NCBI GenBank assembly: GCA_902537235.1
Contig: CACBAO010000019.1
Location: 1-34,982 of the forward strand
Source of the DNA: an uncultured Alphaproteobacteria bacterium
GTDB lineage: Bacteria; Pseudomonadota; Alphaproteobacteria; Rhodobacterales; Rhodobacteraceae
Length of the DNA stretch: 34,982 nucleotides
Direction: 5' to 3'
Part shown: positions 1 through 34,982 of the stretch, one piece after another
Layout of the letters: every line of letters begins with the position of its first letter
Position numbering within the stretch: the first letter of the stretch is position 1
The notes under the pieces: model-generated
Told to the model about the DNA's origin: nothing
Seen by the model: only the letters and a program-made list of their open reading frames with translations
The model's database searches: none
Position numbers and translations under genes: made by a program

Positions 1-451
1 GAGCGTATATTAATGTAAATAGTCGGCGTGATGTTTCTAAGTCAGTTTTAATCCTACCATCTAGTCTTTCCATTATAATACGGGCTCCCTCATTATGGAT
101 CCCCTTTCGCCCCATATCTATGGATTCAATTTTATCGATAGGAAGACTTTTTACTGCATTAAAATAGCTTTCACAAATTGTGAAGTAGTCATTAATTATT
201 TGCTTCAAAGGGGTTAAAGAAAGAAATAATGTTTTTAATGTCTTATCGGCACTGGAACTTATTTCAAAAACGAGAGCATTTCCAGAAAGTGATATATTTA
301 ACTTAATCTCGATATGAGTCTCAAAGCCCTCTAGTTGAAAAAAATTACTCTGCTCTAAATCGTATATTGCAAGATTTTGTTCTTGTAGAACTTCTGGAGT
401 AGGCAGATTGAAATCGTCTTGCTTAATACTTATTGAGATTAGTTTTGACAT
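1..451 (-). CDS. UPF0262 family protein, 3' end cut by window edge
   Basis: Reading the minus strand from ATG at 451 gives an open frame of 150 codons to the window edge. It begins MSKLISISIKQDDFNL and contains the diagnostic stretch SIDMGRKGIHNEGA, followed by IIMERLDGRIKTDLETSRRLFTL in two adjoining pieces. These are hallmarks of UPF0262, a family confined largely to Alphaproteobacteria and without a known biochemical role. Family members are a little over 150 residues, so only the last few residues should be missing. The start lies 12 nt after the hisD stop, so it is the distal gene of the murA-hisD operon, the order usual in this class. Function: unknown. Confidence 0.85.
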   Translation of the reverse strand, partial: MSKLISISIKQDDFNLPTPEVLQEQNLAIYDLEQSNFFQLEGFETHIEIKLNISLSGNALVFEISSSADKTLKTLFLSLTPLKQIINDYFTICESYFNAVKSLPIDKIESIDMGRKGIHNEGARIIMERLDGRIKTDLETSRRLFTLIYA

Positions 452-463
452 TCCTGTTTCAAC

Positions 464-1759
464 TTAAAGATTTTTAAGTCTCTCAGATACAGAAAGAGAG
501 TGAGCTTGGAGGCCTTCAGATTGTGCTAATCTGACTACTTTAGGCCCTAGTTTTTTGAACCCATTTTTGTTTACTTTTGTAATAGCCACTCTTTTCATAA
601 AATCCAAAACTGATAAAGATGAAGAAAACTTAGCCGTTCCATTAGTAGGCAAGATATGATTTGAACCAGTAATATAATCTCCCATAGCTTCAGGAGACCA
701 ATATCCTAGGAATACTGAACCTGCGTTTTTAATATTCTCTATATATGTTTCAGCATTATTAAAACAAAGTTGTAAATGTTCAGGCGCAATTAAGTTTGAA
801 ACTTCTATTGCTTTTTCAAAGTTGGGAACAATTACAATAGCTCCATAATTTTTCCAGCTGTTTTCAGCTACTTTTTTCCTTTTCAATTTCTCTAAATAAT
901 TTTCAACTTCTCTTTTGACTTCCAAAGCATATTCTTTGTCATTGGTTACCAAGATAGATTGTGCATTTTCATCATGCTCCGCTTGGGCTAATAGATCTAG
1001 GGCAGCAATTTTCTTAGGCATATTTTTATCACAAATAAGTAAAACCTCTGAGGGACCTGCAACTGAGTCTATGCCCGTCTTTCCGAAAACTTGCCTCTTA
1101 GCTTCAGCAACATATTCGTTTCCTGGTCCGGTAATTTTGTTTACTTTTTTAATTGTCTCGGTACCGAAAGCTAGCGCAGCTATTGCTTGAGCGCCTCCTA
1201 CCCGCAATACTTTGGTGACATCTAATGCAGATGATGCATAAAACATTAGTGGGTTATAAATTCCGTCAGGACTGGGTGAGGCCAGCACAATATCTTGAAC
1301 ACCAGCAACTTTTGCAGGTGTAATATTCATGATAGCTGATGAGGGATAAGAAGCTTTACCACCAGGCACATATACCCCCACTCTATCAATTGGCTTCCAC
1401 ACCCAACCAAGTTGAGTCCCTAATTCATCCTCCCAACTTAAATTAGTTGGTAATTGTTTTTTGTGAAAATCCATAATTCTAGTGATCGATAAATTTATTG
1501 CCGCTCTATCTTTCGTTGCAATTTTTCTTCTACTTTCTTTAATCTCATTTGGTTCGAAAAATAATCCCAATTTTTCCAAATCTATCCTGTCAAATTTCTT
1601 TGTGTATTTTATTACTGCGGCATCTTTATTTATTTTCACATCTTCAATTATATTTCTAACTACATCTATGATCGCAGTATTTGATTGCTCTCTTGCTTCT
1701 AAAAAATTGGCGAAGTTGCGAGAAAAATTTAAATCTTCCGAAAAGAAAATATTTTTCAT
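464..1759 (-). CDS. hisD: Histidinol dehydrogenase
   Basis: HisD performs the last two steps of histidine synthesis, oxidising L-histidinol to L-histidine with two NAD+ and a zinc ion, in the cytoplasm. The 431-residue length is normal. The expected zinc ligands are present at Gln259 and His262 (AQAEHDENA), Asp361 (EAMGDYITGSNH) and His420 (EGLQAHSLSVSERL), and the catalytic Glu-His pair is at 327-328 (APEHLQ). The NAD-binding signature ITGPGNEYVAEAKR is intact near residue 209. The ATG at 1759 lies 2 nt after the murA stop, with an AGAAGG ribosome site inside the murA end, so the two genes are probably translationally coupled. Nothing looks degraded. Confidence 0.97.
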   Translation of the reverse strand: MKNIFFSEDLNFSRNFANFLEAREQSNTAIIDVVRNIIEDVKINKDAAVIKYTKKFDRIDLEKLGLFFEPNEIKESRRKIATKDRAAINLSITRIMDFHKKQLPTNLSWEDELGTQLGWVWKPIDRVGVYVPGGKASYPSSAIMNITPAKVAGVQDIVLASPSPDGIYNPLMFYASSALDVTKVLRVGGAQAIAALAFGTETIKKVNKITGPGNEYVAEAKRQVFGKTGIDSVAGPSEVLLICDKNMPKKIAALDLLAQAEHDENAQSILVTNDKEYALEVKREVENYLEKLKRKKVAENSWKNYGAIVIVPNFEKAIEVSNLIAPEHLQLCFNNAETYIENIKNAGSVFLGYWSPEAMGDYITGSNHILPTNGTAKFSSSLSVLDFMKRVAITKVNKNGFKKLGPKVVRLAQSEGLQAHSLSVSERLKNL

Positions 1760-1761
1760 AC

Positions 1762-3027
1762 CTAATACCTTCTTATCTGCGCGCCACAGCCTGTAAGCTT
1801 TTTGATTATATCTTCATACCCTCTATCAATGTGATGTATCTTATCAATTTCTGTTTGCCCCTCAGCGGCTAGACCGGCCAATACTAGTGAAACCGATGCC
1901 CTAAGATCAGTAGCTTTAACCGGTGCTCCTTTAAGCTTATCAACTCCAGATATTACCGCTTTTCGACCTTTTATCTCAATGTTAGCTCCCATTCTAATAA
2001 GCTCAGGTACATGCATAAATCGATTTTCAAAAATTTGTTCCTCAATACTAGACACCCCATCAGCAAGCGATAATAAAGCCATCATTTGTGCTTGAAGATC
2101 AGTAGGAAAGCCTGGGAAAGGTTCAGTTAGAACATTAGTATGTTTTATTGATGATCTGTTTATTCTCTTTACCCGAAGATTAGAGTCAGATTGACACACC
2201 TCTATGCCTACCTCGTAAAGCTTATCAACAAAGCTTTCTAGCAAAATAATGTCACCACCTGTGAACTCTAGATCAGAATCAGATATAGCTCCAGCAATAA
2301 TGAAAGTTCCGAGTTCGATCCTATCCATTACCACCTCATGTGTTGTTTCTCTCAAGGTATCAACACCCTCTATAATAATGGTTCTTTCTCCTTCACCCTC
2401 AATTTTACAGCCCATTGACTTCAAGCACTTACACAAATCTATTATTTCAGGTTCTCTAGCTACGTTAACTAACTCCGATGTCCCTTTTGCAAGGACAGCT
2501 GCCATTATCGTGTTAGCCGTTGCACCGACTGACTCGAATGGAAACGTAATTTTACATCCTTTTAGTGATTTAGCCACGTTACCTTTTACATACCCGTTTT
2601 CAATCGAAAAGCTTGCCCCAAGTGCTTCTAATGCCATGAGATGAAGGTTGACCGGCCTTGCCCCGATTGCACAGCCCCCAGGCAGAGCAACTATTGCTTG
2701 TCCAAACCGAGCTAATAGTGGTCCTAAAACAAGGATAGAAGCCCTCATCTTCTTTACTATCTCATAGTCTGCTAAGAATAATGGCTTTGCAGACATCTTG
2801 AGATTGAGTATTTTTTCTGTCTTTTGATAACTTACTACGCACCCAAGACTTTCAAGCAGAACTATCATTGTTTCCACATCAGATAAAATGGGTACGTTGT
2901 TTAAAGTCAAAGCGCTATCGCTTAACAACGATAATGGCATCAGTGCAAGACAAGAGTTTTTTGCACCTGATATCGGTATAGAGCCCGAGAGCCTTTTCCC
3001 ACCTTCAATAAAAATCTTCTCTTTCAA
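1762..3027 (-). CDS. murA: UDP-N-acetylglucosamine 1-carboxyvinyltransferase
   Basis: MurA transfers enolpyruvyl from phosphoenolpyruvate to UDP-GlcNAc, the first committed step of peptidoglycan synthesis, in the cytoplasm. The 421-residue protein has the N-terminal ISGAKNS motif (Lys23, Asn24) and the fosfomycin-target loop PGGCAIGARPVNLH with the catalytic Cys at 119. The start is TTG at 3027: the frame closes at TGA (3062-3064) just upstream and no ATG or GTG lies between. A GGAAAC purine run sits at suitable spacing. It begins about 10 nt after a small basic ORF (3038-3175) and is followed 2 nt later by hisD. This gene order is typical of Alphaproteobacteria. Confidence 0.97.
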   Translation of the reverse strand: MKEKIFIEGGKRLSGSIPISGAKNSCLALMPLSLLSDSALTLNNVPILSDVETMIVLLESLGCVVSYQKTEKILNLKMSAKPLFLADYEIVKKMRASILVLGPLLARFGQAIVALPGGCAIGARPVNLHLMALEALGASFSIENGYVKGNVAKSLKGCKITFPFESVGATANTIMAAVLAKGTSELVNVAREPEIIDLCKCLKSMGCKIEGEGERTIIIEGVDTLRETTHEVVMDRIELGTFIIAGAISDSDLEFTGGDIILLESFVDKLYEVGIEVCQSDSNLRVKRINRSSIKHTNVLTEPFPGFPTDLQAQMMALLSLADGVSSIEEQIFENRFMHVPELIRMGANIEIKGRKAVISGVDKLKGAPVKATDLRASVSLVLAGLAAEGQTEIDKIHHIDRGYEDIIKKLTGCGAQIRRY

Positions 3028-3037
3028 ATGGTTTCCA

Positions 3038-3175
3038 TCAACTATTTTTCTTATTTTCTTTTCTCAATTTAATATTTTTTTTTAGAGCGCTAGCCAACTT
3101 CTCTTCCCTTATCAGCCTTGTTATTTTTTTCTGATCGTTAATTTTTTTTCTTTTATTTTTTGCATCTATAGACAC
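3038..3175 (-). CDS. Small basic protein encoded ahead of murA (45 aa)
   Basis: Translating the minus strand upstream of murA gives a 45-codon frame from GTG (3175-3173) to TGA (3040-3038). The C-terminal half reads LIREEKLASALKKNIKLRK and is followed by ENKKNS. The protein is very Lys/Arg-rich and has no membrane segment. An AAAGG purine run lies about 7 nt before the GTG. The stop falls 10 nt before the murA TTG, consistent with one operon. From memory, alphaproteobacterial genomes often carry a short hypothetical gene with an 'EEKLAxALRxNLxRRK'-like tail just before murA; this frame matches that pattern. Function unknown. The A-rich DNA makes chance open frames possible, so the call is moderate. 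Confidence 0.6.
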   Translation of the reverse strand: MSIDAKNKRKKINDQKKITRLIREEKLASALKKNIKLRKENKKNS

Positions 3176-3188
3176 ATAAAACCTTTAC

Positions 3189-3215
3189 TTTACAGAAGCT
3201 ATATTTGTATATAAT
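3189..3215 (+). promoter_or_regulatory. Candidate sigma70 promoter for tRNA-Thr
   Basis: A perfect -10 box TATAAT lies at 3210-3215, with TTTACA at 3189-3194 as the best -35 (spacer 15 nt, shorter than the ideal 17). Predicted initiation would be about 24 nt before the mature tRNA-Thr 5' end. The -10 is embedded in a perfect inverted repeat, TTGTAT-ATA-ATACAA (3205-3219), which also lies in the divergent upstream region of the murA operon. The assignment is by pattern only. Confidence 0.45.
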
Positions 3216-3245
3216 ACAACTTAAAAAAAAACTAAAGAGTTACTT

Positions 3246-3320
3246 GCTGCCGTAGCTCAGGGGTAGAGCACTCCCTTGGTAAGGGAGAGGCCGAGAGTTC
3301 AAATCTCTCCGGCAGCACCA
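3246..3320 (+). tRNA. tRNA-Thr (anticodon GGT)
   Basis: A full cloverleaf can be drawn. The acceptor stem pairs GCTGCCG with CGGCAGC, the D-arm is GCTC...GAGC, the anticodon arm is CTCCC-TTGGTAA-GGGAG with anticodon GGT, and the T-arm is GAGAG-TTCAAAT-CTCTC. Discriminator A is followed by an encoded CCA (3318-3320). It decodes ACC/ACT threonine codons. It stands alone between the divergent murA operon and a small lipoprotein gene. Confidence 0.97.
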
Positions 3321-3356
3321 TGATTAGTATGGCATGAAAAGTGCAGACCTTCATTT

Positions 3357-3617
3357 ATGAACAGAGTATTCATAGGTATATCTTTATTTTTTATTGCTTC
3401 GTGTTCAAGCAATAACATTGACAATGATTTAAGTCGTCTGTTTTCAGAGGATTATTACTTAGGAACACCAGGCTCGAAACTTTTTTATAGAACAACGACT
3501 AAAGAAACACAAGAAAAATACCACTATTCAGAGTGTCAAAAAAAGATACTCAATGGTGACCAGTTGAGAATTGAAGGCTGTGTCAGTTCTTATTGGTTGA
3601 AAGCAAGGAGTTTTTAA
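3357..3617 (+). CDS. Small predicted lipoprotein, unknown function
   Basis: An 86-residue frame beginning MNRVFIGISLFFIASC shows a short positive N-region, a hydrophobic core and a lipobox-like IAS-Cys at residue 16, typical of a lipoprotein signal peptide cut by LspA. The mature part (about 70 residues) contains two further Cys and ends in an aromatic, basic tail (SSYWLKARSF). I do not recognise the family. It starts 36 nt after tRNA-Thr and has no clear ribosome site. It lies 83 nt before a large exported protein on the same strand, so the two could work together at the envelope, but that is inference. A spurious frame is possible, although the signal peptide argues against it. Confidence 0.6.
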   Translation: MNRVFIGISLFFIASCSSNNIDNDLSRLFSEDYYLGTPGSKLFYRTTTKETQEKYHYSECQKKILNGDQLRIEGCVSSYWLKARSF

Positions 3618-3700
3618 AGAAAAAGTTAAGTTTTTACTATTATTTTTCCTATTTTAGTCGAAATATATTGAGACTAACGTAGTTTAAATGTAGAGAATGC

Positions 3701-5809
3701 ATGATGGAATGTAAAAAATATAAATTTTTTCTCTCAAGTTTTTATTTTTATTTAATTTCTTTCATACCTTTAGCGGAATCCTTTGCGCAAGAGATTTCCT
3801 ATTCAACAAAAGCTCAAAACTTGTTGAGCACTTACAGTGCAGATAACTTAGATGTATTTAAATTTTCGATAAATGACATTTTAAACTCTGTAGGAGATAA
3901 CGTTGAAAATGCTAATGGTGACCCAAAGATATTTGGACGCACAGATTTTGGAAGTGAGTTTTTCCTCGAAAATGAGTTGAATGACACTTCTTCCATTGAA
4001 ATTCCTGCATTTGTTATTGATGATTTAGCAGAGAACGAATTTGGAAATTATTTTCCCGTTATAAGAAATGGAGCTATTAACTTATTAATTGACTTCACGG
4101 ATTTGTATGATGTTGAAAATGGGCAGGTAATTAAACCTGAAATGGGTTTCGTTAAACTTTTAGAGCCAGCCACTACTAACCAATATACTAACCTCATTGA
4201 TGGCGACATTATTGAGTTTTTTGTTGAGCCTTCAGATGCATATAGGAATAATCATAATAGCGAGAACTTATTTTTTATTGATAGACCCATTCCTCCTAAG
4301 CCAGTTATAGCGGACGTAACTAAAAATGAAGAAGAATATGGTGACACCTCTTTATCTGCTAATGAAGATCAAGTAGCTACCATATCTCCACCCGGAGACG
4401 AGCTCCTAATTTTACCAAACGAAAAAAAAGAAGTTTACGTTACCTCTATCTATGTACAAGCACCAGCATCGAAGTTTCAACCAAATCAAATCGTAATGCC
4501 AGTATTAGCCGATGGGGACTACAACTATGAAATAGAGCCAGCACCTGCAGGGACATTTTCTGATGACTTACAAGTTGTGTTGTTACCTGATGAAGAAGCA
4601 AAGATAATATCAGAGAAAATTAAGGTAATTAAAGCTACAAAATCACAAAAATATAAAAGGGAACGAGATCTACCTGCTATCGATCCAGAAGTAAATGCAC
4701 TATTTACATTACAGAAACTTGATATTGAAAACCAGAAATCAGCTGGCAAACTATTATCAGATGCTAAAAAAAACATAAGAAAAAACTTCCCAAATATGTC
4801 CGATGAACTTATTAACTTGGTAATAAATCGTGCAAATTCTGATGAAAAATTTGATCTGTTACAAAATCCAAAGGAGTTTCTGGACCAAGAGTTTGCAAAA
4901 ATAAGTGATCTAACTGAATTAAATTCAATACTAAGTATGGATTTACCTCAGAATGACTTGATTAAAATCTATAATTTAATCTCATATAAATTCTCTTCAG
5001 AATTGGCTGAACTAGGTTTTGATACCAAGAGAGATCAAAAAATTGAGTTTTTTGATAAAATTAATTATCCTGACAAGATACTGGATCAAGTTCAATTACA
5101 GCGAGACATATTAGCTACTGTATCTTTATTTGGGTCTGATGAAGGTTTGGCTAGTCTTTTAATTGATCCCGTAAAAACGAACCCAGATTCTTCAACAACT
5201 CTGTTTGAGTCCCGTGATAGTCAAAAAGTACTTGATCAAATTAGGCAGTTTTCAGCGGTTATTAATAATATAACTAGTTCTTTAAACAGAATAAATACTC
5301 TTGAGAACGCTTCAAATGACAACATTCCAATAGTCGAAATAAATGTACAGTTAGGCGAAAGCATTACTGATGCATTACTAAAAAAACTTAATGAAGATAA
5401 ACGTATAAATAGAGGTTTTCAAGCGCGATCACAGCGCTCTAAACTTGAAAAATTTGACTTTGAACTTCCGCCACAAGATGAGAGTTCGGTGCCACTAGCG
5501 TCGGCACCTTTGTTAACAGAAGCACCGAGTATTACTGACCAAGAACTTCAATTAGTGGCTGAAACAACAGAGGCTACAAATAATATAATAAATGAAACCA
5601 TCACTAGGATGCTTGCTGAGTTAGGTGACTATCCGGCTGATCAGAACTCTATACTAATGGTTTCGGCAACAGACAACCCAGGTTTACCCGATCAAGAAAA
5701 TGCAATTAACGATCCTCTGGTCTTTAGTAACGCCTTGTCTTCAGCTAAAAGATTACGAGAAATCGAGGACATTAGAGCTATATTTCAAATTCTTGGAATT
5801 GGTTCTTAA
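3701..5809 (+). CDS. Large exported protein of unknown function (702 aa)
   Basis: The protein starts with a Sec-type signal peptide: basic residues up to 8, a hydrophobic stretch, and a likely cleavage after LAESFA (residue 29). The mature part is acidic, rich in Asp, Glu, Asn and Ser, lacks cysteine and shows no further obvious membrane span, suggesting a periplasmic or surface location. A Pro-rich, acidic middle (about 200-310) is followed by a more helical, charged half (about 310-545) and a low-complexity Ser/Pro/Ala/Thr linker near 590-615. I see no catalytic motif and recognise no family. Two adjacent ATGs (3701, 3704) are possible starts. Its stop overlaps that of the convergent acyl-CoA synthetase gene (TAA 5807-5809 against TTA 5806-5808). 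Confidence 0.8.
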   Translation: MMECKKYKFFLSSFYFYLISFIPLAESFAQEISYSTKAQNLLSTYSADNLDVFKFSINDILNSVGDNVENANGDPKIFGRTDFGSEFFLENELNDTSSIEIPAFVIDDLAENEFGNYFPVIRNGAINLLIDFTDLYDVENGQVIKPEMGFVKLLEPATTNQYTNLIDGDIIEFFVEPSDAYRNNHNSENLFFIDRPIPPKPVIADVTKNEEEYGDTSLSANEDQVATISPPGDELLILPNEKKEVYVTSIYVQAPASKFQPNQIVMPVLADGDYNYEIEPAPAGTFSDDLQVVLLPDEEAKIISEKIKVIKATKSQKYKRERDLPAIDPEVNALFTLQKLDIENQKSAGKLLSDAKKNIRKNFPNMSDELINLVINRANSDEKFDLLQNPKEFLDQEFAKISDLTELNSILSMDLPQNDLIKIYNLISYKFSSELAELGFDTKRDQKIEFFDKINYPDKILDQVQLQRDILATVSLFGSDEGLASLLIDPVKTNPDSSTTLFESRDSQKVLDQIRQFSAVINNITSSLNRINTLENASNDNIPIVEINVQLGESITDALLKKLNEDKRINRGFQARSQRSKLEKFDFELPPQDESSVPLASAPLLTEAPSITDQELQLVAETTEATNNIINETITRMLAELGDYPADQNSILMVSATDNPGLPDQENAINDPLVFSNALSSAKRLREIEDIRAIFQILGIGS

Positions 5810-7707
5810 ATCATTTCCCAAGGATAAATAAACTTATCTAAGACCTTACCAATTTGCTTTTCGCTGGCTGATTTTCCGTCTTTTATAATAGCAGTAAGTC
5901 CCTTTTGTGGATGATCAATTACTTCCGTCACTTCCAAGGACATACCGGCTTTTGCTAAAGCATCATTAAAACAGCGCTTTATAGCTCTTTTTCTCAGCTC
6001 TGGTTTGAAAACCTTACCTATAGGCGTCTTTGGCATCTCATCGACTATATCAACGTCTTTCGGAATGGCTGCTCTTTCTCCAATATTATTTTTAGCATGT
6101 TCCAGTAACTCAGAAACTTCTAAATCTTCCCCTTTGACAAGCTCAACGTAAGCACAAGGAACTTCTCCCAGTCTAGCGTCAGGTTGACCAACCACTCCCA
6201 CCATAGCTACAGCAGGGTGAGAGGCGATTGCTTCTTCGGCCAAAGCCGGATCAATATTATGACCACCTCTAATAATTAAATCCTTGGCTCTGCCCGTAAT
6301 ATACAGATAACCATCTTGATCAAGATATCCTAGATCACCTGTTCTAAGAAAATCCGTTTCGTAGAAGAGGTCCTTGTTCTTTTTGTTGTCGGTATACGTT
6401 TTACCAGGAATAACTCCAGGATTAGCGACACAAACCTCTCCAATCTCATCTTCCTTGCATGCATTTATCTTTTTTAGGTTAGACCCCTCTTTAGCAATCT
6501 TTACTTTGGTATAAGGAAAAGGAATACCTACTGACCCTATTTTTCTAACACCGCCATCAACGGGATTACCCGATACCAAGCAAGTGGCTTCGGTCATCCC
6601 ATAGCCCTCTAGAATCTTGATGCCCGTGGAAGCCTCAAATTTCTTAAACAGATCCTGCGGTAAGGGTGCAGATCCACATAAAGCGTATTTTAGAGAAGAC
6701 ACGTCGGCATTTATAGGTCTCTGCATTAACTCAGCTGCTGCAGTAGGGACAATTGTAATGAAAGAGGCTTTCCATTTTTCTACAAGAGACCAAAAATTGT
6801 CAAATACCCCATCACCACGATAACCCTGAGGTGTTACAAAGATAATATGAGCCCCAGATGCTACACATGCCATAACATTGGGGTATGCCGCAAACACGTG
6901 AAACATGGGAAGCGGACATAGGACAGATTCTTTCTCACTCCACGAAGTTAATGCTCTGTTCATCCCCCATCCTTGATATAGCATACCGGTAAATGAATGC
7001 TGTGCTAGTTTTGGGGTACCAGTTGTACCCCCAGTGTGAAACATTGCAGCAGTTCTATCTTCCCCATCATCTTTGAAGGTCAATGAAGACGAAGATTGAG
7101 ATGCCAACATATCTTCAAATGAAAGAGAAACGGCACCATGACTCATTTTAACCTTTGGTCTTAATAGGGGAGCAATTATACTTTTTGGAAACTTTAAATA
7201 TCTGACTAAATCAACCTCTACTAAATGTGTAACGGCTGGAGCTTTTTCTAAAGCTAATGCTACCTTCTGAGCAACATCTGTTTTGGGTAATGATTTTAGC
7301 GTAACTACTACTTTTACTTCAGCCAAATTTAAAATTCCTGCCATTTGGTCGGGTTCAAGTAAAGGGCTCATTGGAACAACTATTCCCGCCGTGGATCCAG
7401 CCAAAAATGTTATAACCGCTTCACTACAATTCGGCAGAATGTAGGCAACTTTATCTGTTTTCCCAATTCCAAGTGATTTAAAACCATTAGCAGCCTGCGT
7501 AACCTTTCCATACAGTTGTCCCCAGCTAAGAGTTTCAGACCCACTTCTTGGACTTGCATCAATTTGAAAAGACACAGCTGGGCGGCCAGAATACTTAATT
7601 ACAGTTCTTGAAAGCATGGAGTAGACACTCTTAGCTTCAAACCTTTTTTCAAAAGGCATTTCTGCCGCTATTTTGTCAGCGTTTTCTAATGAATCCCATT
7701 TCAACAT
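5806..7707 (-). CDS. Acyl-CoA synthetase (AMP-forming, FadD-like)
   Basis: A 633-residue ANL-superfamily enzyme that activates a carboxylic acid to acyl-AMP and then to acyl-CoA. The P-loop-like motif MFHTGGTTGTPK is near residue 225. The adenine-binding GYGMTEATC, the hinge-region GDLGYLDQDGYLYITGRAKD and the C-terminal catalytic lysine in PKTPIGKVFKPEL are all present. The substrate cannot be read from sequence; length and motifs fit medium/long-chain or cyclic-acid CoA ligases. A G-run (7713-7719 on the complement) precedes the ATG by 5 nt as the ribosome site. The gene follows an ABC exporter by 70 nt on the same strand, so cotranscription is possible. An enoyl-CoA hydratase lies about 4 kb away. 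Confidence 0.92.
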   Translation of the reverse strand: MLKWDSLENADKIAAEMPFEKRFEAKSVYSMLSRTVIKYSGRPAVSFQIDASPRSGSETLSWGQLYGKVTQAANGFKSLGIGKTDKVAYILPNCSEAVITFLAGSTAGIVVPMSPLLEPDQMAGILNLAEVKVVVTLKSLPKTDVAQKVALALEKAPAVTHLVEVDLVRYLKFPKSIIAPLLRPKVKMSHGAVSLSFEDMLASQSSSSLTFKDDGEDRTAAMFHTGGTTGTPKLAQHSFTGMLYQGWGMNRALTSWSEKESVLCPLPMFHVFAAYPNVMACVASGAHIIFVTPQGYRGDGVFDNFWSLVEKWKASFITIVPTAAAELMQRPINADVSSLKYALCGSAPLPQDLFKKFEASTGIKILEGYGMTEATCLVSGNPVDGGVRKIGSVGIPFPYTKVKIAKEGSNLKKINACKEDEIGEVCVANPGVIPGKTYTDNKKNKDLFYETDFLRTGDLGYLDQDGYLYITGRAKDLIIRGGHNIDPALAEEAIASHPAVAMVGVVGQPDARLGEVPCAYVELVKGEDLEVSELLEHAKNNIGERAAIPKDVDIVDEMPKTPIGKVFKPELRKRAIKRCFNDALAKAGMSLEVTEVIDHPQKGLTAIIKDGKSASEKQIGKVLDKFIYPWEMI

Positions 7708-7777
7708 AGATTCCCCCCCATGATTTTCTAAAACTTTAGTGAACAGATAATATTGATTTTAAAAAAAAGTTCAAGTA

Positions 7778-9553
7778 TTACAAGAATTGAAGCTCTGCTA
7801 ATTTTTTGTACTTTTTATTAGTTCTTATCAATTCTTTATGAGCGCCCTCATTCTCTAGCTTTCCTTTTTCGAGGAAAAGTATCCTGTCTGCGTTTTTCAC
7901 AGTTGAAAGACGATGGGCTATAACGATAATAGTCTTATTACCAGAGATATTATCAATTGCTGTCTTTATTGCATTTTCCGATATGGCATCGAGAGAAGAA
8001 GTTGCTTCATCGAGAAGAAGAATTGGGGAGTCTCTTAATATTGCTCGTGCTATAGCTATTCTTTGCTTTTGCCCAACCGAAATCAACAATCCTCTCTCAC
8101 CCAACAGGGTATTGTATCCCTGAGGCAAATCATTTATGAATTCCTCTGCACAAGCAAGCTTTGCTGCTATTTCGACTTCTGCTAATGATGCATTGACCCT
8201 TCCTATACGGATATTGTCTGCCACTGATTTAGAAAAAATAACAGGCTCCTGCGGAACATAAGCTATATGTCGTCTCAGATGAGATTTAGACACCTTATCA
8301 ATGGGGTAAGTATCGATTAAAATTGAGCCTCTATCGATATCATATAACCTTTGTATTAGTTGAAAGAAAGTCGTCTTTCCTGCCCCGGAAAGGCCTACCA
8401 AAGCAACCTTTTCATTTTTATGTATCGTTAGTTTGGGAATATCCAAAGCCGGAATTTCTTTTCTCATAGGATACGAAAATTTAACTTGATTAAAGGTAAT
8501 AGATCCATTTATTGAGGGTTTAATCGGGATAGGGTTCGGGTGCTCTTGTACCGGATCCAATGTACTAAAAATTTCTCCTATTCTATCTAAGGCACCTAGA
8601 AATTTACTAATCTCTCCATATGTTTCCGTTATGGCACCAACACTGACCCCAACAACCAAAGAATAGAGACAAAATTGAAGTAATTCACCAATAGAGAACC
8701 TACCGCTCTCAACGTCCTTAAGACCTGCATAAACGACAAAAGAAACAGCAAAAAAAACCAAGATGATAATTAAAAAAATCATAATTGACCTTGCAAAAAC
8801 ACGAATTTTTGATTTGAGATAACTATCCTCAATTAATTCATTGTATTCTTTTACAGCATGGTCTTGATAGCTATTCGTTTGCACTGTTGTTGCAGCAAAA
8901 ATATATTCAGATGCGAGACCTGCACTATTAGCCAGTTTATCCTGTGTTTGACGGCTTAGCTTTCGTAAAAATCTTCCAAAGTATAGTAAGGGGAAAACTA
9001 TAAGAGGAATGATAAGAAGAGAAAATGAGGCTAATTTCACCGATGTAGAAAACATTAATATTATGCCCCCCACGAAAAGTAATGTATTTCTTATAGCAAG
9101 GGATAGAGTAGACCCAGCAACGCTTTGCACGAGAGTTGTATCTGCATTTATCCTAGACACCAAATCGCCCGTCAAAGTTTTCTCAAAGAAATTCGGGCTG
9201 AAATTTACTATCTTATCAAATAAGTCTTGCCTTAGGTCAGACACTAATCGTTCTCCAAGTAGAGTTACTAAATAAAAACGAATAGCCGTCCCCAAAGCTA
9301 CTACAGTCACTAAGGCACAACTTATGAAAAGATATTTTTGACCTGTTTCAACATTAAATGAATATCCATCAACTATATAGCGTGCCATTATAGGGATTGA
9401 TAACGTCATAAGAACCGTAATAAGAAGAAATATAAGAGCTCCCATAGCCCAAAATATATGTGGCATAAAAATTAACTTAAAAAGATACTTTAACTGATAT
9501 CCTTTTACATTTTGAAAATTTCTGTCTTTGTTATCCACTGTATTAGATCTCAT
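7778..9553 (-). CDS. ABC exporter half-transporter (MsbA/ABCB-like) with altered signature motif
   Basis: A 591-residue fusion of a membrane domain and a nucleotide-binding domain, expected to dimerise in the inner membrane. Hydrophobic segments lie near residues 33-58, 75-95, 150-170, 173-195, 255-277 and 292-310. The ATPase domain has Walker A GLSGAGKT (387-394), Q-loop VPQEP, Walker B ILLLDE (511-516) with the catalytic Glu, D-loop SSLD and an H-loop IAHR. The signature, normally LSGGQ, reads ISVGQ (491-495). Substrate unknown; lipid or drug export is usual for the family. The ATG at 9553 has GGAG only 2 nt away, so the exact start is uncertain. It diverges from a cytochrome P450 gene. Confidence 0.9.
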   Translation of the reverse strand: MRSNTVDNKDRNFQNVKGYQLKYLFKLIFMPHIFWAMGALIFLLITVLMTLSIPIMARYIVDGYSFNVETGQKYLFISCALVTVVALGTAIRFYLVTLLGERLVSDLRQDLFDKIVNFSPNFFEKTLTGDLVSRINADTTLVQSVAGSTLSLAIRNTLLFVGGIILMFSTSVKLASFSLLIIPLIVFPLLYFGRFLRKLSRQTQDKLANSAGLASEYIFAATTVQTNSYQDHAVKEYNELIEDSYLKSKIRVFARSIMIFLIIILVFFAVSFVVYAGLKDVESGRFSIGELLQFCLYSLVVGVSVGAITETYGEISKFLGALDRIGEIFSTLDPVQEHPNPIPIKPSINGSITFNQVKFSYPMRKEIPALDIPKLTIHKNEKVALVGLSGAGKTTFFQLIQRLYDIDRGSILIDTYPIDKVSKSHLRRHIAYVPQEPVIFSKSVADNIRIGRVNASLAEVEIAAKLACAEEFINDLPQGYNTLLGERGLLISVGQKQRIAIARAILRDSPILLLDEATSSLDAISENAIKTAIDNISGNKTIIVIAHRLSTVKNADRILFLEKGKLENEGAHKELIRTNKKYKKLAELQFL

Positions 9554-9751
9554 TTCTCCAAAAAATAATTCATGGTCAAGTGTTTTTTAGTTTATGTCAG
9601 AGAGCTTTCCGTTCGAGAAAAATAATGTAGGTGTGAAATTTTATACAACATATGTTAAGTAGTGAAATAATCTTTAAATCCAAGATATTTTTATTTAACA
9701 AAGCTGATTTTAATTGAACCGGATTGAAACTCATGGTTTTCTCAAGTTATT

Positions 9752-10909
9752 ATGAAAGATAAACCAATTCACAATATAGATATATCAACTTTTAAACGCA
9801 ATCCCTATCCTGACCTAAAAGAAATGCGTACTCTTAACCCTATTTGTTTTGTTCCCCAAGTTAAAGCAACCATGATTTGTAATAGAGCATCAATTTACGA
9901 GTGCGAAAAGAACACAGATGTATTTTCTTCAGTTCAGCCAAAAGGACTTATGACAGTCTTAATGGGGCAAAATATGATGCGAAAAGATGGAGAAGATCAC
10001 TCGAAAGAGAGGAAAACAATATTCAAGACAATTTCTCCCAAAACGTCTCGTGATCATTGGAGAGACAAATTCGAGGCTATCGCTGATAACATAATTGATA
10101 AAATTCAGGCACTAAAATTCGGAGACCTTTTGACGCTTTACGCAAGAGAGCTATCAGCAGAATGTTTAAAATTAGTTACCGGCCTAACAAACATGACGTC
10201 AGTTGAAATGGATAGGGTTAGTCAAGGGATGATCGATGGATGTTCAAACTATACCGGCGATAAGGAGGTCGAAGAGAATTGTAATAATTGTACAATAAGT
10301 ATAGACACTCACATTGATGAAATGGTTGGGAAAATGGAAAAAAACTCCGATTTCTCATTGATAAGCACAATGTTGGAGGGTGGACTTAGTGCATGGCAGA
10401 TTAGTGCCAATATAAAGTTAGCGATTTCTGGAGGGCAAAATGAACCTCGCGATGCAATAGCGGGATGTATTTGGGCCGCTTTGAATTTTGGTTTAAAAGA
10501 GCATTTGCAAGAAAAGCGAAATTGGGAACAATTATTTAATGAATATTGTCGTTGGATGTCGCCAATTGGAATGTCTCCAAGAGAAATAGCTACAGATTTT
10601 TTATATAAAAATGTCACTTTCAAAAAAGGCGACAGAGTATTTCTAATGTTTTCTTCTGCCAATCGAGACGAAAAAGTGTTCGCTAATTCTGATAAATTCG
10701 ATTTAGAACGAGATTGTTCAAAATCTATACACTTTGGAGCAGGACCGCACTATTGCGCTGGTGCATCTATAGCAAGCACTATGATAAGCTCAGTTGCTTT
10801 ACCAAAAATATTTGCGGCACTTCCTAAATTAAAATTGGTTGATAAAGAAAAGTATGATTTTGATGGTTGGGCATTTAGAGGCATAACATCTCTTGAATGC
10901 GAATGGTAA
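9752..10909 (+). CDS. Cytochrome P450
   Basis: A 385-residue soluble bacterial P450 that would use O2 and electrons from a ferredoxin partner to oxidise a small substrate. The heme loop is HFGAGPHYCAGAS with the axial thiolate at Cys335. The K-helix ExxR is Glu264-Arg267 (NEYCRW), and the NRDEKVF motif lies at 304-310. The I-helix oxygen-activation segment reads SGGQNEPRD (226-234) rather than the usual acid-alcohol (A/G)GxxT. No redox partner gene is in the window. The permease that follows begins 19 nt after the stop or, from a TTG, overlaps it. No convincing ribosome site precedes the ATG. Substrate unknown. Confidence 0.93.
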   Translation: MKDKPIHNIDISTFKRNPYPDLKEMRTLNPICFVPQVKATMICNRASIYECEKNTDVFSSVQPKGLMTVLMGQNMMRKDGEDHSKERKTIFKTISPKTSRDHWRDKFEAIADNIIDKIQALKFGDLLTLYARELSAECLKLVTGLTNMTSVEMDRVSQGMIDGCSNYTGDKEVEENCNNCTISIDTHIDEMVGKMEKNSDFSLISTMLEGGLSAWQISANIKLAISGGQNEPRDAIAGCIWAALNFGLKEHLQEKRNWEQLFNEYCRWMSPIGMSPREIATDFLYKNVTFKKGDRVFLMFSSANRDEKVFANSDKFDLERDCSKSIHFGAGPHYCAGASIASTMISSVALPKIFAALPKLKLVDKEKYDFDGWAFRGITSLECEW

Positions 10910-10928
10910 AAAATTGAATGAGCCATTA

Positions 10929-11807
10929 ATGTCTTCTAGAGACTCTTATTTTCTTGGTGCACTTTTTTTATTTCTAGAAATAATTGTAGGCACTTCTATT
11001 GTCGCGATAATAAAATACTTTTCGAGCGATGTTTCCATATCTATCGTGCTAATGTTTAGGTATTTATTCTGCTTACCAGTATTATTAGTAATAGGTTTAA
11101 AGATTGGTGGTATACGTTACTTTAAAATAACTAATAAAAAAGTAATGTCTCTCCGTAGTGTTGCCGGCTTATTGGGATTGTCTTTTTGGTATCTATCGGT
11201 AATTCACTTAGATATAAGCAAAGCATTGGCGCTATCACAAGTAATGCCAATTTTTATTTGTATATTTTCAATTATTTTTCTTGGAGAGAAAGTAGGCATC
11301 TATAGATGGTCTGCCATACTAGTAGGATTGTCAGGTGCTGTTATAATAATTAATCCAGACTCCAAGAATTGGTATAGCATAGGTCTTCTCTACATTTTTC
11401 TTGGTACCCTTTTTGCCTCTATTATGTTTGTAGCATTGAGAAGACTAGGCATGAGTGAGAACGCTGTTGCAACAGCGTTTTGGTATAACTTATTCGGCTC
11501 GATAATATTCAGTACATATTGTATATCAGCTCTCACTTTCAATAATATTTCACTAAAGATTTGGGCTATGCTGATCTTAATTGGAGTAATGGCGAGCGCA
11601 CAGCAAATATTAATGGCTTTAAGCCATACATATGCGTCTGCTTCGTCTCTTGCTCCAGTTCATTACATCACCATCCCGATAGGAGTAATGATTGGATTAA
11701 TAGTGTTTAACGAAAAAATCGATTTGACCTTTTTGATTGGCACTTTCTTAATCATTGGTTCCACTATAATTATTCTCTACAGAGAAAATAAAGAATCTTC
11801 TAGTTAG
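10929..11807 (+). CDS. EamA/DMT-family permease
   Basis: A strongly hydrophobic protein of about 292 residues with roughly ten membrane segments in two repeated halves, the architecture of drug/metabolite transporters of the EamA family. The second half repeats features such as an ...IIGSTIIIL segment near the end. The frame is open back to a TTG at 10893 that overlaps the P450 end by 17 nt; ATG 10929 is preferred because it puts a short cytoplasmic tail (MSSRDSYF) before the first helix. Position suggests cotranscription with the P450, perhaps exporting its product (inference). Its stop overlaps the convergent enoyl-CoA hydratase by 8 nt. Confidence 0.85.
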   Translation: MSSRDSYFLGALFLFLEIIVGTSIVAIIKYFSSDVSISIVLMFRYLFCLPVLLVIGLKIGGIRYFKITNKKVMSLRSVAGLLGLSFWYLSVIHLDISKALALSQVMPIFICIFSIIFLGEKVGIYRWSAILVGLSGAVIIINPDSKNWYSIGLLYIFLGTLFASIMFVALRRLGMSENAVATAFWYNLFGSIIFSTYCISALTFNNISLKIWAMLILIGVMASAQQILMALSHTYASASSLAPVHYITIPIGVMIGLIVFNEKIDLTFLIGTFLIIGSTIIILYRENKESSS

Positions 11808-12648
11808 ACGACCTATCTTCAGTCCAATCATAAGTTCCGGTATCTCTTTCTTTAACTGCTTTTTTCCAACCATATTTTTCTGACATTTTTTTGAAATTTA
11901 ATCCTTCAGGAGAATGCCTAGATATTCCGTCAAAGATAGTAGCAAACTTTTGGCTATTAAGTAACCCGGCTGACTCAATAACCTGATTAATCAAAATTTT
12001 TTGCATCGCTAGTTGGTTTAGAGGAACGGTTGTCATGCGCATTGCAAAACTATCAACTTCATCATTCAGCTTTTCTTTTGAAACAGCCTTTAATATTAAG
12101 CCAAGTTTTTCTGCCTCTAAACCAGAGATTTTATCTCCTGTAAACAGCATCCTCTTCGCCTTCTCTGGACCAAGTCGATACATCCACATTGCCGTGGTTG
12201 GAGTACCCCAAACTCTTGTCGGCATGTAACCAATTTTGGCATCATTTTCCATAAAAATAAAGTCACTACAAAGTGCGATATCAGTACCTCCTGCTAAAGC
12301 TCCTATTCCATGAATTTTACAAATCACGGGCTTTAGACAATGAAATAATGACATAAAATGTTTGTTGTTTTCCCACATAAACTTGTAATCCTTTAAAGGA
12401 TCCCAAGGCATTTTTTGAGTTAAACGATTATTTTTATCTTGAGCAAAAGCAGTTAAATCATACCCAGCACAGAAGGCATCTCCCCTTCCTGACAAAATAA
12501 TCACGTGAACTTCGTTGTTGACATCAGCTTCTTCTACCGCACTAGATAAAAGAGCAGGAAGTTCTGTATCTATTGCGTTTAAAACCTCAGGTCTATTAAG
12601 AAAGATGCGGGCGATTTTGCCATCGATTTCTATTTCAACTTTTCCCAA
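11800..12648 (-). CDS. Enoyl-CoA hydratase/isomerase family (crotonase fold)
   Basis: A 282-residue crotonase-superfamily protein. The oxyanion-hole segments are visible as the GDAFCAGYDL loop near residue 57 and HGIGALAGGTDIALCSDF near residue 115. The usual catalytic Glu of hydratases in the second helix region is not obvious (GTPTTAMWMYRLG), so the reaction could be hydration, isomerisation or another acyl-CoA chemistry. The C-terminal tail is longer than in housekeeping FadB-type domains. The start is TTG at 12648, immediately after an in-frame TAA, with AAGGG about 8 nt upstream; no ATG lies near. It could act on the product of the nearby acyl-CoA synthetase (inference). Confidence 0.88.
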   Translation of the reverse strand: MGKVEIEIDGKIARIFLNRPEVLNAIDTELPALLSSAVEEADVNNEVHVIILSGRGDAFCAGYDLTAFAQDKNNRLTQKMPWDPLKDYKFMWENNKHFMSLFHCLKPVICKIHGIGALAGGTDIALCSDFIFMENDAKIGYMPTRVWGTPTTAMWMYRLGPEKAKRMLFTGDKISGLEAEKLGLILKAVSKEKLNDEVDSFAMRMTTVPLNQLAMQKILINQVIESAGLLNSQKFATIFDGISRHSPEGLNFKKMSEKYGWKKAVKERDTGTYDWTEDRSSN

Positions 12649-12669
12649 TTACTTAACCCTTCAAAGTTT

Positions 12670-12743
12670 TGGAGCGGGTGATGGGAATCGAACCCACGTA
12701 TTCAGCTTGGAAGGCTGCTGCTCTACCATTGAGCTACACCCGC
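12670..12743 (-). tRNA. tRNA-Gly (anticodon TCC)
   Basis: On the minus strand the acceptor stem GCGGGTG pairs with CACCCGC, the D-arm is GCTC...GAGC, and the anticodon loop CTTCCAA (anticodon TCC) sits in a GCAGC/GCTGA stem with one terminal mismatch. The T-loop is TTCGATT. Discriminator T is followed by an encoded CCA (12670-12672 complement). It decodes GGA/GGG glycine codons. It lies 5 nt beyond the stop of the upstream beta-barrel gene, so it may share that transcript. Confidence 0.96.
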
Positions 12744-12748
12744 GCAAG

Positions 12749-13408
12749 TTAAAACTTATAAGTGATACCAGCGTATGTCGTATTGCCTTTTAGAACAACA
12801 GCTGTACCCGCAGCATTTTTGGTCTCTGTTGATTTATAACCAAGGTTTAGCCCTATGTTTGATGTTAAATCGTACACAAACCTTGCATCCATCGTAGTAG
12901 CTTTTTGTTTTCTGTCTTCTGTCTTATAGCTAAGGGTCAAATTACTTCCTTGTAAAACACCTAAATTTATTTTAGTTCCATACGTATAGAACTTTCCATA
13001 ATTATTAATGTCACTGCCTGCAAATACCTTAAAACCAAATGAAGGAGTATAAAGATTATAGGAAATACCAAGTGAAGTATCAGTTTCTTGAACTGTTGCA
13101 AGCTTTATTTGGGATCCCATAAATTCGATGCCAATATTCGGAATAACTTTATATGTTATTGATCCCTCACTGTTATTCAAAACCACATCATCAAATTTGC
13201 CATCGCTCACGCTTAAACTATACATGATTGAAGGAGATAACTGACCTCCGAGATTCAAAACCCCTCCATCACCCGTGTATTTTGTTCCTGAAATATCGTA
13301 ATTAAAAGAGCCATACGACAATCCTGCGCTAACACTCGCCTGCGAAAACGCTGTTGTAGCACTAAATAAAAAAGCTAATAGAATTGCTAAAGGGTTTAAA
13401 TTTCTCAT
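12749..13408 (-). CDS. Small outer-membrane beta-barrel-like protein
   Basis: From ATG 13408 the product is 219 residues: a signal peptide with hydrophobic core LAILLAFLFSATTAFS and probable cleavage before QASVSAG, then alternating hydrophobic/polar beta segments (for example VSAGLSYGSFNYDI, ITYKVIPNIGIEFMG, TYAGITYKF) and a C-terminal Phe, the classic BAM-recognition ending. This fits a barrel of about eight to ten strands or a porin-like protein. I do not recognise a named family. The frame is open 27 nt further upstream, but GAGGAG lies 7-8 nt before 13408, which decides the start. tRNA-Gly follows immediately. Confidence 0.8.
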   Translation of the reverse strand: MRNLNPLAILLAFLFSATTAFSQASVSAGLSYGSFNYDISGTKYTGDGGVLNLGGQLSPSIMYSLSVSDGKFDDVVLNNSEGSITYKVIPNIGIEFMGSQIKLATVQETDTSLGISYNLYTPSFGFKVFAGSDINNYGKFYTYGTKINLGVLQGSNLTLSYKTEDRKQKATTMDARFVYDLTSNIGLNLGYKSTETKNAAGTAVVLKGNTTYAGITYKF

Positions 13409-13459
13409 AACTAACTCCTCGTTTTGATGAACCATTCATATTAAAATTACAGAACAACA

Positions 13460-14131
13460 TCAAGGTTTATCTTTATAAATATTGATTAATTCTTTGAAGG
13501 TTTCTATCTTGATTGTTGCACTATTGCCCTTCGCTAAGTTATAAATACTGCCGTGTCCGTAATCACAAAAGATAAAATCAACACATGCATTTTTGGCGGC
13601 TTCTTCATCCGTATTTGTATCTCCAACAAAAAAAACTTCATTAGGCCTTTTATCAAGCCTGTAAATTGCTTCTAAAAGAGGCTTTGGATTTGGTTTTGCA
13701 ATTCCAACAGTATCTGATCCAATAAAAGATCTCTTGAAGAAATCTATTAAACCTACACGTTTAAGAAGCTCTCGAGCGTATTTTTCCGGTTTGTTTGTGC
13801 AAAGCCCAAGCTGTACACCCATTAATTGTAGTTCTTCTAGCGTGGCGGCTACATCGTCATAAATCACAGACCTATTATCCAATACTTTATCATAGTTTTT
13901 GAGATATAGTTGATAATAATACGTTAACATATTCTCGTTGAAGCTAATGCCCTCTTCTTTTAGTCCATAACGTAATATTGCTCTTCCACCTTGAATTGCT
14001 GTTTGCAGACCACTGAAACCTTCGAGCCTTGTTAACCATCCCTGGCTTTCAAACAATAAATTTCCGGCATCAAGCATATCATGTTTTGTATCCACAAGTG
14101 TCCCATCTAGATCAAATACCAGCGCTTTCAT
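13460..14131 (-). CDS. gph: Phosphoglycolate phosphatase-like HAD hydrolase
   Basis: A 223-residue HAD hydrolase with motif I FDLDGTLVDT (nucleophile Asp and general acid Asp), motif II around LCTNKPEKYA, the motif III Lys in GIAKPNPKP and motif IV GDTNTDEEAA. A helical cap lies between motifs I and II. This combination and length match Gph, which removes 2-phosphoglycolate made during DNA repair or by Rubisco. Close relatives act on other small phosphates, so the substrate is by family. AAGGA lies about 7 nt before the ATG. It diverges from glmU, leaving a 67-nt intergenic promoter region. Confidence 0.85.
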   Translation of the reverse strand: MKALVFDLDGTLVDTKHDMLDAGNLLFESQGWLTRLEGFSGLQTAIQGGRAILRYGLKEEGISFNENMLTYYYQLYLKNYDKVLDNRSVIYDDVAATLEELQLMGVQLGLCTNKPEKYARELLKRVGLIDFFKRSFIGSDTVGIAKPNPKPLLEAIYRLDKRPNEVFFVGDTNTDEEAAKNACVDFIFCDYGHGSIYNLAKGNSATIKIETFKELINIYKDKP

Positions 14132-14198
14132 AACTTTTCCTTACATAATGAGACTAAATGAAATAAATTAGGGTGGCAAACGAACAATAAAGGTGTTG

Positions 14199-15545
14199 AT
14201 GACTGTTTCAACTATAATTTTAGCCGCGGGCAAAGGTACAAGGATGAAAAGTCCTACTCCGAAAATCCTTCATAAGATTGGTGGTAAGTACCTCATATCA
14301 TTCGGTGTAGATCTGGCAAAAGCCATAAAATCCAAAGAAACGATTGTGGTTGTCGGCGATGAAAACGAACAAGCAACAAAAGAAGCTCTTTCGGGTAAGA
14401 AGGTTAAATTTTGTATTCAAAGAAGTCAACTCGGTACCGGAGATGCTGTCAAAATCGCGCTAAAAGGTTTTAATATCAAATCTAAATATACCCTTATATT
14501 GTATGGCGATACTCCCTTTATTAAAAATAACACAATAAAGAAAATGATAATAAAAGCAGAAACGGGTTTTGAATTTATTTTCCTTGGTTTTCAAGCAAAG
14601 AAAAAAAATAGTTACGGAAAATTTAAAATTGGGCCAAAGGGAACACTCATGGATATCATCGAAAAAAATGAGCCTGGGTATAATTTCGCCAATAATTTAT
14701 CAAACTCTGGCATACTTTTAGCTCGATCAAGTATAATAGCTGATCTGATCCAAAAAATTAAAAACAATAATTCCAAAGGAGAGTACTATCTAACAGATAT
14801 CGTAAAATTGGCAGCTAAATACGGACACTCATCAACCTATGTTCAGTGCAAAGAAGATGAATGTATTGGGGTTAATTCTCAGAGTGAATTATCAATTGCT
14901 GAAAAAAAATTTCAAGATGATTTTAGGGAAAAGCTAATGGCTTCTGGTGTGTCTATGCAATCACCTGAAACCTGTTTCTTTTCATTTGACACAACAATTA
15001 AAAGTGGATGCGTTATAGAGCCTTATGTCATTTTCGATGTTGGAGTGAAAATTCAAAGCTCAACTGTAATAAAGTCATACAGCTACATACAGGGAGCTCA
15101 CATTGGGCAATTTTGCCAAATTGGTCCTTTTGCACGGCTTCGGCCAAGCACTCGTCTTTCAAATGAAGTGAAAGTCGGTAACTTTGTGGAGGTAAAAAAC
15201 AGTATTCTATCCCCTAAAACTAAAGCTAATCATCTGTCATATATAGGGGATGCAAAATTAGGTAAAAATACAAATGTCGGTGCTGGAACTATTTTTTGTA
15301 ATTATGATGGTAAAAATAAACATTTTACAGACGTAGGTGACAATGTTTTTATTGGATCGAATGCATCTCTTATTGCTCCATTAAAAATTGGTGACGGATC
15401 AATAGTGGCGGCCGGTTCAGCAATCAATAGAGACGTGCCATCTGAGAGCTTGGCAATATCGAGACCACTGCAACAAAATAAAATTGGTATAGGAGGGAAA
15501 ATTATGCTTAAACTTCAAAAAGTAGCTGATAAATTTAAGCGGTGA
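14199..15545 (+). CDS. glmU: Bifunctional GlmU: GlcN-1-P acetyltransferase / GlcNAc-1-P uridyltransferase
   Basis: GlmU makes UDP-GlcNAc for peptidoglycan and LPS. The N-terminal uridyltransferase domain starts with ILAAGKGTRMKSPTPK and has the YGDTPF motif near residue 105. The C-terminal domain is a left-handed beta helix of hexapeptide repeats containing GPFARLRP, KVGNFVEVKN and the acetyltransferase motif NVGAGTIFCNYDGKNKH. The 448-residue length is normal. The frame also opens with GTG-TTG at 14193, but AAAGG at 14189-14193 is 5 nt before ATG 14199, favouring the latter. Its stop overlaps moaA by 4 nt. Product supply links it to the polysaccharide locus downstream. Confidence 0.95.
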   Translation: MTVSTIILAAGKGTRMKSPTPKILHKIGGKYLISFGVDLAKAIKSKETIVVVGDENEQATKEALSGKKVKFCIQRSQLGTGDAVKIALKGFNIKSKYTLILYGDTPFIKNNTIKKMIIKAETGFEFIFLGFQAKKKNSYGKFKIGPKGTLMDIIEKNEPGYNFANNLSNSGILLARSSIIADLIQKIKNNNSKGEYYLTDIVKLAAKYGHSSTYVQCKEDECIGVNSQSELSIAEKKFQDDFREKLMASGVSMQSPETCFFSFDTTIKSGCVIEPYVIFDVGVKIQSSTVIKSYSYIQGAHIGQFCQIGPFARLRPSTRLSNEVKVGNFVEVKNSILSPKTKANHLSYIGDAKLGKNTNVGAGTIFCNYDGKNKHFTDVGDNVFIGSNASLIAPLKIGDGSIVAAGSAINRDVPSESLAISRPLQQNKIGIGGKIMLKLQKVADKFKR

Positions 15546-16579
15546 ATAAACAAGTGAACAAATCATTGTATAATAGTAAGCTCGTAGATCCTTTTAACCG
15601 ACAAATAACCTATTTAAGGTTATCTGTTACAGATCGCTGTGACTTAAGGTGTACCTATTGCATGCCTGAAAAGATGACTTTTTTAAATAAGAAAGAAGTA
15701 CTTACTTTTGAAGAGATGTATAAGCTATGCAGTGGTTTTATTGATTTAGGTATAAAGAAAATACGAATAACAGGTGGAGAGCCCTTGGTTCGAAAAGGTA
15801 TAATGGATTTCTTTGAAATGCTAAATCCAAATTTATCTAATCAATTGGAAGAGTTAACGCTAACAACGAATGGTACACAATTGCATAAATATGCTAGCCA
15901 ACTGTATGGTGCAGGAGTTAGGCGCATTAATATATCACTTGATACATTAAATTCAAAAAAATTCGAGAGCATCACTAGGATTGGTAAACTCCATGACGTT
16001 TTGAAGGGGATTGATGCTGCACAAGATGCAAACCTAAAAATAAAAATTAATTGTGTTGCTTTGAAAGATATTAATGATGATGAGACAGTCGACTTTATTG
16101 ACTGGTGCATCAAAAACAATTTTGATCTTACGTTTATTGAAACTATGCCTATGGGGGATATCGGAAATGAGACACGGCTGAATCATTTTTTATCCCTTGA
16201 TGAGCTTAAGAAAAATATTGCCTCAAAATTTGAACTTGAAGATATTTCATTTTCTTCGGGAGGCCCTGCAAAATATTGCAAAATAAAAGGTTCTAGCATT
16301 AAGTTAGGATTTATCACACCTTTATCGCACAACTTTTGCTCCAGCTGCAATCGAATAAGAGTAGATGCAACCGGTGTGTTACATCAATGTCTTGGTCAAA
16401 GCAATAGTTTAGACTTCCGAAGTATACTGAGAGACCCTGGTACAACTGACGCTATTCTTCTTGAGAACATAAGAAAATCGATAAAACAAAAGCCTGAAAA
16501 ACACTCCTTTGCCTACGACTTCTCAAAAGAGCGGATTGAAGGTAGGATGAGTAGGCATATGAGCCTGACCGGTGGGTAA
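15542..16579 (+). CDS. moaA: GTP 3',8-cyclase, molybdenum cofactor synthesis
   Basis: MoaA is a radical-SAM enzyme that starts molybdopterin synthesis from GTP. The SAM cluster motif is Cys33-x3-Cys37-x2-Cys40 (RCDLRCTYCMPE). The second cluster is Cys266-x2-Cys269-x13-Cys283 (FCSSCNRIRVDATG then HQC). The protein ends in the required Gly-Gly (MSLTGG). Length 345 is normal. The start is GTG 15542 in a GTGA overlap with the glmU stop, indicating translational coupling; a second GTG at 15554 is possible. Pairing moaA with glmU is unusual in my experience but both frames look intact. No other moa gene is in the window. Confidence 0.95.
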   Translation: MNKQVNKSLYNSKLVDPFNRQITYLRLSVTDRCDLRCTYCMPEKMTFLNKKEVLTFEEMYKLCSGFIDLGIKKIRITGGEPLVRKGIMDFFEMLNPNLSNQLEELTLTTNGTQLHKYASQLYGAGVRRINISLDTLNSKKFESITRIGKLHDVLKGIDAAQDANLKIKINCVALKDINDDETVDFIDWCIKNNFDLTFIETMPMGDIGNETRLNHFLSLDELKKNIASKFELEDISFSSGGPAKYCKIKGSSIKLGFITPLSHNFCSSCNRIRVDATGVLHQCLGQSNSLDFRSILRDPGTTDAILLENIRKSIKQKPEKHSFAYDFSKERIEGRMSRHMSLTGG

Positions 16580-16671
16580 TAACTATTTGTATAAAGTGTG
16601 TAGATTCTCCTAACAAAAATAGCTTGCACTTTTTCACGTTAAGTTTAAAAAAACAGTCATGGAATTGTTTC

Positions 16672-16748
16672 GGCGGAGTAGCTCAGGCGGTTAGAGCAGA
16701 GGAATCATAATCCTTGTGTCGGGGGTTCAAGTCCCTCCTCCGCTACCA
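16672..16748 (+). tRNA. tRNA-Met (elongator type, anticodon CAT)
   Basis: Acceptor GGCGGAG pairs with CTCCGCT (a terminal G-T pair), the D-arm is GCTC...GAGC, the anticodon arm is GAGGA-ATCATAA-TCCTT with anticodon CAT, and the T-arm is GGGGG-TTCAAGT-CCCTC. A CCA is encoded at 16746-16748. It lacks the C1-A72 mismatch and anticodon-stem GC run of initiator tRNA, so it is elongator Met. A lysidine-modified Ile tRNA is the alternative but is less like this sequence. Confidence 0.92.
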
Positions 16749-16766
16749 ATTAATTAAAAAATTTAA

Positions 16767-16791
16767 CAGAGCCGCCCTTCTGCCAATTTTA
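16767..16791. terminator. Weak bidirectional terminator between tRNA-Met and nusG paralogue
   Basis: CAGAG (16767-16771) and CTTCTG (16777-16782) can form a short bulged hairpin with a C-rich loop. It is followed on the plus strand by AATTTTATATTT and on the minus strand by TTAAATTTTTT. tRNA-Met and the NusG paralogue converge here, so a terminator serving both is expected. The stem is short, so the call is tentative. Confidence 0.3.
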
Positions 16792-16861
16792 TATTTATGG
16801 AGTTCGAGGAAATAGGCATTAATTTATAAAAATTGCAGTAAGGTTTATCAATTGGATAGCG

Positions 16862-17362
16862 TTAATTTTGGAGCTTAATTTGATCTAGTGCCACCTGGAC
16901 TCTGGTAACCTGACCCATTATTTCTAATAGTACCCAAATACGCTGCTTAGTATCAAATGTCTCTACAGTAGCAATGAAATTTGCTAACGCACCAGAGAGG
17001 ATTTTCACAGAATCCCCACAAACCAGTGATTCAGGTGGAAGAAGCTTTCCAGAACTGTCGCAACGAGACATCAAAGCAGATACTATTTCCTCAGGTACTT
17101 TAATTGGAGTACCATCCTGGCAAATTAATCGGGATACGCCTAAAGTGCTATTAATTTTATGCCATGGCTCTCTACATAAGTCGATACTCACAAACATATA
17201 TCCTGGGAAGAGAGGCTCTATATTCGTCAAAAACTTATCTTGACTTTTACGCGTGGAACTTTGCAGAGGTAAAAACGTTTTGAAACCTTGTTGACCTAAA
17301 TTTCGTGTAGCAACTCTATGAGAATTCCTTTTAATTTGGACTATATACCAATTATCAGTCAT
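16862..17362 (-). CDS. NusG paralogue, RfaH-like transcription antiterminator
   Basis: A 166-residue protein starting MTDNWYIVQIKRNSHRVATR, with the NusG N-terminal fold marked by WYIVQ, FLPLQ near residue 32 and PLFPGYMFVSID near residue 50. A C-terminal KOW-like segment follows (LVCGDSVKILSGALANFIATVE near 113-135). NusG-family proteins bind the RNA polymerase clamp. Specialised paralogues such as RfaH load at ops sites and suppress termination in long surface-polysaccharide operons. It is not the housekeeping nusG, which sits with secE and ribosomal genes. It is divergent to a 17-kb plus-strand polysaccharide operon whose leader holds an ops-like GCGGTAGC. Target assignment is inference. 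Confidence 0.88.
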   Translation of the reverse strand: MTDNWYIVQIKRNSHRVATRNLGQQGFKTFLPLQSSTRKSQDKFLTNIEPLFPGYMFVSIDLCREPWHKINSTLGVSRLICQDGTPIKVPEEIVSALMSRCDSSGKLLPPESLVCGDSVKILSGALANFIATVETFDTKQRIWVLLEIMGQVTRVQVALDQIKLQN

Positions 17363-17686
17363 TCTTGAATAGCTCCAATGCGCTCATAATTGAACACCTT
17401 CACGACCCTTAATAGCGGCGAAAAAATATAGGTTAGTGGAACGCTATTATGTTGTGCTAGGTTGTCTTTTTTCAAGATTTTTTTCATACTATTATTAATA
17501 CCATCTTAAACTTAAGATCGCAAACACAACACATATAAATACAAAAGTTTTAATTGAAAAAAAAACTTTTTCTGTTAAATAGTCAAAATTGAACAGTCAT
17601 GGATCGTACTGATTTAACCTACAGCTTTTTTTCTGGGCTTAACTCTTTTTTAACGCCCTGTGCGGTAGCTATTGTAGGAGATTTTT
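17363..17686. promoter_or_regulatory. Divergent regulatory region of the polysaccharide locus
   Basis: A 324-bp gene-free stretch between the NusG paralogue and the EPS regulator gene. It holds an 8-bp inverted repeat TAATAGCG/CGCTATTA (17410-17417 and 17442-17449, 24-nt loop), a near-continuous palindrome ATCTTAA-AC-TTAAGAT (17503-17518), and the structured leader with an ops-like element before 17687. I could not fix a single convincing -35/-10 pair. The 17503 palindrome has the size and symmetry of a MarR-type operator and may bind the product of the adjacent gene (inference). Confidence 0.5.
17618..17680 (+). promoter_or_regulatory. ops-like element in a structured leader
   Basis: GCGGTAGC (17662-17669) is identical to the core of the enterobacterial ops pause site. 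Just upstream GGGC-TTAA (17635-17642) can pair with TTAA-C-GCCC (17650-17658). CCTACA (17618-17623) is an exact complement of TGTAGG (17673-17678), which contains part of the ribosome site GGAG (17677-17680) 6 nt before the ATG at 17687. The leader could therefore fold so as to present ops and mask the start site. By chance this 8-mer is expected about once in a window this size, so its position is the main evidence. Confidence 0.5.
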
Positions 17687-18028
17687 ATGGCTAGTCGTAG
17701 ATCTGAAAAGCAGTCCGAAATACAATTAAAGGTGATGCGCCTCATTGCAGAAATACCTGAAGTGTCTTCTCGCCGAATAGCAGATGTGGTTGGTATATCC
17801 AATGGGTCTGCATATTATATATTGACTGCACTAGTAGAAAAAGGACTAGTTAAACTTGAAAATTTTAAAAAAAATCCCAGAAAAGATCGTTATGCTTACC
17901 TTTTAACCCCTAAGGGAATACGCGAAAAATCTATCTTGACGCATAAGTTTATAAAACGAAAACGAAAAGAGTATAGAGATTTGAAAAATGAAATTGAGGC
18001 CCTTGAGAAAGAAGCTGGGCTATTCTAG
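17687..18028 (+). CDS. MarR-family EPS-associated transcriptional regulator
   Basis: A 113-residue winged-helix protein. Helix-turn-helix residues run through VSSRRIADVVGISNGSAYYI (about 30-49), followed by a wing (LENFKKNPRKDRYAYLLTPKG). The C-terminal third is a charged coiled-coil-like helix (RKRKEYRDLKNEIEALEKEAG), probably for dimerisation. This matches the small regulator class repeatedly found at the head of exopolysaccharide loci (TIGR04176-type). GGAG lies 6 nt before the ATG. It is the first gene of the plus-strand operon and likely controls its own region; the palindrome at 17503-17518 is a candidate site (inference). Confidence 0.85.
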   Translation: MASRRSEKQSEIQLKVMRLIAEIPEVSSRRIADVVGISNGSAYYILTALVEKGLVKLENFKKNPRKDRYAYLLTPKGIREKSILTHKFIKRKRKEYRDLKNEIEALEKEAGLF

Positions 18029-18228
18029 TTCCTTCCAGAAATTATATAAAAATAAAAAATAATTTTTTTATTGGCATGGAATCTAAATTAATGAAACTCT
18101 GTAATCCAATAGTAATATTATAATGTTATATGATGCTAAAAAATTGAAGTTGTTTGATCTGAATAAAAACTCAATTTGGTAATGCAAATTCACTTACCTA
18201 TTCTGATGAAGTCCACCCTACTAAAAAA

Positions 18229-19608
18229 ATGAGAAATCTCTCCTGTTTTAAGGCCTATGACATTCGTGGCGAAATCAATGTTAACATCGACGAGAGTATA
18301 GTGTACCGAATAGGCCGTGCGACAAGTCAACACTTTGCTGCCAGATCCATTGTAGTCGGGTTTGATGCAAGAAAAACTAGCTCAACCTACGCTTCTGCTG
18401 CTGCGAAAGGAATACAGGACGCGGGGTCCAATGTAATCAATATTGGCCTTTCAGGTACAGAGGAAATGTATTGGGCTGTAAGCGAGTTCAAAGCCTGTGC
18501 TGGAATAGTCATAACAGCGTCACATAATCCCATCAACTATAATGGAATGAAAATTGTAAAATCAGGCTCACAACCTTTGTGTCAAGAAACTGACCTTAAC
18601 ATAATCAAAAGACTTTCAGAAAATGAAAATTTTTCATTCGCTAAAATACGTGGAAAAATTATTGACAGTTCCGTTGAAGCGCGATCTGCTTACATCAAGC
18701 GAGTTTTAAGTTTCATTGATCTAAACGCTTTGAAGCCACTCAAGATCGTGGTTAATTCCGGAAATGGAGCAGCTGGTCCAACGTTTGATGCAATTGCTCA
18801 AAAATTATCTGCAGCAAACGTACCACTTGACTTTATTCGTGTAAATCATTGTCCTGATCATACATTTCCAAACGGTATTCCTAACCCCCTTTTGCCCAAA
18901 AATCATTTGGCGACAGCAAGAGTTGTAAAGGAAGCGCGAGCCGATTTTGGCATTGCATTTGACGGTGATTTTGACCGTTGTTTTTTCTTTGACGGAAATG
19001 GGAGGTTTGTAAAAGGCGAGTTTATTGTTGGGCTCTTAGCCGAGATCTTTTTACAAAAAGAACCAGGAGCGACTATAGTGCATGACCCACGAGTTGTTTG
19101 GAACATACAAAACATTGTGGATAGCAAAGATGGCGTCGCTATCCAATCGAAGACCGGTCATGCTTTTATCAAGCAATCAATGCGCAAGCATCGGGCAATA
19201 TACGGTGGGGAGATATCTGCACATCACTATTTCCGTGACTTCGCTTATTGTGACAGCGGGATGATACCTTGGCTCTTGATAGTCGAGTTAGTCTCCAAAT
19301 CTGGTATTCAGCTGGCAAATTTAGTCGAGAAACGATTTATTTCATTTCCTAGTTCGGGTGAAACAAATTTTTATGTCAAGAACGTTGGAGAAGCAATCGA
19401 ACGAGTTTTGGCTGCATATCAAACAAAAGCTATTTCTTTTGATAACACTGATGGATTAAGCCTAGTCTTTACTAATTGGCGGTTGAACTTACGTAGTTCA
19501 AATACTGAGCCTCTTTTGAGACTTAATATTGAGAGTCGTGGCAGTGCAAAGTTGATTCAAGCCGAAGTCGCGAATATAGCGAGAATAATTGGTGGAAAAA
19601 TTGCTTGA
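18229..19608 (+). CDS. manB: Phosphomannomutase (phosphoglucomutase family)
   Basis: A 459-residue alpha-D-phosphohexomutase converting mannose-6-P to mannose-1-P, feeding GDP-mannose. Starts with KAYDIRGEIN. The phosphoserine loop is TASHNP with Ser98. The metal-binding loop is DGDFDRCFFFD. The sugar-specificity loop is GEISAHHYFRDF, matching the GEMSAHHYF of phosphomannomutases, and the phosphate-binding loop is RSSNTEPLLRLN. A 200-bp AT-rich gap separates it from the regulator gene. There is no evident ribosome site. manC lies two genes downstream. Some relatives also act on glucose-1-P, so dual activity is possible. Confidence 0.93.
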   Translation: MRNLSCFKAYDIRGEINVNIDESIVYRIGRATSQHFAARSIVVGFDARKTSSTYASAAAKGIQDAGSNVINIGLSGTEEMYWAVSEFKACAGIVITASHNPINYNGMKIVKSGSQPLCQETDLNIIKRLSENENFSFAKIRGKIIDSSVEARSAYIKRVLSFIDLNALKPLKIVVNSGNGAAGPTFDAIAQKLSAANVPLDFIRVNHCPDHTFPNGIPNPLLPKNHLATARVVKEARADFGIAFDGDFDRCFFFDGNGRFVKGEFIVGLLAEIFLQKEPGATIVHDPRVVWNIQNIVDSKDGVAIQSKTGHAFIKQSMRKHRAIYGGEISAHHYFRDFAYCDSGMIPWLLIVELVSKSGIQLANLVEKRFISFPSSGETNFYVKNVGEAIERVLAAYQTKAISFDNTDGLSLVFTNWRLNLRSSNTEPLLRLNIESRGSAKLIQAEVANIARIIGGKIA

Positions 19609-19699
19609 GTGTCAACAAAGACGATAATTGTGAGCATTACTTTACGACACGGTATAACATAATAAATATAATTTAGAAAATTAGTTTGCGAGTATATTT

Positions 19700-20866
19700 A
19701 TGAAAGCGGTTGTTGTCGGATTGGGGTATGTTGGGCTCTCAAATGCGGTACTTTTGGCTCAGCACAATGAAGTTATTGGAGTTGATATTTCTCAAGAACG
19801 TGTTGATGCGCTAAATAACCGAAAGTCTCCCATTATTGATCAGGAGCTTTCACAATATTTAGCAGATAAACAACTTAATTTATCTGCTAGTACTGACTTG
19901 AACGTTTCAGTTGTAGACGCTGATTATGTAATTATATCTACTCCAACTGACTACAACGAGAAAACCAACTTTTTTGATACATCTTCGGTAAAAGATATTA
20001 TCTCAAGAGTTATAAAAAGAGAACCACGAGCTTGTATTGTGATTAAATCTACGATCCCGGTTGGATTTGTAGACGATGTAAGACACCATTTCAAAACGAA
20101 CGCCATAATCTATTCGCCTGAGTTTTTAAGAGAAGGTCAAGCTCTCAAAGATAACTTATATCCAAGTCGAATTGTTGTAGGTGAAAAATCAGAACGTGCT
20201 GAAGTTTTTGCTAGTTTACTTGCAGAAGGTGCAAACAAACGAGATATAAAGTTGTTATTTACAGGAACGCGTGAAGCAGAGGCAATAAAGTTATTTTCCA
20301 ACACATATCTAGCAATGCGTGTAGCCTTCTTCAACGAGCTTGACAGCTATGCAATTGCTGGACAAATCGACAGTAAAGCGATCATAGAGGGTATTTCCCT
20401 TGACCCGCGGATTGGTGATCATTATAACAACCCATCTTTTGGCTATGGAGGCTATTGCTTGCCAAAAGACACAAAACAACTTCTTGCAAATTATAATACA
20501 GTTCCTCAAAATATTATTCGCGCTATTGTAGAAGCTAATTCAACACGCAAAGATTTTTTAGCTAACTTAATATTAGATAAGAAACCAAAGAAAGTAGGCA
20601 TTTTCCGATTGGTTATGAAGGCAGGAAGTGATAATTTTCGGCAAAGTTCTATTCAAGGGATTATGAAACGTCTAAAAGCTAAAGGAATTGAGGTTGTTGT
20701 CTACGAACCTGAATTGAAAAAAGCTACATTCTTCAACTCACATGTTGTAACAGACTTAAATGATTTCAAAGAAAATGTAGATATCATCTTGTCTAATCGA
20801 ATGGCACCGGAACTTTACGATGTTAAAGCAAAAGTGTTCACTCGTGATTTGTTTGGAGAAGATTAG
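19700..20866 (+). CDS. ugd: UDP-glucose 6-dehydrogenase
   Basis: Oxidises UDP-glucose twice to UDP-glucuronate using two NAD+. The 388-residue length equals that of enterobacterial Ugd. The Rossmann motif is [19 protein letters not shown] near 117 belongs to the NAD domain. The catalytic Cys253 lies in [15 protein letters not shown], and [11 protein letters not shown] at 139-149 is typical. The short form and motif wording resemble the enteric capsule type rather than the approximately 435-residue alphaproteobacterial type, which hints at horizontal acquisition with the locus. Substrate UDP-glucose would come from galU at 32655. UDP-glucuronate is then available to glycosyltransferases. Confidence 0.94.
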
Positions 20867-20933
20867 ATTTCATTACTAAAAAAACTGCACTCGTGACCAG
20901 ATTAGCTGATTTCATTCATGAGGTTCATGTGAC

Positions 20934-22367
20934 ATGAAGGGCATATACCCAGTTTTACTCGCTGGTGGTTCAGGCACCAGACTTTGGCCATTGTCGCGTA
21001 GATCGTATCCAAAGCAATTTTCAAGTTTAATGAGTAATCAGTCGCTTTTTCAGCAAGCAGCGATCCGTCTTAGCTCATCAAATGAAGTGGATTTTAGGGC
21101 ACCAATAACCGTAACTAATAACGATTTTCGTTTTATCGTCGTAGAGCAACTTCAGGCTGTAGGTATTGATCCGGGCAGTATTTTAATTGAACCAGAGGCG
21201 AAGAATACTGCTCCTGCAATACTAGCAGCAAGCTTGTTTGCATTTGCCAAAGACCCAACCTCTATTTTGTTAGTCTGCCCATCGGATCATTTGATCGGCA
21301 ATGATTTTGATTTTCATGCGGCCATTAAAATAGGCCTTGAGTCTGCGTCTAGAGGTGAAATAGTTACTTTTGGACCTAAGCCTACTCATCCGGAAACGGG
21401 TTACGGTTATTTAGAACTCTCAGATGTTAAACCTAATTCTGAAGGCATCTGCAGAGTAACGAGATTTCATGAAAAACCGACGCGTGGGCGCGCAATGAAA
21501 ATGATTTCTAGTGGTAATTGCCTCTGGAATGCTGGTATTTTTTTGTTTAAAGCAACTGACATGATAAGTGCATTTGAAAAACTTGCACCGGAAACTCTTT
21601 CAATTGTTTCAGATGCTGTGAGTAAGTCAAAGGCTGATCTTGGATTTTTGCGCCTAGACCCAGATCCATGGGCAAGTCTCGAAAATACAAGCATAGATTA
21701 CTGCATAATGGAAAAATTGCAAAACCTGATAGTGGTCCCTTACTCTTCAAGATGGACGGATCTTGGTGGTTGGGAAGCTGTTTGGTCCGAAAGTGATAAG
21801 GACCTAAATGGTAATGCAGCGTCAGAAGGGGCATTTTTGATTGATTGTGTTGATAGTTTAATTCGTACCGAAAGCCCTAATCAGAAGATTGTCGGCTTGG
21901 GACTTGATAACATTATCGCTATATCAATGGCTGATGCGGTATTAGTTGCAAATAAAAATAGGTCACAGGAAGTCAGAAAAGTTGTCGATTTGCTTATTTC
22001 TAATAAGGTCGAACAAGCAACGACTTATCCGAAAGATCACAGGCCATGGGGTTGGTTTGAAAGTTTGATCATTGATGAAAAATTTCAAGTGAAGCGAATC
22101 TTTGTCAATCCTGGGCAATCACTAAGTCTTCAAAGCCATCACCACCGATCTGAGCATTGGATTGTCGTTCAGGGTACAGCAAGGGTAACAATTAATAGTG
22201 AAGTTAAGATTGTTGAAGAAGGCTCGTCTACTTTTGTTCCTTTAGGGGCTAAACACCGAGTGGAGAACCCAGCAAGTGCACCGATGGTGCTAATTGAAAT
22301 TCAAATTGGGAATTATCTGGGCGAAGACGATATAGTGAGATATGAAGACGTTTACGCTCGTCAATAA
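20934..22367 (+). CDS. manC: Mannose-1-phosphate guanylyltransferase / mannose-6-phosphate isomerase
   Basis: A 477-residue type II bifunctional enzyme. The N-terminal guanylyltransferase has LLAGGSGTRLWPLSRRSYPK, the FHEKP motif near 181-185 and WNAGIF. The C-terminal cupin-type isomerase domain has the HRPWG-like DHRPWGWF and the zinc ligand stretch SLQSHHHRSEHWIVVQG near 395-411. Together with the phosphomannomutase at 18229 it makes GDP-mannose from fructose-6-P. The ATG at 20934 is the only good start. It lies 67 nt after ugd, and a weak hairpin with T-run follows it. Confidence 0.95.
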   Translation: MKGIYPVLLAGGSGTRLWPLSRRSYPKQFSSLMSNQSLFQQAAIRLSSSNEVDFRAPITVTNNDFRFIVVEQLQAVGIDPGSILIEPEAKNTAPAILAASLFAFAKDPTSILLVCPSDHLIGNDFDFHAAIKIGLESASRGEIVTFGPKPTHPETGYGYLELSDVKPNSEGICRVTRFHEKPTRGRAMKMISSGNCLWNAGIFLFKATDMISAFEKLAPETLSIVSDAVSKSKADLGFLRLDPDPWASLENTSIDYCIMEKLQNLIVVPYSSRWTDLGGWEAVWSESDKDLNGNAASEGAFLIDCVDSLIRTESPNQKIVGLGLDNIIAISMADAVLVANKNRSQEVRKVVDLLISNKVEQATTYPKDHRPWGWFESLIIDEKFQVKRIFVNPGQSLSLQSHHHRSEHWIVVQGTARVTINSEVKIVEEGSSTFVPLGAKHRVENPASAPMVLIEIQIGNYLGEDDIVRYEDVYARQ

Positions 22368-22414
22368 AGATTTTTATCGAGGTATGATTTAGGTGGGCAG
22401 TTAATTTCTATGCT

Positions 22415-22446
22415 AGGTATCGAAACCTGCAGTGAGGGTTTTTTTT
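22415..22446 (+). terminator. Weak terminator or attenuator after manC
   Basis: AAACC (22423-22427) can pair with GGTTT (22437-22441), which runs directly into a T-tract to 22446. An alternative, exclusive hairpin AGGT/ACCT (22415-22428) would break it. It sits 40 nt before the SIS isomerase gene. In an operon that continues for 12 kb, such a site would be a natural target for NusG-paralogue antitermination (inference). The stem is short. Confidence 0.35.
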
Positions 22447-22486
22447 GTTTATTGAGTAGCTTTTTGAGAATTGAAAAGGAATAAAC

Positions 22487-23038
22487 ATGGCATTTGAATT
22501 CAAGAATTATTTTGAGCGGTTTTCTGAAAAGTTGATGGAAGTAGATCCCGAAAATCTAATGAAAGCCGCAAATTTGATTTCTAAACATGGTCTTTTGGGG
22601 GGAAAATTAATCTTCATTGGAAATGGAGGATCAGCTGCAATATCGAGCCATCTATCAGTAGACTTTACAAAAGCTTGCAAAATTCGAAGTATTAACTTCA
22701 ATGAAGCGGATTTACTGACTTGCTTTTCAAATGATTATGGATACTCGAATTGGTGTAAAGAGGCGCTCTCAGCTTATGCAGATTCAAGTGATATCGTTAT
22801 ATTAATTAGTAGTAGCGGTACGTCTGAAAATATTCTTAATGCTGCTAGGTTCTGTGTTGAAAATGATCTAAAATTAATCACCTTTTCTGGGTTTTCACCA
22901 AAGAACCCGCTACGGAGTTATGGAGATCTCAACTTTTATGTGAGTTCAGATCTTTATAACTTTGTTGAGATGGTTCATCATACTTGGTTGGTTGCAATAG
23001 TGGATTTACTTTCTGGAGTGGATTTGCATGGAAGATAG
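22487..23038 (+). CDS. SIS-domain sugar-phosphate isomerase, GmhA-like
   Basis: A 183-residue single SIS-domain protein. The phosphate-binding motif IGNGGSAAISSH is near residue 45, a second Ser-rich loop LISSSGTSENIL near 105, and the C-terminal helix carries VEMVHHTWLVAIVD. GmhA converts sedoheptulose-7-P to D-glycero-D-manno-heptose-7-P; length and motifs agree with that family, though several SIS isomerases in polysaccharide loci have other substrates. AAGGA is 6 nt before the ATG. It overlaps the following nucleotidyltransferase gene by 11 nt. A GmhB-like phosphatase at 31933 supports a heptose pathway, but no HddA/HldE kinase is in the window. Confidence 0.85.
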   Translation: MAFEFKNYFERFSEKLMEVDPENLMKAANLISKHGLLGGKLIFIGNGGSAAISSHLSVDFTKACKIRSINFNEADLLTCFSNDYGYSNWCKEALSAYADSSDIVILISSSGTSENILNAARFCVENDLKLITFSGFSPKNPLRSYGDLNFYVSSDLYNFVEMVHHTWLVAIVDLLSGVDLHGR

Positions 23039-23822
23039 GCATGCTATTTTGCTGTGTGCGGGCGTGGGGTCGCGCTTGCAGCCACTTACACAAAGCTGGC
23101 CCAAATGTTTAATGCCGGTAAATTCCGAACCATTATTGAGTAATTGGTTATCAAAACTTCAAATCGCGGGTGTGAATTCTGCTGATATTAATACACATTG
23201 GCATTCAGAAATAGTTCAAAATTTCATCTCAGCTTATGACGGCCCTGTATCTTTGAGCTGTCATTTTGAAGAGACTTTATTGGGTACGGCTGGTACTTTG
23301 AGATGGATTTCGGGGTCTAAGTTGGTTGATACTTCCGTTCTTGTTGCGCATGCAGATAATTACACTAACTTAGATCTTGATACTTTGTTCAATTTTCATA
23401 ATTCACATCTTCAACCTATCACAATGGCTGTATTTCCGACGCAACAGCCCGAACAATGTGGAGTAGTTGTGACGAATGAAGAAGAGATAGTTATAGAGTT
23501 TCAAGAAAAGGTGCAAAAACCCAACTCAAACATTGCGAACGCAGCCATATATATTTTTGATCCAGAGGTTTTTACTTTTTTACAAAATAACCCCAAAATC
23601 ATGGACATATCTACTGATTTAATACCTCACTACATTGGCAATATTAAAATCTTTAGGCATGATGGGTTTCTAATTGACATAGGAACCCCTGAAAGCTTGA
23701 TTGAAGCACAATTTATCGATAACAACTTTAGCTTAAATGCTAGAACTAAGTTTAGTAATAGATTAATCAGCATGAAATTTAACAATATTTGTGAGGAAGT
23801 AAAATGTCTAGCAAGTTGTTAG
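23028..23822 (+). CDS. Sugar-1-phosphate nucleotidyltransferase (HddC/RmlA-like)
   Basis: A 264-residue nucleotidyltransferase with the nucleotide-binding signature LCAGVGSRLQPLTQSWPKCLMPV (split here as LCAGVGSRLQPLT and WPKCLMPV), the metal-binding VAHADNYT near 106 and the EFQEK motif near 155. It would activate a sugar-1-phosphate to an NDP-sugar. The size and partner gene (GmhA-like) fit HddC, which makes GDP-heptose, but the nucleotide and sugar cannot be read directly. GGAG lies about 6-10 nt before the ATG inside the upstream gene. Overlaps of 11 nt upstream and 19 nt downstream indicate a translationally coupled set. Confidence 0.85.
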   Translation: MEDRHAILLCAGVGSRLQPLTQSWPKCLMPVNSEPLLSNWLSKLQIAGVNSADINTHWHSEIVQNFISAYDGPVSLSCHFEETLLGTAGTLRWISGSKLVDTSVLVAHADNYTNLDLDTLFNFHNSHLQPITMAVFPTQQPEQCGVVVTNEEEIVIEFQEKVQKPNSNIANAAIYIFDPEVFTFLQNNPKIMDISTDLIPHYIGNIKIFRHDGFLIDIGTPESLIEAQFIDNNFSLNARTKFSNRLISMKFNNICEEVKCLASC

Positions 23823-24796
23823 TAATAGGATCAAATTCCTTTTCAGGATCACACTTTGCTTCACGAGCAAGTTTTTTGGGTTACGATGTGCTTGGTATTA
23901 GTCGGTCTAATCAGCCCCGTGACTACTTCTTACCTCAAACATGGGACAAGTTGCGTAAATCTTCTTATAAATTTTTACAGATTAACTTACACGATGTAAC
24001 AAAATTAGAACATACTGTTCGTGTTTTTAAGCCTAAATATGTCGTAAATTTTGCCGCTCAAGGAATGGTAGCTGAAAGTTGGGATGCCCCTTTAGATTGG
24101 TATCAAACAAACCTAATGTCCCAGATCCAATTACATCAAATCCTGATGTCTTTGGATAAATTAACAAAATACGTTCATGTGACTACACCAGAAGTATATG
24201 GCTCTACATCAGATTGGATTGAAGAAGATTTTCTATTTAACCCAAGCACACCTTATGCTGCATCTAGAGCGGCATGTGACATGCATTTAAAAACATTTTT
24301 CGAAGGTTTTAATTTTCCCGTCATTTTTACCCGCTCAGCCAATGTTTATGGGGCCGGTCAGCAGCTATACCGAGTAATCCCAAAAGCAATTCTTTCCTGC
24401 ATGTCAGGAAAGAAAATGTCGTTGCATGGTGAAGGCTCCTCCAGACGTTCATTTCTCCACATTGATGATATGGTTGATGCAACGATCAAAATTTGTGAAA
24501 AAGGGAGATTGGGTGAGACATATCATATATCGACATCACAATTAATTTCTATCAAAGATCTGATTGAAAAAATTGCTCTGAAATTCGGATTATCATTAGA
24601 GGATATTGCAATTCAAACACCGGAAAGATTGGGAAAAGATGCGTCGTATATGCTCTCGTCGAAAAAGTTAAAAGAGACATTGAAGTGGGAGCCGAAAGTT
24701 TCTTTAAACGATGGCCTAAATGAAACAATAGAGTGGATTAAGAACCATTACTCTGAACTAATGGCAGAGACATGGGACTATATTCACAAAACATGA
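23804..24796 (+). CDS. SDR-family nucleotide-sugar dehydratase/epimerase, atypical active site
   Basis: A 330-residue extended SDR. The cofactor loop reads IGSNSFSGSHF instead of TGGxGFIG. The active site has Thr-Pro-Glu (TTPEVYGS, 128-130) and Tyr151 in YAASRAACD, where the usual YxxxK lysine is Arg155. Threonine and Glu flanking one residue plus Tyr is the layout of 4,6-dehydratases (Thr-Asp-Glu in RmlB, Thr-Ser-Glu in Gmd). A 4,6-dehydratase acting on the NDP-sugar from the previous gene is the best guess. I recall similar 'SNSFSG...YAxSRAA' proteins in other surface loci, so the changes may be a subfamily trait. GAGGAAG precedes the ATG. Confidence 0.82.
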   Translation: MSSKLLVIGSNSFSGSHFASRASFLGYDVLGISRSNQPRDYFLPQTWDKLRKSSYKFLQINLHDVTKLEHTVRVFKPKYVVNFAAQGMVAESWDAPLDWYQTNLMSQIQLHQILMSLDKLTKYVHVTTPEVYGSTSDWIEEDFLFNPSTPYAASRAACDMHLKTFFEGFNFPVIFTRSANVYGAGQQLYRVIPKAILSCMSGKKMSLHGEGSSRRSFLHIDDMVDATIKICEKGRLGETYHISTSQLISIKDLIEKIALKFGLSLEDIAIQTPERLGKDASYMLSSKKLKETLKWEPKVSLNDGLNETIEWIKNHYSELMAETWDYIHKT

Positions 24797-24807
24797 GAGT
24801 TTAGAAA

Positions 24808-25758
24808 ATGTCTAAAATTATATTGGTTACAGGCGGGTGTGGCTATGTAGGATCTAAGTTAGTTCCTCAACTATTAGCAGACCGTCATAAGGTTCGAGTC
24901 ATTGATACCCAGTGGTTTGGAGAAAATCTAGGGTATCACAAGAATTTAGAAATTATCAAAAAAGATACTCGTCACATAAACGTTCAAGATCTAGAAAATG
25001 TTGAAAAGATTATTCATTTGGCTAACATCGCAAACGATCCAGCAGTCGATCTAGATCAAGTATTATCTTGGGAAGTGAATGTTCTTGCGACACAAAACTT
25101 AATTGATCTGGCGGCGCGTGGAGGTAAAGTAACCCAGTTTATTTATGCTAGTTCTGGAAGTGTTTATGGTATAAAAGATGAAGATCTGGTAACTGAAGAC
25201 CTAACTTTGGTGCCTATTTCTGCCTATAACAAAACCAAAATGGTGGCTGAACGTGTAGTACACAGTTATGCGGATAAGATTAAAGTCCATTGTATACGTC
25301 CAGCAACGGTTTGCGGCATGTCACCGAGAATGCGCCTTGATGTTGCTGTCAACATCCTGACTTTTCAAGCTCTTAATACTGGCAAAATTCGAGTATTTGG
25401 TGGCAATCAAACTAGACCTAACATACATATTGATGATATGGTAAGTGTTTATCAACATTTCGTGCTCAATTCCGAAAATCTAGAAGCGGGCATGTATAAC
25501 GCAGGTTTTGAAAATATTTCAATAATGGATATCGCACATATGGTTCAGGACCTTGTCTCTTGCGAGATAGAAGTTGAAGAGTCAAACGATCCGCGTTCTT
25601 ATCGCCAATCTTCGAAAAAATTACTTGATACCGGATTTGTGCCCAAAAAGTCAGTACTTCAAGCTATTAATGACATCAAGAAAAGTTACGAAAGTGGGGT
25701 GCTTGTCGATTGTGATCAATACCACACTATAAAAACCATGAAAGGGTTAACGTTTTGA
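24808..25758 (+). CDS. NAD-dependent epimerase/dehydratase (extended SDR)
   Basis: A 316-residue extended SDR with the classical cofactor loop LVTGGCGYVGSKL, the catalytic Ser region YASSGSVYG near 112 and the YxxxK as YNKTK near 138. The substrate-side motif RPATVCGMSPRMRLD and the late NIHIDDM are typical of UDP-galactose-4-epimerase-like enzymes and of reductases/epimerases in deoxysugar paths. It probably epimerises or reduces the keto sugar made by the previous SDR (inference). It starts 12 nt after that gene; its stop overlaps the methyltransferase TTG start (TTGA). Confidence 0.85.
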   Translation: MSKIILVTGGCGYVGSKLVPQLLADRHKVRVIDTQWFGENLGYHKNLEIIKKDTRHINVQDLENVEKIIHLANIANDPAVDLDQVLSWEVNVLATQNLIDLAARGGKVTQFIYASSGSVYGIKDEDLVTEDLTLVPISAYNKTKMVAERVVHSYADKIKVHCIRPATVCGMSPRMRLDVAVNILTFQALNTGKIRVFGGNQTRPNIHIDDMVSVYQHFVLNSENLEAGMYNAGFENISIMDIAHMVQDLVSCEIEVEESNDPRSYRQSSKKLLDTGFVPKKSVLQAINDIKKSYESGVLVDCDQYHTIKTMKGLTF

Positions 25759-26420
25759 CACTAGGTAGAGAAATAGATCTTCTAGCTGATTATCCAAAGG
25801 CTAACAGGGATACAGCTTCGCGCGCTCAGAACAAAACAGAAGCCGATCGTTTGATTGCTCGTAAATTTGGCAAAGAGTTCTTTGATGGCGACAGGAAACA
25901 TGGCTATGGCGGTTTTGTCTACAATCAAAGATTTTGGAAACCAGTGGTACCTTCATTTAAAAAACATTGGGATTTGAACGCTGGTATGGCTGTTCTTGAT
26001 GTCGGTTGTGCTAAGGGTTTTATGCTACATGATTTAAATGAAGAAATTCCAGGTCTAAAATTGGCAGGGGTTGACGTATCTGAATACGCTATTGCCAACG
26101 CAATGAAGACGGTACAGAATTTTTTGCAAGTTGCGGATGCTAAAAAATTACCCTTCGGTGATGATAGTTTTGATGTAGTGATCTCAATAAATACAATTCA
26201 TAATCTCGAAATTCAAGATTGTATGGAGGCTCTAAAAGAGATTGAACGGGTTTCAAAGGGAAAGTCATTCATTACAGTTGATGCATTCCGAACAGATGAT
26301 GAAAGAAAAAAAATGTATGAATGGAATCTAACTGCAAAAACAATTCTATCGGTAGCCGATTGGGAGAGTCTCTTTTTGGAGGTAGGCTATACTGGTGATT
26401 ACTACTGGTTCATTCCTTAA
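25755..26420 (+). CDS. Class I SAM-dependent methyltransferase
   Basis: A 221-residue protein with SAM motif I VLDVGCAKGFML near 80-91, acidic loop LAGVDVSEYAI and motif for post-I VADAKKLPFGDDSFDVVIS near 127-145. A long N-terminal extension with RDTASRAQNKTEADRLIARKF (in two parts RDTASRAQNKTE / ADRLIARKF) and FFDGDRKHGYGGF is shared, as I recall, by methyltransferases of polysaccharide loci. Likely O-, N- or C-methylates the sugar. The start is TTG at 25755, overlapping the previous stop as TTGA; the next in-frame Met is about residue 78, inside the fold, so TTG is required. Confidence 0.85.
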   Translation: MTLGREIDLLADYPKANRDTASRAQNKTEADRLIARKFGKEFFDGDRKHGYGGFVYNQRFWKPVVPSFKKHWDLNAGMAVLDVGCAKGFMLHDLNEEIPGLKLAGVDVSEYAIANAMKTVQNFLQVADAKKLPFGDDSFDVVISINTIHNLEIQDCMEALKEIERVSKGKSFITVDAFRTDDERKKMYEWNLTAKTILSVADWESLFLEVGYTGDYYWFIP

Positions 26421-26430
26421 GAGACTGAAA

Positions 26431-27378
26431 ATGAAAGAATTTCAAATTTTAGAAATAATGTTAAAAATAAGGTTAGTTGAAGAAGAGATTTCGAAGCGCT
26501 ATCATCAACAACGGATGAGATGTCCAACTCACCTCTCCATTGGTCAAGAGGCAGTACCCGCTGCGCTTTCAGTAAATTTGTTGCAAACCGATCTTGCCGT
26601 TAGTACTCATAGAAGCCATGCGCATTACCTTGCTAAGGGAGGTAATTTATCAAAAATGATTGCGGAGATTTATGGAAAATCGACCGGTTGCTCAAGAGGT
26701 AAGGGAGGATCGATGCATTTAGTAGACTTAGATGCTGGTTTTATGGGATCATCTGCGATCGTTGGAAATAGTATTCCAATTGGCGTTGGTCTTGGTATGT
26801 CTTTGCGTCTGGATAAATCAGATGCGATCTCCATTGTTTTTTTTGGTGACGGTGCTACTGAGCAAGGTGTTTACTACGAAGCATTAAACTTTGCGGCATT
26901 AAAAAAGTTACCAGTACTATTCGTTTGTGAAAACAATTCATATTCAGTGTATACTTCGAAAAAAGACAGGCAACCAGCTGGTAGAAGTATCGCAACAGTT
27001 TCTACAGCAATGGGTGTTATTGGTACTGAATTGGATGGTAATGCAGCCTCAGTTATGGAAAGTGAATTTGCGCGTGTTGTGTCAGAAATAAGAGCTGGAT
27101 CCGGGCCTCAACTTGTTGAATGCTTCACTTACAGAACTCGAGAACATTGTGGGCCGAACTTCGACGATAATTTAAATTATAGGCCTGAGGCTGAGGTGAA
27201 CTATTGGCTGAACAATGATCCAATTGAGAAGCATATTAAAGAACAAGAACTAAGTTTAGATAAAGTAAGATCCGTTAAAACAAGAATAGAAATTGAGATA
27301 AAAGATGCATTCGAATTTGCGGAAAAGTCCCCATTTCCTCCAATTTCAGATACCTATCTTGGAGAATACTCTCAGTGA
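26431..27378 (+). CDS. Thiamine-diphosphate dehydrogenase E1 alpha-like subunit
   Basis: A 315-residue alpha subunit of the pyruvate/acetoin dehydrogenase E1 type. The ThDP/Mg motif runs GDG (139-141) to NN (168-169) with about 30 residues between. HRSHAHYLAKGG (60-71) and SRGKGGSMHL (88-97) are canonical E1-alpha stretches. It forms an alpha2beta2 enzyme with the next gene (GTGA overlap). The frame is open to GTG 26395 inside the methyltransferase gene, but ATG 26431 has AAGAGA upstream and starts exactly where family members do. No lipoyl E2 or E3 gene is in the window, so classic oxidative acyl transfer to CoA is unlikely. Carboligation onto a sugar is proposed (inference). Confidence 0.88.
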   Translation: MKEFQILEIMLKIRLVEEEISKRYHQQRMRCPTHLSIGQEAVPAALSVNLLQTDLAVSTHRSHAHYLAKGGNLSKMIAEIYGKSTGCSRGKGGSMHLVDLDAGFMGSSAIVGNSIPIGVGLGMSLRLDKSDAISIVFFGDGATEQGVYYEALNFAALKKLPVLFVCENNSYSVYTSKKDRQPAGRSIATVSTAMGVIGTELDGNAASVMESEFARVVSEIRAGSGPQLVECFTYRTREHCGPNFDDNLNYRPEAEVNYWLNNDPIEKHIKEQELSLDKVRSVKTRIEIEIKDAFEFAEKSPFPPISDTYLGEYSQ

Positions 27379-28436
27379 CTGAGAGATCGTTAAGTTATGC
27401 CGCGGCAGTCAATGAAGCCCTGCATCAAGCTATGGAGAAAGACTCTAAGGTTCTGAGCTACGGATTGGGAATGACAGACCCAAAAAATGTTTTTGGAACC
27501 ACCGAAAACCTTGAAGACAAATTCGGCTCGGAACGGGTTTTCGATATACCTTGTTCCGAAAATGCGATTACTGGAATTGGTGTGGGTGCTGCGCTTAGAG
27601 GATATAAATCAATCATAGCACACCAGCGTTTAGATTTTAGTCTCCTATCGATGGACCAAATAGTTAATTCTGCTGCGAAATGGCATTATATGTTTGGCTC
27701 GCAAATGAGTGTTCCAATCACTATAAGAATGATCCTAGGTAGGGGATGGGGCCAAGGCCCTACTCATTCACAAAACCTGCAAGCATGGTTTGCACATATT
27801 CCAGGTCTAAAGGTCGTTGCTCCTTCTAATGCATCAGATGCAAAAGGTTTATTACTTGCTTCAATATTTGATCCAAACCCTGTAATTTTTTTGGAACATC
27901 GATGGTTGCATAATTCCGTATCAAATGTTGCCTCAAATTACTATGAAACAGAAATTGGTGGATCAAAATTACGAAATTTTGGCAAAGATATAACTATAGT
28001 TACCAACTCATATATGGTTCCAGAATGTCTCGATGCCACAGAATATCTGAATGAAAATTATTCAATTTCTTGTGATTTGATCGATATCCATTCAATCCGA
28101 CCCTTTGACCAGAAAACAATTGTAAAATCTATTGAAAAGACTGGAAAATTGCTTTGCGTGGATACCGCAGCGAAATCATTTTCGGTGTCGAGTGAAATAA
28201 TTTCAAGAATGGCAGAAAATTTTTCACAAGCGGATGGAGTTTTGATGCAAAAATTAGGTCTGCCTGACGTACCGGAGCCAACAAGCTATGGACTAACAAA
28301 GGGCTTTTACCTTACTGCGGATGATGTGATCAACAAAATATTGGTAATGTGTGGATTTAAAGAAAAAAAATTGCCAATAGTCAGAATGAGTGAACATCAT
28401 GATATACCGGGAGAGTGGTTTAAGGGACCGTTTTGA
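27375..28436 (+). CDS. Thiamine-diphosphate dehydrogenase E1 beta-like subunit
   Basis: A 353-residue beta subunit with transketolase pyrimidine and C-terminal domains. The ThDP-activating Glu is at 62 (IPCSENAITGIG). GRGWGQGPTHSQNL near 115 and PGLKVVAPSNASDAKGLL near 137-155 are typical E1-beta segments. The C-terminal PDVPEPTSYGLTKGFY matches family ends, but a tail of about 45 residues continues to the motif HHDIPGEWFKGPF, longer than in standard pyruvate dehydrogenase. The start is GTG 27375 in a GTGA overlap with the alpha subunit, so equal synthesis of both is expected. A 44-codon frame follows with the same kind of overlap. Confidence 0.88.
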   Translation: MTERSLSYAAAVNEALHQAMEKDSKVLSYGLGMTDPKNVFGTTENLEDKFGSERVFDIPCSENAITGIGVGAALRGYKSIIAHQRLDFSLLSMDQIVNSAAKWHYMFGSQMSVPITIRMILGRGWGQGPTHSQNLQAWFAHIPGLKVVAPSNASDAKGLLLASIFDPNPVIFLEHRWLHNSVSNVASNYYETEIGGSKLRNFGKDITIVTNSYMVPECLDATEYLNENYSISCDLIDIHSIRPFDQKTIVKSIEKTGKLLCVDTAAKSFSVSSEIISRMAENFSQADGVLMQKLGLPDVPEPTSYGLTKGFYLTADDVINKILVMCGFKEKKLPIVRMSEHHDIPGEWFKGPF

Positions 28437-28567
28437 AAAAGCATACCTATCGTTTGCATGGTAAATATGGTTCTAAGCTAAATTCAAATAACTTATTCTT
28501 CAATCTTTACAGAATATTGGAAAATCTGAGAGACAAAATAGTGAACAATGTATTGCGCACCTCATAA
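28433..28567 (+). pseudogene. Possible 44-codon ORF or gene remnant after the E1 beta gene
   Basis: A TTG at 28433 overlaps the E1-beta stop as TTGA, the same junction used by the methyltransferase gene at 25755. The frame stays open for 44 codons to TAA at 28565-28567; its predicted residues include HTYRLHGKYGSK and YRILENLRDKIVNN. I recognise no family. It may be a genuine short protein, the first part of a gene cut by recombination, or chance. No ribosome site is evident. Confidence 0.3.
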
Positions 28568-28772
28568 ACTTTGTCAGTTGAGAACTCTAATTTCTTAAAA
28601 TCTCAAAGATTAGCGCATTTTTTACATTAATTCGAATTCCGGTTTTTTGTTCGTCTATGAGTACAACCGTTAAATGCTACTTAAACTTGTACTAATGGTG
28701 TAGCCCTATTAGGGAGAAAATTGTTTATGTTACAATCAGAAGTAATATTTCAAAAGTGATGATTAACCGCAT
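28568..28772. other. Gene-free AT-rich interval
   Basis: With the doubtful short frame before it, 336 bp (28437-28772) separate the E1-beta gene from the ABC flippase. I see no RNA gene. A small hairpin CCCT-ATT-AGGG lies at 28704-28714, nested in CTAAT...ATTAG. The interval marks a break between the tightly overlapped sugar module and the transport genes, and may hold an internal promoter, which I could not place. Confidence 0.4.
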
Positions 28773-30584
28773 ATGGCAAGGTTTGCGATGGAAAATCTTA
28801 TAAGTCTGATAAAACGTCTTTGGCTTCACCTGAGCTTTCTCCGTCGGTGGCAATTTGGGTTTTTACTGCTGTTAATGTTTGTAAGCGCCTTAGCAGAAGT
28901 TATCAGTCTTGGCGCTGTGTTGCCTTTTGTAGGTATATTAACTTCTCCGGAACTTGTTTTGGCCCACCCCGTCGCTGTCAACTTTGGGTTGGCACAAAGA
29001 ATTAGCTCAACTGAACAATTAGTACTGTTGTTGACAGTACTTTTTGCGGCAGCTGCCCTATTATCTGGAGTATTACGTGTATTATTAGTTTGGGCAAGTA
29101 ACAGCATAACATTTGCCACTGGCGCCGACATCGGAATACAAATCTACAGGAGCACTCTTAATCAACCATATCAGGTACATATAAGCCGTAATAGCAGTGA
29201 GGTTATCAGTGGACTAACGAACAAGGTTAACTTAGTAGTATTTTCGGTGTTGCTGCCATGTACTACTTTTATAAGTTCTACTATCCTGCTAGTGGCGATT
29301 ATGCTTACATTGATTGCAATTGATCCAGCGGTAGCATTAATTTCCGTTGCAGTCTTCGGTGCTATTTATGCACTAATTACGCTTAAAGTTAAAAAAACAA
29401 TTAGACGTAATAGTGTACGTATCGCCAAGGAACAAACTCAAGTTGTCAAAGCTTTGCAGGAAGGCTTAGGTGGTATTCGCGATTTGTTATTGGATGGTAC
29501 GCAAGAATTTTATTGCAAAATCTACCGCGATGCCGACATTCCGCTACGAAAGGCACAGGCTTCTAATAACTTCATTTCTACAAGCCCTAAGTATTTGATG
29601 GAATCATTGGGAATGGTGTTCATTGCAGGTCTCGCTCTCGTTCTAAGCCAAAAGTCTAGCGGAGTCGAAGCTGCTTTGCCACTGCTAGCTGCCATGGCTT
29701 TAGGAGCACAACGGCTCCTGCCAACACTACAACAGTTATATTTAAGTTGGTCTAGCATCGCAGGCAGTTATGGTATCTTAAAGGATATCTTACAACTACT
29801 GGATCAACCATTACAACTCGACATATATGACCCCCAAACTGAAAAATTTGTATTTAAGAATACATTACGTTTTGAGTCAGTGAGCTTTCGGTATTCCACT
29901 GATAGTCCTTGGGTAATTAATAACTTAAATCTTATAATTCCCAAGCGTTCCAAAATTGGATTTGTTGGAAGTACTGGTAGTGGAAAGACCACTACAATTG
30001 ATCTTTTAATGGGACTGCTCAAACCAACAATTGGTAATTTTATGGTTGATGACAAGCCACTTGGCGGGAAGCGCTTAAAAGCTTGGCAGCGAAGCATAGC
30101 GCACGTTCCCCAAAGTATCTATCTAGCAGATTCAACATTTGCAGAAAACATTGCGTTTGGCGTATCACCCGAAAAGATTGATATGCCACTTGTAAAGAGG
30201 GTAGCCCAGCAAGCACAAATCGCAGATTTTATTGAAAGCAGATCGGAGGGGTATCACCAATTCGTGGGAGAACTTGGCATTCAACTTAGTGGGGGTCAAC
30301 GCCAACGCATCGGTATAGCACGAGCATTGTACAAGCAGGCGAATGTGCTAGTATTTGATGAAGCTACAAGTGCTCTTGATACTGCTACAGAGAGATCAGT
30401 TATTAAGGCAATTGAGCAGCTTGAAGACGACCTTTCTATTATAATAATTGCTCATCGATTAAGTACGGTTAAAAATTGTGATAACATAATTGAACTAGCA
30501 GATGGAAAAGTAGTTGCGCAAGGATCATATGAAGAGCTATTAGCCTGCAGCCCAAGCTTTCGTAAATTGGCCGGTATCACTTAA
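28773..30584 (+). CDS. ABC half-transporter, PglK-like lipid-linked oligosaccharide flippase
   Basis: A 603-residue membrane-ATPase fusion. The first helix and loop contain SALAEVISLGAVLPFVGIL (39-57), the signature start of PglK-type flippases and relatives in glycan loci. Further hydrophobic segments lie near 85-110, 155-205 and 278-315. The ATPase has Walker A GSTGSGKT (399-406), VPQSIYLAD Q-loop, an intact signature LSGGQ (505-509), Walker B ending in Glu530 and an IAHR switch. It likely flips the lipid-linked repeat unit across the inner membrane, taking the place of Wzx. The start is uncertain: a second ATG at 28788 (MENLISLIKRLW) is as good. Confidence 0.88.
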   Translation: MARFAMENLISLIKRLWLHLSFLRRWQFGFLLLLMFVSALAEVISLGAVLPFVGILTSPELVLAHPVAVNFGLAQRISSTEQLVLLLTVLFAAAALLSGVLRVLLVWASNSITFATGADIGIQIYRSTLNQPYQVHISRNSSEVISGLTNKVNLVVFSVLLPCTTFISSTILLVAIMLTLIAIDPAVALISVAVFGAIYALITLKVKKTIRRNSVRIAKEQTQVVKALQEGLGGIRDLLLDGTQEFYCKIYRDADIPLRKAQASNNFISTSPKYLMESLGMVFIAGLALVLSQKSSGVEAALPLLAAMALGAQRLLPTLQQLYLSWSSIAGSYGILKDILQLLDQPLQLDIYDPQTEKFVFKNTLRFESVSFRYSTDSPWVINNLNLIIPKRSKIGFVGSTGSGKTTTIDLLMGLLKPTIGNFMVDDKPLGGKRLKAWQRSIAHVPQSIYLADSTFAENIAFGVSPEKIDMPLVKRVAQQAQIADFIESRSEGYHQFVGELGIQLSGGQRQRIGIARALYKQANVLVFDEATSALDTATERSVIKAIEQLEDDLSIIIIAHRLSTVKNCDNIIELADGKVVAQGSYEELLACSPSFRKLAGIT

Positions 30585-30610
30585 ACTTTTTAAATAGAAA
30601 ATTTAATAAT

Positions 30611-30626
30611 GTTTTATTAATAAAAC
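30611..30626. promoter_or_regulatory. Perfect 16-bp palindrome
   Basis: GTTTTATTAATAAAAC reads the same on both strands and lies 25 nt before the glycosyltransferase start. It could be an operator or a small hairpin, but it is low in complexity and lies in AT-rich DNA. Confidence 0.3.
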
Positions 30627-30651
30627 AGTCAACTGAGGTTTGCTAATAGAT

Positions 30652-31806
30652 ATGTTGAAAAATTTATTAAAATCATTTGTGATTTTTACATGTACGCCAA
30701 TAGCTCTTATTTTTTGGATATTAAAATTAAAATTTCCGTATATAAATATTAGTAGAATTGGGCATTTGATGTTGGAATGTGATTGTTTTATCAAAGAACA
30801 GTTACTCTACGTTGGCTCAAAACCGCGCGCAATCATCTTGGCGCCAAAAAGTAAATCAGCGAACGCTGCTGCAGTCAAAGCTTGGTCAAAATACTTTTTT
30901 GTCATAGAAAATAAAACTCTGGTACTTTTAATGAAACCTTTTCAACACCATCCATGGACAAAATTTGATGTATCTCGATATGTGAGCTCAAATCTGACTG
31001 CTGATACCTATCGCTTATATAATGAGTGGGGTGAACGTTCACCGTTACTTAAATTAAATCAAAGTGAAATTGAGCGTGGTGATGAGGTGTTGGAACGGTT
31101 GGGGGTTCCAAAGGGAACTTGGTATGTCTGCCTCCATGCGCGAGAGGGAGGCTATTCCGTTTCTGATGAGCATTTTCACAAGCATCGAAATATTGCGATC
31201 TCTGATTTTGAGAAGGCAATTAGGTATATCGTTTCTCAAGGAGGAAGGTGCGTACGCATGGGAGATTCGACGATGACGCCGGCTCCTAAAATGTTAGGTC
31301 TCATCGATTATGCACTCAGCGATTATAAAGAAGCGTGGATGGATTTATATTTATCAGCAAGATGTAAATTCTTTCTTGGATCCAATTCGGGTGCGTTCTC
31401 GATGGCCACGGTTTATGGTGTGCCATGCGCACAAGTTGGGATGACTCCACTGAGTGTGATGGGGGTCGGTATAAATGACATAACCATTCCAATGATTCAC
31501 AGATCTAAAGCGTTAAATCAGGTTCTTACATTCGATGAAATTTTTCAATCCGAAGTTGCCTCCTACAAACTGACAGAGGACTATGAAAAGGCTGGAATTG
31601 TTTTAGAGCATAACACACCCGATGACATCCTTGACTTAACTATTGAGATCCATTCGAGAGTCTTAGGTTCATACGAGATCAAGCTAGATGATGAATTACG
31701 CCAAAAAAAATTCAAGTCTCTTATAAAAAAGGGTCATTATGGTTATGGGGCAGTATCGAGGATTGGAAATGCATTTCTCAAAAAGTACGAATATCTGTTG
31801 AACTAG
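30652..31806 (+). CDS. TIGR04372-type glycosyltransferase
   Basis: A 384-residue protein with an N-terminal hydrophobic anchor (about residues 8-28), then a soluble domain. The stretch WYVCLHAREGGYSVSDEHFH with HRNIAISDFEKAIRYI, RCVRMGDSTM and FFLGSNSGAFSMATVYGVP is what I recall for the TIGR04372 glycosyltransferase family of surface loci, a GT-B-like fold related to fucosyltransferase-like enzymes. Donor and acceptor unknown. The frame opens at TTG 30640, but ATG 30652 is preferred; GAGG lies 13 nt before it, further than usual. It follows the flippase by 67 nt, with a perfect palindrome between. Confidence 0.78.
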   Translation: MLKNLLKSFVIFTCTPIALIFWILKLKFPYINISRIGHLMLECDCFIKEQLLYVGSKPRAIILAPKSKSANAAAVKAWSKYFFVIENKTLVLLMKPFQHHPWTKFDVSRYVSSNLTADTYRLYNEWGERSPLLKLNQSEIERGDEVLERLGVPKGTWYVCLHAREGGYSVSDEHFHKHRNIAISDFEKAIRYIVSQGGRCVRMGDSTMTPAPKMLGLIDYALSDYKEAWMDLYLSARCKFFLGSNSGAFSMATVYGVPCAQVGMTPLSVMGVGINDITIPMIHRSKALNQVLTFDEIFQSEVASYKLTEDYEKAGIVLEHNTPDDILDLTIEIHSRVLGSYEIKLDDELRQKKFKSLIKKGHYGYGAVSRIGNAFLKKYEYLLN

Positions 31807-31896
31807 CTGCATTTAGTATACCATGTGCATCAATAAAAATTGAAAAATAGCAAGATTAAATATTATCATATATCTGTGATAAAACGTTTTACGAGG

Positions 31897-31915
31897 GTTT
31901 AAAATATTTTTAAAC
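31897..31915. promoter_or_regulatory. Inverted repeat before the GmhB-like gene
   Basis: GTTTAAA-ATATT-TTTAAAC: perfect 7-bp arms around 5 nt, 17 nt before the ATG at 31933. It resembles an operator in spacing, but is AT-only apart from its ends. Confidence 0.25.
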
Positions 31916-31932
31916 TTGGCAAAAAAAATAAG

Positions 31933-32493
31933 ATGATCAACCTTCCTAGTTGTACATCTAATTCAAAGGAGAAAAAGTTTATACGCTTGAATACCCGTCA
32001 CTCTAAGGCCGCTTTTTTTGATCGTGATGGGGTAATTAATGTTGACTACGGTTATGTTGCCAGCATTGACGACTTTGAATTTGTAAAAGATGTGTTTTCT
32101 GCGTTAAATTATATTAAATCTAAAGATTATGATATATTTATAATTACAAACCAATCTGGTGTAGCCAGAGGCTTTTATACGGAGACTGACATTCGATCTT
32201 TGCATTCATTTATAGATGATAAGTTTAAAGAAAGAGGAATTGAAATAAGCGGTTACCTTTACTGTCCACATCATTTAGATGCGACTGTTGCGGAATATTC
32301 AAAGGATTGCATCTGGAGAAAACCTAACCCTGGAATGATTGAGGCAGTACTTTCTCTAAAACAATATAACAAAAACAAATGTTTTATGATCGGTGATAGA
32401 TGTAGCGATGTATTGGCTGCTAAAAATGCAGGAATTCGTGGCGAGAAATTTGTTGGTGAGAGTTTACTATCGTTTGTAAAAGAAAAATTTTGA
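31933..32493 (+). CDS. gmhB: GmhB-like D,D-heptose 1,7-bisphosphate phosphatase
   Basis: A 186-residue HAD phosphatase with FFDRDGVIN (Asp30 nucleophile, Asp32 acid), TNQSGVARGFY, the RKPNPGM Lys motif and IGDRCSDVLAAKNAG. This is the histidinol-phosphatase/GmhB subfamily, which removes the 7-phosphate from heptose-1,7-bisphosphate. The structural zinc site is normally Cys-x-His...Cys-x-Cys; here Cys111, His113 and Cys126 remain, but the last ligand is Trp128 (DCIWRKP). A 24-residue N-terminal extension precedes the core. Together with the GmhA-like gene at 22487 and the nucleotidyltransferase at 23028, it supports a nucleotide-heptose route. Confidence 0.86.
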   Translation: MINLPSCTSNSKEKKFIRLNTRHSKAAFFDRDGVINVDYGYVASIDDFEFVKDVFSALNYIKSKDYDIFIITNQSGVARGFYTETDIRSLHSFIDDKFKERGIEISGYLYCPHHLDATVAEYSKDCIWRKPNPGMIEAVLSLKQYNKNKCFMIGDRCSDVLAAKNAGIRGEKFVGESLLSFVKEKF

Positions 32494-32654
32494 GTATTTT
32501 AATAAATGAAGACAGAAGTATTGTAGCAAGGTGGACAGATACTTTGCTTAATAAAATTTTTATAGGATATAAAATTATCGACTTGCAAAACGTTGTTTAA
32601 TAATCAGTAGTTTGCGAAGTATAATATTAAAAATATTTGGAGCGTATTAGACAT

Positions 32655-33479
32655 ATGATGAAAATTAGAAAAGCCGTTTTCCCAGTCGCTGGTTTTGGCA
32701 CGCGCTTCCTACCAGCAACCAAGGCGATGCCAAAAGAATTGATGCCAATTGTTGATAAGCCATTAATCCAATATGCAGTCGAAGAAGCAATTGCTGCTGG
32801 TATAGACACTCTTATTTTTGTTACCGGTCGTAGCAAGCGAGCAATAGAAGATCACTTTGACACCAATAAAGAACTGGAAAACATGCTGCGTGCCAAGGGC
32901 AAAGATAATCAAGCAGATATGGTTCAAAACATTATCCCTGAAGGTGTACAGTGCATTTTTGTGCGACAACCCGAACCACTTGGTCTTGGACATGCAGTAT
33001 TATGTGCCGAACGTGCTGTTGGTGGTGAGCCCTTTGCCGTTTTGCTGGCTGACGATTTTCTAACGGACTACGAACCAGGTATTACGTCGGATCTTCTCTC
33101 AGCGTTTGAAAAAACCGGTAAGTCACAGTTGTTGATAATGGAAGTCGCTAAAGCCGATATTTCAAAATATGGTATAGTAGCACATAGTGGTTCCGGTATA
33201 GGTATTAAGGGTCTAATCGAAAAACCATCTACTAGTGAAGCGCCGTCAAACCTCGCATCTATAGGGCGCTATGTCCTGACGCCTGATATCTTTAAAACCT
33301 TAAGGGGACTAAGTATAGGAAAATACGGTGAAATTCAACTGGCAGATGCTATCGATGCGCAAGCTAAATCTGGATTAGTCGATATATTGCATCTCAAGGG
33401 GAGACGTTTTGATTGTGGATCGGTAGATGGGTTTATTGAGGCTAATATTTTTCAATATAAACAGAGATCTAGCAAATGA
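32655..33479 (+). CDS. galU: UTP-glucose-1-phosphate uridylyltransferase
   Basis: A protein of about 274 residues making UDP-glucose. Signature PVAGFGTRFLPATKAMPKEL with VDKPLIQYAVEEA, then FVRQPEPLGLGHAVLCAE, LLADDF and IEKP, are all GalU-typical. It supplies substrate for the ugd gene in the same locus and possibly for glycosyltransferases. The frame opens at TTG 32637; ATG 32655 or 32658 is preferred, with GGAG at 32639-32642 (12 nt away). Preceded by a 161-nt AT-rich gap with no gene seen. Its stop overlaps a 35-codon frame as ATGA. Confidence 0.94.
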   Translation: MMKIRKAVFPVAGFGTRFLPATKAMPKELMPIVDKPLIQYAVEEAIAAGIDTLIFVTGRSKRAIEDHFDTNKELENMLRAKGKDNQADMVQNIIPEGVQCIFVRQPEPLGLGHAVLCAERAVGGEPFAVLLADDFLTDYEPGITSDLLSAFEKTGKSQLLIMEVAKADISKYGIVAHSGSGIGIKGLIEKPSTSEAPSNLASIGRYVLTPDIFKTLRGLSIGKYGEIQLADAIDAQAKSGLVDILHLKGRRFDCGSVDGFIEANIFQYKQRSSK

Positions 33480-33583
33480 CAGATTTTGGATGTCCAAGAG
33501 ATGCGGATCGCTGGGTTGCTATGAAGCGCACCTATCTGATAGATGCATTGAATGCGACTACCCCTCTCAAAGAAAATACCTAA
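33476..33583 (+). CDS. Possible 35-residue ORF coupled to galU
   Basis: An ATG at 33476 overlaps the galU stop (ATGA), and the frame runs 35 codons to TAA at 33581-33583, 8 nt before the next gene. Residues include GCPRDADRWVAMKRTYL. The codons are less AT-rich than the surrounding spacer, which suggests selection or a recent relic. No family recognised. It may be a small protein, a gene remnant, or only a coupling leader for the dehydrogenase that follows. Confidence 0.35.
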   Translation: MTDFGCPRDADRWVAMKRTYLIDALNATTPLKENT

Positions 33584-33591
33584 AATAAAAT

Positions 33592-34905
33592 ATGACTAAG
33601 ACTCCCACTTCTTTAAATAAACAATCCAAAATTGCAATCATCGGCTTAGGCTATGTCGGTCTTCCTCTTGCCGTTGAATTTGGTAAAAAAATGCAGACAA
33701 TCGGGTTTGATTTATCAGTTGAAAAGGTAGAGGGATATCGGCGCAAAATTGACTTAACTGGTGAGATAACTCCGGAAGACATAAGGAATGCAACTCTACT
33801 ACAATTTCATAGTAATCCGGAGGTGCTCCAAGAGGCTGACTTCATCATTATTGCGGTGCCTACCCCAATAACTTTGTCCAATCAACCCGACTTAACAGCT
33901 CTTATTGAAAGTAGCAGAATAGTCGGAAAGTATATGAAGCGTAGTGCTATCATTGTCTATGAGTCTACCGTTTTTCCTGGCGCGACCGAGGAAGTTTGCA
34001 TTCCCATTTTGGAAGAACACTCTTGTCTAAAGTGGAAAAAAGATTTTTGGGTCGGTTACAGTCCCGAAAGAATTAATCCAGGCGATAAGAAACGAACTGT
34101 TTCTAAAATCACCAAAGTCGTCTCAGGTGATACCGAGGCAACTGCAAAAAAATTAGTAGATCTATACGAAAGTATCATCACTGCTGGAGTTTACAAGGCT
34201 CGTAGTATCAAAGTTGCTGAAGCATCTAAGGTAATCGAAAACATTCAGCGTGACCTTAACATTGCCTTGATCAATGAGTTAGCGATGATTTTCAAACTGT
34301 TGGGCATTGACACTTTAGAAGTACTCGAAGCTGCTAGCACAAAGTGGAATTTCTTACCTTTTCGCCCTGGGTTAGTCGGTGGGCACTGCATAGGAGTGGA
34401 CCCATATTATTTAACTTACAAGGCAGGAATGCTAGGTTACCATCCCGAAATCACTTTAGCAGGCCGTCGCATTAACGATGGTATGGCTACCTATATTGCC
34501 CAACAAACAATAAAGCAGATGATTGAAAACGATACCAACATAAAGGATGCAAAAATAATTGTGTTGGGTATTACTTTCAAGGAAAACTGTGCTGACCTAC
34601 GCAATAGCAAGGTAGCTGATATGATAAGTGAGTTACAAGACTACGGGTGTAAAGTATATGTACATGATCCTATTGCTAAGTCAGAAGATGCTAAGCGTGA
34701 ATATGGTATAACACTTAATAAATGGGAGGAATTACCTCGAAATGTTGATGCGATAGTCGCCGCAGTACCCCATGCAGAATACCTCGCTTACAATGAGGTT
34801 ATTCTGTTAGATAGGTTAAAATCCGGTGGTGTTTTTGTCGATATCAAATCTGGTTATTCTCCGGAAGCAATAAAATCTACCGGTGCATCCTTGTGGCGCT
34901 TATAA
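33592..34905 (+). CDS. tviB: UDP-N-acetylhexosamine 6-dehydrogenase, TviB/WbpA-like
   Basis: A 437-residue nucleotide-sugar dehydrogenase. NAD motif IIGLGYVGLPLAVEF, STVFPGATEE near 122 and the catalytic Cys in RPGLVGGHCIGVDPYYLTYKA (in two parts RPGLVGGHCIGVDP / YYLTYKA). NPGDKKRTVSKI and the 'FLPFRPG' wording match the TviB/WbpO type, which oxidises UDP-GalNAc or UDP-GlcNAc to the uronate, as in Vi antigen. It differs from the shorter Ugd at 19700, so the locus makes at least two uronic acids. The next frame, starting 10 nt later, is an epimerase, the same order as tviB-tviC. UDP-GlcNAc would come from GlmU. Confidence 0.92.
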   Translation: MTKTPTSLNKQSKIAIIGLGYVGLPLAVEFGKKMQTIGFDLSVEKVEGYRRKIDLTGEITPEDIRNATLLQFHSNPEVLQEADFIIIAVPTPITLSNQPDLTALIESSRIVGKYMKRSAIIVYESTVFPGATEEVCIPILEEHSCLKWKKDFWVGYSPERINPGDKKRTVSKITKVVSGDTEATAKKLVDLYESIITAGVYKARSIKVAEASKVIENIQRDLNIALINELAMIFKLLGIDTLEVLEAASTKWNFLPFRPGLVGGHCIGVDPYYLTYKAGMLGYHPEITLAGRRINDGMATYIAQQTIKQMIENDTNIKDAKIIVLGITFKENCADLRNSKVADMISELQDYGCKVYVHDPIAKSEDAKREYGITLNKWEELPRNVDAIVAAVPHAEYLAYNEVILLDRLKSGGVFVDIKSGYSPEAIKSTGASLWRL

Positions 34906-34915
34906 AGTTTAAGAA

Positions 34916-34982
34916 ATGGTTTTAAAATACCTGATCACAGGCTCCGCCGGATTTATAGGCTCTGCCCTAACTATTCGCTTGC
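34916..34982 (+). CDS. NAD-dependent epimerase (TviC/WbpP-like), 5' end only
   Basis: ATG at 34916 opens a frame through the window end. Its first 22 residues, MVLKYLITGSAGFIGSALTI then RL, carry the SDR cofactor loop TGSAGFIGS. Position right after a TviB-like gene suggests a UDP-N-acetyl-uronate/hexosamine 4-epimerase or UDP-glucuronate 4-epimerase; the family cannot be settled from 22 residues. It shows that the locus continues beyond the window. Confidence 0.75.
   Translation, partial: MVLKYLITGSAGFIGSALTIRL

Follow-up and report, generated by a model that had tools for sequence, protein, structure and literature searches.

Seven open reading frames are packed inside the surface-glycan region of the window (the whole stretch of 34,982 nucleotides that was analysed). 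According to Pfam and NCBIfam, they encode a SIS protein, a nucleotidylyltransferase (NTP_transferase), two extended SDRs (SDR1 and SDR2), a class I methyltransferase (MT) and the two chains of a ThDP-dependent E1, i.e., alpha (E1_dh) and beta (Transket_pyr and Transketolase_C) (Table 1). All seven had been recognized in the original prediction, and they are present at the place and in the frame given there, with matching families. The overlaps of 4-19 nt described at their junctions were also found (11, 19, 4, and 4 nt), but the 12-nt gaps were off by 1-2 nt. The gap between SDR1 and SDR2 measures 11 nt, and the MT and E1 alpha genes are either separated by 10 nt (ATG start at 26431) or overlap by 26 nt (GTG start at 26395), depending on the start chosen. 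The ABC transporter encoded downstream matches at 59% the copy in a sister locus (L241).

Table 1. Features of the surface-glycan region of the window.
Feature	Coordinates	Strand	Evidence
Nucleotide-sugar 6-dehydrogenase (UDP-glucose type)	19700..20866	+	TIGR03026 342.7 bits, cut-off 190
ManC, mannose-1-phosphate guanylyltransferase/isomerase, GDP-sugar context	20934..22367	+	TIGR01479 533.6 bits, cut-off 373
SIS-domain protein, GmhA-like	22487..23038	+	SIS_2 Pfam; TIGR00441 63 bits, cut-off 209
Sugar-1-phosphate nucleotidylyltransferase, guanylyltransferase/HddC-like	23028..23822	+	NTP_transferase; HddC model 74.8 bits, cut-off 300
SDR1, RmlB-like extended SDR	23804..24796	+	TIGR01181 184 bits, cut-off 365
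SDR2, extended SDR, probable sugar-nucleotide C4-dehydrogenase	24808..25758	+	6vo6 best solved relative, 113 bits
Class I SAM methyltransferase (MT)	25755..26420	+	Methyltransf_31/11
ThDP-dependent E1 alpha	26395..27378 (start GTG 26395 or ATG 26431)	+	E1_dh 193 bits
ThDP-dependent E1 beta, C-terminal extension ending FKGPF	27375..28436	+	Transket_pyr and Transketolase_C
ABC transporter with fused permease, candidate glycan-lipid flippase	28773..30584	+	Pfam
TIGR04372-family glycosyltransferase	30640..31806	+	193.8 bits, cut-off 45
GmhB-type heptose-1,7-bisphosphate 7-phosphatase	31933..32493	+	TIGR00213 153.7 bits, cut-off 149.6

The ThDP motifs of the E1 pair are intact, as originally described: E1 alpha carries GDG...ENN together with an R-x-x-E-H-C-G-P loop, and E1 beta has Glu62. 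The GDG and NN of E1 alpha are located at positions 139-141 and 168-169 when counted from the ATG, in line with the numbers of the original prediction, and at 151-153 and 180-181 when counted from the GTG. In the 100 aligned E1 alphas, which come from the fetched loci with the window included and some of them E2-linked, Gly151 and Asn181 occur in all 100, Asp152 in 82 (Glu in 18), and Gly153 in 73 (Ala in 27). Glu62 is kept in 105 of 105 aligned E1 betas. A C-terminal F-x-G-P-F/Y tail on E1 beta is the marker of the E1 group to which the pair belongs, and it may have a role at the E2-docking face. The AF2 model of E1 beta (mean pLDDT 89.3) has a core of high confidence, and the tail, modelled in the monomer, has a block pLDDT of 58-77.

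E2 linkage and phylogeny of the E1 pair

Profile scans gave no match to E2 or E3 families among the scanned proteins of the window, in agreement with the earlier observation that the locus has no lipoyl E2 or E3. Using the two E2s of this genome as the only queries, and flanks that extended 1.5 kb around genome hits and at most 20 kb around the others, a nearby E2 match was found for 0 of the 112 distinct tail-bearing E1 betas versus 54 of the 94 tail-less ones (deduplicated); in the wide tail-less control loci, E2 was present in 10 of 11. The same genome (1.92 Mb, 80.6% complete) contains a PDH block on contig C15, where an E2 ORF adjoins an E1 pair of its own (E1 alpha and an E1 beta of 467 aa), and an OGDH-type block on contig C2, with an E2 match across two frames and an ORF read as E3. 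No E2 was found that has the pair of the window as its E1 partner.

A split of the E1 beta tree (support 0.964) has 113 of 113 tail-bearing tips on one side and none of the 52 E2-linked tips; for E1 alpha, one side likewise holds 107 of 107 group tips and 0 of 51 E2-linked ones. The UFBoot value for the tail-bearing group was only 87, in a tree of 66 of the 190 tips, 13 of them chosen and the remainder drawn at random. The trees were built without L005, L007, L012, L089, loci numbered 224 or higher, identical sequences, and ORFs outside the length limits. Twelve tips with neither tail nor E2 also fall inside the group, which takes in the E1s of four streptomycete-like deoxysugar loci. One of these resembles the paulomycin cluster, and through this resemblance the group may include relatives of the characterized AviB, Pau/Plm, and KbDH enzymes, whose own sequences are not in the tree. 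The tree thus puts the pair outside the E2-linked set, as expected from the proposal that it is not a housekeeping E1. One group member (L044) belongs to a Streptomyces plasmid cluster that encodes KS, ACP, and condensation proteins, and none of the eight sugar-gene types considered below is matched there.

Neighbourhood conservation and the split transketolase of congeners

The linkage of the E1 genes to their neighbours is not due to chance, since their homologues are found near E1 again and again, across many phyla. Within the best 80 named-genome loci (of 577 relatives), matches to window proteins were found for E1 alpha in 77, SDR2 in 49, SDR1 in 40, and MT in 36, and MT homologues lie directly upstream of E1 alpha in many loci. 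At least one of eight sugar-gene types is matched in 89 of the 95 tail-bearing loci of at least 8 kb (deduplicated), a count that is partly circular because the queries were partly drawn from E1 loci; these queries were also applied to the control loci. SDR2 co-occurs with the tail-bearing E1 in 8 of 11 genomes, with 0.85 expected (P 2e-8; 195 relatives, kinship not corrected). These 11 genomes derive from the 30 top-ranked loci, which were fetched, plus a truncated copy in G054, and a truncated copy in G178 was missed. Of the 72 tail-bearing loci from named genomes, 10 have an ALS-like match next to E1. E1-type loci also occur in Pelagibacteraceae and Prochlorococcus records.

In two congeners, the same genes (SDR1/SDR2) are accompanied by a split transketolase, with no E1 nearby. 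The fetched region of 15 SDR2-bearing relatives contains E1 in 6 cases, the transketolase in 7, neither in 2, and both in 0; in 7 of the 15 SDR2 loci, the split transketolase shares the region with SIS and HldE-like genes. Some E1 loci carry both, namely 4 of the 80 named-genome loci (best 80 of 577) and 4 of the 36 loci matched in the viral_contigs collection, and thus E1 and the split transketolase are not strict alternatives. Neither the congeners' transketolase nor the cassette exchange was part of the original prediction.

We tentatively consider a modular system, a reading to which we give somewhat less than an even chance. A conserved set of SIS, HldE-like, SDR2, and often SDR1 proteins would produce a heptose-type sugar nucleotide with a keto group, and the two-carbon carboligase would be swappable, being either the E1 pair (acetyl, from pyruvate) or the split transketolase of the congeners (hydroxyacetyl). 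Such a system would be widespread, and strains might thereby diversify their surface. The presence of one or the other enzyme beside the same genes makes the choice of two-carbon donor on one scaffold testable.

Heptose-type context and the proposed branching of a keto sugar

Judged by homology, the neighbours of the E1 pair appear to be partly heptose-type (GmhA-, GmhB-, and HddC-like proteins and a C4-dehydrogenase-like SDR). This context, with the GmhB-type phosphatase at 31933, was absent from the original prediction, in which the SDR encoded at 23804 was the maker of the keto sugar. That assignment is not supported. SDR1 has T-P-E instead of T-D-E, and so lacks the dehydratase Asp; it has YxxxR instead of YxxxK, its close orthologues also have YxxxR, and the residues following its second strand look NADP-type. 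A role as 4,6-dehydratase is weakened by the missing Asp and Lys. SDR2 fits better: its YxxxK is intact and it is related to the solved entry 6vo6, which we take to be the GDP-heptose C4-dehydrogenase Cj1427. It is a probable sugar-nucleotide C4-dehydrogenase that would make the ketone.

The SIS protein has Asp and Val at what we assume to be the catalytic Glu and His positions of GmhA, and the His is kept in 33 of 40 aligned SIS sequences; these substitutions weaken its reading as a canonical GmhA. The best solved matches of the nucleotidylyltransferase are mannose-1-phosphate guanylyltransferases, and the HddC-like call is far under the curated cut-off. The GmhB-type phosphatase, above the TIGR00213 cut-off and below those of two narrower GmhB models, matches at 74% the copy in L241. 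No sugar kinase is encoded on this contig. The sister locus has an HldE-like kinase, for which no match was found in the 80.6%-complete genome, in a search without a positive control there. Among six PfkB-fold hits elsewhere in the genome, NCBIfam scans point to one ribokinase-like, two iolC-like, and one ThiD-like protein, with no assignment for the other two.

The GDP-heptose pathway of C. jejuni comprises, in the part of the source used here, a 1,2-isomerase, a 1-kinase, a 7-phosphatase, a guanosyltransferase, and the C4-dehydrogenase Cj1427 (PMC10680097). The window likewise has a SIS protein, a GmhB-type phosphatase, a guanylyltransferase-like enzyme, and a 6vo6-related SDR. It differs in that the kinase is absent from the contig and the SIS residues are changed, and E1 and MT find no counterpart in the pathway as that part describes it.

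Regarding the E1 pair itself, the excerpts of the literature considered here describe several precedents. Pau11/12, which are Plm8/9, are an E1 pair reported to attach the two-carbon branch in paulomycin (PMC4425429, PMC4802897), a chain that Plm8/9 reportedly transfer from pyruvate onto 2,6-dideoxy- and 2,3,6-trideoxyhexoses (PMC4802897). The KbDH alpha/beta pair of kibdelomycin joins pyruvate to ketones in vitro (PMC12247030), and such E1s have been assigned to the branching of 4- or 3-keto sugars (PMC4802897, PMC12247030). Like Pau11/12 (325 and 345 aa), AviB1/B2, and KbDH (alpha-keto acid dehydrogenase 2), the pair of the window is an orphan E1 alpha/beta of similar size with no nearby E2; unlike these pairs, which belong to actinomycete antibiotic clusters with deoxyhexose genes, it is part of a surface-glycan locus, among genes that are partly heptose-type and those for SDR2, SDR1, and MT. 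YerE (yersiniose, O-antigens) resembles it in the proposed ThDP-bound two-carbon addition to a keto sugar, but is a single chain with an ALS-like fold, assigned to the decarboxylase superfamily (PMC12247030), whereas the window has E1_dh and Transket_pyr/Transketolase_C chains. The split-gene transketolases of miharamycin and amipurimycin form a two-subunit ThDP enzyme proposed to branch a keto sugar (PMC12247030). They recall the split transketolase that congeners carry beside SDR1/SDR2 and differ from the E1_dh of the window by their PF00456 and PF02779/PF02780 domains; a transketolase-type donor would be a ketose or a beta-hydroxy-2-oxoacid.

The separate E1 group, the paulomycin-like cluster in it, and the reported two-carbon chemistry of such pairs support the sugar-branching idea of the original prediction. 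The pair likely works on its own as a ThDP carboligase of the sugar-branching E1 type (AviB1/B2-, Pau11/12-, and KbDH-like), attaching two carbons to a keto-sugar nucleotide. In the pathway, of which we infer each reaction as well as the donor and the position of the acceptor, a nucleotide-activated heptose-type sugar would be made by the SIS protein, a kinase such as the one in the sister locus, the phosphatase of GmhB type, and the nucleotidylyltransferase. SDR2 would oxidize C4 of this sugar to a ketone. The E1 would then decarboxylate a 2-oxoacid, most likely pyruvate, and transfer the acetyl unit to the C4 ketone, giving a two-carbon-branched sugar with a tertiary alcohol, probably C9. 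The product would be finished through methylation by MT and, in relatives, ADH reduction or DegT transamination, and incorporated into a surface glycan, perhaps exported via the ABC transporter.

It is unlikely, in comparison, that the pair makes an acyl donor for O- or N-acylation of the glycan, delivering acetyl to a carrier protein, CoA, or an E2 elsewhere, with no C-C bond formed on the sugar. The ACP, KS, and condensation genes adjoining the Streptomyces plasmid member would suit this role, as would the PDH-type E2 of the genome, but that E2 adjoins its own E1 pair and none of the 112 distinct tail-bearing E1 betas has a nearby E2 match. Moreover, no ACP or acyltransferase stood out in the neighbour clusters that were identified (part of all clusters), and the transketolase pair of the congeners beside the same genes suggests C2 transfer.

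Transketolase makes sedoheptulose 7-phosphate, and the split transketolase shares a region with SIS and HldE-like genes, as would be expected if the ThDP enzyme acted early, building a phosphorylated ketose for the SIS protein and supplying the skeleton rather than the branch. This role is slightly less likely still: on chemical grounds, acetyl transfer by E1 would be expected to lead to a 1-deoxy-ketose, which could not be converted to an aldose by an aldose-ketose isomerase, and the keto-sugar assignments cited above also argue against it. As for a housekeeping E1 placed here by chance, it was dismissed on the basis of the tree, the tail, and the neighbourhood. An additional E1 of a 2-oxoacid or acetoin dehydrogenase, redundant in part, would fit the overall family, the ThDP motifs, and the best NCBIfam models (PDH E1, scores below cut-off); it is very improbable given the separation from 52 of 52 E2-linked E1 betas, the neighbourhood shared with SDR2, SDR1, and MT across many phyla, and the C-terminal extension.

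The part of a 2025 review considered here treats sugar branching by E1-type enzymes mostly as a feature of specialized, antimicrobial metabolites (PMC12247030), and we found no description of E1 pairs in surface-glycan loci in the titles and abstract openings of the open-licence PMC papers that our searches listed, which is weak evidence of absence. If the sugar-branching carboligase is confirmed, this enzyme type would also serve surface glycans across many phyla, branched sugars, probably C9, would be predicted as a class in bacteria including Pelagibacteraceae and Prochlorococcus, and many new carboligases for tertiary alcohols would become available.

A phage origin of the E1 pair was not retained. 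E1 beta has matches in 22 of 50,697 phage records, none of which reaches 60% identity. We suspect that these matches are host DNA; most of the 20 listed records carry no annotation. The 36 matching loci of the viral_contigs collection lie on putative viral contigs.

Gene content and surroundings of the module

The E1 pair closing the seven-gene module (22487-28436) is probably an orphan E1 carboligase within a heptose-type surface-glycan locus, which is our best reading. The ORF check of the window showed that the seven ORFs are real, all in frame and in the same direction, and the originally predicted gene families agree with both Pfam and NCBIfam: SIS, NTP_transferase (NTP), two extended SDRs (SDR1 at 23804 and SDR2 at 24808), a class I methyltransferase (MT), E1_dh, and Transket_pyr plus Transketolase_C. 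The junctions measure, in order, -11, -19, +11, -4, +10 (-26 with the GTG start of E1 alpha), and -4 nt; thus, the overlaps of 4-19 nt claimed by the original prediction stand, but its 12-nt gaps are off by 1-2 nt. The GC content of the module is not unusual.

The module is inside a longer surface-glycan region, and the window is one entire contig (C19) of a 1.92-Mb draft genome (G000) in 59 contigs with 80.6% completeness. The NusG-family gene adjoining this region is possibly RfaH-like; genes of this family often accompany long surface-polysaccharide operons. Upstream of the region, a nucleotidylyltransferase/hexapeptide protein and a MoaA-like radical SAM protein are encoded in tandem (14193-16579).

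Features around the module in the window, and the split transketolase sets of two congener loci (L267, L268)
Feature	Position	Strand	Remark
NusG-type	16862-17362	-	adjoins glycan region
Phosphoglucomutase/phosphomannomutase	18229		upstream of module
UDP-glucose-dehydrogenase type	19700		upstream of module
ManC	20934		directly before module
ABC transporter	28773		after module
TIGR04372 glycosyltransferase	30640		after module
GmhB-type phosphatase	31933		TIGR00213, 153.7 bits (cut-off 149.6)
NTP_transferase protein	32637		after GmhB-type phosphatase
Second nucleotide-sugar dehydrogenase	33592		last gene named; contig then ends
Split transketolase, small ORF, APH-like kinase	L267 9685-13088		where window has MT-E1
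Split transketolase, small ORF, APH-like kinase	L268 10349-13622		where window has MT-E1

Up to SDR2, the window and the sister locus of the congener G005 (L241) carry the same genes with 88-95% protein identity, whereas past SDR2 the identity is 69% for MT, 57% for E1 alpha, and 64% for E1 beta. The nucleotide identity per 200-base step, 83-94% at first, drops to 56-73% at 25.7-25.9 kb, the start of MT; MT, E1, and the following stretch as far as about 30.6 kb thus seem to have been swapped as one block. Between E1 beta and the ABC transporter, L241 additionally encodes an ADH and an HldE-like kinase, both absent there from the window.

Separation from housekeeping E1 enzymes

The genome encodes its own PDH on contig C15, with an E1 alpha, a 467-aa E1 beta with a lipoyl-domain-like start, and a 294-aa E2 ORF; an OGDH-type block, whose E2 match is split across two frames, is found on contig C2. 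In sugar loci, E1 beta is extended at the C terminus by a stretch (tail) that ends in F-x-G-P-F/Y and is absent from the PDH E1 betas inspected. The residues after window position 321 have a median of 36 in tail-bearing sequences (n=113) versus 12 in those with a lipoyl E2 match nearby (E2-linked, n=52), with overlapping ranges (11-48 and 10-30).

With identical E1 betas counted a single time across all collected loci (relatives, plasmids, named genomes, viral contigs, and actinobacteria), an E2 match was found beside none of the 112 tail-bearing sequences and any of eight sugar-gene types beside 100 of them; the figures for the 94 tail-less sequences are 54 and 15. Since flank sizes vary by source, the recount was limited to loci of at least 8 kb, giving E2 in 0 and a sugar gene in 89 of 95 tail-bearing loci, and 9 and 11, respectively, of 28 tail-less loci, many of which derive from the same E1-group scans. 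Some tail-less loci (e.g., L152 and L158) look like members of the E1 group with a missing or altered tail. Six long tail-bearing loci have no sugar-gene match (L044, L063, L133, and the streptomycete-like L225, L226, and L227), although L226 has sugar genes of types beyond the eight queried. As for tail-less actinobacterial E1s, E2 was present in 10 of 11 wide loci and the eleventh (L235) has DegT matches. The proposal that the E1 pair is not a housekeeping E1 is supported.

The E1 trees, built without AviB1/B2, Pau11/12, and KbDH sequences, likewise place the window pair apart from all E2-linked E1s, as anticipated. With FastTree, one side of a split gathered 113/113 tail-bearing and 0/52 E2-linked E1 betas (support 0.964), and 107/107 and 0/51 E1 alphas (support 0.877); the IQ-TREE of concatenated sequences, on 66 of 190 tips, grouped 31/31 tail-bearing and 0/18 E2-linked (UFBoot 87). 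Lying inside the group without tail or E2 are 12 E1 beta and 13 E1 alpha sequences, 10 of them from viral contigs, and a Solidesulfovibrio plasmid (pDMC1, L043) has its E1 alpha inside and its E1 beta outside. The window pair and that of G005 belong to a 28-member subgroup (support 0.967) including Methylophilaceae, Labrenzia, Rhodopseudomonas, Prochlorococcus, Pelagibacteraceae, Paraglaciecola, Alteromonas, Riflebacteria, Leptospiraceae, Nitrospirae, Chloroflexi, and a Coxiella endosymbiont record; many of these records are metagenome bins, and thus individual names may be wrong.

E1 relatives are also encoded in 36 contigs of viral collections (L126-L161) of up to 548 kb, 22 of them tailed; some of these contigs may be host DNA. 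The Streptomyces griseofuscus plasmid pSGRIFU1 (L044) carries a tailed-group pair beside a condensation-domain protein, an ACP, and a KS, with no evident sugar context.

Recurrent sugar genes and the split transketolase

Homologues of the window genes recur beside E1. The best 80 of 577 named-genome loci contain homologues of E1 alpha (77), SDR2 (49), SDR1 (40), MT (36), NTP (19), and SIS (18). With added queries and best-match assignment, the 72 tail-bearing loci among these best 80 of 577 gave, as uncurated BLAST matches on any ORF, SDR2 41, HldE-like 40, SDR1 35, MT 35, DegT 32, SIS 30, Zn-ADH 26, SDR3 26, NTP 21, radical SAM 15, ALS-like 10, and GmhB 10. Common gene orders are SDR2-SIS-SDR1-...-MT-E1a-E1b and HldE-SIS-SDR1-SDR2-MT-E1a-E1b. 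Across 195 relatives, SDR2 (E up to 1e-50) was present in 15 genomes and a tail-bearing E1 was seen in 11, counting G054 with its truncated copy; both occur together in 8 (hypergeometric P 2e-8, kinship ignored).

The congeners G003 and G007 have SDR2, SIS, SDR1, HldE-like, and GmhB-like genes, and no E1 of the tailed group was found within their fetched regions. Beside SDR1 or SDR2 they encode a split transketolase (PF00456; PF02779 plus PF02780), a 204-220-aa ORF, and an APH-like kinase, a set also found in G120, G133, G147, and G161. The SDR2 regions of the 15 genomes (7.5 to 35 kb) contain E1 in six cases (G000, G005, G025, G169, and, cut short where the contig stops, G054 and G178), the split transketolase in seven (G003, G007, G120, G133, G147, G161, and G174, the last with a tail-bearing E1 on a different contig), and neither in G162 and G177, both with a tail-bearing E1 on another contig. 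None of the 15 regions holds the two together (Fisher P 0.007, kinship ignored). Among E1-centred loci, a split transketolase is additionally present in four of the named-genome set (the best 80 of 577) and in four of the 36 from viral contigs; the two enzymes are therefore alternatives in most loci, not in all. Since two distinct ThDP enzymes that both transfer C2 units accompany a shared set of sugar genes, C2 transfer is the favoured function and an acyl-CoA role is disfavoured, although the transketolase could instead provide sedoheptulose 7-phosphate.

The closest solved structure to SDR2 is 6vo6 (113 bits), deposited as a putative sugar-nucleotide epimerase/dehydratase, which we take to be Cj1427. 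According to one report (PMC10680097), Cj1427 oxidises GDP-heptose at C4 and 2-oxoglutarate recycles the NADH. SDR2 retains YxxxK in 45/45 aligned sequences, window included, as well as an R-x-R-L/F-D motif. SDR1, which aligns to RmlB, has T-P-E at the T-D-E site; its close orthologues have Arg at the YxxxK lysine, R155 being nearly invariant (n=15), and a wider set of 38 has R in 20, K in 15, and H in 3. The ISRS after the second strand suggests that SDR1 would use NADP. Given these alterations and the intact YxxxK of SDR2, the latter is predicted to be the better ketone maker, and the original choice of SDR1 for this role is not supported. Isomerase activity of SIS is in doubt, since it has Asp at the GmhA Glu site (common to 38/40 aligned sequences) and Val where 33/40 have His. 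The missing kinase could sit past the contig end.

A DegT or ADH near E1 might transaminate or reduce an acetyl branch; both reactions are reported for known branches in a review (PMC12247030). In L043, an annotated L-2-hydroxyglutarate oxidase (21337-22539) lies near E1, SIS, and SDR genes and may regenerate the 2-oxoglutarate that a Cj1427-like dehydrogenase uses. An acetolactate-synthase-like ThDP enzyme shares some E1 loci (L234, L074, L059, L110, and others), and such loci may therefore use two ThDP enzymes, on a single sugar or on two different ones. Radical SAM genes also recur near E1, including L056, L040, and L117.

Likeness to known branching enzymes

The enzyme type is already known from antibiotics. 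Plm8/Plm9 are said, on genetic evidence, to add a pyruvate-derived two-carbon chain to 2,6-dideoxy- and 2,3,6-trideoxyhexoses (PMC4802897), the paulomycin cluster was confirmed by inactivating two genes, among them pau11 (PMC4425429), and in vitro KbDH-alpha/beta couples ketones with pyruvate (PMC12247030, section 2.2). The same review assigns E1-type branching mainly to specialised metabolites and the YerE type to surface polysaccharides. The available portions of the literature searched hold no description of the surface-glycan setting, the spread across phyla, or the E1/transketolase exchange.

Four streptomycete-like loci fall in the E1 group (L194-L197; wide versions L224-L227). L226 encodes, in order, Acyl_transf_3, an aldo/keto reductase, an MFS protein, a BTAD regulator, E1 beta, E1 alpha, an ORF outside the domain scan, an EryCIII-like glycosyltransferase, a second such ORF, an NDP-hexose 2,3-dehydratase, an FAD monooxygenase, and a chorismate-binding/GATase protein. 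The paulomycin cluster, according to its published descriptions (PMC4425429, PMC4802897), includes an acyltransferase (pau6), an aldo/keto reductase (pau7), a transporter (pau9), E1 (pau11/12), a SARP (pau13), an auxiliary protein (pau14), a glycosyltransferase (pau15), a 2,3-dehydratase (pau16), a hydroxylase (pau17), and an anthranilate-synthase-like protein (pau18). By Pfam types and rough gene order, in a comparison covering the pau genes just named, L226 resembles the paulomycin cluster, but its regulator/E1 stretch is inverted. L224 encodes an NDP-hexose 2,3-dehydratase and a GFO/IDH oxidoreductase.
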